Positions 1 to 64,000 of a stretch of DNA of 64,000 nt are shown here, one piece after another. Made by a program: the position numbers and the translations under genes. The DNA lies in assembly GCF_036227485.1 (NCBI RefSeq), contig NZ_CP109479.1:372001-436000 (forward strand), written 5' to 3'. The notes below the pieces were generated by a model. That model saw only the letters and a program-made list of their open reading frames with translations, did not search any database and had not been told where the DNA came from. The stretch comes from Streptomyces sp. NBC_01451 (GTDB lineage: Bacteria > Actinomycetota > Actinomycetes > Streptomycetales > Streptomycetaceae). The stretch's first letter is position 1, and the number at the start of each line of letters is the position of its first letter.

Positions 1-726
1 GCCGCCCTGCGCGACCGCAGCGCCACCGCGTGCGACCTCCTGGAGCGGGTCTTCGCCAGCCAGGCCGACTTCGACCCGGCCGCGGAGAGCCGGGAGTTCA
101 CCCTCCTCGCCTCCGACTACGGGGCGGCCGTGTTCGGCGCCGCACTCGCCCGCACCCTGCACGAGGAGGCGCCCGGCATCCGGCTCACCTTCCAGCACCC
201 GGCACCGTCCGTCGTGGAGAACACCGCGGCAGTACTGAGCAGCGTCGACGGACTGCTGATGCCGCACGGCGTCATCGACGGCTTCCCCACCGTCGACCTC
301 CACCAGGACCGCTGGCTGTGCCTGGTCGCCGACGATCACCCCGAGGTCGGTGACGCACTCACCCTGGACCAGCTGGGGCATCTGCCCTGGGCCGTCTACC
401 AGCGCCCTTATGACGCCCCGGCGGCCCGCCAGCTCAGCATGATAGGGATCAGTCCCCGGGTGGAGGTGTCCGTGCAGACCTTCCAGCTGCTGCCGCCCAT
501 GGTCGAGGGCACCCGCCGGGTCGCGATGATCCAGGAGCGCCTGGCGCGCAAGGCGGTCCGCTCCGCCGCGGTGCGCGTCCTGCCCTGCCCCTTCGAGGCC
601 GTACCGGTACAGGAGGCGATGTGGTGGCACCCGGTGCACACCCAGGACGCGGGCCACATCTGGCTGCGACAGAAGGCCGCGGAGGTCGGCGCGACACTCG
701 CGGGCAACGGCTTGGCGGGGGCCTGA
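1..726 (+). CDS. LysR-family transcriptional regulator, C-terminal part
   Basis: The frame is open from base 1, so the gene starts left of the window and its helix-turn-helix is not visible. The 241 visible residues look like the effector-binding domain of a LysR regulator: a FTLLASDYGAAVFG strand near the start, then the two-lobed substrate-binding fold with a RVEVSVQTFQLLPPMV segment and the late RVAMIQERLARK region that closes such domains. LysR proteins usually sense a small metabolite and regulate a neighbouring gene. The MFS exporter that converges on it is a possible target only by proximity. The effector cannot be inferred. Confidence 0.8.
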   Translation, partial: AALRDRSATACDLLERVFASQADFDPAAESREFTLLASDYGAAVFGAALARTLHEEAPGIRLTFQHPAPSVVENTAAVLSSVDGLLMPHGVIDGFPTVDLHQDRWLCLVADDHPEVGDALTLDQLGHLPWAVYQRPYDAPAARQLSMIGISPRVEVSVQTFQLLPPMVEGTRRVAMIQERLARKAVRSAAVRVLPCPFEAVPVQEAMWWHPVHTQDAGHIWLRQKAAEVGATLAGNGLAGA

Positions 727-834
727 GCGCGCCGTAAGGGGCGCGGGGAACTGCGCGACCGGCCCCAATGGCGCCGCAGGCGAGCGACAGCCACGTGGCA
801 CCCACAGCGGAGCATTCAGCCTCTGGACCAGCCA

Positions 835-2112
835 TCACGCCAACTGCTGCGGCAACGGCCGGGGATCGACGGCGCCCGCGCGGCGGCGGGCCGCCCACAG
901 CCCCGCCGCGACGAGGGCGGCGGCCAGCCCCAGCAGGCCCACCGCACCGGCGAGAGTGCCGACCGCCGACTCCCCGGCGAGCAGCACCAGCGGGCAGACG
1001 AACTCGCCGCCGAAGAAGGCCGCCGTCCAGAGCCCCGTCCCACGCCCCCGGTCCTCGAACGACAGCCGGGACATCGCACTGGTCAGGAGGGCCGGCAGCA
1101 GCATGCCGGTGCCCACACAGTTGACCACCGCCCCGATCACCAGCAGCGGTGCGCTGCCCGCGAGGAACATCACTCCGAAGCCGACCGCGCAGACCGCGAG
1201 AACGGCGGGCAGCATCGGGTCGGGAGAACGCCTGAGCCGGGCGAAGGTGACCGCTCCACCCACGGTGGAGGCACTGGCGACCGCGGTGGCCAGTCCGATC
1301 ACGCCGGGGCTCTCCACCCCGAGGTCGTCGAGCAGGTACGCCATCTCCACCGGGACGGTGTAGAAGACCATCGCCCCGAAGAAGGTGAGGGCGCTGATGC
1401 CCGCCAACTGCCGCCAGGGGAACGCGCGGCGGACCATCGCCTCGGTCGGGGCCTCGTCGCCGGCCGCGCGAGCCGCGTGGACCGCCGGACTCGGCAGCAC
1501 GACGGCCATCAGCGGGGCCAGCACCAGGCTCACGGCGTACACCCAGAACGGCGCACGCCAGCCCGCCGATCCGGCGGCGCCGCCGATCACGAAGAAGACG
1601 GTGGCCGACGCCGAGGCGCACATGGTCTGCAGGGCGAGGTACTTCACCCGCTGCCGACCGGAGTAGTAGTCGCCGATCAGCGTCGTGCAGCAGGTCATGA
1701 TCGCCGCCTCGGCGACCCCGACCAGGGCCCGGCTTGCGATGATCCCACCCAGCGAGTCCAACCAGAGCGGTGCCGTGCCGAACAGCGCGTACAGGACGGT
1801 CGCCACGACCAGCAGGCGCTTGCGGCCCACCCGGTCCACGATCACACCGGCGAACGGAGCCAGCAGCGCCAGGGCCAGCGCCGGAACGGTCAGCGCCAGG
1901 GGCACCAGCGCCTTGGCCCCCGACACCGACGCGAAGTGGTCCTGCATCCTTGGCAGCACCGGGGCGATCAGCACCGCCCCCAGGATCGGCAGGCAGCTGC
2001 CCGCCATCAGAAGGGTCACCCGCAGCAGATGGGCCGAGCCCGACACAGCGACGGCTGACGGAGTGGGGACATCGATCGCAACGGGAAGCTGCGGGCGCAC
2101 GGAACCGGGCAT
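835..2112 (-). CDS. MFS transporter
   Basis: A 425-residue integral membrane protein of the major facilitator superfamily. After about 30 polar residues there are roughly twelve hydrophobic spans. The loop between spans 2 and 3 carries the family signature GVIVDRVGRKR (about residues 89-99). I chose the ATG at 2112 because GGAGTCCCC lies directly upstream. The open frame runs on to 2268, but that extension is arginine- and proline-rich and unlike any MFS N-terminus. The substrate is not recognisable; drug or metabolite efflux is the usual role. It converges on the LysR gene with about 100 bases between the stops. Confidence 0.85.
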   Translation of the reverse strand: MPGSVRPQLPVAIDVPTPSAVAVSGSAHLLRVTLLMAGSCLPILGAVLIAPVLPRMQDHFASVSGAKALVPLALTVPALALALLAPFAGVIVDRVGRKRLLVVATVLYALFGTAPLWLDSLGGIIASRALVGVAEAAIMTCCTTLIGDYYSGRQRVKYLALQTMCASASATVFFVIGGAAGSAGWRAPFWVYAVSLVLAPLMAVVLPSPAVHAARAAGDEAPTEAMVRRAFPWRQLAGISALTFFGAMVFYTVPVEMAYLLDDLGVESPGVIGLATAVASASTVGGAVTFARLRRSPDPMLPAVLAVCAVGFGVMFLAGSAPLLVIGAVVNCVGTGMLLPALLTSAMSRLSFEDRGRGTGLWTAAFFGGEFVCPLVLLAGESAVGTLAGAVGLLGLAAALVAAGLWAARRRAGAVDPRPLPQQLA

Positions 2113-2441
2113 GGGGACTCCAGGGGACGGTGTAAAGGAGCGGGCATGCCTCACAGGCGCCGACGACGCACGGCATGCTGGGGAGTTCACACGCCGGCGG
2201 TATCCGGACAGCGGCGTGCGGTAGCGACGACTATGAGGGCGCCACGGCGCCGGTGCCATCCCCAGCACGATCCGAATCCCGTATTCGGACTATCCACGCT
2301 GTGGATGAGATGGGCAACCGCCACGCAGACAGAAGACGCGCATGAGTGTCTCTGCGCGCGAACAGCAGCGTCCCCGAGCTCGGTCGTCCCCCAACTCGGC
2401 CATCCCGGCCCCCGGGAACACAGCCCGCAGCGTCTGAGCCC

Positions 2442-2479
2442 GCAGTCGGCAGTCGGCAGTCGGCAGTCGGCAGTCGGCA
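2442..2479. repeat. Tandem heptamer repeat, GCAGTCG x 5.4
   Basis: Five perfect head-to-tail copies of GCAGTCG followed by GCA. The array lies in the 390-base stretch between the MFS gene and the transposase remnant, where I see no gene. Seven-base units usually reflect replication slippage rather than a protein-binding array, and the copy number may vary between strains. Confidence 0.85.
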
Positions 2480-2501
2480 CGGTCGCGCCCGCCGGGCGGC
2501 G

Positions 2502-2921
2502 TCAGCGGACAGGCAGCAGCAGGACGCGCCGACAGGCGGCGACAGCGACCACCACGTTCCCGAGAGCGACCACGACAGCCGCCAAGAGAAGCCCAGCGAC
2601 CACCAGGCCCAGCACGTCAACGGCCAGCCCGCGCTTGCGGCCCGGTACCTTCTTCGAGGCGTCCCGCCCGGTCGTGGCCGCGGGCACTCCCGCGGCGGCA
2701 TGGAGACTCTGCGTGTCGAGCACCACCAGGCTCGGGTCGGCTAATCGCCCCCGGCCCTCACGCAGCAGGTCGTGGATGACCTCGTCAGTGCCGTCGTCGC
2801 GCCACTTATAGAAGTAGTACTTCACCGCGCCGGGCGGCGGCAGGTCGTGCGGCAGATATTCCCACTGGCAGCCGGTACGGGACTGGTACAGGAGCGCGGC
2901 GACACCGAAACAGACATCAGC
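2502..2921 (-). pseudogene. IS5-family transposase remnant
   Basis: An in-frame block reads like the middle of an IS5/IS4-group DDE transposase: the RTGCQWEYLPHDLPPPGAV stretch, then the KWRDDGTDEVIHDLLRE helix, then VVLDTQSLHAAAGVPAATTG, which holds the first catalytic Asp, then KKVPGRKRGLAVD. The frame is bounded upstream by a stop at 2922. After the DVLGLVVAG segment it degenerates into hydrophobic and arginine-rich sequence and stops at 2502. Both ends of the transposase are missing and no flanking inverted repeats were found, so this is a dead relic. Confidence 0.8.
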
Positions 2922-2981
2922 TCACGTACCGCCCTCTGAGGTCGCGCCCGTCGGCATCGAGCGATTGTCAATAGTTGTGGA

Positions 2982-3195
2982 TCATTTCGCTTCTTGACCA
3001 TTCGTAGGGCTGGTGACCTCCAGTTGTTGGCGCAGACGCCTGATTTCAGCGACGAGGCGGGGTACGGTGCCGCGGGCGGCCGCGATGAAGTGCGCGTTCT
3101 CGTCCCATCGCTCATCGACGGCATCGACGTAGCGGGGTTGTTGGATGAGGGTCGCCGCCACGATTTCGCGGTGGTCGAAGCCCGGCCACCGCTCG
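2982..3195 (-). pseudogene. Possible remnant of a small hypothetical protein
   Basis: The reverse frame ending at 2982 contains AHFIAAARGTVPRLVAEIRRLR followed by a short polar tail. This resembles the C-terminus of small uncharacterised actinobacterial and phage proteins that end in an EFIAAAR-xVPxLLAEVRRLR helix. Nothing convincing lies upstream in the same frame, and the region sits between a dead transposase and kdpD, so I read it as a fragment. The parent function is unknown. From 3195 to kdpD I see nothing else. Confidence 0.3.
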
Positions 3196-3369
3196 CCGAG
3201 GCCGGTGTCTCGCCGTGCCGCGAGCGCCGTTGGAGGCCGAACTGGCTGCCTCGCACGGCCGGAACGCCTGGAGGCTGCGGCTGGACACCGGCCAGGTCGC
3301 GAAGGAGGTCGAGACCGTGCCGCCCTGTGCCTGAGGCCCACGGGCATCCGGCATCAGGTATCGCGATCT

Positions 3370-5922
3370 TCAAGGCGTGGTGGCGTCCGGGAGATCCGGC
3401 TGCACCGGTTGCTCGGGCCGACGCTCCGGTGCCGTCAACACGCTGAGCACCATTGTGAGGCCGCCGCCGGGTGTGTCCTCGGCGGCCAGGGTGCCGCCCA
3501 TGGCCTCGGTGAAGCCGCGTGCCACCGCCAGTCCCAGGCCGACCCCAGCACCGCGAGGGGAGTCGCCGTGGCGCTGGAAGGGTTCGAAGATGCGGTCCTT
3601 GGCCTCGTCGGGGACGCCCGGCCCGCGGTCCACCACACGCACCTCGACCCGGTCCGCGATGGCACTCGCCGACACCAGGACCTTCTCCTCCTCCGGGCTG
3701 TACTTGACGGCGTTCTCCACGACGTTGGCGACGGCCCGCTCCAACAGCCCCCGGTCCACGTGGACCATGGGCAGCGTCTCCGGGATGTCCAGCTCGACGC
3801 TGTCCTCCGGTACTCCGCCGAGCGCCATCGGCACCACCTCGTCGAGGTCGGTCTCACGGATGATGGGGGTGACCGTGCCGGTCTGCAGGCGGGACATGTC
3901 CAACAGGTTGCCCACGAGTTGGTCGAGGCGGTCGGCGCCATCCTCTATGGCCTCCAGCAGATCCGCCTGGTCCTCCTCCGACCAGTCGACGTCCTCAGAG
4001 CGCAGGGAGGTGACGGCAGCCTTGATCCCGGCCAGCGGGGTACGGAGGTCATGACTGACGGCTGCCAGCAAAGCCGTGCGGATGCGGTTGCCCTCGGCCA
4101 GTTCCTTGGCCTGGTCGGCCTCGCGCTGGAGTCGGCTCCGGTCCAGGACGACGACGGCCTGGGCGGCGAACGCGGCGAGCACCCGGCGATCGGCGGCCGG
4201 CAGGACCCGCCCCGACAGGGCCAGGGAGATATGGTCACCGATCGGAACGTCGACGTCCGCGTTGTCGGGGTTCTCCGCGGGCCGGGGCCCCACGCTGCCC
4301 GCGCAGGTCCAGGGATCGAGTTCGCCGGTCCGCTCCAGCAGCGCCGCCGACTCCATGCCGAAGGTCTCCCGCACCCGCTCCAGCAGCGCCTCCAGGCTGT
4401 TCTCGCCACGCAGCACGCTGCCCGCGAGGAAGGACAAGATCTCGGACTCCGCGCGAAGCCTGGCTGCCTGATGGGTCCGCCGGGCGGCGAGGTCCACCAC
4501 GGACGCCACCGACACGGCGACCCCCACGAAGATGGCGATGGCGACGATGTTCTTCGGGTCGGCGATCGTCAGGGTGTGTACGGGCGAGGTGAAGTACCAG
4601 TTGAGCAGCAGAGAGCCCACGACCGCCGAGGCCAGCGCCGGGAAGAGGCCGCCGAGGAGTGCTGCCGCCACCGTCAGGGTGAGGAACAGCAGCATGTCGT
4701 TGGCGAGACCCACATTTGGAGTGACGCTGGTCAGCAGGAGGGTAAGCAGGGCGGGGCCGAGCACGCCGACGAGCCAACCCCAGATGATCCGCGACCGGCC
4801 GAGCCGCGCTCCCCGGGCCACCTGGAGCCCACGCCCCTTGCCCGCCTCGTCGTGTGTGATCAGGTGGACGTCCAGGTCGGGGCCGGACTCGCGGGCCACC
4901 GTGGCGCCGACGCCGGGGCCGAAGACGTACTGCCAGCTCCTGCGCCGGGAGACACCCATCACGATCTGGGTCGCGTTGACCCCGCGGGAGAAGTCCAGCA
5001 GAGCCACCGAGACGTCTTCGCCGACGACATGGTGGAAGGTGCCGCCCAGATCCTCCACCAGGGTGCGCTGCACGGCCAGTTCCTTCGGCGAGGCGGCGGT
5101 GAGGCCGTCGCTGCGGGAGATGTAGACGGCCATCACCTCACCGCCGGCACCCTTCTCCGCCAGGCGCGCGGCCCGGCGGAGAAGAGTCCGTCCTTCGGGC
5201 CCGCCGGTCAGACCCACCACGATCCGCTCCCGCGACCCCCAGATCGTCGACACCTGGTGCTCACTGCGGTACTCGGTCAGGTACTCGTCGACCCGGTCCG
5301 CCACCCACAGCAGCGCCAGTTCTCGGAGAGCGGTCAGGTTGCCCGGCCGGAAGTAGTTGGACAGAGCCGCGTCGACCTTGTCCGACTTGTAGATGTTGCC
5401 GTGAGCCATACGGCGGCGCAGCGCCTGCGGGGACATGTCGACCAGCTCGATCTGGTCGGCCCGCCGTACGACCTCGTCCGGCACGGTCTCCCGCTGCCGT
5501 ACACCGGTGATCGACTCGACGACGTCGCCCAGCGACTCCAGATGCTGGATGTTGACGGTGGAGACGACATCGATCCCGGCCGCGAGCAGTTCCTCCACGT
5601 CCTGCCAGCGCTTGTCGTTGCGGGAGCCAGGTATGTTCGTGTGCGCGAGCTCGTCCACCAGCGCCACCTGCGGCCGGCGCGTCAGTACCGCGTCGACGTC
5701 CATCTCGGTAAAGGTGGCGCCCCGGTACTCGATCTCCTTACGGGAGATCTGTTCCAGGCCGTGCAGCATCACCTCGGTGCGCGGCCGGTGGTGGTGCTCC
5801 ACGAAGGCCACCGCGCAGTCGGTGCCCCGCTCGACGCGTCGGTGCGCCTCGGAGAGCATCGCGTAGGTCTTGCCGACGCCGGGTGCCGCGCCGAGGTAGA
5901 TCCGGAGCTTGCCGCGTGCCAT
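3370..5922 (-). CDS. kdpD: Sensor histidine kinase KdpD
   Basis: An 850-residue osmotic/potassium sensor kinase. Domains in order: the KdpD input domain with Walker A motif GAAPGVGKT (residues 11-19); a universal-stress-protein-like domain (about 230-350); a DUF4118 block of four membrane spans (about 395-490); a GAF-like region (about 500-610); a HisKA domain with phospho-acceptor His624 in AAVSHDLRTPL; and a HATPase domain with VVENAVKYS, DRGPGVP and GVGLGL boxes. It lies 7 bases downstream of kdpE, the reverse of the E. coli gene order. It should phosphorylate KdpE at low K+ or high osmolarity. Confidence 0.97.
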   Translation of the reverse strand: MARGKLRIYLGAAPGVGKTYAMLSEAHRRVERGTDCAVAFVEHHHRPRTEVMLHGLEQISRKEIEYRGATFTEMDVDAVLTRRPQVALVDELAHTNIPGSRNDKRWQDVEELLAAGIDVVSTVNIQHLESLGDVVESITGVRQRETVPDEVVRRADQIELVDMSPQALRRRMAHGNIYKSDKVDAALSNYFRPGNLTALRELALLWVADRVDEYLTEYRSEHQVSTIWGSRERIVVGLTGGPEGRTLLRRAARLAEKGAGGEVMAVYISRSDGLTAASPKELAVQRTLVEDLGGTFHHVVGEDVSVALLDFSRGVNATQIVMGVSRRRSWQYVFGPGVGATVARESGPDLDVHLITHDEAGKGRGLQVARGARLGRSRIIWGWLVGVLGPALLTLLLTSVTPNVGLANDMLLFLTLTVAAALLGGLFPALASAVVGSLLLNWYFTSPVHTLTIADPKNIVAIAIFVGVAVSVASVVDLAARRTHQAARLRAESEILSFLAGSVLRGENSLEALLERVRETFGMESAALLERTGELDPWTCAGSVGPRPAENPDNADVDVPIGDHISLALSGRVLPAADRRVLAAFAAQAVVVLDRSRLQREADQAKELAEGNRIRTALLAAVSHDLRTPLAGIKAAVTSLRSEDVDWSEEDQADLLEAIEDGADRLDQLVGNLLDMSRLQTGTVTPIIRETDLDEVVPMALGGVPEDSVELDIPETLPMVHVDRGLLERAVANVVENAVKYSPEEEKVLVSASAIADRVEVRVVDRGPGVPDEAKDRIFEPFQRHGDSPRGAGVGLGLAVARGFTEAMGGTLAAEDTPGGGLTMVLSVLTAPERRPEQPVQPDLPDATTP

Positions 5923-5929
5923 GTCATCG

Positions 5930-6613
<684 letters not shown>

Positions 6614-6699
6614 GGGTGTACGCCTTTCGTTTCGTACGGGCGTTCATGAAGTCCGGAAGCATCACGGGAGCCAGGAGCATCACAAGCGGCGTCATGGCG

Positions 6700-6746
6700 G
6701 CGGGAGTCGGCGGAGCCAGGACGTCTTCCCGGCCGCCGACTCCCGC
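6700..6746 (-). terminator. Hairpin between kdpC and kdpE
   Basis: A perfect 14-base inverted repeat (6700-6713 pairing with 6733-6746) with a 19-base loop lies in the 155-base gap after the kdpC stop. It lacks a clear U-tract, as is usual in Streptomyces. It probably reduces read-through from the pump operon into kdpED. Confidence 0.6.
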
Positions 6747-6767
6747 ACGGATCATCGCGTCACGGCA

Positions 6768-7439
6768 TCAGCTCTGCTTCGCCACGAGTTCCTTGAGCCC
6801 GATGTTGAGTTCGAGGACGTTGACCCGCGGCTCGCCGATGAAGCCGAGGGTGCGGCCGTCGGTGTGGTCGTCGACCAGCTTCTGCACCTGGACGACGGAC
6901 AGGCCGTTGTGCTCGGCGATCCGGTGGACCTGGAGGTCGGCGTAGGCCGGGGAGATGTCCGGGTCCAGGCCGGAGCCGGAGGACGTGACGGCGTCGGCGG
7001 GTACGTCGGAGGGCTTGACCGTGTAGCCGACGGTCGAGTTGTCCTTGACGACGGCGGCCTTGGCGGCGGTCACCCAGTCGATGAGGTCCTTGTTGTCGCC
7101 GGAGCGGTTGGTCGCGCCGGAGAGGATCAGCTTGTACTGGGTGTTGACGCTGTTGCTGCCGAGGCCGTTCTGCGGGCGGCCCTGGAACCACTTCAGGTCG
7201 GGGGCGGGGGTCTCCTCGCCCTTCTTCAACGGCAGGTTGTACGACTGCCCGATCAGGGACGAGCCGACAACCTTGCCCTCCGACTTGATCTCCGAGCCGT
7301 TCGCCTTGTCGTTGAACAGCCCCTGAGCGATGCCGGTGACCACCAGCGGATAGACGACACCCGTGACCAGGGTCAGCACGAGGAGGGCGCGCAGTCCCGC
7401 TCCCAGCAACCGGGCCGTGTTCGTAACCGAGTTGTTCAT
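6768..7439 (-). CDS. kdpC: K+-transporting ATPase subunit KdpC
   Basis: A 223-residue subunit of the KdpFABC potassium pump. One N-terminal membrane span (about 10-32, LLGAGLRALLVLTLVTGVVYPLV) anchors an extracytoplasmic domain. Family landmarks are GSSLIGQSY, the PRPQNGLGSN-like FQGRPQNGLGSNS region, the SGLDPDISPAYADLQ motif and VNVLELNIGLKEL at the end. KdpC supports nucleotide binding by KdpB. The ATG is separated from the kdpB stop by four bases, consistent with translational coupling. Confidence 0.96.
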   Translation of the reverse strand: MNNSVTNTARLLGAGLRALLVLTLVTGVVYPLVVTGIAQGLFNDKANGSEIKSEGKVVGSSLIGQSYNLPLKKGEETPAPDLKWFQGRPQNGLGSNSVNTQYKLILSGATNRSGDNKDLIDWVTAAKAAVVKDNSTVGYTVKPSDVPADAVTSSGSGLDPDISPAYADLQVHRIAEHNGLSVVQVQKLVDDHTDGRTLGFIGEPRVNVLELNIGLKELVAKQS

Positions 7440-7443
7440 GGGA

Positions 7444-9573
7444 TCAGCCGATTCCGGGGATGAGGGAGATGAGCAGGTCGATGATCTTGATGCCGATGAA
7501 GGGGGCGATCAGGCCGCCGATGCCGTAGATCCCGAGGTTGCGGCGGAGCATCCGGTCCGCGCTCATCGGCTTGTACCGCACACCCCGCAGCGCGAGCGGC
7601 ACCAGCGCGATGATGATCAGCGCGTTGAAGACGACCGCGGAGAGGATCGCGGAGTCGGGTGAGGACAGGTGCATGATGTTGAGCCTGTCCAGGCCCGGGT
7701 AGACGGCCGCGAACAGCGCCGGGATGATCGCGAAGTACTTCGCGACGTCGTTGGCGATGGAGAACGTCGTCAACGCACCCCGGGTGATGAGGAGTTGCTT
7801 GCCGATCTCGACGATCTCGATCAGCTTCGTCGGGTTCGAGTCGAGGTCGACCATGTTGCCGGCCTCCTTCGCCGCCGACGTACCCGTGTTCATGGCCACG
7901 CCGACGTCCGCCTGGGCGAGCGCGGGCGCGTCGTTCGTCCCGTCACCCGTCATCGCGACCAGCTTGCCGCCCGCCTGCTCGCGCTTGATGAGGGCCATCT
8001 TGTCCTCGGGGGTGGCCTCGGCGAGGAAGTCGTCGACGCCCGCCTCCTCGGCGATGGCCTTGGCGGTCAGCGGGTTGTCGCCCGTGATCATGACGGTCTT
8101 GATGCCCATGCGGCGCAGCTCGTCGAACCGCTCCCGCATGCCCTCCTTGACGACGTCCTTGAGGTGGATGACGCCCAGCACCCGTGCTCCGGCGGTGTCC
8201 TCGACGGCCACGAGCAGCGGCGTGCCGCCCGCCTCGGAGATCCGGTCGGTGAGCGCGCCGGCGTCCTCGGACACCGCACCCCCCTGCTCCTTCACCCAGG
8301 CCACGACCGAACCGGCCGCGCCCTTGCGGATCCTCCGTCCCTCGACGTCCACGCCCGACATCCGGGTCTGGGCGGTGAAGGCGATCCACTCGGCACCGGC
8401 CAGCTCACCCTGGTGGCGTTCGCGCAGCCCGTACCTCTCCTTCGCCAGCACGACGATGGACCGCCCCTCGGGCGTCTCGTCGGCCAGCGAGGACAGCTGG
8501 GCGGCGTCCGCGACCTCGGCCTCCGTCGTCCCCGCCACCGGCACGAACTGCGACGCCTGCCGGTTGCCGAGCGTGATGGTGCCCGTCTTGTCCAGCAGCA
8601 GGGTGGAGACGTCACCGGCGGCCTCGACCGCCCGGCCCGACATGGCCAGCACGTTGCGCTGCACCAGCCGGTCCATGCCCGCGATGCCGATCGCGGAGAG
8701 CAGCGCGCCGATGGTGGTCGGGATGAGGCAGACCAGCAGCGCCACCAGCACGACCATCGTCAGATGGGTGCCCGCGTAGTCCGCGAGCGGCGGCAGAGTG
8801 GCCACCGCGAGCAGGAAGACGATGGTCAGCGAGGCGAGCAGGATGTTCAGCGCGATCTCGTTCGGCGTCTTCTGCCGGGCCGCGCCCTCGACCAGGCTGA
8901 TCATGCGGTCGATGAAGGTCTCACCGGGCTTCGTCGTGATCTTGACGACGATCCGGTCGGACAGCACCTTCGTCCCGCCGGTCACGGCCGAGCGGTCGCC
9001 GCCCGACTCCCGGATGACCGGCGCCGACTCCCCGGTGATGGCCGACTCGTCGACGGACGCCACACCCTCGACGACGTCGCCGTCCCCGGGGATGATGTCA
9101 CCGGCCTCGCAGACGACACGGTCACCGATGCGCAGCTCGGTGCCGGGCACCTGCTCCTCGCCGTCCTTGACGAGCCGCCGCGCGATCGTGTCGGTCTTGG
9201 CCTTGCGCAGCGTGTCCGCCTGGGCCTTGCCGCGTCCCTCGGCGACCGCCTCCGCCAGGTTGGCGAAGATCACGGTCAGCCAGAGCCAGGCGCTGATGGT
9301 CCAGCCGAACCAGTCCCCCGGGTCCTTGAAGGAGAACACCGTCGTCAGCACGGACCCGACGAGGACCACGAACATCACGGGCGACTTGACCATCACCCGC
9401 GGGTCGAGCTTGCGGCAGGCGTCCGGCAGCGACTTGAGCAACTGCCCGGGGTCGAAGACACCCGCGCCGACCTTGCCTTCGTCCTTGTGGCCGGTCGGCA
9501 CATCGCTGTGCGGCGCCCGGGTCGGGGTGGCTGTGGACATCGTGTCCTCGTGCTTCTCTGTGCGGGTGGTCAT
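7444..9573 (-). CDS. kdpB: K+-transporting P-type ATPase subunit KdpB
   Basis: The 709-residue catalytic subunit, a P-type ATPase. It contains the TGES actuator motif ([13 protein letters not shown]), the phosphorylation motif [13 protein letters not shown], the [14 protein letters not shown] segment, the hinge [20 protein letters not shown] and the C-terminal membrane helices. The ATG at 9573 overlaps the kdpA stop in an ATGA junction. That fixes the start; the open frame upstream of it is only a shadow inside kdpA. Residues 1-25 before the conserved core are polar and typical of actinobacterial KdpB. Confidence 0.97.
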
Positions 9574-11234
9574 GACGCCAGCCCCTCGGCCAGCGGCCCC
9601 AGCGCCAGCGCCGGGAAGTAGGTCAGACCGGTGATGATGAGGATCGCGCCCACCAGCAGACCCGTGAACAGGGGTTTCTCGGTCCGCAGGGTGCCCGCGG
9701 TGACCGGCACCGGCTGCTGCTCGGCCAGCGATCCGGCCAGCGCGAGGACGAACACCATCGGCAGGAAGCGGCCCAGGAGCATGGCCAGCCCCAGTGTGGT
9801 GTTGAACCACTGGGTGTCCGCGTTCAGCCCGGCGAAGGCCGAGCCGTTGTTGTTCGACGCGGAGGTGTAGGCGTACAGGATCTCGGAGAAGCCGTGCGCC
9901 CCGCTGTTGGTCATCGAGTTGCCGGGCGTCGGCAACGCCATCGCCGCCGCCGTGAAGACGAGCACCAGGGCCGGGGTGATCAGGATGTAGCAGGCCGCGA
10001 ACTTGATCTCACGGGTGCCGATCTTCTTGCCGAGGTACTCGGGCGTACGGCCGACCATGAGCCCGGCGATGAACACCGCGATGACCGCCATGACCAGCAT
10101 GCCGTAGAGGCCGGAGCCGGTGCCGCCGGGCGCGATCTCGCCCAGCATCATGCCGAGCATGGTGATGCCGCCGCCGAGCCCGGTGAACGAGGAGTGGAAG
10201 GAGTCCACCGCCCCCGTGGACGTCAGCGTCGTCGACACCGCGAAGATGGACGAGGCACCGACCCCGAACCGGGTCTCCTTGCCCTCCATCGCGCCCCCGG
10301 CGATCTGCAGCGCCGGCCCGTGGTGGGCGAACTCGCTCCACATCATCAGGGCGACGAAGCCGACCCAGATGGTGGCCATGGTCGCGAGGATCGCGTAACC
10401 CTGCCGGACCGAGCCGACCATGACCCCGAAGGTGCGGGTCAGCGAGAACGGGATCACCAGCAGCAGGAAGATCTCCAGCAGGTTGGTGAACGGCGTCGGG
10501 TTCTCGAAGGGATGCGCGGAGTTGGCGTTGAAGTAGCCGCCGCCGTTGGTGCCGATCTCCTTGATGGCCTCCTGCGAGGCGACCGCGCCCCCGTTCCACT
10601 GCTGCGAGCCGCCCATGAACTGGCCGACCTCGTGAATGCCGGAGAAGTTCTGGATCACGCCGCACGCGACCAGCACGACCGCGACGACGAGGGAGAACGG
10701 CAGCAGGATGCGTACGACACCACGCACCAGGTCCGACCAGAAGTTGCCCAGCTCACCGGTACGCGAACGGGCGAACCCGCGCACGAGGGCCACCGCGACG
10801 GCGATGCCGACGGCCGCGGAGACGAAGTTCTGCACGGCCAGACCGGCGGTCTGCACGACGTGGCCCATGGCCTGCTCGCCGTAGTAGGACTGCCAGTTGG
10901 TGTTGGTCACGAAGGACACGGCGGTGTTGAACGCCTGGTCCGGGTCGATCGAGGAGAAGCCCAGCGAGCCGGGCAGGACGCCCTGGAGCCGCTGGAGCAG
11001 GTAGAGGAACAGGACGCTCACGGCCGAGAACGCGAGGACTCCGCGCAGGTAGGCGGGCCAGCGCATCTCCGTGTCCGGGTCGGCGCCGATGCCCTTGTAG
11101 ATCCACTTCTCGACACGCCAGTGCCGGTCGGAGGAGTAGACCCCGGCCATGTAGTTGCCGAGCGGGATGTAGGCGAGTGCCAGTGCCCCTATGAGGGCGA
11201 GCAACTGGAGCACGCCGGCGAGTACGGGACCCAT
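9570..11234 (-). CDS. kdpA: K+-transporting ATPase subunit KdpA
   Basis: The 554-residue K+-binding channel-like subunit with about ten membrane spans. Selectivity-loop signatures are visible: [53 protein letters not shown] and [15 protein letters not shown]. These are the four pore-loop repeats of the superfamily of K+ transporters. It begins 8 bases after the kdpF stop and overlaps kdpB, so the operon is tightly coupled. Confidence 0.97.
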
Positions 11235-11242
11235 GACGTGAC

Positions 11243-11332
11243 TCAGAACCTCTCCGGGAAGATCAGGGCGAGGACGAGATAGCCCAGCAGGGCGACGGCC
11301 ACGACGAGGCCGACGACGTTCTCGGCGGTCAC
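11243..11332 (-). CDS. kdpF: K+-transporting ATPase subunit KdpF
   Basis: A 29-residue single-span peptide, [20 protein letters not shown] followed by LALIFPERF, with the PERF ending typical of KdpF. KdpF stabilises the KdpABC complex in the membrane. The GTG start at 11332 overlaps the stop codon of the small upstream reading frame in a GTGA junction, and the gene ends 8 bases before kdpA. Confidence 0.92.
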
Positions 11333-11412
11333 AGCTTCGTCACCCCCTTGGCGGCGAGAGCCACCAGCGCGAACACCGCGATCGTGGTGACGACGAAGGC
11401 CAGATCGGCCAT
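11329..11412 (-). CDS. Small membrane peptide upstream of kdpF
   Basis: A 27-residue reading frame starting [20 protein letters not shown] and ending AKGVTKL. It has a strong ribosome-binding site (AGGAG six bases before the ATG at 11412), one predicted membrane span (about 5-22) and a positive C-terminus. Its stop overlaps the kdpF GTG, so kdpF translation is probably coupled to it. It is not KdpF itself, which follows. It may be an extra subunit of the pump or a leader peptide whose translation opens kdpF. I know of no described function. Confidence 0.7.
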
Positions 11413-11489
11413 CGAGAACTCCTGGAGTGAGGTTCTGCGAACAGGGACGATTAGAGGAAAGCGTCTCTTTGGCCGGATCGGACCGCACC

Positions 11490-11539
11490 TTGACGGCTCC
11501 CTTACGGCGGCGCCCACGGCTTTGACGGGACTCTTACGG
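11490..11539 (-). promoter_or_regulatory. Four-heptamer operator upstream of kdp
   Basis: Heptamers on the + strand are TTGACGG (11490), CTTACGG (11501), TTGACGG (11522) and CTTACGG (11533). Read along kdp transcription they are CCGTAAG/CCGTCAA direct repeats starting at 0, 11, 32 and 43. Direct repeats 11 bases apart are the usual footprint of an OmpR-family dimer, so this suggests two dimers on one face of the helix. It lies 78-127 bases upstream of the first kdp start codon. KdpE is the inferred ligand. Confidence 0.6.
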
Positions 11540-11576
11540 CGGCGATCAGTACCGTTGTGGCGGTCGGTGATCCGGC

Positions 11577-13418
11577 TCACAGGAGCCGGAAGCGGAGCCG
11601 GCAGATCACCGCGTCCGTCTCCCGCCGCACGGCGTGCGCGACGACTCCGCCCCGCTGGTTCTGCAGCAGCCGCTGCCACAGCCGCTCCGGTTCCGTCTCC
11701 GGGATCAGGACGGTGACGCGGGTGCCCGGCTCGGCGGCGGCCACCTCACGGACGTAGGCGGCTATCGGGCGGCCCAGACTGCGCCGCTCGCTGGTCACCC
11801 GGACGAGGGGCACACCCGGGTCCCACTGGGCCCAGGACCGTTCCAGGGCATGCAGCGCGGCCCGGTCCTCGGGATCCGGACAGCACACGGTGACCGCGCG
11901 GACCTCGTCGCCGAGGGAGGAGGCGGCCGTGAGCGCCTCCGACGTCAGCCTGGACAGGGACGAGACGGGCACGATCACCAGCGAGCGCTCACGGTGCGGG
12001 GCCTCGGGTATACGGCCCAGGCCGAGCCGTTCGCCGATCCGGCCATAGGCGCGGTGCACGGTCTCGAAGGCGGCCACCAGCAGCGGCAGGGCGATCACGA
12101 TCAGCCACGCGCCCTCGGTGAACTTCTCCACCGTGACGACGACGGTCGCGACGCCGGTGAGCAGCGCGCCGAAGCCGTTGAGCGCCGTCCTTGCCTGCCA
12201 TCCCCTCCCCCGCTCCCGGCGCCAGTGGAGGACCATGCCCACCTGGGCGACCGTGAACCCGACGAACACGCCGATCGCGAAGAGCGGGACCAGGGTGTTG
12301 GTGTCGCCGCCGGAGAACACCAGCAGCGCGGCCGAGACGGAGGCCAGCGCCAGGACGCCGTGCCGGTGGACCTGGCGGTCGGCCTTGAGGGCGAAGACGT
12401 GCGGCGCGTAGTTGTCCCGGGCGAGCAGTTTCAGCAGCACCGGAAGCCCGCCGAAGGACGTGTTCGCCGACAGGGCCAGCAGGATCATCGTCGCGAACTG
12501 GATGACGTAGAAGGCCCCGTTGTGGCCGAGGGAGGCGTCCGCGAGCTGGGCGAGGACGGTGACTCCCTCGACCGGCTGGAGGTGGAAGCGGCCGATGAGC
12601 ACCGACAGTCCGATGAGCATCAGGCCGAGGACGGCGCCGAGGGCGACCTCCGCCCGCTGGGCCCGCTTGACGCGCGGGACGCGGAAGGAAGGCACGGCGT
12701 TGGCGAGTGCCTCCACACCCGTCAGCGCGGCACAACCGGAGGCGAAGGCCTTCAGCAGGAGCAGCGCCCCCACGGCCGAGGCGTTGGCGGCGACCACCGA
12801 GGCATGACCGGCCGCGGTCACCGTACTGACCGGCTCGGACCGGAACAGCCCGACGGCGATGACGACGAGGATCGAGCCGACGAAGACGACCGTCGGCACG
12901 ATGAACACCCTTGCCGACTCCACGATCCCGCGCAGATTGACCGCCGTGATCAGGGCGAGAACGGCCAGGCACAGCCACAGCCGGTCGTCGTAGAGGGCCG
13001 GGAACGCCGACGTCAGGGCCGCCACACCGGCGGTGACGGCCACCGCGACGTTCAGGACGTAGTCCAGCACCAGCGAGGCCGCCGCCACCAGGCTCGTACG
13101 CGCCCCCAGGTGGGTCCTGGCCACCGCGTAGGAACCGCCGCCGTCCGGGAAGGCCGCGATCACCTGGCGGTAGGAGGCGACCAGCACCCCCAGCAGACCG
13201 GCGATCGCCAGCGTCACCGGCAGCGTGAAACCGAGCCCGTGCGCACCGGCGGCGGCCAGGACGAGGACGATCGCCTCGGGACCGTACGCCACCGACGCCA
13301 TCGCGTCCAGCGACAGAGCGGCGAGACCGGTGACGGCCGTCAGCCGGTGGCGCTCACCGGTATCAGGCGGCTCCTCGCCGGCCGGGACGGCGTTCGGCTC
13401 GGTGGTCAGAACGGACAT
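11577..13418 (-). CDS. KimA-like potassium uptake permease (APC superfamily)
   Basis: A 613-residue protein with an APC-type membrane core (about 20-440) and a soluble C-terminal region (about 445-613). The start of the core, LAALSLDAMASVAYGPEAI, and the segments FPDGGGSYAVARTHLG and VNLRGIVESARVF match the KimA (YdaO) potassium importer of Bacillus subtilis as I remember it. The genes next door encode another K+ system. I start at the ATG at 13418, with AAGGAG nine bases upstream; the longer open frame to 13667 is low-complexity. Annotation as an amino acid permease is the usual alternative. A four-heptamer array lies upstream. Confidence 0.75.
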   Translation of the reverse strand: MSVLTTEPNAVPAGEEPPDTGERHRLTAVTGLAALSLDAMASVAYGPEAIVLVLAAAGAHGLGFTLPVTLAIAGLLGVLVASYRQVIAAFPDGGGSYAVARTHLGARTSLVAAASLVLDYVLNVAVAVTAGVAALTSAFPALYDDRLWLCLAVLALITAVNLRGIVESARVFIVPTVVFVGSILVVIAVGLFRSEPVSTVTAAGHASVVAANASAVGALLLLKAFASGCAALTGVEALANAVPSFRVPRVKRAQRAEVALGAVLGLMLIGLSVLIGRFHLQPVEGVTVLAQLADASLGHNGAFYVIQFATMILLALSANTSFGGLPVLLKLLARDNYAPHVFALKADRQVHRHGVLALASVSAALLVFSGGDTNTLVPLFAIGVFVGFTVAQVGMVLHWRRERGRGWQARTALNGFGALLTGVATVVVTVEKFTEGAWLIVIALPLLVAAFETVHRAYGRIGERLGLGRIPEAPHRERSLVIVPVSSLSRLTSEALTAASSLGDEVRAVTVCCPDPEDRAALHALERSWAQWDPGVPLVRVTSERRSLGRPIAAYVREVAAAEPGTRVTVLIPETEPERLWQRLLQNQRGGVVAHAVRRETDAVICRLRFRLL

Positions 13419-13513
13419 GGACACGGACTCCTTCTTACCCCTGCCGCGTACGGGAGCTGAGAGGTGCGCGGCTGCGTCCAGTCTCTGTCCGTTTCCGCTA
13501 CATCCGGCGGTTC

Positions 13514-13563
13514 CTTGCGGCTTCCTCACGCCCAGCGGCCCGGCCCTGACGGAACCTTGACGG
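13514..13563 (-). promoter_or_regulatory. Four-heptamer operator between kimA-like gene and DUF1707 gene
   Basis: Heptamers CTTGCGG (13514), CTCACGC (13525), CTGACGG (13546) and TTGACGG (13557) start at 0, 11, 32 and 43, the same geometry as upstream of kdp and in the same orientation relative to the leftward K+ permease gene. The array is 96 bases from that gene's start and 74 bases from the rightward DUF1707 start, so it could serve either or both. Confidence 0.55.
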
Positions 13564-13636
13564 GCGGGTGAAGCGGACGGATTCCGGGGTCTCCGTCGGT
13601 GCTCGCGCGTCACCGGGTCGGCGCTGGAGTGCGGAA

Positions 13637-14176
13637 GTGACCTCCTCGCCCGTGAACTCGCCGTCACCGTCCAGCGAAGACGACCGCGACAGGGCCGTGC
13701 GGCGGCTGCGGGAGCCGTACGCCGAAGGGCACATCGCGCACGAGGAGTTGGACGTACGCCTCGACCAGGTGCTCACCGCCAGGGCGGACAGCGAACGCCT
13801 TTCGGCCCTGTCCTCACTCCCCGCCGCGAAGGCGGACCCCGCCGCCACGATCACCGCCGCCGGACGGATCAAGCGCGTCGGCTCATGGCGGGTGCCCCGG
13901 TTCCTCAAGGTCGCGTCCGCGTACGGCGGTGTGCGCCTGGACCTGTCCCGGGCGGTGATCGAGCATCCGGTGGTCGACATCGAGCTGCGGCTCGGCACCG
14001 GCAGGGCAAGAATCACGGTGCCGCGCGACGCGATCGTCGACTACGAGGATCTGCGGACCGGGTGGAAGGACACGCGGCACGGGCCCCGGCGCGACTCCCG
14101 ACCCGGCGGGCCGACGATCCGGATCTCCGGGACCATGGAGTACGGACGGCCGAGGATCCGCCACGCCCGGCGCTGA
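13637..14176 (+). CDS. DUF1707 domain protein
   Basis: About 179 residues from the GTG at 13637, which has GGAG upstream; a longer frame from 13568 is possible but would overlap the regulatory array. Residues about 15-65 form a DUF1707/SHOCT-like helical motif (DRAVRRLREPYAEGHIAHEELDVRL). The C-terminal half resembles a LiaF/cell-wall-response beta domain (GGVRLDLSRAVI, TVPRDAIVDYE). There is no membrane span or signal peptide. Family members in Streptomyces are uncharacterised, and a role in envelope or turgor stress would be a guess from the neighbours. Confidence 0.75.
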   Translation: MTSSPVNSPSPSSEDDRDRAVRRLREPYAEGHIAHEELDVRLDQVLTARADSERLSALSSLPAAKADPAATITAAGRIKRVGSWRVPRFLKVASAYGGVRLDLSRAVIEHPVVDIELRLGTGRARITVPRDAIVDYEDLRTGWKDTRHGPRRDSRPGGPTIRISGTMEYGRPRIRHARR

Positions 14177-14291
14177 CTCCGCCACGGTCACCGGCCGCCG
14201 CAGGCCCGCACTCCCCCACACGGCCCAGTACACAGCCGCTCCACCGCAACAGCCGTTCACCGAGGTGCCACCGGCGTTGCCACGGCCGGTC

Positions 14292-14309
14292 TTGACGCAA
14301 GCTTGACGC
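14292..14309 (+). promoter_or_regulatory. Heptamer pair TTGACGC x 2 upstream of APC permease
   Basis: Two perfect TTGACGC heptamers start at 14292 and 14303, 11 bases apart, 112 bases before the start of the APC-superfamily permease. This is one half of the four-heptamer array seen elsewhere in the island. No good second pair is present 32 bases away, and here the orientation relative to the gene is reversed. Probably a weaker or single-dimer site of the same regulator. Confidence 0.4.
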
Positions 14310-14420
14310 CGACCTGTGATCCACACCTCCGCCCCGACGTCACTCTCTGCATACGCTGGTGCCGCCGTCCGCGTGATGGCCGATGCCCCACGCCGAGCCG
14401 CACACCGGGAGAGCACGCCG

Positions 14421-16376
14421 ATGGCCACCACCGAACACCCGCCGCCGAGCCGTCTGCGGACGTGGATGCTCCAGGGCCTGTCCGACATGGGCAGAAGCGG
14501 TGGCCTCACGGGCCCGCACGCCCAGCCCGAGCCCGCGCACAAGGGCCAACGGTGGTGGCGGGTGATGTGCCTGACCGGCGTCGACTACTTCTCAACCCTC
14601 GGTTACCAGCCCGGCATCGCGGCCCTCGCGGCCGGTCTCCTCTCCCCCGTCGCGACCATCGTGCTCGTCGTGGTCACCCTGGCGGGCGCCCTGCCGGTCT
14701 ACCGCCGTGTCGCCGAGGAGAGCCCGCACGGTGAGGGCTCCATCGCGATGCTGGAACGGCTGCTGTCCTTCTGGCAGGGCAAGCTGTTCGTCCTGACCCT
14801 GCTGGGCTTCGCCGCCACCGACTTCCTCATCACCATCACGCTCTCGGCCGCCGACGCCTCGACCCACCTGGTCGAGAACCCGCACCTGACCAACGCCCTG
14901 CACGACAAGCAGGTGCTGATCACCATGATCCTCGTCGCCCTGCTCGGCGCGGTCTTCCTCAAGGGCTTCCTGGAGGCCATCGGCGTCGCGGTGGCCCTGG
15001 TCGCCGTCTACCTGGGGCTGAACGTCGTGGTGGTCGCCGTGGGCCTGTGGCACGTCATCACCGAGGGTCACGTCATCACCGACTGGTCCAGTGCCCTGAC
15101 CGCCGAACACGGCAACGTCTTCGTCATGGTCGGCGTGGCGCTGATCGTCTTCCCCAAGCTCGCGCTCGGCCTGTCCGGTTTCGAGACCGGCGTCGCGGTG
15201 ATGCCGCACGTCAAGGGCGACGACAGCGACACGGAGGAGAGCCCGAAGGGCCGCATACGGGAGACGAAGAAGCTGCTGACCGCCGCCGCGGTCGTCATGA
15301 GCGTGTTCCTGATCGCCACCAGCTTCATCACCACCCTGCTGATCCCGGAGAAGGAGTTCGAGTCCGGCGGCAAGGCCAACGGCCGTGCCCTGGCCTACCT
15401 GTCCCACGAGTACCTGGGCAACGCCTTCGGCACGGCCTACGACGTGTCGACGATCGCGATCCTGTGGTTCGCGGGCGCCTCCGCGATGGCCGGCCTGCTC
15501 AACCTGATGCCCCGCTACCTGCCCCGCTACGGCATGGCCCCGCACTGGGCACGGGCCGTACGCCCGATGGTCATCGTCTTCACACTCATCGCCTTCCTCG
15601 TCACCTGGATCTTCGACGCGGACGTGGACAAGCAGGGCGGCGCGTACGCCACCGGCGTGCTCGTGCTGATCAGCTCGGCGGCGATCGCCGTGACCATCGC
15701 CGCCCGCAAGGCCGGCCAGCGCGGCTGGACGATCGGATTCGCCGTCATCTCGGCGATGTTCCTCTACGTCACCGTCGTGAACGTCATCGAGCGCCCCGAC
15801 GGCGTCAAGATCGGCGCCTGCTTCATCGCCGGCATCATCCTGGTCTCGCTGCTGTCCCGGCTGGCCCGCGCCTTCGAACTCCGCGTCACCAGCCTGACCC
15901 TCGACCCGATGGCGGAACGATTCATCCGGGACATGGCCAGCCGCAAGATCCGGCTCATCGCCAACGAGCCCGACCAGCGCGACAAGGCCGAGTACCGCGA
16001 CAAGATCGAGCAGATCCGGGCCGACAACGACATGCCCGAGCAGGAGGACTTCGTCTTCGTCGAGGTGACGGTCACCGACCCCTCCGAGTTCGAGGCGGGC
16101 CTGACGGTGCGCGGCGAGGTGCTGCACAACCGCTACCGCGTCCTGACCCTGGAGTCCGCGTCCATCCCCAACGCCCTCGCCGCGCTGCTCCTGCACGTCC
16201 GCGACGAGACGGGCCGTATCCCGCACATCTACTTCGAGTGGACCGAGGGCGGTCCCTTCGCCAACTTCCTGCGCTTCTTCCTCTTCGGACAGGGCGAGGT
16301 CGCCCCCGTCACCCGAGAAGTCCTGCGCGAGGCGGAACCGGACCGCGCCCGCCGTCCCCGCGTCCACACCGGCTGA
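14421..16376 (+). CDS. APC-superfamily permease, possible cation/K+ transporter
   Basis: A 651-residue protein with about twelve membrane spans (about 45-510) and a soluble C-terminal domain (about 515-651). The first span region reads [20 protein letters not shown]. The soluble end includes [20 protein letters not shown] and [21 protein letters not shown]. It is commonly annotated as an amino acid permease. I lean to cation uptake because it lies in a K+ island, shares the heptamer pair and has a large cytosolic tail like KUP and KimA. The ATG at 14421 follows GGGAGAG; the frame upstream of it is unlikely to be translated. Confidence 0.7.
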
Positions 16377-16387
16377 CCCGGGCGCTC

Positions 16388-16437
16388 CCATCAGGCTTCC
16401 GTCAGGGTTCGCGCGTGCGGCATCAGGGTCCGGTCGG
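16388..16437 (+). promoter_or_regulatory. Four-heptamer operator, inverted orientation
   Basis: On the + strand CCATCAG (16388), CCGTCAG (16399), GCATCAG (16420) and CGGTCGG (16431) start at 0, 11, 32 and 43. These are reverse complements of the heptamers upstream of kdp, so the array points rightward toward the repeat protein at 16848, about 410 bases away. The rest of the 471-base gap holds nothing else that I recognise. The gap may contain a long leader or an unseen promoter. Confidence 0.5.
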
Positions 16438-16847
16438 CGACCACCGCCCGGCCGCGCACAGCCGTCTGGCGTCAGCCGCACGGCACCCTGGCCGCGGCGC
16501 CGTCACCGGCCTGACCGGACCCCGGCCGGGAACCTCGGCACGGGACGGCGGTGCGCACCCGCACCGCCGGTGAACACATGGCCCGGCTGGGACTCGGCCC
16601 GATCGGCAGCCTCACTCCTCGGCCCCGACCTCCGCCAAGAGCCTGCCGCACTGTTTCCGGGAGGACCTCACCCTCCTCGCAGCCACCCTGCCGAAGGGCC
16701 GATACCCGGAGGTGGCCGCACCTGCCGAGGTTCGCGCCGACCGCCTGCCCGTCCGGCCGACGCGCCGGAGACACACCTCAATGCCCCGCGCCCCCGGGAC
16801 ACCTGTCCCCGCCTCGCGAACAGCCCCGTACAGAGAGGTCGCCCACG

Positions 16848-17219
16848 ATGACCGAGCACGGCCCGAACACCCAGTCCGCCCAGTCCGCCCTGTCCTCGCT
16901 ACGGGACCGGGCGGCGCAGGGTGTCCCCGGTGCGGTCGAGGAGCTGACCGGACTCGCCGCCGAACTCGGCGACATGAACGAACTGCGCCGTCTCGCGGAC
17001 GCGGGCCACGCCGACGCGACCGACGAGCTCATCCAACTCGCGTCGGAGCGGGGCGACCTCGCGGAGCTTCGGCGCCTGGCGGACGGGGGCAACGCCACGG
17101 CCACCGACCAGCTGATCGAACTCGCCACCGAGCTGGACGACTTGGCCGAGCTGCGGCGCCTGGCCGACCGCGGCAATGTCACCGCGGCCGAGCAGCTCGC
17201 GGAACTGACCGCCGAGTGA
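16848..17219 (+). CDS. Helical repeat protein with 28-residue repeats
   Basis: A 123-residue acidic, soluble protein with AGAGAGG before its ATG. After about 40 residues it consists of near-identical 28-residue helical repeats, each starting ELRRLAD-xGxxxATDxLIxLAxE (starting near residues 46, 74 and 102; the last is cut short). The pattern is two short helices per repeat, like HEAT- or Sel1-type solenoids, which bind proteins. No catalytic motif is present. A heptamer array upstream and the K+ cluster on the left hint at a regulatory partner of a transporter or kinase, but that is speculation. Confidence 0.75.
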   Translation: MTEHGPNTQSAQSALSSLRDRAAQGVPGAVEELTGLAAELGDMNELRRLADAGHADATDELIQLASERGDLAELRRLADGGNATATDQLIELATELDDLAELRRLADRGNVTAAEQLAELTAE

Positions 17220-17285
17220 CCTGTACCCGAGCCTGCCGGCAGCGGCCTCGCCCGAGGACGGCACCCCCGCCGGACACCTTGAACA

Positions 17286-17314
17286 GGCGGGCCGGTACCT
17301 CGCACCGGCCCGCC
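17286..17314. terminator. Bidirectional hairpin between convergent genes
   Basis: Perfect 11-base arms (17286-17296 and 17304-17314) with a 7-base loop, between the stop of the repeat protein and the stop of the leftward alpha-oxoamine synthase. Confidence 0.65.
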
Positions 17315-17353
17315 CGGGCAATCGCCCAGCGGCGGGGCAGGAACCCGTAGGCC

Positions 17354-18688
17354 TCAGCGGTCGGCCTGTCGAGCCTCGCGGATGCACGTGTCGAGGATGT
17401 CGACGGCCGTGTCGACGTCGTCGTCGCTGTGGTCCGCCATGGCCTGTAGACGGAAGCGCGCTGCGTCGGAGGCGACCGCGGGCTGCTCGACGAGATGCGC
17501 GACGAGCCCGGCCCGGGCGATGAGGCCGGAAGCCGTACGGCCGGTGGGCGTGTCGCCGATGAGGACCGGCACGACCGGGCAGACCACGTCGCCCATGACC
17601 TCCAGGCCCCGCGCCGTCAGCCCCGCGCGCAGCCGGGTGGCGACGGCCTCGACCGCCCTCCTCCGCCGGGCGCCCTCCGGCGAGGTCACCACGGACAGGG
17701 CGGCCAGGGCCACCGCGGTCTGTACGGGGGTGATGGCGCTGGAGAAGGTCTGCGGGCCGCCGAACATCCGCACGTACTCCCGCGCCGAGGCGGACGGCGT
17801 GGCCAGGAAGCCGCCGGTGGTGGCGAACGTCTTCGAGAAGGCGCCGACGACGAAGTCGACCTCTCCGAGGATGCCGTGCACCTCCGGCTGACCGCCGCCG
17901 TGTTCGCCCATGGCGCCGAAGTCGTGGGCGACGTCGACCATCAGCTGGGCGCCGTACTCGCGGCAGATGCCGAGGAGTCCGGCCAGGTGCGGGGTGTCGG
18001 AGTCCATGGAGAACACGCCCTCGGTGACGACGAGGACGGCGTTGGTGGTGTCGGTCGCACGGATCCCGGCCAGTTGCCGCCGCACGGCGTCGTTGTCGAG
18101 GTGCCGGAAGAACCGCACCTTCGCCCCGCCGGCGGCGGCGCCCTGGCGCAGCGAGTCGTGGGACAGACTGTCGAGCAGGACGTGGTCACGGCGGTGCGTC
18201 AACGACCGGATGGTGCCGAAGCCGGCCGCCCAGCCGGTCGGGAAGAGCGCCACGTGGTCGGTGCGCAGGGCCTCGCCCAGTCCGGCCTCCAGTGCCTTGC
18301 TGATCGGGGTGGCGCCGCCCAGGGCTGGGGAACCCGCGGTGAGCGGGCCGTAGTCGCGCAGGGCCTGGTGCGCGGCGTCGAGGACGGCCGGGTGCGCCGT
18401 GAGGGACAGGTAGTCCTGACCGCCGAAGTTGGGGCCACGGGTGACCACTCCGGTGTCGGACACGACGGTGGCCCGGGTGCTCAGGCGGGTGTCGTAGCGG
18501 CGGAAGTACGGCCACAGGTCGGCCTGTTGGCGGTCGAGCTGCCAGGCGAGGTAGGCGTCGTTGCGGGTGCCCAGGTCGGGCCCGGACACCGTGCGGAAAC
18601 GCATGATGTCCTTCTCACGGGCATCGGTCCGCCGGCTCCCGAGCGGCCCGGCCGCAGGGGTTGTGATGCCGGGCACAGTGGTCGTCAT
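17354..18688 (-). CDS. Alpha-oxoamine synthase family PLP enzyme
   Basis: A 444-residue fold-type I PLP enzyme of the family that condenses an amino acid with an acyl-CoA (5-aminolevulinate synthase, KBL, BioF, serine palmitoyltransferase). Landmarks: NFGGQDYLSLTAHP near the N-terminus, FPTGWAAGFGTI, the Asp of VDVAHDFGAMGEHGG that pairs with the cofactor, and GAFSKTFATTGGFLA, whose Lys forms the aldimine. Two starts are plausible: ATG 18688 after GAGGAG, and ATG 18604 after AAGGA. No acyl carrier or sphingolipid genes are nearby, so the substrate is open. A complete heptamer array lies upstream. Confidence 0.8.
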   Translation of the reverse strand: MTTTVPGITTPAAGPLGSRRTDAREKDIMRFRTVSGPDLGTRNDAYLAWQLDRQQADLWPYFRRYDTRLSTRATVVSDTGVVTRGPNFGGQDYLSLTAHPAVLDAAHQALRDYGPLTAGSPALGGATPISKALEAGLGEALRTDHVALFPTGWAAGFGTIRSLTHRRDHVLLDSLSHDSLRQGAAAGGAKVRFFRHLDNDAVRRQLAGIRATDTTNAVLVVTEGVFSMDSDTPHLAGLLGICREYGAQLMVDVAHDFGAMGEHGGGQPEVHGILGEVDFVVGAFSKTFATTGGFLATPSASAREYVRMFGGPQTFSSAITPVQTAVALAALSVVTSPEGARRRRAVEAVATRLRAGLTARGLEVMGDVVCPVVPVLIGDTPTGRTASGLIARAGLVAHLVEQPAVASDAARFRLQAMADHSDDDVDTAVDILDTCIREARQADR

Positions 18689-18794
18689 GGTCGTCGTCTC
18701 CTCGGGACGGGCTGGTGAGCCCGCTGCGTGGGGGTGCGCCCCGATCAGGGGCTGCTACGACGCTACGACCGGAATGCCGGACAACTCCTGGCCG

Positions 18795-18844
18795 CTGACG
18801 GTCCCTTGATCTGCGGGACGCCTTTCCTGACGCCGGTTTGACGC
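18795..18844 (-). promoter_or_regulatory. Four-heptamer operator upstream of alpha-oxoamine synthase
   Basis: CTGACGG (18795), TTGATCT (18806), CTGACGC (18827) and TTGACGC (18838) start at 0, 11, 32 and 43, exactly the kdp geometry and orientation relative to the leftward gene. The array is 107 bases from that gene's upstream start. The remaining 370 bases up to the MHYT gene contain no other feature I can name; a diverging promoter for the MHYT gene presumably lies there. Confidence 0.55.
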
Positions 18845-19214
18845 GCCCGGTGGCTCGGTCGCCGCGCCTGCCGGTCGCCGCGCCTGCTTGTTGCCGGGCC
18901 GGGCGCGCCGAGGGGAACGACGGTGCCGCAGTGTCGCAGTCTCCCGTGGCTCCGACGGGGCTGCTTTGCGGTGAAGAATGGCGAAGTATCGATTCGGCGA
19001 ACGATTGTGAGCAATGTGGAGGAGGTGTGCGCTTGATGTGATTGAATCAAGCGGAACTTGGCCAAATGGCTTGATCTGCTTGCCCGGCTGTCCCTGCCCT
19101 GCTTCTCCGGCTGGACCGCCGTGCGCCGTGGTCATGTCCGTCCGAGGCCGGGCGGGCGCGTGCGTCACTCCGAGTCGACGGTGCCGCCCGCCCTCGCACG
19201 TGAAGGGAACTCGT

Positions 19215-20054
19215 ATGACCGCCACCGTCTCCAACTTTCACTACGGTGCCGTGACCCCGGTGGCCGCCTACCTGATGGCCTGCCTCGGCGCGGCGCTCGG
19301 GCTGCGGTGCACGACGCGGTCGCTGCGGCGCCCCCACCGAAGAGCCGGCTGGCTGGCGCTGGGTGCCGTATCGATCGGCTGCGGCATCTGGACCATGCAC
19401 TTCATCGCCATGATCGGGTTCAGCGTCCAGGGCGCCCTGGTCAGTTACGACCCGACGAAAACACTCCTCAGTCTCGCGGTCGCGATCGCCGTCGTCGCCG
19501 TCGGCGTCTTCCTCGTCGGCTACCGGGGCGGTTCACCGGCGAACCTGGGCATGGCGGGCACGATCACCGGTATCGGGGTCGCGGCCATGCACTACCTCGG
19601 CATGGCCGCCATCCACACCAACGGCGGCCTCCACTACGACGCGGGAACCGTGGCGCTGTCCGTCGCGATCGCCGTCGCCGCCGCCACCGCGGCTCTGTGG
19701 GCGGCCGTCTCCATCCACCGACTCTGGGCGAGCCTCGGAGCGAGCCTGGTCATGGGCGTGGCCGTGACCGGTATGCACTACACGGGCATGGCCGCGGTCT
19801 CCGTCCACCTCACCGGCGAGTCCGCCGTCTCCCAGTCGTCCACCAGCCTGATGTCGTTCCTCCTGGCCATGCTCGCCGGCCCGCTCACCGTGCTCCTGAT
19901 CGCCGGCGCGATCGTCATGTTCGACCCGGACATGATGCTCGGCGACGACGAATGGGACCGGCCGGCGTACACGCCCTACGACTCCGGTGACAGCTTTCCC
20001 GTACAGCAGTCCGCGCAGCATCCCGCCCAGCCGCCGCAGCGCTACGGCTCCTGA
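19215..20054 (+). CDS. MHYT-domain integral membrane sensor
   Basis: A 279-residue protein with about seven membrane spans and three MHYT repeats, each carrying the M-H-x-x-x-M signature: WTMHFIAM (61-66), AAMHYLGM and TGMHYTGM. MHYT domains are proposed to bind copper through Met and His at the outer membrane face and to sense O2, CO or NO. Here there is no GGDEF, EAL or kinase domain, only a short cytoplasmic tail rich in Pro and Gln. The ATG at 19215 follows AAGGGAAC. Whatever it signals to must be a separate protein. Confidence 0.9.
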   Translation: MTATVSNFHYGAVTPVAAYLMACLGAALGLRCTTRSLRRPHRRAGWLALGAVSIGCGIWTMHFIAMIGFSVQGALVSYDPTKTLLSLAVAIAVVAVGVFLVGYRGGSPANLGMAGTITGIGVAAMHYLGMAAIHTNGGLHYDAGTVALSVAIAVAAATAALWAAVSIHRLWASLGASLVMGVAVTGMHYTGMAAVSVHLTGESAVSQSSTSLMSFLLAMLAGPLTVLLIAGAIVMFDPDMMLGDDEWDRPAYTPYDSGDSFPVQQSAQHPAQPPQRYGS

Positions 20055-20245
20055 GGACCGGTCCGGAACGGTCCGCTCCCCCGCAGAGTTGCTCGCCGAC
20101 ATCTCCATCGACTCCACCGTCCTCGCCCGGTCGATGAGCCACATCGCCTTCGCCCACCACGGCCGGCCTCGGCAGTACCGCCCTCATGCTCCTCAGCGCA
20201 CTTCACCAACGCCCCGGCCAGACCGTCGGCGAGCTCGTCGGCACC

Positions 20246-20357
20246 TACCCTCCGGCGCCCGGCCGAGCACGGCCTTGCCTGTCGAACCGGCACACCGGTC
20301 AACGGGACCGTCACCGTCCCACGGGGAGGCGTCGCCGTGATCCACGAGCCCCGCTGA
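20246..20357 (+). pseudogene. Possible C-terminal remnant of a beta-galactosidase
   Basis: One frame ends with LACRTGTPVNGTVTVPRGGV and then AVIHEPR and a stop. This resembles the last strands of GH42 beta-galactosidases (LLTG-x-PV-xGT-x-x-x-PxGGVAVLxEP). Only about 35 residues survive, and no matching body lies upstream, where the MHYT gene ends. Given the galactonate operon next door it may be the scar of a deleted galactosidase gene. The match is short and from memory. Confidence 0.35.
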
Positions 20358-20381
20358 TCCACCTGCCGGTGGTGGCCGGAC

Positions 20382-21269
20382 TCAGTCCCGGGCCCGCCAG
20401 GAGCAGGCCGCCGTTCCTCCGACCGGTACGGGAACGCTCAGCACCGCGCCCGAGGCCGCGGTCGGGTTCTTCACCCCGTAGCGGGCCGTGGTGACGAAGA
20501 GGCGGTTGCCGCCGGGAGGCAGGCACACCGATGTGGGGTGCGGGGCGGGCACGGTCAGGGTGTGGAGCAGGTGGCCGTCGGGGTGGTAGCGGCGGACGGT
20601 GCCGGCACCCCACATCGCGACCCACAGGCAGCCCTCCTCGTCGACGGTCATCCCGTCGGGGCTGCCTTCGCCGTCGCGCAGCCGGGCGAAGGTCTCCGGA
20701 CTGCCGGAGAGGTCGCCCGAGACGGGGTCGACCCGGCAGCGCAGGATGGTGCCGACCGCCGTGTCGGCGAGGTACAGGGTCGTGCCGTCGGCGGTGAACG
20801 CCGGGCCGTTGGCGATGGTCAGGCCGTCGAGGACGCGTACGACCGTGCCGTCGGGGTCCGTCCGGTAGAGCGAGCCCGCGCCGGGGGTGCCGTCGTACGC
20901 CATGCTGCCGGCCCAGAAGCGGCCCGCGGGGTCCGCGACACCGTCGTTCATACGGCTGGGAACAGGGGTGCGGTCCTCGGGGCGGTCCAGCCATTGCAGT
21001 GCGCCGTCGGCGGCGAGCAGCGCGATGCCGGTGCCCGCCGCGGCGATCCACGCCCCGGGCCGGTCCCCCACCGGCGCGACGGCACCCAACGGCACGTCCA
21101 GCCGGGCCAGTCGGCGCGGGGCCGCCGACTCGGTGCCGTCGCGGAGTTCGAAGAGGCCGCCGCCGAGTAGGTCGACGTACACATACCGGCCGTCGACCCA
21201 GCGCCCGCCCTCGGCGAGTTCGTACCCGCCGTCCACAAGAACCGCGGCCGATGCTGCCTTTGCTGTCAT
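20382..21269 (-). CDS. SMP-30/gluconolactonase family protein
   Basis: A 295-residue six-bladed propeller lactonase. Recognisable elements are EGGRWVDGRYVYVDLLGG (metal-ligand Glu in the first blade), the SRMNDGVADPAGRFWAGSM metal-binding Asn/Asp segment, LTIANGPAFTADGTTLYLADT and the GSPDGMTVDEEGCLWVAMW blade. Such enzymes hydrolyse sugar acid lactones with a divalent metal. As the last gene of the galactonate operon it most likely opens galactono-1,4-lactone to galactonate. It follows the kinase gene with a short gap. Confidence 0.85.
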   Translation of the reverse strand: MTAKAASAAVLVDGGYELAEGGRWVDGRYVYVDLLGGGLFELRDGTESAAPRRLARLDVPLGAVAPVGDRPGAWIAAAGTGIALLAADGALQWLDRPEDRTPVPSRMNDGVADPAGRFWAGSMAYDGTPGAGSLYRTDPDGTVVRVLDGLTIANGPAFTADGTTLYLADTAVGTILRCRVDPVSGDLSGSPETFARLRDGEGSPDGMTVDEEGCLWVAMWGAGTVRRYHPDGHLLHTLTVPAPHPTSVCLPPGGNRLFVTTARYGVKNPTAASGAVLSVPVPVGGTAACSWRARD

Positions 21270-21283
21270 GTTCGGTCTCCTGG

Positions 21284-22249
21284 TCAGCGGATGGTCGTGC
21301 CGTCGGGCTCGTCGAACAGGCCGAGTTCGTCCCGCGTCGGCAGGCCCTCCCAGTCACCCCGGGTGGCGACGGCGAAGGCCGCGGTGGTGACCGCCCGGTG
21401 CAGCCGGGCGGGGATGTCCGCGCCGTCCAGGAGGCCGGAGAGGTATCCGGCCACGAAGGCGTCGCCCGCGCCGACCAGGTCGACGGCGTCGACCTCTCGC
21501 GCGGCACGGTCGGTTGCGCCGTCGGCGGTGAAGACCGTCGCGCCGCGGGCGCCCCGCTTGACGACCACCTCGGTGACGCCCGCCGCCAGCACGCCGCGCA
21601 CGGCCTCGGACTCGCCCGCACCGGGCACTTCCCGCACCAGCGGCAACTCGTCCTCGGAGGCGATGAGAAGGTCCGTATGGTCCAGGATCGGTCGCAGCGC
21701 GCTGCGGGCACGCTCGGACGTCCACAGCCGGGAGCGGTAGTTGACGTCGAGGCATACGGTGACACCGCTCTCGCGGGCGGCCCTGGCTGCGGCCAGGACC
21801 GCCTCGGCCGCCGAGGGACCGAGCGCCGGCGTGATGCCGGTCAGATGCAGAACGCGGGACCCGGGGACCAGCGCGAGCAGTACGTCGTCCGGTGCGACGG
21901 CCGAACCGGCAGAACCCGCCCGGTAGTAACTGACTCGGGTCAGCGTTCCCAGACGAGGTTCGGTCAGCAGCAGTCCGGTGGGCCGGCCGGTGTCGTCGGT
22001 GACCGCGTGGTCGGTGTCGACACCCTCGGCCCGCAGCGTGCGCAGGACCAGCGCGCCGAGTTCGTCCGCACCGACGCGGCCGGCCCAGCGCACCCGGTGG
22101 CCGAGCCGGGCGAGGCCGATCGCGACATTCGACTCGGCTCCGGCGACGGACAGGCCGAGGCTGCCGCCGAGCCGCAGCGCCCCGTGGGCCCGGAGCGCCG
22201 CCATGGTCTCGCCGAAGGTCACGACCTCGGGTGGAGCCATGGTCGTCAC
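21284..22249 (-). CDS. 2-keto-3-deoxy-sugar-acid kinase (PfkB family)
   Basis: A 321-residue ribokinase-family kinase. It has the N-terminal GGSLGLSVAGAESNVAIGLARLG signature and the C-terminal VDAVDLVGAGDAFVAGYLSGLL motif, in which GAGD holds the catalytic Asp. Its GTG start overlaps the aldolase stop in a GTGA junction. With a galactonate dehydratase and a KDPGal-type aldolase in the same operon, the substrate is most likely 2-keto-3-deoxygalactonate, phosphorylated at O6. A KDG kinase role cannot be excluded. Confidence 0.88.
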   Translation of the reverse strand: MTTMAPPEVVTFGETMAALRAHGALRLGGSLGLSVAGAESNVAIGLARLGHRVRWAGRVGADELGALVLRTLRAEGVDTDHAVTDDTGRPTGLLLTEPRLGTLTRVSYYRAGSAGSAVAPDDVLLALVPGSRVLHLTGITPALGPSAAEAVLAAARAARESGVTVCLDVNYRSRLWTSERARSALRPILDHTDLLIASEDELPLVREVPGAGESEAVRGVLAAGVTEVVVKRGARGATVFTADGATDRAAREVDAVDLVGAGDAFVAGYLSGLLDGADIPARLHRAVTTAAFAVATRGDWEGLPTRDELGLFDEPDGTTIR

Positions 22250-22866
22250 GGCGTCCCACCTGTCGCCACCTTGCGGAACTCGGCCGCGCGGGAACGGAGT
22301 CGGTCCAGGTCGCCGCCGTCGGCCGCGTCGCCGACGAGGGGTGAGCCGACGCCGACTGCCAGGGCGCCCCGGTCGAGGTAGTCGCGGGCGGCCTGTGCGT
22401 CCACTCCGCCGACGGGCACGAAGGACACCTCGGGGAAGGGATCGCGCAGGGCCTTCAGATATCCCGGGCCGCCGAAGGAGGCGGGGAAGAGTTTGATCGC
22501 GGCGGCGCCGCGCGCGAGGGCGGCCTCGATCTCGGTCGGTGTCAGGGCGCCCATCAGCACGGGGACGCCGTACGCCTCCAGGCCGTCGACCAGTGCCGGG
22601 GTGACGAGGTACGACGCGCCGGCGTCGACCGCGCGGGCGGCGTCCTCGGCCGAGCGCACGGTGCCTGCGCCGAGGAGTGCGCCGGGGCCGAGTCCGGCGC
22701 GCGCCTGCCGGATCACGGTCAGGGCGTCGGTGGTGGTCAGCGAGACCTCGACGGCCGCGATGCCCTCCTCGGCGAGGGTGCGTACGGTGCTCAGGGCCGC
22801 GGCGGGATCCTTGCCTCGGACGATCGCCAGCAGGCGGTGGGTTCGGAGCGATTCCACCAGGTTCAT
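22246..22866 (-). CDS. 2-keto-3-deoxy-6-phospho-sugar-acid aldolase
   Basis: A 206-residue class I aldolase of the KDPG/KDPGal family. The catalytic Glu is in AAVEVSLTT, the Schiff-base Lys in AAIKLFPAS, and the phosphate-binding loops are VPVGGV and the C-terminal AVGVGSPLV. It should split 2-keto-3-deoxy-6-phosphogalactonate to pyruvate and glyceraldehyde 3-phosphate. The ATG at 22866 is preceded by AAGGAG; the open frame to 22950 is spurious. It lies 52 bases after the dehydratase gene. Confidence 0.9.
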   Translation of the reverse strand: MNLVESLRTHRLLAIVRGKDPAAALSTVRTLAEEGIAAVEVSLTTTDALTVIRQARAGLGPGALLGAGTVRSAEDAARAVDAGASYLVTPALVDGLEAYGVPVLMGALTPTEIEAALARGAAAIKLFPASFGGPGYLKALRDPFPEVSFVPVGGVDAQAARDYLDRGALAVGVGSPLVGDAADGGDLDRLRSRAAEFRKVATGGTP

Positions 22867-22918
22867 GGGAGCGGGCTCTCCTTGCGCGCGGGGTGCGGGG
22901 AACGGGGCCTGGTGGTGG

Positions 22919-24064
22919 TCACCACTCGGTGAACGCCCCGTCGGGGCCACGCCATACGGGGTTGCGCCACCGGTGTCCGGTCTCGGCGGCGTGGCGTACC
23001 GCCTTCTCGTCGATCTCGACGCCGAGACCTGGGCGGGTGGTCGCGACCGCGTAGCCGTCCTGGAACCGGAAGGGTTCGGGGTCCATCACGTACTCCAGCA
23101 GGTCGGAACCCTGGTTGTAGTGGATGCCCATGCTCTGTTCCTGGATGAGGAAGTTCGGTACGGAGAAGGCGATCTGGAGGCTCGCCGCCAGGGCGATCGG
23201 GCCGAGCGGGCAGTGCGGGGCCATGACGACGTCGTACATCTCGGCCAGGGCCGCGATGCGGCGGACCTCGGAGATGCCGCCGGCGTGCGACAGGTCGGGC
23301 TGGGCGACGGCGATGCCGCTGGCCAGTACGTCGCGGAAGTCCCAGCGGGAGTAGAGACGTTCGCCGGTGGCGAGCGGAATGCTCGTGGACTCCACCAGGC
23401 CGCGCAGGTTGCCGGAGTGTTCCGGCGCGACGGGCTCCTCGACGAACAGCGGGTGCAGCGGCTCCAGTTGGGGAAGCAGACGGCGCGCCATGGCGGTGGA
23501 GGCACGGCCGTGGAAGTCGACGGCGATGTCCCGCTCGTCGCCCAGCACCTCACGGACGGCAGCGACGCGCGCGACGACCTCGGCGGTGCGCGCCGGGGTG
23601 TCGATGGCGGCGAGTTCGGCGGAGCCGTTCATCTTGACGGCGGTGAAGCCCGCCTTCATCTGTTCCTCGGCCAGCTCCGCGACGTCGCCGGGGCGGTCCC
23701 CGCCGATCCAGGCGTACATACGGACGCGGTCGCGGACCGGGCCGCCGAGGAGGCGGTGCACCGGGACGCCGTAGGTCTTGCCGGCGATGTCCCACAGGGC
23801 CTGGTCGATGCCGGCGACGGCGCTGGAGAGGATGGGGCCGCCCCGGTAGAAGCCGCCCTTGGTGAGTACCTGCCAGTGGTCCTCGATGCACAGCGGGTCG
23901 CGGCCGACGAGATGGTCGGCCAGTTCGTGGACCGCGGCGCGTACGGTCTCGGCGCGGCCCTCGATGACGGGCTCGCCCCAGCCGGTGACGCCCTCGTCGG
24001 TGGCGACACGCAGGAACAGCCAGCGCGGAGCCACCAGGAACGTCTCAAGTCCGGTTATCTTCAA
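22919..24064 (-). CDS. dgoD: D-galactonate dehydratase
   Basis: A 381-residue member of the enolase superfamily that matches E. coli DgoD along its length from memory: GVTGWGEPVIEGRAETV, GGFYRGGPILSSAVAGIDQALWDI, YAWIGGDRPGDV, the VDFHGRAS segment with the first catalytic His, metal ligands in VEEPV and GERLYS, the APHCPLGPIALAAS segment with the second catalytic His, and QEQSMGIHYN. It converts D-galactonate to 2-keto-3-deoxygalactonate with Mg2+. The ATG overlaps the stop of the GntR gene. Confidence 0.93.
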   Translation of the reverse strand: MKITGLETFLVAPRWLFLRVATDEGVTGWGEPVIEGRAETVRAAVHELADHLVGRDPLCIEDHWQVLTKGGFYRGGPILSSAVAGIDQALWDIAGKTYGVPVHRLLGGPVRDRVRMYAWIGGDRPGDVAELAEEQMKAGFTAVKMNGSAELAAIDTPARTAEVVARVAAVREVLGDERDIAVDFHGRASTAMARRLLPQLEPLHPLFVEEPVAPEHSGNLRGLVESTSIPLATGERLYSRWDFRDVLASGIAVAQPDLSHAGGISEVRRIAALAEMYDVVMAPHCPLGPIALAASLQIAFSVPNFLIQEQSMGIHYNQGSDLLEYVMDPEPFRFQDGYAVATTRPGLGVEIDEKAVRHAAETGHRWRNPVWRGPDGAFTEW

Positions 24065-24801
24065 GGAACTTCCTTCGGAAGCGTGTCGGTCGCGACGTCC
24101 TGGTCGGTCCGCGCCCTTACGGCCGCCAGATCGTCGGTGGCCTGTGCCAGGAGGGACTCGACGGCCGCCACGGCCGCGTCCGGATCGCCCGCTTCGACAG
24201 CGTCGACCAGTTCCTGGTGCACGGGGATGGAGTCGGAGAAGTGCTGGGCGCCGTGCACGATCCGGTCGCGCACACGCAGGCCGGCTTCGATGACGACCTC
24301 CATCCGGCTGAGCAGTTCGTTGTGGGCGGCGTCCAGGAGGGCACGGTGGAAGGCGAGGTCCGCCTCGACCATCGCCGCCGCGTCCGTGCCCGCCGCGGCC
24401 ATCGCGTCCAGTGCCCGCCGCATCGCGTCCAGGTCGGCCGGGGTACGGCGGAGCGCCGCGAGCCGGGCGCCGGCGGGCTCGACGATCGCGCGGACCTCGG
24501 CGAGGTCCTCCAGGAAGCCGTCGGTCGGAGCGCTGCTGCCCTGCCAGCGCAGCAGGTCGCTGTCGAGCAGGTTCCAGTCGGCGCGGGGCCGGATGGTCGT
24601 ACCGCGTTTCTGCCGTGACTCCAGCAGGCCCTTGGAGGCGAGTACGCGCATCGCCTCGCGGACCACGGTCTTGCTGACGCCCAGCTCTGTCTCGAAGTTG
24701 ACCGGGTCCACCACGGAGCCCGGAGGGTAGTCGCCGCGGATGATGCGTCGGCCCAGCTCCTCAACCGCCTGGCCGTGCAGCCCCCTACCGGGATGGATCA
24801 C
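24061..24801 (-). CDS. GntR/FadR-family regulator of galactonate use
   Basis: A 246-residue regulator with an N-terminal winged helix (residues 8-75; TELGVSKTVVREAMRVLASKGLLE is the recognition region) and an all-helical FCD ligand domain whose metal-binding Asp/His residues appear in EADLAFHRALLDAAHNE and the later VHQELVDAVEAGD. It sits inside the operon, overlapping dgoD by four bases, and resembles DgoR, the galactonate-responsive repressor. It is the best candidate to bind the AT-rich operators at 25681 and 31364. Confidence 0.85.
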   Translation of the reverse strand: MIHPGRGLHGQAVEELGRRIIRGDYPPGSVVDPVNFETELGVSKTVVREAMRVLASKGLLESRQKRGTTIRPRADWNLLDSDLLRWQGSSAPTDGFLEDLAEVRAIVEPAGARLAALRRTPADLDAMRRALDAMAAAGTDAAAMVEADLAFHRALLDAAHNELLSRMEVVIEAGLRVRDRIVHGAQHFSDSIPVHQELVDAVEAGDPDAAVAAVESLLAQATDDLAAVRARTDQDVATDTLPKEVP

Positions 24802-24871
24802 CGTGTTCTCCGTTTCCGTCTCGGTCCCGCGCGCTCAGGCCGCACACGCCCCACCGCAGGGTGCGCGCCGC

Positions 24872-25633
24872 TCACGAGGACTCCTTCATGACGCTCCATC
24901 CTCCATCAACCACCAGGCTGGCTCCGGTCACGTAGGAGGCATCCGCCGACGCCAGGAAGGCGACGGCGGCTGCGACCTCCTCCGGCTGCCCGAAACGCCT
25001 CGCCGCCGTGGCGGCCACACTGCGCGCCCGGTCGGCCTCCGGGATGCCGTCCCAGGCCGCGGTGAGGATGGGGCCGGGCAGGACGGTGTTCACCCGGATG
25101 TCCGGACCGTACTCGACGGCCAGCTGCCGTCCCAGTGAGCACAGCGCGCCCTTCGCGGCGGCGTAGGCGGCGTGGTTCGGCAGCCCGATGACCGCGTGCA
25201 CCGAGGAGGTGAGCACGACGGAGCCCCGGGCTTCGCGCAGCATGGCCGCGAAGGTCTTCATCGCCCGCCAGGCGGGCTTGAGCAGTACGGCCATCTGACC
25301 GTCCCACTCGGCCTCGCTCAGTTCGTGGGCGGGCTTGTCGACCTGGGCGAAGGCGTTGCTGTGCAGGACGTCCAGCCGTCCGTGGTGCTGCTCGACGTGG
25401 CGGGCCAGGTGCTCCCAGTCGGCGGCGGAGGTGACGTCGCAGCGTACGTACTCCGCGCGGCCTCCCTGGCCGGTGATGGCTGCCGCGACCTCCTTGCCCG
25501 CGGTGTCGTCCACGTCCGTGACCACAACCAGGGCTCCCTCGGCCGCGAGTCGGTGGGCCGTGGCCGCGCCGATCCCGTGCGCGGCGCCGGTGATCACCGC
25601 CACGCGCCCGCTCATCCTGCGGCATTCCGTCAT
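24872..25633 (-). CDS. SDR-family oxidoreductase, possible sugar dehydrogenase
   Basis: A 253-residue classical short-chain dehydrogenase: NAD(P)-binding TGAAHGIGAA (about 15-24), a VVTDVDD segment whose acidic residues favour NAD+, catalytic Ser in VVLTSSVHAV, and YAAAKGA with Tyr and Lys. As first gene of the operon it could oxidise galactose (or another aldose) to the lactone that the SMP-30 protein then opens. The ATG at 25633 has GGGGAG upstream; the extension to 25684 would run into the operator. Confidence 0.82.
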   Translation of the reverse strand: MTECRRMSGRVAVITGAAHGIGAATAHRLAAEGALVVVTDVDDTAGKEVAAAITGQGGRAEYVRCDVTSAADWEHLARHVEQHHGRLDVLHSNAFAQVDKPAHELSEAEWDGQMAVLLKPAWRAMKTFAAMLREARGSVVLTSSVHAVIGLPNHAAYAAAKGALCSLGRQLAVEYGPDIRVNTVLPGPILTAAWDGIPEADRARSVAATAARRFGQPEEVAAAVAFLASADASYVTGASLVVDGGWSVMKESS

Positions 25634-25680
25634 CGCGTGTGTCTCCCCTCGTGGCTGTCTACGCACCCACCATAGCTGTT

Positions 25681-25714
25681 TCAATTAATTATGAATATAT
25701 CTTGACGGGGTGGC
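25681..25714. promoter_or_regulatory. AT-rich operator with -35 box between SDR and ABC operons
   Basis: An AT-rich stretch (TCAATTAATTATGAATATAT) leads straight into CTTGACGGGGTGGC, where TTGACG (25702-25707) fits a -35 box for the rightward transporter genes; the -10 (CAAGAC, 17 bases on) is weak. The element contains the half-site ATGAAT. The same order (TCAATT, AT-rich core, CTTGACG, GGGTGGC) recurs on the opposite strand at 31351-31388. Confidence 0.6.
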
Positions 25715-25785
25715 GGCGCCGATCCAAGACTGACCGGCATGCACCAGGCGCCTCCCGTACGAAGCCAGGAAAGGGACCTCCTCCC

Positions 25786-27132
25786 ATGAGCCGCACCACA
25801 CGCCTCCGCAGAAGCCGGGGCACACTCGCAGTCACCCTTGCCACCGCCTCCCTGCTGATCTCCGCCTGCGGGGGTTCGACGGGTTCGAAGGACCCCGCGG
25901 TCCAGGCACCTGTCAAGCCCGGCCAGAAGGTCGACCTGCGCTTCTGGTCGTGGGTTCCGGGTGTCGACAAGGCGGTCGACAAGTGGAACGCCACCCACCC
26001 GGACATCCAGGTCAAACTGGAGAAGATCCCGGCGGGCAGCAGCGGCGGCTACGCCAAGATGCGCGCCGCGCTCAAGAGCGGCAACGCCCCCGACCTGGCA
26101 CAGGTGGAGTACCAGGAGATCCCCTCGTTCCTGCTGGAGAACGGCCTGGTGAACCTGTCCCGGTACGGCGCGGACAAGGACCGGTCGAAGTTCGTGGACT
26201 GGCAGTGGCAGCAGGGAGTCTTCGACAAGTCTGTCTACGCGATCCCCCAGGCGTCCGGTCCGATGGGCCTGTTCTACCGCTCCGACCTGTTCAAGAAGTG
26301 GGGAATCGAGCCGCCCGCCACCTGGGACGAGTTCGCCCAGGCCGCGCAGAAGATCCACGACGCCGACCCGAAGGCCTACATCAGCACCTTTCCCGCCGGC
26401 AACTCCGCCTGGTTCACCGCGCTCGCCTGGCAGGCCGGCGCCAAGTGGTTCGGCGTGAACGGCGACACCTGGTCGGTGAACATCGACTCCCCGCAGACAC
26501 TCAAGGTCGCCGCCTTCTGGGACGACCTGCGCAGCAAGAAAGTGATCAAGACCGAACCCGACTTCGCCAACGGCTGGTACAAGGACCTGCAGACCGGTGG
26601 CATCACCTCGTGGGTCAGTGCCCAGTGGGGCGACGCCATCATCAGCGGAAACGCTCCACAGACCACCGGCAAATGGGCGGTCGCACCCATGCCACAGTGG
26701 ACAAAGGGCTCGAACGTGTCCGCGAACTGGGGAGGATCCTCCACAGCTGTCCTCAAGGGCGCGGGGCACATCCCCGAGGCCCTGAAGTTCGCCGAATGGC
26801 TCAACACCGACCCCGCGAGCGTCGACCTGCTGCTCCAGGGCGGTTACGGCTGGCCCGCGGCGGCCGACGGGTACAAGGGCTCCTCACTGGACAAGCCGTC
26901 ACCGTTCTTCGGAGGCCAGAAGTACAACGAGGTCTTCGCCCAGGCGGACAAGAGCATCGACACCTCGTGGAAGTGGATACCGACGATCGACGCCACCTAC
27001 CAGCACCTCAACGACGGCTTCCAGGCCGCCCTGGCCGGCAAGGGCACATTCATCTCCGCGGTCCAGCAGGCGCAGAAGCAGACCGTCGAGGACCTGAAGA
27101 GGAAGGGCCTGAAGGTCTCCACCGGCAAGTGA
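25786..27132 (+). CDS. Sugar ABC transporter substrate-binding lipoprotein
   Basis: A 448-residue extracytoplasmic solute-binding protein of the MalE/UgpB type. The signal peptide ends in the lipobox LLISACGG, with Cys28 the lipid-modified residue. The mature part carries DLRFWSWVPGVDKAVDKWN, APDLAQVEYQEIPSFL and IPQASGPMGLFYRSDLFKKWG, features of carbohydrate binders. It heads an operon with two permeases and no ATPase gene, as in Streptomyces, where the shared ATPase MsiK often serves many importers. The cargo is probably a galactose-containing oligosaccharide, inferred from the neighbours. Confidence 0.9.
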   Translation: MSRTTRLRRSRGTLAVTLATASLLISACGGSTGSKDPAVQAPVKPGQKVDLRFWSWVPGVDKAVDKWNATHPDIQVKLEKIPAGSSGGYAKMRAALKSGNAPDLAQVEYQEIPSFLLENGLVNLSRYGADKDRSKFVDWQWQQGVFDKSVYAIPQASGPMGLFYRSDLFKKWGIEPPATWDEFAQAAQKIHDADPKAYISTFPAGNSAWFTALAWQAGAKWFGVNGDTWSVNIDSPQTLKVAAFWDDLRSKKVIKTEPDFANGWYKDLQTGGITSWVSAQWGDAIISGNAPQTTGKWAVAPMPQWTKGSNVSANWGGSSTAVLKGAGHIPEALKFAEWLNTDPASVDLLLQGGYGWPAAADGYKGSSLDKPSPFFGGQKYNEVFAQADKSIDTSWKWIPTIDATYQHLNDGFQAALAGKGTFISAVQQAQKQTVEDLKRKGLKVSTGK

Positions 27133-27196
27133 CCACCTCCGGAGGGCGCGACACGGCCGCCGCCGTTCTCCCCTCCGGACTCCAGAAAGAGCCCTC

Positions 27197-28102
27197 ATGG
27201 CTACCCGCGCACCCCGCCGCCGCAGAAACCTGGCGCCCTTCGCCTTCGTCGCGCCGTTCCTCCTGCTGTTCCTCCTGGCCTTCGCCCTCCCCATCGGCTA
27301 CGCCGTGTACCAGAGCGTCATGGACGTCGAGTACACCGGAGCCCTGGGACTCGGCGGCAGCCATACCGTCTTCGTAGCGCTGCGCAACTACTCCGACGCG
27401 TTGTCCGATCACGCCTTTCTGCGCAGCGTCGGTCGCGTACTGCTGTTCGCGGCCGTCCAGGTGCCCGTGATGGTCGCGCTGTCCGCCGGGCTCGCACTGC
27501 TGCTGGACAGCGCCTCGGCCAGAGGCGTGCGGTTCTTCCGCGCCGCCTTCTTCCTGCCCTACGGCGTTCCCGGCGTCATCGCGTCGATCCTGTGGGGATT
27601 CCTGTACGTACCGGGAGTCAGCCCCCTCGTGGACGGCATGCGCCACCTGGGCGTGTCGGTCGACCTGCTCGGCGGAGACACGGTTCTGTGGTCCATCGCG
27701 AACATCGTCACCTGGGAGTTCGCCGGCTACAACATCCTGGTTCTCGTCGCCCAGTTGCGTACCGTCCCCGCGGAACTGTACGAGGCCGCCCGCATCGACG
27801 GCGCCAGTGCGTGGGCGACGGTCCGGTACGTCAAACTGCCGCTGCTGCGCCCGGCGCTGATCCTCACCACGGTCTTCACCATCATCGGCACGCTGCAACT
27901 GTTCGCGGAACCGCTGGTGCTCAAGCCCGTCTCGTCGAGCATCGACAGCGCCTACACACCCAACCTCAGCGCCTACAACGAGGCGTTCACCAACGACAAC
28001 TACCACCTCGCCGCCGCCGAGGCAGTGCTGCTCGCGCTCACCGCGTTCGTGCTCTCCTTCGGTTTTCTGCGGCTGATCAACAAGAGAGGTGGGGACGCGT
28101 GA
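27197..28102 (+). CDS. Sugar ABC transporter permease (MalF type)
   Basis: A 301-residue inner membrane permease with six spans. The EAA loop that contacts the ATPase reads YEAARIDGASAWATVRYVKLP, with the conserved E-A-A and later Gly. The first span follows a short basic N-terminus. It lies 64 bases after the binding-protein gene and overlaps the next permease in a GTGA junction. Confidence 0.92.
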   Translation: MATRAPRRRRNLAPFAFVAPFLLLFLLAFALPIGYAVYQSVMDVEYTGALGLGGSHTVFVALRNYSDALSDHAFLRSVGRVLLFAAVQVPVMVALSAGLALLLDSASARGVRFFRAAFFLPYGVPGVIASILWGFLYVPGVSPLVDGMRHLGVSVDLLGGDTVLWSIANIVTWEFAGYNILVLVAQLRTVPAELYEAARIDGASAWATVRYVKLPLLRPALILTTVFTIIGTLQLFAEPLVLKPVSSSIDSAYTPNLSAYNEAFTNDNYHLAAAEAVLLALTAFVLSFGFLRLINKRGGDA

Positions 28103-29028
28103 GTCTCCAGACACCGGCCCGCACCGTCCCGACAGGGGGCGGGACGCCGGCCTCGGACGACGGCACGACGCCGCGCGGCGGCATCACCGGGGTCACCACG
28201 CGCAGCCGCATCCTGGTCACCGGCCTGCTCGTGGCAGCCGCCGGGTACTTCCTGCTCCCGGTGTACTGGCTGGCCGTGGCGTCCACCAAGTCCACCGGCG
28301 ACCTGTTCGGCAGCTTCGGGTTGTGGTTCTCCCATCCCCAGTTCCTGAGCAATCTGCACGAGGTGGTCACCTACGACGACGCGATCTACCTGCGCTGGGC
28401 CGCCAACAGCCTGCTGTACGCGGGCGTCGGCGCAGCTGTGGCGACGCTTCTGGCCGCGATGTCCGGCTACGCGCTGGCCAAGTTCTCCTTCACCGGCCGC
28501 GACACGATCTTCAACATCGTGCTGGGTGGCGTTCTGATCCCCGCCACGGCGCTGGCGCTGCCCATGTACCTGCTGTTCAGCAAGGCAGGCCTGGCCAACA
28601 CCTACTGGGCCGTACTACTGCCGAGCTTCGTCAGTCCCTTCGGCGTGTACCTCTGCCGGATCTACGCCGCTGCATCCATACCGGACGAACTGCTGGAGGC
28701 AGCGCGCATCGACGGCGCGGGAGAGGTCCGCATCTTCACGGTCGTCGCTCTGCGCATCATGACCCCCGCCCTGGTGACGATCTTCCTGTTCCAGTTCGTC
28801 GGCATCTGGAACAACTACTTCCTGCCGCTGGTCATGCTCTCCGACTCCAAGCTGTACCCCATCACCCTCGGCCTGACGTCGTGGCAGTCCTTCGCCGACC
28901 GCCAACCGCAGCTCTATCAGCTGACCGTCGGCGGTGCCTTCGTCTCCGTAGTCCCGCTGATGATCGCCATGGTCGCCCTGCAGCGCTTCTGGCGCAGCGG
29001 TCTGACCGAGGGCAGCGTGAAGGGCTGA
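28099..29028 (+). CDS. Sugar ABC transporter permease (MalG type)
   Basis: A 309-residue permease with a 30-residue cytoplasmic N-terminus and six spans. The EAA loop reads LEAARIDGAGEVRIFTVVALRI. The GTG start at 28099 overlaps the previous stop and has GAGAGGTGGGG upstream. With the partner permease it forms the channel for the sugar delivered by the lipoprotein. Confidence 0.92.
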   Translation: MSLQTPARTVPTGGGTPASDDGTTPRGGITGVTTRSRILVTGLLVAAAGYFLLPVYWLAVASTKSTGDLFGSFGLWFSHPQFLSNLHEVVTYDDAIYLRWAANSLLYAGVGAAVATLLAAMSGYALAKFSFTGRDTIFNIVLGGVLIPATALALPMYLLFSKAGLANTYWAVLLPSFVSPFGVYLCRIYAAASIPDELLEAARIDGAGEVRIFTVVALRIMTPALVTIFLFQFVGIWNNYFLPLVMLSDSKLYPITLGLTSWQSFADRQPQLYQLTVGGAFVSVVPLMIAMVALQRFWRSGLTEGSVKG

Positions 29029-29209
29029 CGTCGCCGGACCGGACCGGACCGGACGGCCGTGCCCGTCGCGGCGGACGGAGTCGCCGTCCCGCTCCGGGCT
29101 TGAGCCGATGTGGGGAAGGCGACGAACCCCTCAGACCACGGGCCCGACCGCCACCTGCCGGGCCGTACTGATCATCCGGTCGGCGGCACGTTGCTCTCGG
29201 TCCGCTCGA

Positions 29210-29252
29210 CGGCTGAGGGGGGAGGGGCGGTCCGCCCCTCCCCCCTCAGCCG
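29210..29252. terminator. Perfect 21-base palindromic terminator
   Basis: Two perfect 21-base arms (29210-29230 and 29232-29252) separated by one base form a very stable hairpin between the converging ABC permease and GH2 genes. It should stop transcription from both sides. The rest of the 230-base gap is featureless. Confidence 0.8.
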
Positions 29253-29260
29253 CTCGACGC

Positions 29261-31291
29261 TCAACGACCGCCCGGTATCGCCGCCTTCCGGAAGACGTCG
29301 TAGACCAGCTTGGGCCGCTCCTCCGCGAACGTCAGCAGGCCCATAACGGAGATCCCGTTGTAGTCCTGGTTGTAGCCGGCCCGCTCCTTGTAGTCCTTGA
29401 GCACCCAGTAGGTGAACCCGGCGACGAACGCGCCGCGCGCGGTCACTTGTGCCCAGTGCGCGCTGAAGCTCGCCGCCTGCCACTCCTCCGCACCCTGCGT
29501 GGTGTCGGGGCCGCGGGTGCCTGCCACGGCCCAGGTGCCGTTCTCGGTGATCAGGATGGGCTTGTCGGGGTACTTCGCGTGGACCGCGTCGAGCGTGGGG
29601 CCGAGGTCGGAGTCCTTGCCGTAGAAGTAGCCGAAGTACTCGTTGAACCCGATCACGTCGGCGAGGTCGAAGGCGGGGTCGTTGCTGGTGTTGGAGGCCC
29701 AGGTCACGGGGCGGGAAGTGAGGTCGACCGTCTTCACGGCCGCCTTGAGGTCGGCGAGCCAGGCCCGGTAGACGGGCGCGCCGGCGGCGTCGATCTCCGA
29801 CTCGTTCTGGAGTCCCCAGAGGATCACCGAGGGGTGGTTGTGCTGGTTCCACGCCATGGTCAGGGCCAAGGCGCGGGCGAGGCCGTAGCGCTCGGTCTGC
29901 AGCTTCTCCTGGGCGGTGTTGAGCCACATGGTGTCGATGTCGTCCATCACCAGCACACCGTGTTCGTCCGCCCAGTCGTAGACGTAGGGGTGGCGGTTGT
30001 AGACGCAGTTGCGGATGAAGTTGGCGCCCACTGCCGTGATGTGGCCCAGTTCGCGGTCGTACTCGGCGGGCGTCATCGCCCTGCCGTGCGCGGCCGTCTC
30101 CTCGTGCCAGTTGAGCCCCTTGAGGAACAGGGGCGTGCCGTTCATCCTCAACTGCGCCTTGCCAACGGTCAGTTCACGCATGCCGTAGATGGTGGACAGC
30201 GTGTCGACCCGCGGGCCGGAGTGCCTCCCGGCGGTCAGGGTGGCGCGGGCGGTGAGCATGTGGGGCGAAGTCGGGCTCCATCGCGGGGCACCGGGTACGC
30301 GGAGCACGACCCGTACGACGCCCACCGACCGGGCCGCGATCCGGGCCGCGACCACAGCGGGCCGGCCGCCGCTTTCCCGGCCGGGATCGAGTGTGAGCCG
30401 GCCGTCGAAGTCGGAGGTCCCGTGGTTCTCGACGACCGCGTGCACTTCAAGGCGCCCATCGGCGGCGGACACGAGCAGTTTGGCGAGGGTGACCTGCGGG
30501 ACCGCCTCGATCCAGGCCGAGCGGGTCAGTCCCGCGTAGGGCCAGTAGTCAACGGGCTTGTACGGGAGTTCGTGGTCGTCGGAGACCGGTTGAGGGGCCG
30601 CGGCCGTGTAGTCGGTGTAGCTCGCCCGGCGGAAGACCCGCACGGCGATCGTCTGGCGCGTACCGGGCTTCAGCGCCCCCGCGACCGGCAGCGCGAAGGG
30701 CGAGTTGGCTCCTTCGTGCTTGCCGAGGTGCGTGCCGTCGATCCAGACCTCGGCGCTGTATCCGGCGGCCAGGAAGGCGATGCGCACGTGCCGCGCACGC
30801 CAGGACGCCGGTATGTCGACGGTGGTGCGGTACCAGGCGTAGCCGTCGTTGAATGCCGTGCCCTCGCCGAAGGGGGAGCCCTCCGAGCCGAATCCGGGCG
30901 TGTCCAGCAGGTCCCAGGCCGCCGGAACATCTATGCGGCCCCACCCCCTGTCGTCGTGACGCGGGGACTGCCAGCCCTCGCCGAGCCCCTGACCGGCCGG
31001 ATCGAAGCGGAAGCGCCACCGCTTGTCCAGGGACAGGTAGTCGCGCGTGGGCTCATGGGTGCGCCAGCCGTCGAAGGCCGGGAGCACCGTGCCGTACTGG
31101 AAGACGACGTTGGTGCCGCCGACGTCCCGCACATGGGTGCCGGAGGGCTCGGTGGCCGGGTGGGTGTCGAGCACCGCGCCGTTCGCGTCGGCCGCTCGCG
31201 CCGTCTCCGGCCAGGCCGGAAGGGCGACGAAGGCGGCGGCTCCGAGCGCCGTGACGACGGTGCGCCGGGAGGGATGGATGGATTCGGTCAT
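29261..31291 (-). CDS. Exported GH2-family beta-glycosidase
   Basis: A 676-residue glycoside hydrolase family 2 enzyme. The N-terminus carries a Tat motif (SRRTVV) and a hydrophobic stretch ending AxA, so it should be folded before export. Domains: sugar-binding jelly roll (about 60-250), immunoglobulin-like domain (about 255-360), then a TIM barrel with acid/base Glu in WGLQNESEID and nucleophile Glu in LITENGTW. Beta-galactosidase or beta-glucuronidase activity would fit; the galactonate operon favours the first. The ATG at 31291 has AAGGAG ten bases upstream. Confidence 0.88.
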   Translation of the reverse strand: MTESIHPSRRTVVTALGAAAFVALPAWPETARAADANGAVLDTHPATEPSGTHVRDVGGTNVVFQYGTVLPAFDGWRTHEPTRDYLSLDKRWRFRFDPAGQGLGEGWQSPRHDDRGWGRIDVPAAWDLLDTPGFGSEGSPFGEGTAFNDGYAWYRTTVDIPASWRARHVRIAFLAAGYSAEVWIDGTHLGKHEGANSPFALPVAGALKPGTRQTIAVRVFRRASYTDYTAAAPQPVSDDHELPYKPVDYWPYAGLTRSAWIEAVPQVTLAKLLVSAADGRLEVHAVVENHGTSDFDGRLTLDPGRESGGRPAVVAARIAARSVGVVRVVLRVPGAPRWSPTSPHMLTARATLTAGRHSGPRVDTLSTIYGMRELTVGKAQLRMNGTPLFLKGLNWHEETAAHGRAMTPAEYDRELGHITAVGANFIRNCVYNRHPYVYDWADEHGVLVMDDIDTMWLNTAQEKLQTERYGLARALALTMAWNQHNHPSVILWGLQNESEIDAAGAPVYRAWLADLKAAVKTVDLTSRPVTWASNTSNDPAFDLADVIGFNEYFGYFYGKDSDLGPTLDAVHAKYPDKPILITENGTWAVAGTRGPDTTQGAEEWQAASFSAHWAQVTARGAFVAGFTYWVLKDYKERAGYNQDYNGISVMGLLTFAEERPKLVYDVFRKAAIPGGR

Positions 31292-31334
31292 GACGGGCGG
31301 CTCCTTGAGGCACTTACGTGTTCGTCCGCCCCAC

Positions 31335-31388
31335 AGCCTGGACAAGTCGGCCACCCTCGTCAAGGATTATTCATAAATAATGAATTGA
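31335..31388 (-). promoter_or_regulatory. GH2 promoter with AT-rich operator
   Basis: On the minus strand TTGACG (31358-31363), 17 bases, and CAGGCT (31335-31340) form a good sigma-HrdB-like promoter for the GH2 gene. Directly upstream of the -35 is an AT-rich inverted repeat, ATTCAT-AAATA-ATGAAT (31369-31385), then TCAATT on that strand. The sequence order matches the element at 25681-25714, so both divergent regions probably answer to one regulator. The rightward cellulase-like gene starts 63 bases away. Confidence 0.65.
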
Positions 31389-31450
31389 GTTAGCGTGGTG
31401 CCGTCGAGCCGCCGACGGCACCTCTCCGAACACGAACGACGGGTGACCCC

Positions 31451-32743
31451 ATGACCACCGCATCGCAGCAAGCCACCGCTCCCGAGACATCCGGCCGACT
31501 GGCCATCACCCTGTGGGACTTCAGCTGGTACACCCAGGCCGGACCCGGTGAGCCCTTCGCCGACCTCGACCGCGCCTTCGCCGAGACGGTGGACCGGGGC
31601 TTCAACACAGTGCGGATCTGCGCCATGCCCTTCCTGCTGTTCTCCGGACGCGTCCCTGCCCCCGAATCCCTCCAGGTCCGGGGCCTGGGCAAGCAGTTCG
31701 GGCAGCGCACCCGCTGGTACGACGTGCGCGGCGGCTACGCGCTGGACGGCCGCCGGCGCCTCGCCGAGCTGTTCGAGGCAGCCGCCCGCCATGGCTGCAA
31801 GGTGATCGTCTCGTCGTGGGAGTACCAGCAGTCCCCCAGCTTCGCCGACACCGACGCCTGGCACCGCGCCCTGGCCGCGGTCCCCGGCCCGGACCGCGCC
31901 GAGGCGGTGGCCGAAGCCCTCGCCGACCTGCTGGACTTCCTCACCGAGCGCGGACTGGTCGACCAGGTCGCCTACGTAGAAGTGCACAACGAGGTCGACA
32001 ACTGCGACCTGGTACCGGCCGACGGCACCCCCGGCCACTACGCCCGGCTGCGCGGTCCCCTCGAACGCGCCGTGAAACTGCTGCAGGCCCGCCACCCCGC
32101 CGTCCCCGTCACCTACTCACTGGGCGAGCCCTGGCCCGACGAACTCGACGACCTGCCCGAGCAGGCCCAGATCGCCCACTTCCACTTCTACGTCTACGGC
32201 GTCCTCGGCGCCCTCTACGAGGCGGTGGGACTCGGCCACGGCACCGAGGCGGCGCCCGAGACCGCCTCCTGGCCGACCCCCGAACTGGCCGCCATGCTGC
32301 TTCCCGACGCGCCCGACTTCGCCGACTACCAGCCGGACGAACCCTGGCGCCTGGCCGCCACGGGCATCCCGCGCGAACTGTTCTACGCGCACGACTGGGT
32401 GGACCCCGGTCGCTGGGACCTGTGGCTTTACGAGAACTATCCGACGCACCGGCAGGCCATGCGGGACACGCTGGCCGGGTGGGTCGACTCCGTCGCCGAC
32501 TTCGCCCGCCACCGCGGCATCCCCGCCGTCCTCGGCGAAGGCGTCGTGGGCTACACCCCGCGCCTGACACGCTTCGAGGAGGACGCCGTCGGCAAGGACA
32601 TCGCCGAGTTCGTCGTAGACCGCTGCCTCGCGGCCGGCTTCCACGGCGTCGTCCTGACCTCCAACGCCGCTCCGCACCACCCCACGTGGCACACCGACCA
32701 GGACTGGATGCGCCGGGTCAACTCCCGTATCACCGCGGGCTGA
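31451..32743 (+). CDS. Cellulase-like family protein (GH5-like TIM barrel)
   Basis: A 430-residue protein without a signal peptide, so cytoplasmic. It starts with ITLWDFSWYTQAGPGEPF and has the GH-A clan layout: VEVHNEVDN after strand 4, which could hold the acid/base Glu, and VLGEGVVGY near the end with a possible nucleophile Glu. This matches the family that RefSeq names cellulase-like. Its substrate is unknown; it may cleave an oligosaccharide brought in by the ABC transporter. It diverges from the GH2 gene across a shared operator. Confidence 0.8.
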   Translation: MTTASQQATAPETSGRLAITLWDFSWYTQAGPGEPFADLDRAFAETVDRGFNTVRICAMPFLLFSGRVPAPESLQVRGLGKQFGQRTRWYDVRGGYALDGRRRLAELFEAAARHGCKVIVSSWEYQQSPSFADTDAWHRALAAVPGPDRAEAVAEALADLLDFLTERGLVDQVAYVEVHNEVDNCDLVPADGTPGHYARLRGPLERAVKLLQARHPAVPVTYSLGEPWPDELDDLPEQAQIAHFHFYVYGVLGALYEAVGLGHGTEAAPETASWPTPELAAMLLPDAPDFADYQPDEPWRLAATGIPRELFYAHDWVDPGRWDLWLYENYPTHRQAMRDTLAGWVDSVADFARHRGIPAVLGEGVVGYTPRLTRFEEDAVGKDIAEFVVDRCLAAGFHGVVLTSNAAPHHPTWHTDQDWMRRVNSRITAG

Positions 32744-32818
32744 ACGGGACTCGAAGGCGCCCCGCAGTCCCTCCTCGCGTCGCGGCGGCGCCGACCCGCA
32801 CGTCATCACGTCGGCCGG

Positions 32819-33064
32819 TCAGCCGAGTCCGTCGGCTCCCACGGTCACGGCGGACTCGTCCAGCACGGCGTCGGAAAGGGGCTGCGGGCTCCCGTCGAGG
32901 CCGAGACCCGGGGTGGCCTCCTCGTACCAGGACTCCCTGACGACGCTGCCACGGAAGCCGCGGCGACGGTCGTCGTGGACGTTCCAGCGGTACGTCACGG
33001 GCTGTTTGCGGTTCGGTCCGAGACGGGACACCGGCCAGGCCAGGCCCGGCTGCCGCTCGTGCAC
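32819..33064 (-). CDS. Hypothetical protein or C-terminal gene fragment
   Basis: An 81-residue reverse frame with protein-like composition: YRWNVHDDRRRGFRGSVV, then RESWYEEATPGLGLDGSP and a stop at 32819. A GTG at 33064 is available but has no clear ribosome-binding site. It lies downstream of pgm beyond a hairpin. I do not recognise the family. The look of it suggests the end of a larger secreted or glycan-related protein. Confidence 0.35.
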   Translation of the reverse strand: MHERQPGLAWPVSRLGPNRKQPVTYRWNVHDDRRRGFRGSVVRESWYEEATPGLGLDGSPQPLSDAVLDESAVTVGADGLG

Positions 33065-33080
33065 GCGCCTGTCAGTGCGC

Positions 33081-33116
33081 CGCCGCCGATCGCGACTCAG
33101 GTGGTGATCGGCGGCG
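33081..33116 (-). terminator. Hairpin downstream of pgm
   Basis: Perfect 11-base arms (33081-33091 and 33106-33116) with a 14-base loop, starting about 20 bases after the pgm stop. Confidence 0.6.
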
Positions 33117-33134
33117 TGGCCCCGTCTCGTCCCG

Positions 33135-34775
<1,641 letters not shown>

Positions 34776-34931
34776 TTCCCGCTCCTCCGCAAGGGTCGAC
34801 CGTTGAGTACGTGCCCCATTCTCCCCCGTCCGGCCCGCCGGGACGCCCAACGGGCGGCCGTTGTGGCCCGTGCCCGGCGGGTGCGACGATGCCCCTCGGC
34901 GAAGCACATCGGCGAATGAGGGGACACCGAC

Positions 34932-35579
34932 GTGAGTCACGAGGACCAACGGCCGCCTGCCGCTGTGCTGTTCGACGCTCTGGGTCCCGACTACGAGAAG
35001 GCGTTCGCCCATGCGCCGGCGCACCTGGCCGCGCTGGACTGGCTGATCGAGCGGCTGCCGCCCGCCGCGCGAACACTGGACGTGGGCAGCGGCACCGGAC
35101 GGCCCACCGCCGCCGCGCTCATCGCGGCAGGGCACACGGTGCTGGGTGTCGACGTCTCCCCCGTCATGGTCGAGATCGCCACCCGTCAGGTCCCGGAGGC
35201 CGAGTTCCGCTGTGGCGACATCCGGGAACTCCCGCTCGACGCGGACTCGTTCGACGGCGTGTGCGTGTTCTTCTCGCTGCTTCAGATGACCCGCGCCGAG
35301 CAGTCGGCCCTGACGCGGCGGCTGGCCCTGGCCCTGAGGCCCGGCGGGCATCTGGTCATGGCCACCGTGCCCGTGGACGTGGAGGACCTCGAAGTGGTCT
35401 TCATGGGGCGGCCGGTCCGCGCCACCAGCTTCGCCTCGGAGGACTTCGTCGGGATGGCGGAGGCCGCGGGGCTGACGGTGCTGGCCCGGCACAGCAGCGT
35501 CTTCACCCCGGACCACCCCAGTGCCGAGCCCGAACCCCACCTCTTTCTGCACTGCCGCCGCGACGCGACCGGGCACTGA
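34932..35579 (+). CDS. Class I SAM-dependent methyltransferase
   Basis: A 215-residue Rossmann-fold methyltransferase. The SAM-binding motif I is [15 protein letters not shown] (about 47-61), the acidic residue ending strand 2 is in LGVDVSP, and motif III lies near LRPGGHLVM. The GTG start at 34932 follows GAGGGG. No substrate clue exists in the neighbours; it is divergent from pgm and followed by a terminator. Confidence 0.85.
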
Positions 35580-35636
35580 CGCACAGGCACTCTCCGCACC
35601 GGAAGGTCACCGGCCTTCATCTGTCGGCACGGCCCA

Positions 35637-35666
35637 CGGCGGGCCGGCGACCACGCCGGCCCGCCG
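35637..35666 (+). terminator. Hairpin after the methyltransferase gene
   Basis: Perfect 13-base GC arms (35637-35649 and 35654-35666) with an ACCA loop, 57 bases after the stop. The remaining 250 bases up to the propeller gene contain no gene that I can support. Confidence 0.75.
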
Positions 35667-35917
35667 CTGTCGGTGTCCACCTCGGCCGCCGACCGCGACG
35701 GCTACGGCTACGGCAACCCGCGCACCACGTACTTGCCTACGGACAGGAGGCAGGACGCTGGGCCGAAGCGGTGCGCCCAGGTGCGCCCCCGCGTACGGGC
35801 GAACGCTCCGACGTGAAAGGCATCCTGTCCGCGATCAGCGCACCCCCGAGCCGGCAGGCGTCCCGCTGCGGGCGGGACGGGTCGTCCCCGCACGCCTCAG
35901 GGGTGGTCGGGACCGCT

Positions 35918-37069
35918 CTACCTGGTGAAGATGGCGCCGCTCCTGAAGGAGTCGCCGCTGCCGCTGGACCGGTAGTGCCAGCCACCGACGGTCAGGTGCG
36001 AGCCGGAGGACACCACGGAGCTGACGCCGAGGGGGAACTGCGGATCGTTCTCGGGCAGGCCCAGCGACCGCCAGCCCTGGGCGGACGTCCAGGTCAGACC
36101 GACGGCCGCGTCGTCGTTGCCGCCCACGACGGCGATCCCGCCGTTCGGCCGCAGGGTCACAGCCTGCAGCGAGAAGGTGCCCGCGGGCAGGGGCACCTGG
36201 GTCCACGACCTGCCGTCCCAGTGCAGGGCCAGGCCCGCCGGGCGCTGCTTGTCGGTGTCGCGGGACCATCCGACGGCCCAGACGTCCGTCGGTGTGCGGG
36301 CGGCGATGTCGAAGAGGACCGCCGAGTCGGGGAACGCCGGGGTGGGTGTCCGGGTCCACCGGTGGCCGTCCCAGTGCACGGCGACGGACTGACCGGTGTC
36401 GTAGTCCACGCCGACGATCCAGACGTCGTTCGGTGCCACCTCCGTGACCTGGTTCAGGCCCCAGTTCGCCGACCCCGGGATCTGCACGGACCGCCACCGT
36501 CGGCCGTCCCAGTGCTGGACGACCGGTACATCGGTGAAGGTGTCCTCGGTGTAGCCCTGGCCCACCGCCCAGGCGTCGCGGCCGGAGACCGCACTCACCG
36601 ACAGCAGACTTGCGTTGACTGTTCCTGAAGGCAGACCTGTGTCGGCGGTCAGTTGCCAGGCGCCCGCCACATAGCGGCCGACCAGCACACCTCCGCCGTC
36701 CGGTCCCTGGTCACCGACGAAGAACGCCGAGCCGTCCGCCGCGGTGGCGATGTCGTTGATTCTGCTGTCCCACGTGTTGGCGCCCCGCAGCGCCGTCTGC
36801 TTCCACACCCCGCCTCTGGCGAGGTCACGCTCGTACATGGTGGGCACGAACCGGATGGAACCGTCGTCGGGATTCTCCACGACCTCGGCGCCGCCGGCCC
36901 ACGTCTTCGACGGGCTCGGCTGGGCCACGGTCATCACCGAGACCTGGCCCGTCGACGTCTCCACCCAGGCCCCGCCGTCGCCGGGCTCGGCCGTGGCGGT
37001 TCCGCTGATCACCATCGTGATCGCCCCGACTGCCGCCAGCTGCCCCGCGATCCTTCGTTTGGCCTTCAC
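35918..37069 (-). CDS. Secreted beta-propeller-like protein
   Basis: A 383-residue protein with a Sec signal peptide (basic MKAKRR, hydrophobic core, TATAEP cleavage region). The mature part contains repeats built around a W-D-G-x-x-W turn: VVQHWDGRRWRSV, AVHWDGHRWTRTP, LALHWDGRSWTQVP, alternating with segments like APNDVWIVG, SGRDAWAVG and TPTDVWAVG. This is the pattern of bacterial propellers of the Kelch/RCC type. No catalytic residues are recognisable. It diverges from the secreted GH5 gene, so both may act outside the cell. Confidence 0.75.
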   Translation of the reverse strand: MKAKRRIAGQLAAVGAITMVISGTATAEPGDGGAWVETSTGQVSVMTVAQPSPSKTWAGGAEVVENPDDGSIRFVPTMYERDLARGGVWKQTALRGANTWDSRINDIATAADGSAFFVGDQGPDGGGVLVGRYVAGAWQLTADTGLPSGTVNASLLSVSAVSGRDAWAVGQGYTEDTFTDVPVVQHWDGRRWRSVQIPGSANWGLNQVTEVAPNDVWIVGVDYDTGQSVAVHWDGHRWTRTPTPAFPDSAVLFDIAARTPTDVWAVGWSRDTDKQRPAGLALHWDGRSWTQVPLPAGTFSLQAVTLRPNGGIAVVGGNDDAAVGLTWTSAQGWRSLGLPENDPQFPLGVSSVVSSGSHLTVGGWHYRSSGSGDSFRSGAIFTR

Positions 37070-37302
37070 TGTGTTCTCTCCCGTTCCGGAGGAACCGCTC
37101 CCCCATATGTATTGATGCGAAGGGGGGTGCGTTCTGTTTCACGTGCGCCCGTCCGGCTGCCGACGCGCCTTCAGTTCCCGCTTGCCGGCAATCGACGTGC
37201 ACGAAAGTCACCTCTGCGCGCGCAGGCCTGGACCAATGCCGCGCAACCCTCCACGATGACGGTGCCATGACAATGCGTCACGCATACCTCTGGAGAGTGA
37301 CC

Positions 37303-39240
37303 GTGCCCCGAACCTTCGTCAGGGCCAGGGCCGCACTGGTCGCCGTAGTCCTCGTCGTGGCCCTGGCGCCCGCGGCCCAGGCGGCAGCCGGGCAGGAACC
37401 CGGCGCCGAGGCGGAAGCACCATCTGAAGCCGCCGTGTCCGCGGCGACTTGGACGCCGCCGCTCAGCACCCGGGGCCGCTGGATCGTCGACGCGAACGGC
37501 GACCGCTTCAAGCTGCGGTCCGGCAACTGGCACGGAGCCAGCGGCACCTGGAACGGCTCGGGAAGCGCGGACGACGACGCCGACCATCACGCGGGAGAGA
37601 ACTCCGGCAGGATGCCGCTCGGACTGGACCGTGCCCCCATCGCCGAGATCATCGCCGGTTTCCAGGAGATCGAGATCAACAGCGTCCGGCTGCCCTTCTC
37701 CAACGAGATGGTCCACGACAGCCGTCCCGTCACGGACGGTTCCGTGGCCGCCAATCCCTCCCTGCGCGGCAGGACCCCACTACAGGTGTACGACGTGGTG
37801 GTACGCGAACTCACCGCCGCAGGGCTCGCGGTGATCCTCAACAACCACACCAACACCACTCGTTGGTGCTGCGGGGTCGACGGCAACGAACGCTGGAACG
37901 CGAGCCAGTCCGCCGGGACCTGGGAGAGCGACTGGCTCTTCATGGCCCGCCGCTACCGGAACAACCAGCGCGTCGTCGGCGCCGACCTCTACAACGAGGT
38001 GCGCCGCAACATCCTGGACGACCCCAACTGGGGGCTCGGTGACGACCACGACTGGTTCGCCGCCTCGCAGCGCCTCGGTGACCGCATCCTCACAGAGGCC
38101 GACCCCGATCTCCTCATCATCGTGGAGGGCATCAACTGGACCGGCATCCCCGTCGACGGACTCCCCCACGAACGCCCCACCCTGGCGCCCGTACGCCGCC
38201 TCTCGCACACGCTCGTCGACTCCGGCAAACTCGTGTATTCCGCTCACTTCTACGACTACACCGGCCCGAACCACAGCGGCGCCACCGGCACGGGCGAGAC
38301 CAGCGACCCCCGCTACCGCGACCTGAGCCCCGCCGAACTCACCAAGGTACTGGACCGCCAGGCCTTCTTCGTGAGCTCGGAGACGAACACGCACTTCACC
38401 GCGCCTGTCTGGATCAGCGAGTTCGGTGTCGGCGGCCGGGACGAGACCGGCGACAAGCAGCGGGCCTGGTTCGCGAACTTCGTCGACCAACTGATCCGCA
38501 CCGACGCCGACTTCGCGTACTGGCCGCTCGTCGGCTGGCACGAGAACCGCAAGGGCAACGGCTGGGCCCTGCTGCACTGGGACGCCGAGGGACACCGCAT
38601 GGGTGTCTACGACGGCGACGACTGGCGGGCCGCCGCCTGGACCAGGCTCATCTCGGCCCAGGGCCGCACCGGCCCGGTGCCGCCCGTGGCGGACTGGTCG
38701 ATGCTCAGCCCCGATCACGGCGACTTCGTCGAGTCGCGGCGGATACGGGCCCTGCCCGACTGGGATTCCGGCGCCCGGAAGGCCGTGTGCCCCGACGGAC
38801 AGCGACTGCTCGGCCTCAGTCACACCGGCAACCGGGGCCTGTGCTCGGACGTGTCCGCAGGCCCCTTGTGGGACCCGGCCGGCGGACATGTGGTGGTCGT
38901 GGACGAGCGGTATGTCGGGCCGGGCAACGACTGGGCGTCCGGCTACACCAAACTCCAGTGCGCCGACGGCCACTTCCTGACCGGGTACAGCGTCCGCGGT
39001 TCGGCCGTCTCGGCCGCCCTGTGCGTGGCCGCTCCGGCGGGCAGGCTCGGCACAGCGGGCCGCACCGTCTGGTTCGACCGGGGCGACAACAGGGGCACGG
39101 CCGGCAAGGGCGGCGACTTCGCGCAGGGCCACTACAAGGGCCAGTGCGCGGACGACGAGTACGCGGCCGGGATCGCGTACACGGCTCGGGTGGGTTCGGC
39201 ACGGACTCCGGACGCCCTGTACTGCCGAAGGCTGGGCTGA
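37303..39240 (+). CDS. Secreted GH5-family glycoside hydrolase with Cys-rich tail
   Basis: About 645 residues. I prefer the GTG at 37303 (GGAG seven bases upstream); starts at 37267 or 37297 are alternatives. A signal peptide (ALVAVVLVVALAPAAQA) is followed by a GH5 barrel (about 60-450) with acid/base Glu in GADLYNEVRR and nucleophile Glu in VWISEFGVGG. The last 180 residues form a domain with paired cysteines (KAVCPDGQRLLGLS, KLQCADGHFLTGYS, KGQCADDEYAAGIAYT), three similar blades that could bind carbohydrate. Endoglucanase or mannanase activity are both possible. Confidence 0.85.
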   Translation: MPRTFVRARAALVAVVLVVALAPAAQAAAGQEPGAEAEAPSEAAVSAATWTPPLSTRGRWIVDANGDRFKLRSGNWHGASGTWNGSGSADDDADHHAGENSGRMPLGLDRAPIAEIIAGFQEIEINSVRLPFSNEMVHDSRPVTDGSVAANPSLRGRTPLQVYDVVVRELTAAGLAVILNNHTNTTRWCCGVDGNERWNASQSAGTWESDWLFMARRYRNNQRVVGADLYNEVRRNILDDPNWGLGDDHDWFAASQRLGDRILTEADPDLLIIVEGINWTGIPVDGLPHERPTLAPVRRLSHTLVDSGKLVYSAHFYDYTGPNHSGATGTGETSDPRYRDLSPAELTKVLDRQAFFVSSETNTHFTAPVWISEFGVGGRDETGDKQRAWFANFVDQLIRTDADFAYWPLVGWHENRKGNGWALLHWDAEGHRMGVYDGDDWRAAAWTRLISAQGRTGPVPPVADWSMLSPDHGDFVESRRIRALPDWDSGARKAVCPDGQRLLGLSHTGNRGLCSDVSAGPLWDPAGGHVVVVDERYVGPGNDWASGYTKLQCADGHFLTGYSVRGSAVSAALCVAAPAGRLGTAGRTVWFDRGDNRGTAGKGGDFAQGHYKGQCADDEYAAGIAYTARVGSARTPDALYCRRLG

Positions 39241-39366
39241 CCGGCCGTCGGATGCGGCTCCCGGGAGTGCCGACGTACTCGGCGGCAGGCCCGACCACCG
39301 CGACCCGCTGCCTGCCGGGGACCAGCGGGCCGTCGGTGACACCATGCTGATCGGCGTCTCCCGCTC

Positions 39367-39436
39367 GCACGGGGGTGCCCTGGTCCTCGGTCTGTGACGA
39401 CGATCGCGTCCAGCGACGACCAGGGCACCCCCGTGC
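39367..39436. terminator. 19-base perfect inverted repeat between GH5 and rpoA-like genes
   Basis: Perfect 19-base arms (39367-39385 and 39418-39436) enclose 32 bases. The repeat sits between two converging genes, so it probably acts as a bidirectional terminator, although the spacer is long for one. The rest of the 312-base gap is featureless. Confidence 0.55.
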
Positions 39437-39552
39437 CCCTCCGCTCGCGCACTACCCCGGCTGGTCCGGGGAGGCCCTTACGAAGGATCCGCGTCGGCCC
39501 GTGCACCCGGTTCCGGACCGGAACCGGGGTGACGGTCCTGGTGGCGCGGTGT

Positions 39553-40575
39553 TCAGTACTGCTCGGTCTCCACGAAACCGCCGTCCGCGTCGTTGTCCGC
39601 ACCGAAGGCGTCGGCGGCGGCGGTCGGGTTGAATCCGGGCGGGCTGTCCTTCAGGGCCAGGCCCATGTCGGCCAGCTTCGCCTTGACCTCGTCGATGGAC
39701 TTCGCACCGAAGTTGCGGATGTCCAGCAGGTCGGCCTCGGAGCGGGCGACGAGCTCGCCCACGGAGTGGACGCCCTCACGCTTGAGGCAGTTGTAGGAGC
39801 GGACGGTGAGGTCGAGCTCCTCGATCGGCAGCACCAGGTCGGCCGCGAGGGCGGCGTCCGTGGGGGACGGGCCCATGTCGATGCCCTCGGCGTCGATGTT
39901 GAGCTCGCGGGCGAGTCCGAACAGCTCGACGAGCGTCTTACCGGCCGACGCCATGGCGTCACGGGGACGCATGGCCTGCTTGGTCTCGATGTCGACGATC
40001 AGCTTGTCGAAGTCGGTGCGCTGCTCGACACGCGTGGCCTCGACCTTGTACGTGACCTTCAGGACCGGCGAGTAGATCGAGTCGACCGGGATACGCCCGA
40101 TCTCCTGACCCACCTGCTTGTTCTGCACGGCGGAGACGTAGCCGCGACCGCGCTCGACGGTCAGCTCCATCTCCAGCTTGCCCTTGCCGTTGAGCGTGGC
40201 GAGGACGAGGTCGGGGTTGTGCACCTCGACGCCGGCCGGCGGCGCGATGTCGGCGGCGGTGACGAGGCCGGGACCCTGCTTGCGCAGGTACATCACGACA
40301 GGCTCGTCCTGCTCCGAGGAGACGACCAGCTGCTTGATGTTGAGGATGAGGTCGGTGACGTCCTCCTTGACGCCCGGCACGGTGGTGAACTCGTGCAGGA
40401 CACCGTCGACGCGGATAGACGTGACCGCCGCACCCGGGATCGAGGAGAGGAGCGTACGACGCAGAGAGTTCCCGAGGGTGTAGCCGAAGCCCGGCTCCAG
40501 CGGCTCGATGACGAACCGGGAGCGGAACTCGTCGACGACTTCTTCGGTCAGGGATGGACGCTGAGCAATCAGCAC
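39553..40575 (-). CDS. rpoA: RNA polymerase alpha subunit, outside the ribosomal operon
   Basis: A complete 340-residue alpha subunit: [20 protein letters not shown] and [20 protein letters not shown] form the dimerisation N-terminal domain, and [18 protein letters not shown] starts the C-terminal domain that binds UP elements and activators. Start is GTG with GGAGG ten bases upstream. Key regions look intact, so it should be functional. In Streptomyces rpoA normally sits between rpsD and rplQ; neither is here, and the flanking genes are unrelated. It is therefore either a second copy or a relocated gene. Confidence 0.95.
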
Positions 40576-41161
40576 GGGGTGTTGCCTCCAGTGGTTTGGC
40601 GCCCGCTATGTGACGCCGTAGACATAGGAAGGGTACGGGCGCCGAGGGCCTCGCTGTCTCCACAGCGGCCGAACGGCCCGTGTCCTGATCCGGCAGATCG
40701 ACGTCGAACGTCCCTTCCGGCCGCCACGCGCAGGGCGTTCCGGGCCGTGGCAGAACAGCCGCCGAAGGCGGCCCACGGCACGAATTCCCTGTTCAGGGTG
40801 TTGCTGTCGTCGTACCGGAAGACGGCAGGGCCGCCCGGAAAGCGGACGGACACCCACCGGCCCAACAGCTCCGGCGTTCCCCGACGAGCCGGAGTCACGA
40901 AATTGACCGGATGCCGCCTCCGTTTCCATGGGGGCGCGCAGGCGACCGCACTCAGGTCCTGGTCCTGGCCCGGCGGGCCGCGCACACCGGAAGAATTCGG
41001 GCATCCAGCAGAAACGGCGCGCAGATGTGTCGTACGACGGCCGAACACCGAACGCATCTGCGCAGGAGTGTCACACAGGCTGCACACACGCTCTCGAAAG
41101 CGTCGCTACGTTTGCTCCCGGCTCGCTCACCCGTGCGAACGCGAATACAGGAAGACCGTAG
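40576..41161. other. 586-base divergent control region of rpoA and zinc-ribbon gene
   Basis: No gene is supportable here. Open frames on the minus strand exist, but their composition is arginine/proline-rich and they have no clear start. The region should contain promoters for both diverging genes. I could not identify confident -35/-10 pairs. A small hairpin (CGCT-CTCGAA-AGCG) lies close to the rightward gene. Confidence 0.4.
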
Positions 41162-42007
41162 ATGGACTACTGCTCCACGTGCTGTCGGCATCTCAACGGC
41201 GCCCTGGTGTGCCCCGGGTGCGGCGCCTACGCCCCGGACATCGCTCCCCTCGCCGACGGAACGCCCGCACCGGCAACCGCGGTGGACGCGACACCACGGC
41301 AGGTCCCCGTCCACCTGTGGAACGACCCGGACGCCGGCGCCGAGAGCGACGGCCGGACGCCGCAGGAGCATCCGTACGACGACCCGGACGTCCCCTCCTC
41401 CCCCGCGCCGAACGGCCGGGCGGCACGGCGCCGTCAGCGGGAACGCTGGAAGAAGACGCAGCGCAGGGCCCTGGTCGCCACCGCGGTCGCCCTGGTCGGC
41501 GGAGGCATGACCGTCTCCTCGATGAGCCGCCAGACCCCGGACCGGACGCAGGCGGCCTCCGCGCCGGACAGGGTGCCGATGGGGATCGCGGAGGATCAGG
41601 TCACGGAGCCCACTCCCGTCCCCTCGACGCCTGGCGACACGTACCGGGCCGGGCACCCCTCCTCCGCCGTCCGGTCCGCCACGACGAACTCGCCGCACGA
41701 ACAGGCCGCCGTGACGCCCCGGGCCACGCCGGTCGGCCAGGTGGTCCACCAGAAGAGCGTCACGGTTCCGCTGTCGGCGGTGACGGGCTCGACCGAGTCG
41801 CAGGCGGGCTCCACCGTGTCCGATGCCACAGCCGACAACACCACGCAGGCCACGGACTCGCCGACGACCTCAGCCACCGACAGCACCAGCACATCCGGCA
41901 CGGACACGTCGTCGGCGACGCCGTCGCCCTCCGAGTCCTCCTCGACGTCCTCGTCTTCCTCGTCGTCCTCAGAGCTGTGCCTGCTCGGGGTGCTGTGCAT
42001 CAGCTGA
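41162..42007 (+). CDS. Zinc-ribbon membrane protein with Ser/Thr-rich exterior tail
   Basis: A 281-residue protein. Residues 4-20 hold a CxxC...CxxC zinc ribbon (C4, C7, C17, C20). A basic stretch (87-102) precedes one membrane span (about 103-120). The rest is Ser/Thr/Pro-rich and disordered, ending in an eight-serine run and a Cys-containing tail, LCLLGVLCIS. The topology suggests a cytoplasmic ribbon and an exported low-complexity stalk. The family appears in Streptomyces without a known function. The ribosome-binding site is AGGAAGA. Confidence 0.75.
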   Translation: MDYCSTCCRHLNGALVCPGCGAYAPDIAPLADGTPAPATAVDATPRQVPVHLWNDPDAGAESDGRTPQEHPYDDPDVPSSPAPNGRAARRRQRERWKKTQRRALVATAVALVGGGMTVSSMSRQTPDRTQAASAPDRVPMGIAEDQVTEPTPVPSTPGDTYRAGHPSSAVRSATTNSPHEQAAVTPRATPVGQVVHQKSVTVPLSAVTGSTESQAGSTVSDATADNTTQATDSPTTSATDSTSTSGTDTSSATPSPSESSSTSSSSSSSSELCLLGVLCIS

Positions 42008-42055
42008 TCACGTGCGCCGGAAGGCGCGCCCCGGGCGCCGGGCGGCGCCGGTGGG

Positions 42056-42904
42056 CTACGGCCAGCCCGCTCCCGGCACGGCGACCTGGAGGGTGAGCAC
42101 CTGACCGGTGCCCGGCGCCACCGGCTCGAGCTCGGTCATGCCCTGCCATTGCGCTGCCACGATGAACAGGGTCATGCCGTCGGGACCGCCCAGCGCGCAG
42201 GCGAAGCAGCCGCGGTCCAGCGTCACGGTCTGCAGGACCGTCCCGCCCACGCCGACGCGCACGCACCGCCGGTTGGGGACGTCGGCGTACCAGACGGCGT
42301 TCTGCGCGTCGACGCAGATGCCGTCCGGGGTGCCCTGCCCGAGGTCGGCCCAGACGCGTCGGTTGGACAGGGTGCCGTCCATGCCGATGTCGAAGGCCAC
42401 CAGGTGGTGGCGGTAGGAGTCCGCGACGATCAGGGTGGAGTTGTCGGGGGTGACCGCCATGCCGTTGGGAAACGCGATGTCGTCGGCGACCTGGCGCACG
42501 GAGCCGTCGGGTGTGGCCAGGTGGACGAAACCCGGCCTGACCTCCTCGCCCGCCATCGGGTTGAAGCCTGCGCGGTTGACGTAGGCGTTGCCGCGACCGT
42601 CCACCACGATGTCGTTCCAGCCGGGCCGGCCGAGGTCCGCGTGAGTGACCAGGGTGCCGTCCGGCTCTCGGCGCAGCAGCAGCCCGTCGGGGGACGAGAC
42701 GATCACCAGACGGCCGTCGGGGAGCCAGGCGGTGCACAGCGGCAACGACGCCACCCGGGCGATCACTTCGCCGTGGCCGGCGAGGTCGACCGAGATGACC
42801 TCGCCGGCGGACCAGTCGGAGAAGTACAGGCGGTCGCCGTGCCAGCGCGGGGACTCCACCAGGCCCCTGCCGGTGAGCAGTGTCCGTACCCCGGCCATTC
42901 TCAT
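42056..42904 (-). CDS. SMP-30/gluconolactonase family protein
   Basis: A 282-residue propeller lactonase-type protein: VESPRWHGDRLYFSDW with the first metal-ligand Glu, PGWNDIVVDGRGNAYVN with the Asn/Asp ligands, IAFPNGMAVTPDNSTLIVADS and GTPDGICVDAQNAVWYADV. All expected metal ligands appear present. The ATG at 42904 has AAGGG upstream. It is a distinct paralogue of the lactonase at 20382, outside the galactonate operon and without clear pathway partners. Confidence 0.85.
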   Translation of the reverse strand: MRMAGVRTLLTGRGLVESPRWHGDRLYFSDWSAGEVISVDLAGHGEVIARVASLPLCTAWLPDGRLVIVSSPDGLLLRREPDGTLVTHADLGRPGWNDIVVDGRGNAYVNRAGFNPMAGEEVRPGFVHLATPDGSVRQVADDIAFPNGMAVTPDNSTLIVADSYRHHLVAFDIGMDGTLSNRRVWADLGQGTPDGICVDAQNAVWYADVPNRRCVRVGVGGTVLQTVTLDRGCFACALGGPDGMTLFIVAAQWQGMTELEPVAPGTGQVLTLQVAVPGAGWP

Positions 42905-43000
42905 CACAGCCCTTCGCATCGGCCGGCCCGGCGCCGGCGCCTCACCATCCATACGAACACCGGGTGGCCGCATCGGCAGGCTCCCCGGTGTGCGGGGCTG

Positions 43001-43040
43001 GGAAGTCGGCCGCGGGGGCGGTCCACCGCGGCCGACTTCC
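43001..43040 (-). terminator. Hairpin downstream of carbonic anhydrase gene
   Basis: Perfect 15-base arms (43001-43015 and 43026-43040) with a 10-base loop, ending 14 bases before the stop codon of the leftward carbonic anhydrase gene. Confidence 0.7.
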
Positions 43041-43053
43041 GGCCGTACGACGG

Positions 43054-43839
43054 TCAGCCGATGCGGTGCACCCGCTGGGTGGTCAGCTCGTAGCGGGCGC
43101 CGACGATGGTCAGGGCGCCGGAGTCCACCTTTGCGGCGAGGTCGGGTTCCGCCGCGAGCCGGGACCGTATGAGCCGGATGTTGGCGTCGATCGTCGCGTC
43201 GACGCGCGCGTCGCCCGTCTTGCTGTGATCGATGGCGGGCCTGATCTGGTCGGCCAGGTACTGGATGTGGGCGGGCAGTGCCTCGCCCGACTCGTCCGCC
43301 TGGACCGTCGCCTTCACCGCTCCGCACGACTGGTGGCCGAGCACCATGAGCAGGGGGATCCCCAGTTCGAGCACGCCGTACGCGAGGCTGCCGAGCACGG
43401 CCTCGTCGAGGACCTGGCCGCCGCTCCGTATGGTCATCAGGTCGCCGAGGCCCTGGTCGAAGACCATTTCCGGAGGCACCCGGGAGTCGATGCAGCCGAG
43501 GACGAGCGCGAACGGGTGCTGACTGGTCGTCAGCGCCTGCCTGACGGCGGGAGACTCGTCGGGATGCTGCTGGCGGAAGGTGCGCCAGCGGCGGTTGCCC
43601 GCGGCCAGCTCTCGCAGAGCCTCCTCGGCGGTGGTGGGCCGCTTGCGCGGAGCGGCGGTGGGGGGTGCGGCGACCGCGGGTTCGGCGCCGATGGCCAGGC
43701 CCGCGCCGAGAACGGCGGTCCCGGTGAGCGCGGCGCGCAGGAGTGAGCGCCGGGCGGGGGGTGTCGCGCCGGAGACCGGAGCGACGGGTGCCGTCCGCTG
43801 CGGCTGGACGGCACTGTGGGGTGTTGGGTCAGAGTTCAC
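43054..43839 (-). CDS. Exported beta-carbonic anhydrase
   Basis: A 261-residue zinc enzyme that interconverts CO2 and bicarbonate. The N-terminus has a twin-arginine motif (ARRSLLRAAL, residues 29-38) and a hydrophobic stretch ending AVAAPP, so it is probably a Tat substrate acting outside the membrane. Zinc ligands are Cys116 and Asp118 in LGCIDSR, His169 and Cys172 in LGHQSCGAV. Export of a beta-class enzyme is less common than cytoplasmic location but is known in Streptomyces. Confidence 0.9.
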   Translation of the reverse strand: MNSDPTPHSAVQPQRTAPVAPVSGATPPARRSLLRAALTGTAVLGAGLAIGAEPAVAAPPTAAPRKRPTTAEEALRELAAGNRRWRTFRQQHPDESPAVRQALTTSQHPFALVLGCIDSRVPPEMVFDQGLGDLMTIRSGGQVLDEAVLGSLAYGVLELGIPLLMVLGHQSCGAVKATVQADESGEALPAHIQYLADQIRPAIDHSKTGDARVDATIDANIRLIRSRLAAEPDLAAKVDSGALTIVGARYELTTQRVHRIG

Positions 43840-44078
43840 GGAAGGGAACGTATGTCCGGCTCGATGCCCCCCTGTTCGGGTTGCCGATTCATGATCAAAC
43901 GTTGATCAGTTCTTGGCGTCTCCGAGGGAGTTCCTTGGCCGGGGACAGGGCCACAGACCCGGGGTTGCCGCCAACAACCTTGCGACGCAACCGCGTTGAC
44001 CAGGTTCCAGTGGCTCCACTTCCCCCCTCTTGACAGGTGGCCACCTCTGGCCCAGTGTTGCGGATCGACATGTAGAAC

Positions 44079-44090
44079 GCAATATATTGC
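44079..44090. promoter_or_regulatory. GCAATATATTGC palindrome, probable GntR operator
   Basis: A perfect 12-base palindrome lies just before the first start codon of the decayed transporter gene. Its half-site GCAATAT recurs at 45454-45460, at the start codon of the GntR gene at the end of the same cluster, which suggests autoregulation and control of the racemase operon. Confidence 0.5.
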
Positions 44091-44107
44091 ATATGGCAGG
44101 AGGATCC

Positions 44108-44670
44108 GTGGACACCGCTCACCCCCGTCCAGGCAGCCCCGACACCCAGCGGCACCCCCGGCCGAACCGGCGCCCGGAGTCGGTCAGGAAGGTGGGCCGG
44201 ATCGCCGGCAAGGCCATCCTCTGCTTCGAACTCGTCACCACCGTGATCCTGGTCATCGCGGTGGGCCTGGCCAGGTTCGCGGACATCGGCAAGAGCGCAC
44301 CCGTGCGGGGCGCCGACGCCGAGGACCTGGACGGTCTGAGCCGGGGCATCGACTTCCACGAGCTACTGCTGCACGCCGTACCGAAGAACATCTTCGCCGC
44401 GTTTGGGGAGGGCAACCTGCTCGGAGCGATCGTCTTCGCCCTCCTATCGGCCTGCCCGCCGAAGGCATCGCCCTGCTGCTCGGCGTGGACTTCATCGTCG
44501 ACATGGCCCGCACCGGCGTGAACGTCATCGGCAACTCGCTCGCCGCCGCCGTCGACAGTTCCGAGAAGCGGCGCGAGGCCAAGCTCGCCCATCGCGGCAA
44601 CGGCAGCGGCACTCCCCACCTCCCTGCCACGCACGAGCACACGCCCCTGCGGAAGGAAACCGCGCAGTGA
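44108..44670 (+). pseudogene. Dicarboxylate/amino acid:cation symporter, internally deleted
   Basis: The first 330 bases encode the N-terminus of a GltP/DctA-type symporter (AGKAILCFELVTTVILVIAVG, then HAVPKNIFAAFGEGNLLGAI). At about 44440 the frame changes and the text jumps to the C-terminal part, LPAEGIALLLGVDFIVDMAR and TGVNVIGNSLAAAV, which carries the conserved D-xxR-T-x-x-N-V-x-G motif. Roughly 180-200 core residues between them are missing, so transport is not possible. The GTG at 44108 after AGGAGG is the likely original start. It ends in an overlap with the racemase gene. Confidence 0.8.
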
Positions 44671-45425
44671 ACACCCCCACGCCCACCCCCGCTCCCGAAC
44701 CCGCCCCGGTCTCCGCCCCCGAGATCATCGGCATCCTGGGCGGGATGGGCCCGGCGGCCACCGCCGACTTCTACACCAAGCTCGTCTCGGCCACGCCCGG
44801 CTCCAGCGACCAGGACCACCTCCGGACGGTCATCTGGTCCGACCCCACCATCCCCGACCGCACCGAGGCCCTCCTCGGCGACGGACCCGACCCCACACCC
44901 TGGCTCCTCGACGGCAGCCGCGTCCTGCGCGAGGCCGGCGCCACCGTCATCGCCATCCCCTGCAACACCGCGCACGCCTTCGTCCCCCGCATCGCCGACC
45001 ATGTCGGTCTGCCCATCGTCCACATGATCGGCGAGGTCGCCGGGCACCTCAGCACCCTGAGCCCCCGCATCCGCACCGCCGGTCTGCTCGCCACCACCGG
45101 AACCGTCCGCGCGGACCTGTACCAGGAGTGGCTGGACCACTTCGGCATCCGTCTCGTCCTGCCCGACGGCAACAGCCAGGACCATGAGGTCATGGCCGCC
45201 ATCCACGCGGTGAAGGCGGGCACCCACGACGCCGCGACGACCGCGCTCCTGGCCCGCGCCGCCCGGCGCCTCACCCGGCGGGGCGCACAGGCGGTCATCG
45301 CGGGCTGCACCGAGATCCCCCTCGGCCTTCCCGCCGACGCCGTCGACGTCCCTCTCGTCGACCCGGCTCTCGTCCTGGCCCACGCCCTGGTCCGCCGGGC
45401 CGGCGCCAAAGCAGCAGCCGCCTAG
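44667..45425 (+). CDS. Aspartate/glutamate racemase family protein
   Basis: A 252-residue cofactor-independent amino acid racemase: GILGGMGPAATADFYTKL near the N-terminus, and the two catalytic cysteines in IPCNTAHAF and AGCTEIPLGL. The GTG start overlaps the stop of the decayed transporter and has GGAAGG upstream. Next to a former dicarboxylate/amino acid symporter it probably interconverts D- and L-aspartate or glutamate. The first 17 residues are Pro/Thr-rich and probably disordered. Confidence 0.85.
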   Translation: MNTPTPTPAPEPAPVSAPEIIGILGGMGPAATADFYTKLVSATPGSSDQDHLRTVIWSDPTIPDRTEALLGDGPDPTPWLLDGSRVLREAGATVIAIPCNTAHAFVPRIADHVGLPIVHMIGEVAGHLSTLSPRIRTAGLLATTGTVRADLYQEWLDHFGIRLVLPDGNSQDHEVMAAIHAVKAGTHDAATTALLARAARRLTRRGAQAVIAGCTEIPLGLPADAVDVPLVDPALVLAHALVRRAGAKAAAA

Positions 45426-45458
45426 GGCGGCTTACAGGGCCGATGTACTGTACGCAAT

Positions 45459-46145
45459 ATGTCACTCGACAGCCCTGTCTCCCGCCGTCTCCTCAGCGAC
45501 GAGGTCTTCCACCGACTGCGCGACTCCATCGTGCGCGGGGAGCTGGTCCCCGGCGAGAAGGTCAAGGACGGTGAGCTCGCCGAGCGCCTCGGGCTCAGCC
45601 GCACCCCGGTACGCGAGGCGCTCGCCCGCCTCACCGACATCGGCCTGGTCGAGTCGAAACCCGGCGTCTACACCCGCATCACCACCCTCAACCGCCGCGA
45701 CGCGGAGAAGACCCTCGCCGTGCTGCGCACCCTCGACCGGCTCGCCATCGAGACAGCGGTGCCCGTCATGACCCGGCAGGACCTCCAGCGCATGCGCGAG
45801 GCGAACCGCGACTTCGCACGGGCCGTCGCCGCCAACGACACCACCACCGCACTCGCCGCCGACGACCGCTTCCACGCCGTCCCCACCGAGGCCGCGGACA
45901 ACCCCATGCTCAGCCGGATCGTCGAACAGCTCCACCCCCAGATCCACCGCATCCTCTACCGCAAGTTCTCCACCCTCCTCGGCGGCCGCAACACGATCGA
46001 ACACCACGATCAGCTCATCGACGTCTGCGCCGGCGGCGACGCCCGCGCCGCCGCCGAACTCTCCGCGCACCACTGGTCCGAACTCGGCGGCCACATCAAC
46101 CAGCTCTTCGACACCGACCAGTTCACCGAGGCAGCCGCCCCCTGA
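45459..46145 (+). CDS. GntR-family regulator (FCD domain)
   Basis: A 228-residue regulator with a winged helix (about 10-75; LAERLGLSRTPVREALARLTDIGLVE) and a helical FCD ligand domain (about 80-215) with the metal-ligand pattern ADDRFHAV...HHDQLIDVC. The ATG lies in CGCAATATGTC with no purine-rich ribosome-binding site in the normal window, so the mRNA could be leaderless. Because GCAATAT overlaps the start codon, the protein may repress its own gene and the operon at 44079. Confidence 0.85.
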   Translation: MSLDSPVSRRLLSDEVFHRLRDSIVRGELVPGEKVKDGELAERLGLSRTPVREALARLTDIGLVESKPGVYTRITTLNRRDAEKTLAVLRTLDRLAIETAVPVMTRQDLQRMREANRDFARAVAANDTTTALAADDRFHAVPTEAADNPMLSRIVEQLHPQIHRILYRKFSTLLGGRNTIEHHDQLIDVCAGGDARAAAELSAHHWSELGGHINQLFDTDQFTEAAAP

Positions 46146-46184
46146 AGCGGCCGTCCGGTCCAGGGGCTGACCGAGCCGCCCGAA

Positions 46185-46224
46185 GCCGCACCGCGCCGAC
46201 GGAGACAACTCGGCGCGGTGCGGC
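46185..46224. terminator. Hairpin after the GntR gene
   Basis: Perfect 15-base arms (46185-46199 and 46210-46224) with a 10-base loop, 40 bases after the GntR stop and 19 bases from the end of the decayed rhamnosidase on the other strand. Confidence 0.7.
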
Positions 46225-46242
46225 GGTCTTCGCGAGGTCGGG

Positions 46243-46805
46243 TCACCGGGCGTTGAAGCGGTACGACCCCACCCCTGCCCGGTAGACCTTGTAGCCCGCA
46301 CCGCCCGACGTGTCGTCCCGTACGAAGGTGACGCCCCGCGGCGCGGTGACGGGCCTGTCCTGGGTGGGGACCCAGATCTCGGCGTCCATGTTGTACGGGA
46401 CGGTGACCGCGAGGTCGATCCTGCCGTCCGAGCGGCGGCGCCACTCCGAGGACACCTGGCCGCGCACGGTGGCAGCTCGGCGAACAGGCTGCTGTTGCCG
46501 TAGTACGTGTACAGCCATGGGGACGAACCTCGGCAGCCGGCCGGTGGCGATCTGCGTGTCGGGGAAGTTGCGCGGGTAGTTGGTGAGGACGGTGTTGACG
46601 CCCCAGGTGAGGGGCTCGGACTCGGAGCCGGCCATGGCGTGTGGTCATGCCGTACCGGCCCCGTCCGACTTCGGCGGCGACGACGTTCTCCCGATCGGCC
46701 CGCAGCAGAGCGGTGACGTCGAAGGGGTCGTACAGGTCAGTGCGTTCGCAGGTGCTGTGGTCGGTCGCGAACCCGACCGCCGTCGGCATCAACTCCGGTT
46801 CTCCG
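46243..46805 (-). pseudogene. GH78 alpha-L-rhamnosidase, heavily deleted
   Basis: Three separated pieces of one enzyme remain in different frames. The promoter-proximal part has FDVTALLRADRENVVAAEVG followed by RGRYGMTT, typical of the N-terminal sugar-binding domain. The middle has DTQIATGRLPRFVP, like the DGRVPxVVP loop of the catalytic barrel. The end has SDGRIDLAVTVPYNMDAEIW and VGSYRFNAR, typical of the C-terminal beta sandwich. Most of the barrel, with its catalytic Glu, is gone. Assignment is by remembered family patterns. Confidence 0.6.
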
Positions 46806-46913
46806 CGGGCCTGGACGCGGTGCCGGACGCGGCGAACACGCCGCGGTGGACCGACCACGCACCGGACCACGTGTGAACCCCGGCTTCGGTACCACGGTTC
46901 CCAGCGCCGACCA

Positions 46914-46928
46914 GGGACCCTTGGTCCC
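46914..46928. promoter_or_regulatory. GGGACC-CTT-GGTCCC dyad upstream of universal stress protein
   Basis: A perfect 6+6 dyad 120 bases before the universal stress protein gene. It resembles the core of the mycobacterial DosR box (GGGAC...GTCCC) and the related GGGCC...GGCCC palindromes further right in this window. Confidence 0.4.
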
Positions 46929-47047
46929 CGATCGGCACCGCTCGGCCCGTGCCGACCCCGCCCGGCCCGGGCCACCGTGGAGACATTGCGACAAGGTCCG
47001 CACAGTGATGAACCGATGAACCGATGTATCGACGAAGCGAGGTAGCC

Positions 47048-47560
47048 ATGACCGGACTCACCGCCAACAACAGCATCGTGGTGGGCGTCGACGGGTCCGA
47101 GGCCTCCCTGGCCGCTTTGCGCTGGGCCGCCGAACAGGCTCGCGTGCTGCGCGCGGAGGTGGTCGCCGTGCACGCCTGGGAGCCGTGCGGAACCGGCCTG
47201 GCCCCGTACGCCCCCGTGTCCGCGCGTCCGACCGCTGACGAGCAGCGTGACCAGGCCGCCGAAGTCCTCGCCTCGACGGTTCGTACGGCCTTCGGGGCGC
47301 GAATCGACCGTCCTGTACGGGCCGTTCTGATCGAGGGCCCACCCGCGCGAGTGCTGCTCCAGCAGGCGCGCGGCGCTCTGCTGCTCGCCCTGGGACGCAA
47401 GGCTCACCGGCAGCAGGGACTGCCCGCGATCGGCACGGTCGGCCGCGAATGCCTGCGGAACGCGACGCTGCCGGTGGTCGCGGTGCCCGTCGCCCACCGG
47501 CCCGTGACACCGGTCAGGAGCGCCTGGACGCCCGTTCCCACCAGGAGCGGAGTCGCGTAG
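47048..47560 (+). CDS. Universal stress protein, single domain, divergent
   Basis: A 170-residue UspA-fold protein with SIVVGVDGSEASLAALRWAAEQA at the N-terminus and a C-terminal strand LPVVAVPVAHRP. The nucleotide-binding loop normally reads G-x2-G-x9-G-S/T; here it is ALGRKAHRQQGLPAIGTVGRECL, shortened and altered, so ATP binding is doubtful. An unrelated proline-rich tail follows. It opens the stress/dormancy cluster. Confidence 0.85.
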   Translation: MTGLTANNSIVVGVDGSEASLAALRWAAEQARVLRAEVVAVHAWEPCGTGLAPYAPVSARPTADEQRDQAAEVLASTVRTAFGARIDRPVRAVLIEGPPARVLLQQARGALLLALGRKAHRQQGLPAIGTVGRECLRNATLPVVAVPVAHRPVTPVRSAWTPVPTRSGVA

Positions 47561-47606
47561 GGGCGCCGCCGGCTGCAGGAGGCGGCGGGACCAGTGGTCC
47601 TGTCGT

Positions 47607-47655
47607 CCTGCGCCCTGCGCCCTGCGCCCTGGGTCCTGGGTCCTGGGTCCTGCTG
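47607..47655. repeat. Tandem heptamers, CCTGCGC x 3 then CCTGGGT x 3
   Basis: Seven consecutive seven-base units: three CCTGCGC, three CCTGGGT and one CCTGCTG, in the 305-base gap between the universal stress protein and the phosphatase gene. Nothing else is recognisable in the gap. Confidence 0.8.
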
Positions 47656-47865
47656 ACCGTCTCGCCCTGTCCGCCGGAATCAGGGTCCACTCGGCATGAC
47701 AGGACTCTCGGACAACTCGGCACTCACTGCCTCCTCGGAGCCAACAGTGGACAGATTCGGCCGACGAACGGCCAGTAAGCGACATGCACGGACGGACAGG
47801 GAGTGGATGCGCTGGGATGACCCGAACCATCACGGAACCATTGAAAGCGGCCGGGTGAGGCGTAC

Positions 47866-49821
47866 ATGCGCGACTTTGTCGAGGCGGAGTCAGCACAGGC
47901 GGCAGGAGTCCGCCGTCCGGATGTGTGTCCCTGCGGCCCAGTGGTTCGCGAGGGCGGGCCGGGGGAGGCGGAGGAGCGGTTCCGCGGGCTGCTCGAAGCC
48001 GCGCCCGACGCCATGGTCATCGTCGACGACACCGGAACCATCAGACTGGTGAACGCCCAGACCGAGGCCCTGTTCGGCTACCAGCGTGCGGAGTTGCTCG
48101 GTCGTCCGGTCGAGGTACTGGTGCCGCACCGTTTCCGAGGCCACCACACCCGGCATCGCGACGGCTACGCGGCCAACCGGCAGGTACGTCCGATGGGCGC
48201 CGGTCTCGAACTGCACGGGCTCCGCAAGGACGGCACCGAGTTCCCCGTGGAGATCAGCCTCAGTCCGCTGGAGACCGCCGACGGGCTGCTCATGTCCGCC
48301 GCCGTCCGCGACGTCAGCGACCGCAGGGCCGCCGAGGCGCGGATCAACGAACTCGCCGCGATCGTCGAGTCGTCCCAGGACGCCATCCTCGCCAAGACCC
48401 TCGACGGGCACATCACCTACTGGAACGCCGCCGCGCACCGGCTCTACGGCTACTCGGCCGAGGAGGTCATCGGCCGGCACGTGACCCTGCTCGCCCCGCC
48501 GGGGGCACGGGACGAGATCAGCTTCCTCCTGGAGCGCCTGCGCCACGGAGAGAAGGTCGAGCACTTCGAGACGCTGCGCCTCACCAGGGCCGGTGTGCTG
48601 CTGGACGTCGACGTCACGCTGTGGCCGAACCGGGACGCCCATGGCACGGTGGTCGGCGCCTGCGCCATCGTGCGGGACATCAGCGACCGCAAGCGCGCGG
48701 AGGCCGAACTCACCACCCTGTACGAGCAGCAGCGCCACATCGCCCTGACCCTGCAACGCAGCCTCATGGGCACCCCGCCGGCCATCCCCGGCCTGGCAAC
48801 GGCCAGCCGCTACCGGCCCGCGACCCAGGGCGCGGGTGTGGGCGGCGACTGGTTCGATCTGGTGCCTCTGGGCGCCGGCCGTGTCGGCGTCCTGATCGGT
48901 GACGTGATGGGCCGGGGTCTGGAAGCTGCCGCGGTCATGGGCCAGTTACGGTCGGCCGCGCACGCGCTCGCAAAGACCGACATGCAGCCCCGCCAGCTCA
49001 TGCAGGCCCTCGACGCGGTCGTCGCCGACCTCGCCGTGCCCGACCAGCTCGTCACCTGCTGCTACCTGGTCATCGCGCCGGACGCCGGATCCGTGACCGT
49101 CTGCTCCGCCGGCCATCTGCCGGTCCTCGTCGTCGGCCCCGGCGAGGGTGTCCGCAGCCTTCCCGCACCCGTCAACGCACCGCTCGGCGTCGGCGGCATC
49201 CTCTACCAGCAGTCCTGTGAGGCCGTCCCGCCCGGCGCGACCCTCGTCCTCTACACGGACGGTCTCGTCGAAACCCCGGGCAGCGACATCGAGGACAAGG
49301 TCGACGAACTCACGGCCGTCCTCGACAAGTTCTTCACGGACAATCCCTGTCTGGAGACCGCCGCCGACCATGTGCTCGCCGCCCTGCTTCCCGACCCGGA
49401 GAGCCACAACGACGACGTCACCCTGCTGTTCGCCCAGCTCCCGGCCGCGCCACTGACCACCCTCACCACCGGACTTCCCGCCATCGCGACGTCCGTACCC
49501 GCGGGGCGCGCGTTCCTCCACAAGGCTCTCGTCTCCTGGGGCTGCGCCGCAGCGGCGGACAACGCCCTCCTGCTGCTCTCCGAAACCCTGACCAACGCCG
49601 TGCTGCACGCCGAGGGCCCCATCGGCCTGCATCTGACCCGCACCGCCTCCGACCTCACCGTCGAGGTCAGCGACCACAGCCCCCAGCTCCCCCAGCCCCG
49701 CCTGGCGACCGCGGACGACGAGTCCGGACGTGGCCTGCTCCTCGTCCGCGCTCTCGCCGACAACTGGGGAGTCCGTCCCACCGACGAGGGCAAGACCACA
49801 TGGTTCACCCTCAAACTGTGA
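47866..49821 (+). CDS. PAS-PAS-PP2C phosphatase with HATPase domain (RsbU type)
   Basis: A 651-residue cytoplasmic signalling protein. Two PAS domains (about 35-155 and 160-285; each followed by a VRDVSDRR or [11 protein letters not shown] end), a SpoIIE/PP2C phosphatase domain (about 310-520; [23 protein letters not shown] and SHNDDVTLL hold metal-binding Asp residues), and an RsbW-like ATPase domain (about 530-651; [26 protein letters not shown]). Such proteins are predicted to act on anti-sigma antagonists. The PAS domains probably bind haem, flavin or another small sensor. Confidence 0.93.
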
Positions 49822-50345
49822 GACCGGCACGCCCCGGACCGTGACCGAGCCGCTCTCGGCAGTCCCCTGGGCAGTCCCCTCGTCGAACCGGGCCGTATGA
49901 CCGTCGCTTCGCAGTCCTCCGTCGACACCAGCAGGCCCGACGCCGTTCCGACATCTCCCGGACCGGGGTTCCAGCAGCCCCGCCCGGCCTCCCCCCACCG
50001 GAGGCCGAGCGGGCCGCCGGGGGTCACCGTTTCACCGGTGACCCCGGTCAACCCCGCCGGACACGGCGCGCCCCTCGGCGGTCCGCTCGCTGCGCGTCGG
50101 CACGCTGCGGGCGGCCGCCGCCGGCCCTCCCCGGTGCCCCGCCGGCCGTGCCCACGCGGTCTCGTGGCTCTCCACGGGGATGAACGCTAGGCGGCCCCCC
50201 GTGCGTGCACCCTGGGCCGAACGGCCCTGTCCCCTACCCATCCGGCCCTGCGGGGAACGCACCCACCCACCGCACCGGAGGCACCCCTAATGGGGACCAC
50301 TGCTCCGGGGCGGGCCGGGCCGGACGGGGCGTCGGCCCCACGGCG
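49822..50345. other. Gene-free stretch with hairpin and GGGCCGAACGGCCC box
   Basis: No gene is supportable. Present are a hairpin with 9-base arms (50020-50028 and 50037-50045), which probably ends the phosphatase transcript, and a perfect GGGCCG-AA-CGGCCC dyad at 50214-50227. The dyad is downstream of the leftward regulator gene, so its target is unclear; it may belong to a lost or unannotated small gene. Confidence 0.5.
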
Positions 50346-51038
50346 TCAGTGGCCGTCGCGCCCGAGCCGGTCCTGGGCCTGGGTGGCGATGACAGCGGCC
50401 TGGATGCGCCGCTCCACACCGAGCTTCGCCAGCAGCCGGGAGATGTGGTTCTTCACCGTCTTCTCGGCCAGGAAGAGCCGCTGACCGATCTGACGGTTGG
50501 TCAGCCCCTCACCGATCAGGGCCAGGATCTCCCGCTCCCGGTCGGTCAGGCCCGGCAGTGCCTCCGGTTCCTCCTGCGGCTGCCGGCCCTCGCGGAGACG
50601 GGTCATCAGCTTGGAGGTGGCGCTCGGATCGAGCAGGGACTGCCCCCGGGCCACCGTCCGCACGGCCGACACCAGGTCGGATCCCCGGATCTGTTTCAGC
50701 ACGTATCCGGACGCTCCGGCCATGATCGAGTCGAGGAGGGCCTCCTCGTCGTCGAACGAGGTCAGCATGAGGCAGGCCAGCTCCGGCATCCGCGAGCGCA
50801 GTTCCCGGCACACGGTCACCCCGTCGCCGTCGGGCAGGCGGACGTCCAGGACGGCCACCTGCGGGCGCAGTGCGGGGACACGCACCAGGGCCTGCTCCAC
50901 CGTGCCGGCCTCGCCGACCACGGTGATGTCCGGCTCGTCGTTCAGCAGGTCGCGCACCCCTCGCCGTACCACCTCGTGGTCGTCCAGCAGGAAGACCCGG
51001 GTCGCGCCGTCGGTTCCGGGCCGCTCGCCGTCCGTCAT
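50346..51038 (-). CDS. NarL/FixJ-family response regulator, DevR/DosR-like
   Basis: A 230-residue regulator: receiver domain (12-130) with phospho-acceptor Asp65 in [13 protein letters not shown] and Lys in [11 protein letters not shown], then a LuxR-type helix-turn-helix (about 165-225; [20 protein letters not shown], then [19 protein letters not shown]). The layout and the company of stress proteins, split-barrel proteins and a nitroreductase point to the dormancy regulator family. No partner kinase is in the window. The ATG at 51038 follows GAGGAG; the frame upstream to 51410 is spurious. Confidence 0.88.
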
Positions 51039-51120
51039 CAGATGCTCCTCGTCACGCCCCCGCCCCGATGCCCGCCCGAGCACGGAATCGGCCTCCTCAC
51101 CCACGATCCTTCTCGCCCCG

Positions 51121-51280
51121 GGGCCGAAAGGCCAGGGCCGGTCGGCCCTGATTCCCGCCGTGTCACGACCGGCATCCGCCCAGTTCCGTACGGCTGCGCC
51201 GGGCCGCGCCGACGAAAGCCGAGGCCGGCGGCCCCGGGCCAAACGGACCCGTCCGGCCCCGCTCAGGGGCCGAACGGCCC
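51121..51280. promoter_or_regulatory. Cluster of GGGCC-GGCCC dyads between regulator and split-barrel gene
   Basis: Four related dyads lie in the 416-base divergent gap: GGGCCGAAAGGCC (51121), AGGGCCGGTCGGCCCT (51134), GGGCCAAACGGACCC (51236) and GGGCCGAACGGCCC (51267). The arrangement suits cooperative binding by a NarL-family dimer, probably the regulator encoded immediately to the left, which would then autoregulate and drive the rightward gene. Confidence 0.55.
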
Positions 51281-51454
51281 TGGCGCACGGATCACGGGCG
51301 CCGTTCCAATGGCCTGATCGCCCCTTCCCGTGGCCGACTCGGACAGCGTCCCGCACGTCATCGCAGGACCACAGCCACCCCGTCCTCGAAGGGACCCGAA
51401 GACGCCGCACCGGAGAGCCGAAGAGTGAGTGCCGAATCCAGACGGAGGCGTGCC

Positions 51455-51910
51455 ATGCGCCCCAGCCACACCGGGCCGAGCCAGGTCGGCCCCCGCCAGA
51501 GCATCGCGCTCGACGGCACCGAGGCGCTGCGGCTGCTCGGCAGTGTGTCCCTGGGCAGGATCGTCTTCACCCAGCACGCGTTGCCGTCCATCCGCCCGGT
51601 CAACCATGTGCTGGTCGACGGTGACATCGTCATCCGCACCCATGAGGGCGCGGCCCTGACCCGCCGGGCCGGCAGTGCCGGCGTGGTCGTCGCCTACGAG
51701 GCGGACGCCATCGATCCGGACACACACCTCGGCTGGAGCGTGGTGGTCACCGGCTACGCCCATCTGGTGACCGATCCGACCGAACTGGCCCGCTACCAGG
51801 CCCTGTTGCATCCGTGGGTGCAACAGTCGATGGATCACGCGGTCCGCGTTCACCCCGATCTGGTCACCGGAATCCGGCTCACCGCGGTGGAGCAGCGCAC
51901 CGAGACCTGA
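51455..51910 (+). CDS. Pyridoxamine-5'-phosphate-oxidase-like split-barrel protein
   Basis: A 151-residue FMN/F420-binding split barrel. The core reads [20 protein letters not shown], then [39 protein letters not shown] and [10 protein letters not shown], the usual order for Streptomyces members of this family. I start at the ATG at 51455 because GGAGG is seven bases upstream; GTG 51425 is an alternative. Homologues belong to DosR regulons in mycobacteria. Cofactor and substrate are not determinable here. Confidence 0.85.
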
Positions 51911-51997
51911 GCACGGTGCGGTGCCGGTTCCGGTGCGGTGCGCTGCGGTCCGCGGGTCACGCGCGAGCGCTCGTTCGTTCCGCTGCGGAGCCGGTCG

Positions 51998-52825
51998 TCA
52001 GGTGGGCACCACGACCACGGGGCAGTGGGACCTGTGCAACAGGACGTGGGTCACCGACCCCACACGCGAACCGAGCCGGCCGGTGCGGCGGTGGGCACCG
52101 ATGACCACGACGGATGCCTCGCGGGTGGCCTCCAGCAGTGCGCGCGCAGGACCGGTGCGGACCGTGCGGACCTCGGTGCCCACTCCGGGGTACTGCTCCT
52201 CCAGCCGGGACGTGGTGAAACGCGGCACGGCCTCCTCGGCACGTCCCTGCCGGGCGAGCCGCTCCTGCCCTGGGCTCGTCGCGGGCACGAGCGACGGCAG
52301 CTCCGGGGTGACCGGCCGGTGGGTCCAGGAGTGCAGAACACGCAGCCGGGCACCGCGCCGCTGCGCCTCCTGGAACGCGAAGGCGGCCACGTCCGCGTCG
52401 GTGTCGCCCGCCAGCCCGAGCAACACCTGACCCTCGCAGGGGTGATCACCGCGGACGACCAGCAGCGGGCCGTGCACACGGGCGGCCAGGCGCGCGCTCA
52501 CCGAGCCGAACAGCAGGCCCGTGAGACCACCGAGGCCACGAGTGCCGACGACGGTCAGCGCCGCGGTCTCGCTCTCGCGTGCCAGCGCCCGTACGGCACC
52601 ACCCGTCGGGGCGGTCGTCACGACCGGCAGACCGGGGTGACGCTCGCGGACCCGTTCGGCGGCCGATGCCAGGACCGGTCCGGCCTCGTCCCGGTCGGAC
52701 ACGGCGTACACGACACGCAGGGCGGCTCCGCGGCGAACCGCTTCGTCCGCGGCCCAGTCCAGCGCGCGAACGGCGACGAGCGAACCGTCCACTCCGACGA
52801 CCACATCATGGAGAGTCATTGTCAT
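51998..52825 (-). CDS. Universal stress protein, tandem domain
   Basis: A 275-residue protein with two UspA domains (about 5-132 and 138-275). Both carry ATP-loop remnants: VVGTRGLGGLTGLLFGSVSA in the first (the classic G-x2-G-x9-G-S pattern) and VIGAHRRTGRLGSRVGSVTH in the second. The VVVGVDGS start is typical. It converges on the split-barrel gene. Tandem proteins of this type are induced in hypoxia and stationary phase in actinobacteria. Confidence 0.93.
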   Translation of the reverse strand: MTMTLHDVVVGVDGSLVAVRALDWAADEAVRRGAALRVVYAVSDRDEAGPVLASAAERVRERHPGLPVVTTAPTGGAVRALARESETAALTVVGTRGLGGLTGLLFGSVSARLAARVHGPLLVVRGDHPCEGQVLLGLAGDTDADVAAFAFQEAQRRGARLRVLHSWTHRPVTPELPSLVPATSPGQERLARQGRAEEAVPRFTTSRLEEQYPGVGTEVRTVRTGPARALLEATREASVVVIGAHRRTGRLGSRVGSVTHVLLHRSHCPVVVVPT

Positions 52826-53123
52826 GTTTCCCTTCAGTGCCGTGCTTGAGGTGCTTGGGGTGATCCGGGCGCCGGGAGTGCTCGGGGTGCTCCGCCGGAA
52901 GGGGATGCCGGAGGGCTCGTCCGCGGTGGACGGGTCCGCCGGGCCGGCCGGGCGCCGGGGCGGCTATACGGACGATGCTCGTCGTCCGGCTCCGTCGGGG
53001 GCAGGGGCCGACCGAGTCCGTCGGGCGAGCCGTACGTCCCGTCGTCGTGGGCCGTACGGCCCACGGAGCCGGAGTCCGCCCGGGAGGGCAACGGCCTTGA
53101 AGCGACAGCTGTCCGACGACCCG
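52826..53123. other. Gap with no recognisable gene
   Basis: About 300 bases between the universal stress protein start and the stop of the next leftward gene. Both strands have open frames, but they are arginine/proline-rich with no ribosome-binding site. I see no hairpin of note and no GGGCC dyad. Confidence 0.4.
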
Positions 53124-53564
53124 TCAGGGCGTGAGGTCGACGCCGTACATGGTCCGTCCGCCGATGAGTGCCCGTCCGGTCACCAGTTCGGGCTCGATCC
53201 GGACGAAGACCTCCTCGGGCGAGGGCGCCCAGGAGTGCGGGCCGGTCCGGGTCAGCCGCTGGTGCTCGACGGGGTCGGTCACCACGGCGGCCGAGCCGGT
53301 GACGACGACGCTCCAGCCGGAGTGGGTGGCCGCGTCGACCTCGTCGGCCTCGAAGGCGACCACCGCCCCGTCGATCGCCCGCACCAGTTCCGAGTCCGCG
53401 GAGGTGCGCAGCAGCACCGCGTCGTCGTGGTCCAGGCCGAAGTTGACCGGGAGGACCGCGGGCAGGGCCTGGCGCGTGTGGACGATACGGCCGACAGGTG
53501 TCCTGGCCAGCAGGCGCAGGCACTCCAGCCTCTCGAGTTCACGGAATCCGTCGTTGGGATACAT
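53124..53564 (-). CDS. Pyridoxamine-5'-phosphate-oxidase-like split-barrel protein
   Basis: A 146-residue paralogue of the protein at 51455. Shared blocks are ECLRLLARTPVGRIVHTRQA, LPAVLPVNFGLDHDDAVLLRT, VVAFEADEVDAATHSGWSVV and VTGSAAVVTD. The ATG at 53564 (MYPNDGF) has GAGAGA upstream, a modest ribosome-binding site. A GGGCCATCGGTCCC dyad at 53643-53656 lies 79 bases upstream of the start, placing it in the putative DosR-like regulon. Confidence 0.85.
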   Translation of the reverse strand: MYPNDGFRELERLECLRLLARTPVGRIVHTRQALPAVLPVNFGLDHDDAVLLRTSADSELVRAIDGAVVAFEADEVDAATHSGWSVVVTGSAAVVTDPVEHQRLTRTGPHSWAPSPEEVFVRIEPELVTGRALIGGRTMYGVDLTP

Positions 53565-53642
53565 CAGCCAGTCCGTCTCTCGCCGGGTGCGGCGGTCTTG
53601 CCGGGAGGGTCCATCGTGCGCCGGGCGGGAGCCGGGAGTGAG

Positions 53643-53656
53643 GGGCCATCGGTCCC
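53643..53656 (-). promoter_or_regulatory. GGGCCATCGGTCCC dyad upstream of split-barrel gene
   Basis: An imperfect member of the dyad family at 50214, 51134, 51267 and 56841. It is 79 bases from the leftward split-barrel start and about 200 bases from the rightward ppk2 start, so it could serve both. Confidence 0.45.
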
Positions 53657-53854
53657 GGCCGATCCGGAGAACGGCCCCCGGCACAGGACCCGCGGTCCGT
53701 ACCGGGCACGGACGCGGACCTCCACGCCGCCCGGCAGTGGACATGCGGGGTGCGCGGTTCGTCGCCGGTCAGTACGGTGCTGCTGTCCTGGTGTTCGCCC
53801 TGGGCATCGCGACTCCCCGGGTCATCGGCTCGGGTCCCGGACGGTGGAGGCTGC

Positions 53855-54658
53855 ATGGCCGGCAAGAAGACGACGACGCTTCCGCGCAAGGTGTACGAGC
53901 CGGAGCTGCTGCGCCTGCAGACGGAGCTGGTGAAGCTGCAGGAGTGGGTACGGGCGGAGGGCGCCCGGCTGGTGGTCGTGTTCGAGGGCCGGGACGCGGC
54001 GGGCAAGGGTGGCACCATCAAGCGTGTCGCGGAACACCTCAATCCACGGGTGGCCCGGATCGCGGCGCTGCCGAAGCCGACCGAGCGGGAGCGCACGCAG
54101 TGGTACTTCCAGCGGTACGTCGAGCAGTTGCCGGCGGCCGGGGAGATCGTGCTGTTCGACCGCAGTTGGTACAACCGGGCAGGTGTCGAGCATGTGATGG
54201 GCTTCTGCACGAAGGAGGAGCACCAGCTCTTCCTCCGGCAGTGCCCGATCTTCGAGCGGATGCTGGGCGAGGCCGGCATCCTGCTGCGCAAGTACTGGTT
54301 CTCGGTGAGCGACGCGGTGCAGCAGGAGCGGTTCCGCCAGCGCCTCGTCGACCCGACCCGGCGCTGGAAGCTCTCGCCGATGGACCTGGAGTCGATCACC
54401 CGCTGGGAGGCGTACTCCCGGGCCAAGGACGAGATGCTGGTCCACACCGACATCGCCGAGGCACCCTGGTACGTCGTCGAGAGCGACGACAAGCGCCGGG
54501 CGCGGCTGAACATGATCGCCCACCTGCTGAGCACGCTTCCCTACCACGAGGTCCCGCCGCCGGTGCTGGAGCTGCCGCACCGGCCGCCGTCGACCGGGTA
54601 CGAGCGTCCGCCGCGCGATCTTCAGACGTACGTCCCCGATCATGCGGCGGGTCTCTGA
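53855..54658 (+). CDS. ppk2: Polyphosphate kinase 2 family protein
   Basis: A 267-residue P-loop kinase that moves phosphate between polyphosphate and nucleoside di- or monophosphates. Walker A is EGRDAAGKGG (44-53), followed by RVAEHLNPR, and the lid and Walker B region VLFDRSWYNRAGVEHVMGFC, then KYWFSVSDAVQQERFRQR. The length and a single domain fit the class I group. The ATG at 53855 has GGTGGAGG upstream. It probably helps recycle nucleotides in dormancy. Confidence 0.92.
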   Translation: MAGKKTTTLPRKVYEPELLRLQTELVKLQEWVRAEGARLVVVFEGRDAAGKGGTIKRVAEHLNPRVARIAALPKPTERERTQWYFQRYVEQLPAAGEIVLFDRSWYNRAGVEHVMGFCTKEEHQLFLRQCPIFERMLGEAGILLRKYWFSVSDAVQQERFRQRLVDPTRRWKLSPMDLESITRWEAYSRAKDEMLVHTDIAEAPWYVVESDDKRRARLNMIAHLLSTLPYHEVPPPVLELPHRPPSTGYERPPRDLQTYVPDHAAGL

Positions 54659-55060
54659 AGCGTCCACGCCGGGCATGCTCTTCACTCCTGGATGTGGGGT
54701 GGCGGAGACCTTTCGGCCCCCGCCACTCCTCCCGCGGTCAACGCAACCAGTGGTTGCGGTCGACGAACGGGAGCCTGACCGAGGCCCTGCCGAGACCCCA
54801 GGTGACGCCCGCACCGACGGCCACTCGGCTCCGACGGTGATCCCTTCAGGGACGGTCGGAGCATGGCCTGACACCATCCACTGTCGCGGCACCAGGCGGG
54901 CACCACAGGATGCCGAAGGGCCATGACCGCGGGGCCGAACGGCTTCGCCCACAGGGCCTGTTGGCTGCGGGACGCCTGTCTGCGGGCATTTCACGGCGCC
55001 CGGTCCTCGCGGTCCTCCGCCCGTCCGTGGATCATGAGGTCATTCGGCAGAAGGAGGCCC
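54659..55060. other. Gap with dyad and DosR-like half-box
   Basis: No gene is supportable in these 400 bases. There is a perfect dyad CGCAACC-AGT-GGTTGCG (54742-54758) of unknown role, and an imperfect GGGCCGAACGGCTT box (54932-54945) about 115 bases before the SulP start, in line with the other dyads of this region. Confidence 0.45.
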
Positions 55061-56779
55061 ATGTCCCAGAGCCCGGGCAGACCCGTTCCCGCGTGGCGCC
55101 GTCCCGTGCCGGGGCTCCACGCGCTCCTCGGCTACCGGCGGGCCTGGCTGCGCGGCGATCTGCTGGCCGGGGTGACGGTGGCCGCGTATCTCGTGCCGCA
55201 GGTGATGGCGTACGCGGGTGTGGCCGGGCTGCCGCCGGTCGCCGGGCTGTGGGCGATCCTGCCCGCGCTCGCCCTGTACGCCCTGTTCGGCTCCTCGCGT
55301 CTGCTGTCGGTCGGGCCCGAGTCGACGACAGCGCTGATGACGGCGACCGTGGTCGGTCCGCTGGCCGCGGGAGACCCCGGTCGTTACGCCACACTGGCCG
55401 CCACCCTCGCGGTCTCGGTGGGACTGCTGTGTGTCGTGGCGTGGGCGGTGCGGCTGGGCTTCGTCGCGGACCTGCTCTCCCGGCCGGTCCTGGTCGGCTA
55501 CCTGGCGGGCGTGGCACTGATCATGATCGTGGACCAGTTGCCCAAGCTCACCGGCGTCAGCACCACGGGCTCCGCCTTCTTTCCCCAACTGTGGTCCTTC
55601 GTAAGCCACTTGTCGAAGGTTCACCTGGCCACGCTGCTGTTCGCGGTGATCCTGCTCGCCTTCGTCCTCACCGTGGCCCGTTTCTTCCCCGCCGTGCCCG
55701 GCCCCCTGCTGGCCGTGGTCCTCGCCACGACGGCCGTGGCCGTCCTCGGTCTCGACGACCGACACGGGATCAAGGTGATCGGCGAGGTCCCGGCGGGGCT
55801 GCCCGGCCTGGCCGCCCCCGACCTGACCGAGCTGCCGCATCTGGTGCTGCCCGCCCTCGGTGTCCTTCTCGTCGGCTACACCGACTTCATCCTCACCGCG
55901 CGGGCCTTCACCGGCCGCACCGCCGACGACGACGGCCCCGGCCTCGACGCCAACCAGGAACTGCTCGCCCTGGGCGCGGCCAACCTCGGTGCCGGGGCGG
56001 TGCACGGTTTCCCGGTCAGCAGCAGCGCCAGCCGCACCGCGCTCGCCTCCTCGGCCGGCGCCCGCTCCCAGGCGTACTCCCTGGTCGCCGCCGCTGTCGT
56101 GCTCGCCGTCCTGCTCTTCCTCAGTCCCCTGCTGACCCGTACGCCCTCGGTCGTGCTGGGCGCGCTCGTCGTCTACGCGGCCCTGCGGATGATCGACCTG
56201 GCCGGCTTCCGGCGGCTGGCGGCCTTCCGGCGCCGTGAGCTGCTGCTGGCGCTCGGCTGCCTGACCGGCGTGCTGGCCCTGGACATCCTGTACGGGGTAC
56301 TGGTCGCCGTCGGTCTGTCGGTCGCCGAGCTGCTGTCCCGGGTCGCGCGCCCGCACGACGCGGTCGAGGGGGTGGTGCCCGGGGTGGCCGGCATGCACGA
56401 CGTGGACGACTACCCGCAGGCCCGCACGATCCCGGGGCTGCTGGTCTACCGCTACGACTCGCCCCTCTTCTTCGCCAACGCGGAGAACTTCCACCGCCGG
56501 GCCCTCTCCTCCGTGGACGAACAGGAGGACCCCGTCCGCTGGTTCGTCCTCAACGCGGAGGCCAATGTGGAGGTCGACATCACCGCCCTGGACGCCGTCG
56601 ACGCGCTGCGCCTCGAACTGACCCGCCGGGGCATCGTCTTCGCCCTCGCCCGCGTCAAGCAGGACCTCCGCCACGATCTGGACGCGTACGGCCTGACGGA
56701 GTCCGTCGGCGCCTGCCTCATCTTCCCCACCCTGCCGACGGCCGTGGCCGCGTACCGCGAGTGGGAACGGGCCCAGTAG
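55061..56779 (+). CDS. SulP-family anion transporter with STAS domain
   Basis: A 572-residue SLC26/SulP transporter. The membrane domain (about 25-430) begins with GDLLAGVTVAAYLVPQVMAY and contains VGPESTTALMTATVVGPL and GFPVSSSASRTALASSAGA. A cytoplasmic STAS domain (about 460-570) follows, VYRYDSPLFFANAENF through VDITALDAVDALRLEL. Sulfate or bicarbonate are usual substrates. The ATG at 55061 follows AAGGAGG; the frame from 54923 is not needed. Bicarbonate would pair well with the exported carbonic anhydrase, but they are 12 kb apart. Confidence 0.92.
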   Translation: MSQSPGRPVPAWRRPVPGLHALLGYRRAWLRGDLLAGVTVAAYLVPQVMAYAGVAGLPPVAGLWAILPALALYALFGSSRLLSVGPESTTALMTATVVGPLAAGDPGRYATLAATLAVSVGLLCVVAWAVRLGFVADLLSRPVLVGYLAGVALIMIVDQLPKLTGVSTTGSAFFPQLWSFVSHLSKVHLATLLFAVILLAFVLTVARFFPAVPGPLLAVVLATTAVAVLGLDDRHGIKVIGEVPAGLPGLAAPDLTELPHLVLPALGVLLVGYTDFILTARAFTGRTADDDGPGLDANQELLALGAANLGAGAVHGFPVSSSASRTALASSAGARSQAYSLVAAAVVLAVLLFLSPLLTRTPSVVLGALVVYAALRMIDLAGFRRLAAFRRRELLLALGCLTGVLALDILYGVLVAVGLSVAELLSRVARPHDAVEGVVPGVAGMHDVDDYPQARTIPGLLVYRYDSPLFFANAENFHRRALSSVDEQEDPVRWFVLNAEANVEVDITALDAVDALRLELTRRGIVFALARVKQDLRHDLDAYGLTESVGACLIFPTLPTAVAAYREWERAQ

Positions 56780-56840
56780 GCCGCGAGTCCCCGGCCGTAC
56801 GCCACCGACATCCGCGTCGGGCCCGCGTGGCCCGGTGGTG

Positions 56841-56854
56841 GGGCCGATCGGCCC
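56841..56854 (+). promoter_or_regulatory. GGGCCGATCGGCCC palindrome upstream of Crp-like gene
   Basis: A perfect 14-base palindrome 72 bases before the start of the cyclic-nucleotide-binding protein gene, the best example in the window of the repeated DosR-like dyad. Confidence 0.6.
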
Positions 56855-56925
56855 ATGGCTCGGACCGGCCCTCCGGACGAGTCTGGAGGGAGGCAGGTTC
56901 GTCAGCACGCCCCGGAGGTCCCGCC

Positions 56926-57390
56926 ATGAACACTCCTCCCACCCCCAGCATGCTGCGGGCGCTGCCCGCCGAGCACCGCGACCGGCTGATGCAGGTCGCC
57001 CGTGAGGTGTCGTTCCCGCAAGGAGTCCGGCTCTTCGAGGAGGGCGGACGCGCCGACCGGTTCTGGATCATCCGCACCGGAACCGTCGACCTCGACATGC
57101 GCGTGCCCGGCCGGCGGGCGGCCGTCATCGAGAGCATCGGCCACAACGAACTCGTCGGCTGGTCCTGGCTGTTCCCGCCGCACACCTGGCAGTTGGGCGC
57201 CTCGACGACCACGCCGGTGCGCGCGTTCGAGTTCGACGCGACGGCGGTCCGCTCGATGTGCCGGGACGACCCGGCGCTGGGCCGGTCGGTGTCCGACTGG
57301 GTGGGCAGCGTCCTCGCCCACCGGCTGCGCGCCGCCCGTACCCGCCTCCTGGACCTGTACGCCCCCTACGGCAGCGGCAGCCTCCTGTGA
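56926..57390 (+). CDS. Cyclic-nucleotide-binding-domain protein without HTH
   Basis: A 154-residue Crp/Fnr-fold protein containing only the cNMP-binding beta roll (about 12-125; FEEGGRADRFWIIRTGTVDL is the typical turn region) and a following helix. The C-terminal winged helix of Crp is absent; the protein ends LYAPYGSGSLL. It therefore cannot bind DNA alone. It may tether or sense a nucleotide for a partner. The ATG has CGGAGG upstream. It forms an operon with the CBS-BON and nitroreductase genes. Confidence 0.85.
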   Translation: MNTPPTPSMLRALPAEHRDRLMQVAREVSFPQGVRLFEEGGRADRFWIIRTGTVDLDMRVPGRRAAVIESIGHNELVGWSWLFPPHTWQLGASTTTPVRAFEFDATAVRSMCRDDPALGRSVSDWVGSVLAHRLRAARTRLLDLYAPYGSGSLL

Positions 57391-57428
57391 CCGCGCCCCG
57401 GGAAGCCCGACAACCTACGGAGCACACC

Positions 57429-58139
57429 ATGCACGGCACCCCGCACACCGTGAGTGACGTGATGACCCGCACCGTCGCCACCGTCGTCCGCGAGGCGCGC
57501 TTCAAGGAGATCGTGCGGACGATGCAGGAGTGGCGGATCAGCGCCCTGCCCGTGCTGGACGGCGAGGGCCGCGTCGTCGGCGTCGTCTCCGAGGCCGATC
57601 TCCTGCCCAAGGAGGAGTTCCGCGACAGCGACCCCGACCGGCGCACGCAGCTGAGCCGCCTGTCCGACCTGGCCAAGGCGGGCGGGGTGACCGCCGGGGA
57701 ACTGATGTCCGCGCCGGCCGTCACCGTCCGCGCGGACACCACGCTCGCCCAGGCCGCTCGCACCATGGCCCATGGCCGGGTGAAGCGGCTGCCCGTGGTC
57801 GACGCACTGGGCATGCTGGAGGGCGTCGTCAGTCGGGCCGACCTGCTCAAGGTGTTCCTGCGGGCCGACGAGGACATCGCGGAGGAGGTCCGCCGGGAAG
57901 TGGTGTCGTACCTCTTCCCGGCGCCGGCGTCCGACGTACGGGTGGAAGTACGGGACGGAGCCGTGAAACTCCGCGGCCGAGTCCATGACACGGGTCTGGT
58001 CCCCGTCGCCGCCCGGCTCGCCAGGGCCGTCGAGGGAGTCGTCGACGTCGACTTCGAACTCACCGTGCACTCCCCCGCCACGGACTCCACGAAGCCGCCC
58101 GCCACGTCCCCGAAACGACCCGCCGCCCCGTCGGCGTAG
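57429..58139 (+). CDS. CBS-pair protein with BON domain
   Basis: A 236-residue protein. Two CBS motifs (about 8-60 and 85-142; VSDVMTRTVATVVREARFKE and TAGELMSAPAVTVRADTTLA) form an adenosyl-nucleotide-binding pair. A BON domain follows (about 155-215; VRVEVRDGAVKLRGRVHDTG). The tail is Pro/Thr-rich. Such CBS-BON proteins are common in dormancy regulons. It starts 38 bases after the Crp-like stop, with GGAG upstream, and leads into the nitroreductase gene 17 bases on. Confidence 0.9.
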   Translation: MHGTPHTVSDVMTRTVATVVREARFKEIVRTMQEWRISALPVLDGEGRVVGVVSEADLLPKEEFRDSDPDRRTQLSRLSDLAKAGGVTAGELMSAPAVTVRADTTLAQAARTMAHGRVKRLPVVDALGMLEGVVSRADLLKVFLRADEDIAEEVRREVVSYLFPAPASDVRVEVRDGAVKLRGRVHDTGLVPVAARLARAVEGVVDVDFELTVHSPATDSTKPPATSPKRPAAPSA

Positions 58140-58156
58140 GGCGGGAGGTGCTTGTG

Positions 58157-59155
58157 ATGCCCCCTGCGACTCTCGACGTCCCCACCCTGGAGAAGCTGAT
58201 CTCCGCGGCGGTGGCCGCCCCCTCGATCCACAACACACAGCCCTGGCGGTTCCGGCTCGACCCGGACATGGTGACGCTGGAGATCCGTGCCTCGACGAAC
58301 CGGGTCCTGCGTCACATCGATCCGACGGGACGTGCGCTGCACCTCTCCGTGGGCTGCGCCGTCCTCAACCTGCGGGTGGCCGTCGCACACTTCGGCTGGG
58401 AACCGGTGACCCGGCTGCTGCCCAGCCCGGAGGAACCCGAACTGCTCGCGACCGTGCGGCTCGGCGGCACCACCGCCGCGTCCTCGACACCCCACCTGTA
58501 CGACATGCTGTGGCGTCGGCACAGCAGCCGTTTCCCGTTCTCCGAGCAGCCGCCGCCCAGCGCAGTGCTGAGCGAACTCGCCGAAGCCGCCCACACGGAG
58601 GGCGCCGTGCTGACCCGTCCCGGCAGGAGTGAGACGGACCGCCTGCTGCGCCTGCTGCGCGAGGCGGAGCACCGCAACTCCGTCGACGCCGACCGGGCTT
58701 CGGAGAGCCGCCGCTGGGTGCACGAACCGAACGAGGCGGCGCTCGGCATGCCTCCCGCGACCCTGGGACCGCAGGACGCCAGAGAGCAGCTCCCGATGCG
58801 TGACTTCGGCGCCCACCGGCACCCTGGCGTGCTGACCGCCCGCCCGTTCGAGCAGCGCCCGTCGATCACCGTGCTCTCCACGGCGCACGACCGGCGAGCC
58901 GACTGGCTGCGCGCGGGCCAGGCCCTCGAACGCGTCCTGCTGGTGGCCACCGCCCACGGACTGCGCGCGTCGCTCCTGCACCAGGCGCTGGAGTGGCCCG
59001 ACCTGCGCCGGAAACTCGTACGCGTGCCCGGCGGCGAGTCACGCGCCCATGCGCAGATGGTGCTTCGCCTCGGGTACGGGCCGGAGGGGCCTCCGTCTCC
59101 TCGGCGCACGGCGCGGCAGACCCTGTCCCAGGGTGAACCGTGGGCCTCCCGCTGA
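58157..59155 (+). CDS. Acg-like nitroreductase family protein
   Basis: A 332-residue protein of the Acg branch of the nitroreductase fold, with SAAVAAPSIHNTQPWRFRLD at the N-terminus, a half-site typical of FMN binders, and LLVATAHGLRASLLHQALEW further on. In Mycobacterium tuberculosis Acg is a DosR target that may sequester flavin. The ATG at 58157 follows GGGAGG by eight bases; GTG 58148 is an alternative. It is the third gene of the operon behind the 56841 palindrome. Confidence 0.85.
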   Translation: MPPATLDVPTLEKLISAAVAAPSIHNTQPWRFRLDPDMVTLEIRASTNRVLRHIDPTGRALHLSVGCAVLNLRVAVAHFGWEPVTRLLPSPEEPELLATVRLGGTTAASSTPHLYDMLWRRHSSRFPFSEQPPPSAVLSELAEAAHTEGAVLTRPGRSETDRLLRLLREAEHRNSVDADRASESRRWVHEPNEAALGMPPATLGPQDAREQLPMRDFGAHRHPGVLTARPFEQRPSITVLSTAHDRRADWLRAGQALERVLLVATAHGLRASLLHQALEWPDLRRKLVRVPGGESRAHAQMVLRLGYGPEGPPSPRRTARQTLSQGEPWASR

Positions 59156-59156
59156 A

Positions 59157-60938
59157 TCAGTCCTGGGCGGGCAACACCCTGGTCACCCTGCCCTTGGTGT
59201 CCGCCTCCAGAAAGCCGGAGCCGTAGTCGCCGGTCAGGTAGACGGCCATGCCGGCTGGCGAGTCCCGGAGGTCGTTGGGCAGCCTCACCATCAGGTAGCG
59301 GTTCTCGGGATCGTCGACGTTCAGCTTCCTGTCCGCCTCCTTCAGGAGCGCGGGGACCTTGTCCCAGTCGAAGGCGTCGAGACCGATCGGCCGGTCGCCG
59401 CCGAGGAGAGAACCCTTGATGATGTCTTTCTGGACGCCCTCGCCCGGGCGGTAGGTGTAGGAGTCGTACTTGGTGTCGCTGCCGTTGACCATCAACCGGG
59501 CGATGGCGTACTCCTCGTACACGGTGAAGTCGCAGAACCTGTTCCGGCCGGTCTCGCTCTCGAACGCCTTGATGACGGTGCGGATGCCGTCCGGGGTGAG
59601 CAGCGTGGTGGTTCGGGCCGCCTCGGACCGCTGGGCCGCCGGGGCGGTCGAGGTCTGCGACACGGTCGGCTGCGGGGCCGGTGTGGACGTCGAGGCGCCC
59701 GCGCCCCTGTCACCCGAGTCGCCTCCGAGAGGCAGCAGCCACCACAGGAGGACGGCGGCGAGCGAGGTTCCCGAGACGACGGACAGACCCCTGAGGCCGG
59801 GGCCGCGTCGGCGTGCCGCCGGTGCCGGTGCGGTCGCCGGCCGGAGCGTGATCGGCCCGGGGAGGACCGGCGGCGGCCCGAACCCGGCCGGAACGGCCGC
59901 GGGGACCGCGTCGGCGGGGGTGGAGGCAGGGGCGGGGAGCCCAGGAGCAGCCGGCGCGACCGGGTACCCGCCGGACGCGACGAACCCGGCGGGCGCGGCG
60001 GAGGTGAGCGGATCCGGTTGTGCCGCGGGGGCGGACGGCGGGCCCAGCGGGTAGGAGGTGGGCTCTTCCCACGAGGCCGTGGAACCGGCCGGAGCCGATT
60101 CGGCCTCGGCCAGCCTCCGGTCCAGTACCGCTGCGGACGGCCGCGCCGCCGGGTCCCGCACGAGGACGCTCATCAGGACCTCGCCGAGGGCGCCGGCCCG
60201 CACCGGAGGCGGCACGTCCTCGTGGAGGACCGCGGCGAGGGTGGCCAGGGTGGTGCCCCGGCGCAGCGGATGGTGGCCCTCCACGGCGGTGTACAGCATC
60301 ATCGCCAGCGACCACAGGTCGGAGGCGGCTCCGCCCTCGTGCCCCGAGATGCGCTCGGGTGCCATGAAGTCGGCCGTACCGATGATGGAGCCCGTGGCGG
60401 TGAGGCTGGTCGCCTCGCGGATCGCGGCGATGCCGAAGTCGGTGAGCACCGGACGCCCGTCCGGCCGCAGGAGTACGTTGGCGGGCTTGACGTCCCGGTG
60501 CTCGATACCGGCCTCGTGCGCCGCGGCGAGCGCGGCCAGCACGCCCCGGCCGGTCCGCGCCGCCTCGGCCGGAGCCATCGGCGCCCGGGCCAGCCGGTCG
60601 GCCAGCGAACCCCCGCTGACCAGTTCCATCACGATCCACGGGTAGGTGCCCTCACCGCCGTCGACGATGTGGTGGATGGTGACGACGTTCGGATGGTCGA
60701 TCCGGGCCAGGGCCCTGGCCTCACGCAGCACCCGCTCACGCAGCATGCGCGCGCCCTCGGGGTCGTACTCGGCCAGGTCCCGGTCGGGCGGGCGGACCTC
60801 CTTGACCGCCACCAGCCTGTGGAGCACCACGTCCCTGGCCCGCCAGACGGTCCCCATCCCGCCTCCGCCGAGACGCGCCTCCAACTCGAAGCGCCCGTCG
60901 ACGACCCGCCGCCCGGTGCCTCTGTCTGCCTCACTCAT
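59157..60938 (-). CDS. Membrane-anchored Ser/Thr protein kinase (PASTA-less)
   Basis: A 593-residue Hanks-type kinase. The kinase domain (about 17-275) has GGGGMGTVWRARD, catalytic Lys in VAVKEVRPP, HRDVKPANVLL and DFGIAAIRE. A proline/alanine-rich linker follows, one membrane span near residues 385-405 (LAAVLLWWLLPLG), then an extracytoplasmic domain of about 165 residues with RNRFCDFTVYEEYAIARLMV. No PASTA repeats are present. The outer domain is not a family I recognise. The stop abuts the nitroreductase stop with one base between. Confidence 0.9.
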   Translation of the reverse strand: MSEADRGTGRRVVDGRFELEARLGGGGMGTVWRARDVVLHRLVAVKEVRPPDRDLAEYDPEGARMLRERVLREARALARIDHPNVVTIHHIVDGGEGTYPWIVMELVSGGSLADRLARAPMAPAEAARTGRGVLAALAAAHEAGIEHRDVKPANVLLRPDGRPVLTDFGIAAIREATSLTATGSIIGTADFMAPERISGHEGGAASDLWSLAMMLYTAVEGHHPLRRGTTLATLAAVLHEDVPPPVRAGALGEVLMSVLVRDPAARPSAAVLDRRLAEAESAPAGSTASWEEPTSYPLGPPSAPAAQPDPLTSAAPAGFVASGGYPVAPAAPGLPAPASTPADAVPAAVPAGFGPPPVLPGPITLRPATAPAPAARRRGPGLRGLSVVSGTSLAAVLLWWLLPLGGDSGDRGAGASTSTPAPQPTVSQTSTAPAAQRSEAARTTTLLTPDGIRTVIKAFESETGRNRFCDFTVYEEYAIARLMVNGSDTKYDSYTYRPGEGVQKDIIKGSLLGGDRPIGLDAFDWDKVPALLKEADRKLNVDDPENRYLMVRLPNDLRDSPAGMAVYLTGDYGSGFLEADTKGRVTRVLPAQD

Positions 60939-61109
60939 GGACGGGAGCCTAGACGCCGCCACGGACACCGTTCGAACGGCGCCCGCCGTCACCTGCGGCA
61001 GATCGCGGCGCGCCCGGACTCAACTGCCGTACGGACGAATGCCGTCGGGCCGCCACGCGCGTGTCGGAGCCTGCTCGCCCAGGTCCGTACCGCCGTCATG
61101 GCCGGGTCT

Positions 61110-61985
61110 TCAGCCGATGCGCGTTCCCGCGCCGCCGACCCGGACACACGGGTCGCCCGCGCGCAGTGTCACCGTGAGTTCGCCGGGGCGGCCCAGGTCC
61201 TCGCCCTGGCGCAGGGTGAGAACGGTGTCCTCGGGGACCAGGCCGAGGTCACGGGCGTACGCCCCGAACGCGGCGGCTGCCGCGCCGGTCGCCGGGTCCT
61301 CGACGACGCCGCCGACGGGGAACGGGTCACGGACGTGGAAGACGGTGGCCGACTCCCGCCACACCAACTGGACCGTGGTCAGGTCCAGGCGGTGCATCAG
61401 GGTTTCGAGACGCTCGAAGTCGTACGCGAGATCCGCGAGGCGGGCGCGCGTGGCCGCCGCGAGCACGAGATGGCGGGCGCCGGCGAAGGCGATACGGGGC
61501 GGGAAGGCCGGGTCGAGATCGGCGGCCGGCCAGTCGAGCGCGGCCAGTGCCTCCGTGAGGTCGGTGTCGGTGACCTCCTCGATCTTCGGCTCGACACTGG
61601 TGAGCGTGGCGCGGAGCGTGCCGCCCTCCTCGGCCACCAGCACCGGCACGGTGCCGGCGCGCGTCGCGAACACCAGCTCACCGGGGCCCCGGCGCTCGGC
61701 GAGGGCGACGGCGGTCGCCACGGTCGCGTGCCCGCAGAACGGCACCTCGGCCCTGGGGCTGAAGTAGCGGATGGTGTACGCCCTGCCCTCCTCGCCACCC
61801 ACGTCCTCCGGCGGCGCGGTCAGGAACGCGGACTCCGAGTATCCGAGGTCGGCGGCGATGGCCAGCATGTCGCCGTCGTCCAGTGCGGTGGCGTCCAGTA
61901 CGACGCCGGCGGGGTTTCCGCCGTCGGGGGAGGTGGAGAAGGCGGTGTAGCGCAACACCTCGGGCCTCGGCGTGTTCGTCGTCAT
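61110..61985 (-). CDS. PhzF-family isomerase/epimerase
   Basis: A 291-residue protein of the PhzF/diaminopimelate-epimerase fold. Signatures are PDGGNPAGVVLDA, the Glu of GYSESAF (Glu51) which acts as general acid/base in PhzF, YFSPRAEVPFCGHATVATAVAL and EDPATGAAAAAFGAYA. There is no phenazine cluster here, so the natural substrate is unknown. The ATG at 61985 has only a weak ribosome-binding site; an upstream start at 62012 cannot be ruled out. Confidence 0.88.
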   Translation of the reverse strand: MTTNTPRPEVLRYTAFSTSPDGGNPAGVVLDATALDDGDMLAIAADLGYSESAFLTAPPEDVGGEEGRAYTIRYFSPRAEVPFCGHATVATAVALAERRGPGELVFATRAGTVPVLVAEEGGTLRATLTSVEPKIEEVTDTDLTEALAALDWPAADLDPAFPPRIAFAGARHLVLAAATRARLADLAYDFERLETLMHRLDLTTVQLVWRESATVFHVRDPFPVGGVVEDPATGAAAAAFGAYARDLGLVPEDTVLTLRQGEDLGRPGELTVTLRAGDPCVRVGGAGTRIG

Positions 61986-62082
61986 GCTCGTGGCAACACG
62001 GTGCGGGGCCATGGCTGTTCCCGGACACCGGCGGCGAGTGACGGGGACACTCCCAGGTCGCGGGCGCGGGCGGCGCGGAGCG

Positions 62083-62682
62083 TCACACCGCCTCCGCGTC
62101 GAAGGCGACTTCGAGCTCGCGCCTCAGCCGGTACAGTCCGCGCCGTGCGTGGCTCTTGACGGTGCCCAGCGGCCAGCCCGTGCGCTCGGCGATCTGGCTC
62201 TGGCTCAGGTCCTCGTAGAAGGCGAGCCGCAGCACCCGCTGCTGGGCCGAGGCCAGCTTGGCGAATTCGGCGCGCACCACCAGCCGGTCCAGGGCACCCT
62301 CCAACCGCTCGTCTGCGGGATCGGCCCGCACCGGCCAGGAGTCCACCGCGGCGACCAGTCGGCTGCGGCGGGTGCGTGCGGCGAGCGCGTCGGCGATCCG
62401 GTGCCTGGCGATTCCCACGATCCACCCGACGAGCGGACCGCGTTCCGGGCGGTAGCCCCGCCGGCCGGACCACACGCCGAGGAAGACCTGCTGGGTGACG
62501 TCCTCGGCCTCCTTCACGTCTCCCAGGGACCGCCAGGCAAGGGTGTGCACCAGCGCCGACCAGCGCCGGTACACGGCCGCAAGGCACGCTTCGTCGCCCG
62601 CGAGAAAGCCCCGGACCAGTTCCTCGTCGTCCGGCTGCCCGGTGGGCGGGGCGGCCGGAGCGGCACACTCGGACATGTTCAT
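62083..62682 (-). CDS. litS: ECF sigma factor, LitS-like
   Basis: A 199-residue extracytoplasmic-function sigma factor: region 2 (about 35-100; EAEDVTQQVFLGVW and PLVGWIVGIARHRIADAL) and region 4 (about 135-190; SQSQIAERTGWPLGTVKSHARRGLYRLR). The ATG at 62682 follows AAGGAG. It diverges from the B12-binding MerR protein and stands near a photolyase gene. In Streptomyces coelicolor this arrangement, as I remember it, is the light-response pair LitR-LitS that drives carotenoid genes, so I use that name with reserve. Confidence 0.75.
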   Translation of the reverse strand: MNMSECAAPAAPPTGQPDDEELVRGFLAGDEACLAAVYRRWSALVHTLAWRSLGDVKEAEDVTQQVFLGVWSGRRGYRPERGPLVGWIVGIARHRIADALAARTRRSRLVAAVDSWPVRADPADERLEGALDRLVVRAEFAKLASAQQRVLRLAFYEDLSQSQIAERTGWPLGTVKSHARRGLYRLRRELEVAFDAEAV

Positions 62683-62822
62683 GACGGTGACTCCTTGCAC
62701 GGAACGGATCCGGCGTCGCGATCCGGCGTACGACGGTTCTGTCATCGTCCGAGTCCGGGCACACGGCATCAACTCGCATCGATTCTGCGTCGTATAACGG
62801 GTCGAGGTCGTAGAGTCGGCCC

Positions 62823-63848
62823 ATGGACGGCATCACGGGCGACAGCGCGGCGGATCGCTCCGGTGCGGCGCCCCAGGATGCCGCGACAGGTCTCACCACC
62901 GGCGCACTGGCCCGCCGGCTGGGCGTGTCGCCCACCACGCTGCGCTCCTGGGACCACCGCTACGGCATCGGTCCCGCGATCCGCCCCGACGGCCGGCACC
63001 GCCGATGGGCTCCGCACGACGTGGCCGTACTGGAGACGATGTGCCGGCTCACGTCCGCCGGTGTACCCCCCGCGGAGGCGGCCCGCGCCGCGCGCGAGAC
63101 CGCGCCCGGCGCCCCGGGTGAGAGCCGGGCGCCCGCCGCCGTGCCGGAACCGGCACCCGGCGCCGCCTCCCGCGCGGCGGGCCCGCTTCCCCTGGGCGAC
63201 GTGCGCCGGGAGTGCAAAGGGCTCGCCCGCGCCGCCGTACGACTCGACGCACCCGCCGTGGAGCAGCAGCTGGCCACGGCGGTCGGCACGCACGGTCTCG
63301 TGGTCGCCTGGCAGGAGGTGATGCTGCCGACGCTGCACGCCGTGGGCCGCAAATGGGCTTCGTCCGGGGACCGCTACGTCGAGGTGGAGCACCTCCTGTC
63401 CTGGCACGTCTCCACCACCCTGCGCCGCCTTGCCCGCCCCGCGGCCGACTCCGGCCGCACTTCGGCGCCCGGACCGGTGGTCCTGGCCTGTATGCCCGAG
63501 GAGCAGCACACGCTGGCACTGGAGGCGCTCCACACCGGTCTGGGCGAACGGGGACTGCCCACCCGGATGTTCGGATCCGCGGTTCCCGCGGAGGCGCTGC
63601 TCGCGGCGGTCGACCGGCTCGGCCCGGTGGCCGTCGTCCTGTGGGCGCAGTCCCGCTCCACGGCGAGCCTGCCACTGGCCCGGCGCGTCGCGGGCGCCCG
63701 GTGGGGCGTGAAGGGCGCCCGCCGCAGTCCCGTAGTGGTGCCGTGCGGGCCCGGCTGGCTCGGCCGGGCCGACCCGGGGATGCCCCGGCCCGCGTCTCTG
63801 AAGGACGCCATGGACACCCTGGAGGCCCTGTACATACAGGGCCGGTGA
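62823..63848 (+). CDS. litR: B12-binding MerR-family photoreceptor regulator, LitR-like
   Basis: A 341-residue regulator: MerR winged helix (about 24-90; ALARRLGVSPTTLRSWDHRY) and, after a Pro/Ala linker, a cobalamin-binding module (about 120-300). The light-sensing four-helix part ends with W178 and E189-H190, close to the W...EH signature of CarH-type receptors. H229 in CMPEEQHTLAL is positioned as the lower axial B12 ligand. Adenosylcobalamin binding lets it repress in the dark and release in light. It is divergent from the sigma factor gene and convergent with the photolyase gene. Confidence 0.85.
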   Translation: MDGITGDSAADRSGAAPQDAATGLTTGALARRLGVSPTTLRSWDHRYGIGPAIRPDGRHRRWAPHDVAVLETMCRLTSAGVPPAEAARAARETAPGAPGESRAPAAVPEPAPGAASRAAGPLPLGDVRRECKGLARAAVRLDAPAVEQQLATAVGTHGLVVAWQEVMLPTLHAVGRKWASSGDRYVEVEHLLSWHVSTTLRRLARPAADSGRTSAPGPVVLACMPEEQHTLALEALHTGLGERGLPTRMFGSAVPAEALLAAVDRLGPVAVVLWAQSRSTASLPLARRVAGARWGVKGARRSPVVVPCGPGWLGRADPGMPRPASLKDAMDTLEALYIQGR

Positions 63849-63850
63849 GG

Positions 63851-64000
63851 TCACCTGGGTGGTGGGGCGACGACCCGGTCGAGACCACGGGCCCGCTTGA
63901 AGCGGTCGAGCCCGTCCGACAGGCCGACGATCGGGTCCGGATAGTCGACGGCTGCGCGGTCCAGGCCGCGCAGTTTCCACGGCTCGTGCACCACCGCTCC
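63851..64000 (-). CDS. Deoxyribodipyrimidine photolyase, C-terminal end
   Basis: The last 49 codons of a gene that enters from the right edge on the minus strand. It reads AVVHEPWKLRGLDRAAVDYP, then DPIVGLSDGLDRFKRARGL, which is the tail of the DNA photolyase/cryptochrome fold (VHEPW...YPxPIVD...R). It ends three bases from the LitR stop. A light-repair enzyme next to LitR/LitS fits the photo-induced carotenoid/photolyase cluster of Streptomyces. Confidence 0.8.
   Translation of the reverse strand, partial: GAVVHEPWKLRGLDRAAVDYPDPIVGLSDGLDRFKRARGLDRVVAPPPR

Follow-up and report, generated by a model that had tools for sequence, protein, structure and literature searches.

Results

Organization of the kdp island and identification of four-box arrays

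The window, i.e. the whole stretch of 64,000 nucleotides (64 kb) of Streptomyces sp. NBC_01451 analyzed here, carries a kdpFABC operon followed by kdpE and kdpD, a kimA-like gene, a second APC-type permease gene, and the genes for a 28-residue-repeat protein and an alpha-oxoamine synthase-like protein (Table 1). The 5930-6613 product contains a receiver and a winged-helix domain, is closest to KdpE and is encoded beside kdpD; its top NCBIfam model is KdpE, with 241.6 of 325 bits, below the strict equivalog cut-off. It is homologous to Escherichia coli KdpE with the same domain plan (entries 4kny and 4kfc), the aligned C-terminal part having YLRxYMxxLRxKLE in common with 4kny. As judged from its alignment, the 11577-13418 product is a KimA homologue, in agreement with the KimA-like permease proposed in the first-pass annotation; KimA of Bacillus subtilis has been described as an importer inactivated by c-di-AMP. 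For the second APC-type permease no Pfam or NCBIfam match was obtained.

Table 1. Genes and candidate operator sites of the island (window coordinates; array scores out of 28).
Feature	Position	Strand	Description
kdpD, sensor kinase	3370..5922	-	PF02702 1.7e-98; below NCBIfam KdpD cut-off
kdpE, OmpR-family response regulator, proposed ligand	5930..6613	-	PF00072 and PF00486; 4kny, E 4.4e-63
kdpC	6768..7439	-	PF02669 1.6e-62
kdpB	7444..9540	-	TIGR01497; start set at ATG
kdpA	9570..11234	-	PF03814 4.1e-230; TIGR00680
kdpF	11329..11412	-	27 aa, read from sequence; adjoins arrays in relatives
Array A	11490..11539	+	28/28: TTGACGG, CTTACGG, TTGACGG, CTTACGG; upstream of kdpF (left, - strand), 77 bp from its start
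kimA-like K+/H+ symporter gene	11577..13418	-	residues 21-597 of 613 against KimA 6s3k, E 2.9e-118
Array B	13514..13563	+	26/28: CTTGCGG, CTCACGC, CTGACGG, TTGACGG; 95 bp before the start of kimA (- strand)
Site E	14292..14309	+	perfect TTGACGC pair; degenerate partner pair 14260-14277; 111 bp before APC-type permease start
Second APC-type permease gene	14421..16376	+	distant KimA relative; 23% identity to window KimA, E 5e-11
Array D	16388..16437	-	24/28: CCGACCG (poor box), CTGATGC, CTGACGG, CTGATGG; starts 11 bp past APC-type permease stop
28-residue-repeat protein gene	16848..17219	+	translation
Alpha-oxoamine synthase-like gene	17354..18688	-	PLP enzyme, BioF/serine palmitoyltransferase relatives; PF00155 1.2e-29; below every NCBIfam cut-off listed
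Array C	18795..18844	+	25/28: CTGACGG, TTGATCT, CTGACGC, TTGACGC; 106 bp before the start of the alpha-oxoamine synthase gene (- strand)

Both strands of the window were scored with a model of four boxes, [CT]T[GT]ACG[GC], at starts 0/11/32/43 (maximum score 28); the box word was derived from the window sites themselves, and the independent tests are those on other genomes. Arrays A to D occupy the top four places, and all the positions given for them in the first-pass annotation were right, the inverted array at 16388 being weaker. Places scoring at least 24 numbered 4 in the window, against a mean of 0.017 and a maximum of 1 in 60 first-order Markov simulations and a mean of 0.043 (maximum 3) for 704 other geometries, i.e. 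about 0.02-0.04 arrays per window are expected by chance. Lone pairs are not significantly more frequent in the window than expected (10 found, 6.6 expected; 17 of 100 shuffles reach 10), and thus the evidence rests on the four-box geometry. The perfect pair claimed at 14292 (site E) is also present, and scores 22 together with the degenerate pair upstream of it. The boxes of arrays A-C sit on the template strand of their genes, whereas site E reads along its gene; array D is oriented as an operator of the gene on its right. An Rfam search of 11000-19500 gave no family at its gathering score.

Rarity and conservation of the arrays within Streptomyces

The first-pass annotation had suggested a genome-wide scan and a comparison with related Streptomyces, and both gave results favourable to its proposal. 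In the pattern scans, which covered up to 3 mismatches, the array turned out to be rare, with 4 matches in the 10.27 Mb of its own genome, 3 in the window and 1 before a second kdp operon, and zero for the reversed pattern. Within the genus, 317 matches were detected in 140 of 199 genomes (own included), against a single match for the reversed-pattern control. All 80 kdp promoters of related loci (the best 80 of 554) carry an array scoring at least 24, though strains NBC_01549 and S3(2020) give two loci each and some strains are near-identical, so that these are not 80 independent events; moreover, the arrays were picked by the same box score, and conservation of the boxes is therefore partly built in.

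The geometry test, the control genes and the outside genera are freer of this selection. In the kdp loci of the 80 relatives, the (11,32) geometry gave 142 matches at threshold 25, against 0-3 for each of 161 other spacings and 15 for all of these together. An array of at least 24 was found upstream of kdpA in 80/80, kdpF in 54/54, kimA in 20/27 (26 related loci, same orientation as array B), a USP gene in 13/15, c21 in 14/15 and c20 in 5/5 cases, while the control genes of the same loci gave 2/81 for kdpB, 0/79 for kdpC, 0/43 for kdpD and 1/59 for kdpE. The MerR/TOBE gene c10 had an array in 0/15, and the decarboxylase-like gene c8, which is preceded by c21, in 0/16 directly upstream. These counts use tblastn starts (a simple gene caller missed or merged genes) and exclude matches starting past query residue 40, those below set identity limits and those with fewer than 300 bases upstream.

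Besides the USP gene, arrays in other Streptomyces precede a unit of two genes that includes a DAP/ornithine-decarboxylase-like protein, a second kdpD accompanied by a CPA1-type antiporter, and a kdpD with no kdpA nearby. The central spacer of the arrays is variable, and a conserved element, GTTTCCTC...GTCC, starts about 27 bp downstream of the kdp array. An array near a menG-like gene in one locus (L007) had no repeated counterpart among the loci examined, and may be due to chance.

Sites of the second permease, the oxoamine synthase and the repeat protein

A TTRACG-type pair was found 107-159 bp before the second APC-type permease gene in 24 of 27 relatives, 9 of the 27 having a four-box array of at least 24; this comparison assigns the 14292 pair to that gene as a conserved site.

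Array C is only partly conserved. The synthase gene is present in 4 of 121 genus genomes, own included, and among four other synthase loci the array scores 25 (L149), 23 (L148) and 22 (L066), while in L147 the counterpart, as read by eye, has its boxes with one extra spacer base. In L149 and L148 the flanking promoter has largely diverged, though the array stays at 25 and 23. The array claimed upstream of the synthase gene is thus present, but its conservation is partial, being degenerate in L066 and shifted in L147.

As to array D, an array of at least 24 lies within 220 bp past the permease stop for 11 of 29 related permease genes, and a small gene follows just beyond it in 10 of 12 related sites examined; this small gene has no match in the window. 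The 28-residue-repeat protein occurs in 1 of 121 genus genomes. Its two relatives, in L053 (66%) and L079 (76%), are encoded farther downstream of a D-like array; neither has an array within 450 bp, that of L053 being about 610 bp upstream. The array noted beside the repeat-protein gene does exist, but comparison with these relatives suggests that it most likely served the small gene, now lost, and that the repeat-protein gene is what remains downstream.

Arrays outside the genus and co-occurrence with KdpE

A set of 57 kdpA upstream regions from outside the genus was composed of 21 of 30 loci plus 36 fetched stretches, excluding second copies in G322 and G207 and partial matches in G250, G235, G313 and G220, and counting G331 and G261 twice. 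The pair is kept in 35 of the 57 regions, against 10 of 570 shuffles, and 32 of the 35 are in one orientation. Second pairs (n=23) are offset by 32 bp (18), 21 bp (4) or 22 bp (1). The box word and geometry are not restricted to Streptomyces. The other 22 regions have no pair above 9 bits, and KdpE was found in 20 of those 22 genomes; some of these regions show drifted words such as TTAGCGG-N4-TTAGCGG.

Within the genus, arrays were present in 0 of 5 genomes lacking KdpE (E <= 1e-60) against 140 of 194 with KdpE (Fisher p 0.002), an association that joint loss or gaps may explain, one of the five being 81% complete. No array was detected at two mismatches in 54 of the 194. At the class level, the presence or absence of KdpE fails to separate outside regions with the pair from those without: in G217 and G275, kdpA and the pair are present while KdpE is undetectable at E <= 1e-50, and hence this comparison does not discriminate.

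Comparison with known KdpE sites and other OmpR-family boxes

KdpE of Mycobacterium smegmatis has been reported to bind a 22-bp element at PkdpF (PMC5401905). Read on the strand opposite to that printed, this element, upstream of kdpF, is TTGATGG-TTTC-TTTACGG, i.e. the same word and the same 11-bp period forming one operator pair, in the orientation of array A if the printed strand is coding. Scored with the Streptomyces pair matrix, the 22-mer gives 17.5 bits, a value reached by 0 of 200,000 shuffles. A single pair is reported there, in contrast to the two pairs of the Streptomyces arrays, and an 18-bp footprint without most of the second box was unbound, whereas longer probes were bound (PMC5401905). 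In the parts of that report used here, the kdpDE promoter was unbound, no further direct target is given, and the element did not strike the authors as noticeably similar to other KdpE sites (PMC5401905). Because the mycobacterial element reads as one pair of the operator, the earlier suggestion of KdpE as the simplest ligand gains support at the sequence level.

The known E. coli KdpE site, which we take to be TTTATACTTTTTTTACA, seen in L115, also has an 11-bp repeat and, unlike arrays A-C, runs in the direction of the gene. When the 590 places of the kdpF-ybfA region are scored with the Streptomyces matrix, it comes second, and with an AT background fourth. Its score is reached by 873 of 5000 shuffled regions; the resemblance to the pair is not significant, and sequence homology between the two is not claimed.

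The Streptomyces PhoP box consists of 11-nt direct repeats of GTTCACC. It thus resembles the arrays in its tandem direct repeats, 11-nt period and OmpR-family regulator, but differs in word, and we know of no fixed 32-bp offset between two pairs as a hallmark of PhoP. The AfsQ1/GlnR box is GTNAC-N6, GlnR/AfsQ1/MtrA-type boxes carrying GTNAC at an 11-bp period, and the 11-bp direct repeat is common in the OmpR family. Among the 80 kdp arrays (best 80 of 554), the C before AC of the PhoP word never occurs at columns 2, 13, 34 and 45, nor does the G of the GTNAC word at columns 0, 11, 32 and 43, and both words were rejected; AC is followed by G in 75-80 of the 80. The first-pass annotation had likewise set the word apart from that of the PhoP box.

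Discussion

The sequence pattern, its geometry, conservation and placement before genes, together with the match to a published KdpE element, are best explained if the arrays are KdpE operators bound by two dimers for activation under K+ limitation, a reading that we consider highly probable. One phosphorylated KdpE dimer would bind each pair (YTKACGS-N4-YTKACGS, 18 bp, with an 11-bp direct repeat), and a distance of 32 bp, or three helix turns, between two pairs would place two dimers on the same DNA face just upstream of the promoter. We infer binding by Streptomyces KdpE itself and this dimer stoichiometry, with K+ as the signal: limitation sensed by KdpD would activate, rather than repress, transcription. 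The targets in the own genome would be both kdpFABC operons, kimA and, through one good pair, the second APC-type permease gene, while the oxoamine synthase gene and the remnant operon that holds the 28-residue-repeat gene may be further targets within the island.

A narrower reading, which we consider less likely than not, limits the KdpE operators to the kdp, kimA and APC-permease sites and takes arrays C and D for decaying or functionless remnants of the island: they are the weakest arrays, their genes are rare in the genus, array C is degenerate or shifted in two relatives, and the gene that adjoins D in relatives is missing from the window. Persistence of array C in L149 and L148 amid much diverged flanking sequence, and recurrence of D-like arrays at the same place in relatives, argue against such decay.

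Binding of the arrays by another OmpR-family regulator, be it PhoP, GlnR, AfsQ1, MtrA or an uncharacterized one, is unlikely. The 11-bp direct repeat would suit such a regulator, and so would G217 and G275 with their pair and no detectable KdpE, but the bases diagnostic of the PhoP and GTNAC words are absent from their columns, and the site goes with kdp across many genera and coincides with one published KdpE element. Hardly any credence is due to a chance or mobile repeat of GC-rich intergenic DNA, or to periodic -35 hexamers of a sigma factor. TTGACG does resemble a -35 hexamer, and the window shows no enrichment of single pairs; against this stand the specificity of the geometry, the same genes downstream, the variable central spacer and the location of the A-C boxes on the template strand, and the spacing test and target-gene counts already contradict it.

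If the arrays are indeed bound by KdpE, the set of potassium-response genes under its control is probably larger in this bacterium than in E. coli. KdpE is a textbook single-locus regulator, and a USP scaffolds KdpD/KdpE in E. coli. There, kdpFABC has been termed the sole KdpE target, yet the same source lists 31 ChIP-exo peaks and adds adeP, uxaA and uxaC (PMC7657598). With somewhat more confidence than doubt, we propose that Streptomyces KdpE heads a K+-scarcity regulon through the duplicated operator, comprising two K+ importers, the APC-type permease, a second KdpD with a CPA1-type antiporter, the USP gene, its own kdpDE operon and PLP enzymes. The latter, the DAP/ornithine-decarboxylase-like protein and the oxoamine synthase, may, if this is true, supply organic cations or modified lipids at low K+.

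According to a 2023 review, no Streptomyces model had seen its KdpDE analysed, and unpublished data cited there indicate that S. venezuelae can do without KdpDE both for development and for growth with 0.5 M NaCl or KCl (PMC10117811); this growth result does not bear on K+ limitation. The fixed-geometry operator turns the missing analysis into a testable list of promoters and ties kimA to the Kdp system. The mycobacterial site, described as dissimilar to other KdpE sites, can now be read as a single pair of an operator that occurs in many genera of the class, and the conserved two-pair geometry provides a natural system for the joint action of two OmpR-family dimers.

Identification of four-box arrays in the window and in the whole genome

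The four arrays of TTGACGG-like heptamers claimed by the first-pass annotation are indeed present. After scoring against [CT]T[GT]ACG[GC] at starts 0, 11, 32 and 43 (maximum score, 28), arrays A to D were found to be the four top-scoring places of the window, and these 4 places of at least 24 compare with a mean of 0.017 (maximum 1) in 60 Markov simulations and a mean of 0.043 (maximum 3) for 704 other geometries. A single pair, two boxes 11 bp apart, is by itself not significant in the window.

Positions and scores of the box arrays in the window
Feature	Position (strand)	Score	Location
Array A	11490..11539 (+)	28	77 bp before kdpF
Array B	13514..13563 (+)	26	95 bp before kimA (81-110 bp in relatives)
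Array C	18795..18844 (+)	25	106 bp before oxoamine synthase gene
Array D	16388..16437 (-)	24	begins 11 bp past permease stop
Site E (one pair)	14292..14309 (+)		before second APC-type permease gene

In the genome-wide scan that the annotation had proposed, the array was rare, with 4 matches in 10.27 Mb at up to 3 mismatches and 0 for the reversed control. The matches are arrays A, B and C, within the window at 372-436 kb of the single contig, and one at 1,804,474, preceding a second kdp operon of which KdpA is 99.8% identical. The kdpF-A-B genes of the two operons (window 7246-11538 and L187:10225-14522, G000:C1 at about 1.80 Mb) are 98.2% identical over 4303 bp, whereas the KdpE proteins encoded beside them share only 78% identity, which looks like recent gene conversion; no kdpD was seen beside the second copy within L187. 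The genome also has a third kdpE and an accompanying kdpD near 2.22 Mb (L188), a stretch in which no array of at least 23 was found.

Conservation of the array in Streptomyces

The conservation expected in related Streptomyces was observed for the best 80 of 554 named kdp loci (78 titled Streptomyces and 2 'Actinobacteria bacterium'; KdpA up to 98% identical), all 80 carrying an array of at least 24, and 79 of at least 25, upstream of kdp. At the threshold of 24 these loci gave 168 matches, against a mean of 0.26 (maximum 5) for 150 random geometries. When the distance within a pair was varied from 7 to 15 and the offset between pairs from 24 to 41, at a score of at least 25, the combination (11,32) gave 142 matches, and the other 161 combinations 15 together, none more than 3. 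With up to 2 mismatches, at least one match was detected in 140 of 199 Streptomyces genomes, own included; the matches over the 199 genomes, summed from manually copied counts, number 317, against 1 for the reversed control.

The box columns of the 80 kdp arrays are mostly near 2 bits, a conservation partly built in because the arrays were selected by box score, and the central spacer (columns 18-29) is mostly below 0.9 bits; conservation extends to a small number of spacer columns (27, 30) and, in the N4 linkers, to a TC(C/T). A strongly conserved element, GTTTCCTC-N-AA-N-cGTCC (window 11413-11489 and 80 relatives), starts about 27 bp past the kdp array on its downstream side and probably represents the core of the promoter; it bears no likeness to the usual -35/-10 pair and may give a clue to the sigma factor.

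KdpE as the putative ligand

The kdpE gene is located 5 kb from array A, and the nearest solved relatives of its product are E. coli KdpE entries. The key evidence for KdpE is the published element of M. smegmatis, where KdpE requires the 22-bp sequence CCGTAAAGAAACCATCAAGGCC (PMC5401905), the complement of which includes TTGATGG-TTTC-TTTACGG. Using a matrix built from Streptomyces kdp pairs only, this element scores 17.5 bits, a value reached by 0 of 200,000 shuffles. In that study, the 18-bp footprint, without most of the second box, was unbound while longer probes down to 22 bp were bound, in agreement with the prediction of a two-box site; the phrase 'direct repeat' is absent from the paper. 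We consider it very probable that the arrays are KdpE operators. Binding by another OmpR-family regulator is improbable. Among Streptomyces the array is found in 0 of 5 genomes without KdpE (E <= 1e-60) versus 140 of 194 with KdpE (Fisher p 0.002; kdp status of the five not part of the count). Outside the genus, on the other hand, G217 and G275 have the pair, and KdpE was not found in them at E <= 1e-50.

One KdpE dimer would occupy each 18-bp pair, and the two dimers, three turns apart, would lie on one DNA face just upstream of the putative promoter core, a position that suits activation. The kdp operons of both M. smegmatis and E. coli are reported to be activated by KdpE (PMC5401905 and PMC7657598), and by analogy the other targets might be activated as well. 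In the open-access literature, most subscription papers being outside its scope, searches turned up neither this operator nor a KdpE regulon described for Streptomyces (consulted among others: PMC10117811, PMC9739842, PMC7657598 and PMC5401905). KdpE operators are already known; new here would be the duplicated geometry and the enlarged putative regulon.

Putative targets of the array

With gene starts set by tblastn, upstream regions scoring at least 24 were counted for kdpA (80/80), kdpF (54/54), kimA (20/27), the APC-type permease (15/27), a USP (13/15; family c13, PF00582), c21 (14/15; resembling SAV_915-type proteins), c20 (5/5), KdpD2 (8/21), a CPA1-type antiporter (5/13), c6 (22/35), DUF1707 (1/1), oxoamine synthase (0/1; score 22) and the repeat protein (0/2). 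Other genes of the same loci gave 2/81 (kdpB), 0/79 (kdpC), 0/43 (kdpD), 1/59 (kdpE), 0/16 (c8, an Orn/DAP/Arg decarboxylase-family protein) and 0/15 (c10). The target counts are not independent, because one divergent upstream region serves both USP and c21, another serves both KdpD2 and the antiporter, and the c6 and permease regions are often those of kdp or kimA. Family c18 is a Na+/H+ exchanger; Pfam gave no match for c20 or c6. An array also precedes kdpD in three loci of 3 kb that lack kdpA (L012, L016 and L034).

The perfect TTGACGC pair reported at site E has counterparts in relatives: upstream of the permease gene, 24 of 27 have a TTRACG-type pair at a distance of 107-159 bp, and in 9 of 27 an array with all four boxes reaches at least 24; site E is oriented along its gene, opposite to A-C. 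This second permease (window 14421-16376), recurrent in many kdp islands, matches no Pfam or NCBIfam model, is only remotely similar to KimA (23%) and is a candidate for an uncharacterised K+ or cation transporter.

That arrays C and D are decaying or non-functional relics appears unlikely, though to be taken more seriously than another regulator. The synthase gene occurs in 4 of 121 Streptomyces genomes, own included, and in the named locus L066, where the counterpart of array C is degenerate (score 22, at 111 bp), as expected for a relic. The counterparts score 25 in L149 and 23 in L148, and in L147 the boxes, read by eye, have one extra spacer base; outside the boxes the synthase promoters are divergent among these four loci. 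As for array D, the annotation placed it beside the 28-residue-repeat gene; the array is there, but its likelier original target is a c6 operon, of which c6 has probably been lost here. An array of at least 24 lies within 220 bp after the permease stop in 11 of 29 relatives, and a c6-family gene (172-173 aa where cleanly called) adjoins 10 of 12 D-like sites examined. In L079 the order is c6, a gene that we read as GbsR/MarR-like, then the repeat protein. Since c6 has no match in the window and the middle gene is represented only by a weak remnant (40%) at 16586-16858, the most fitting interpretation of array D is the operator of an operon that has decayed down to its last gene.

The pair outside Streptomyces

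Of 148 genomes of the actinobacterial class, 68 gave a KdpA match. A pair above 9 bits was detected in 35 of 57 upstream regions outside the genus, as opposed to 10 of 570 shuffles; 32 of these 35 pairs are oriented like array A. Where a second pair above 4 bits occurs, its offset is 32 (18 cases), 21 (4) or 22 (1), with no others within 80 bp. On the other hand, the pair is missing in 22 of the 57 regions, and for 20 of those 22 the genome, by manual matching, has a KdpE match; some pairless regions carry TTAGCGG-N4-TTAGCGG or CTCACAG-N4-CTAACGG, which suggests drift of the word.

In E. coli K-12, TTGATGGTTTATTTACAT (L115:993-1010, between kdpF and ybfA) resembles the M. smegmatis KdpE element TTGATGGTTTCTTTACGG, a likeness that is not significant (374 of 5000 shuffles); the KdpE site already known there is 89 bp farther downstream. 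Within one genus outside Streptomyces, loci L172 and L176 carry the drifted 11-bp pair TTAGCGG-N4-TTAGCGG upstream of kdp and L165 and L169 carry TTAGCGC as second box, KdpE being present in all four, and L160 retains TTGACG; the comparison of L160 with the other four offers a natural test of coevolution between the word and the recognition helix.
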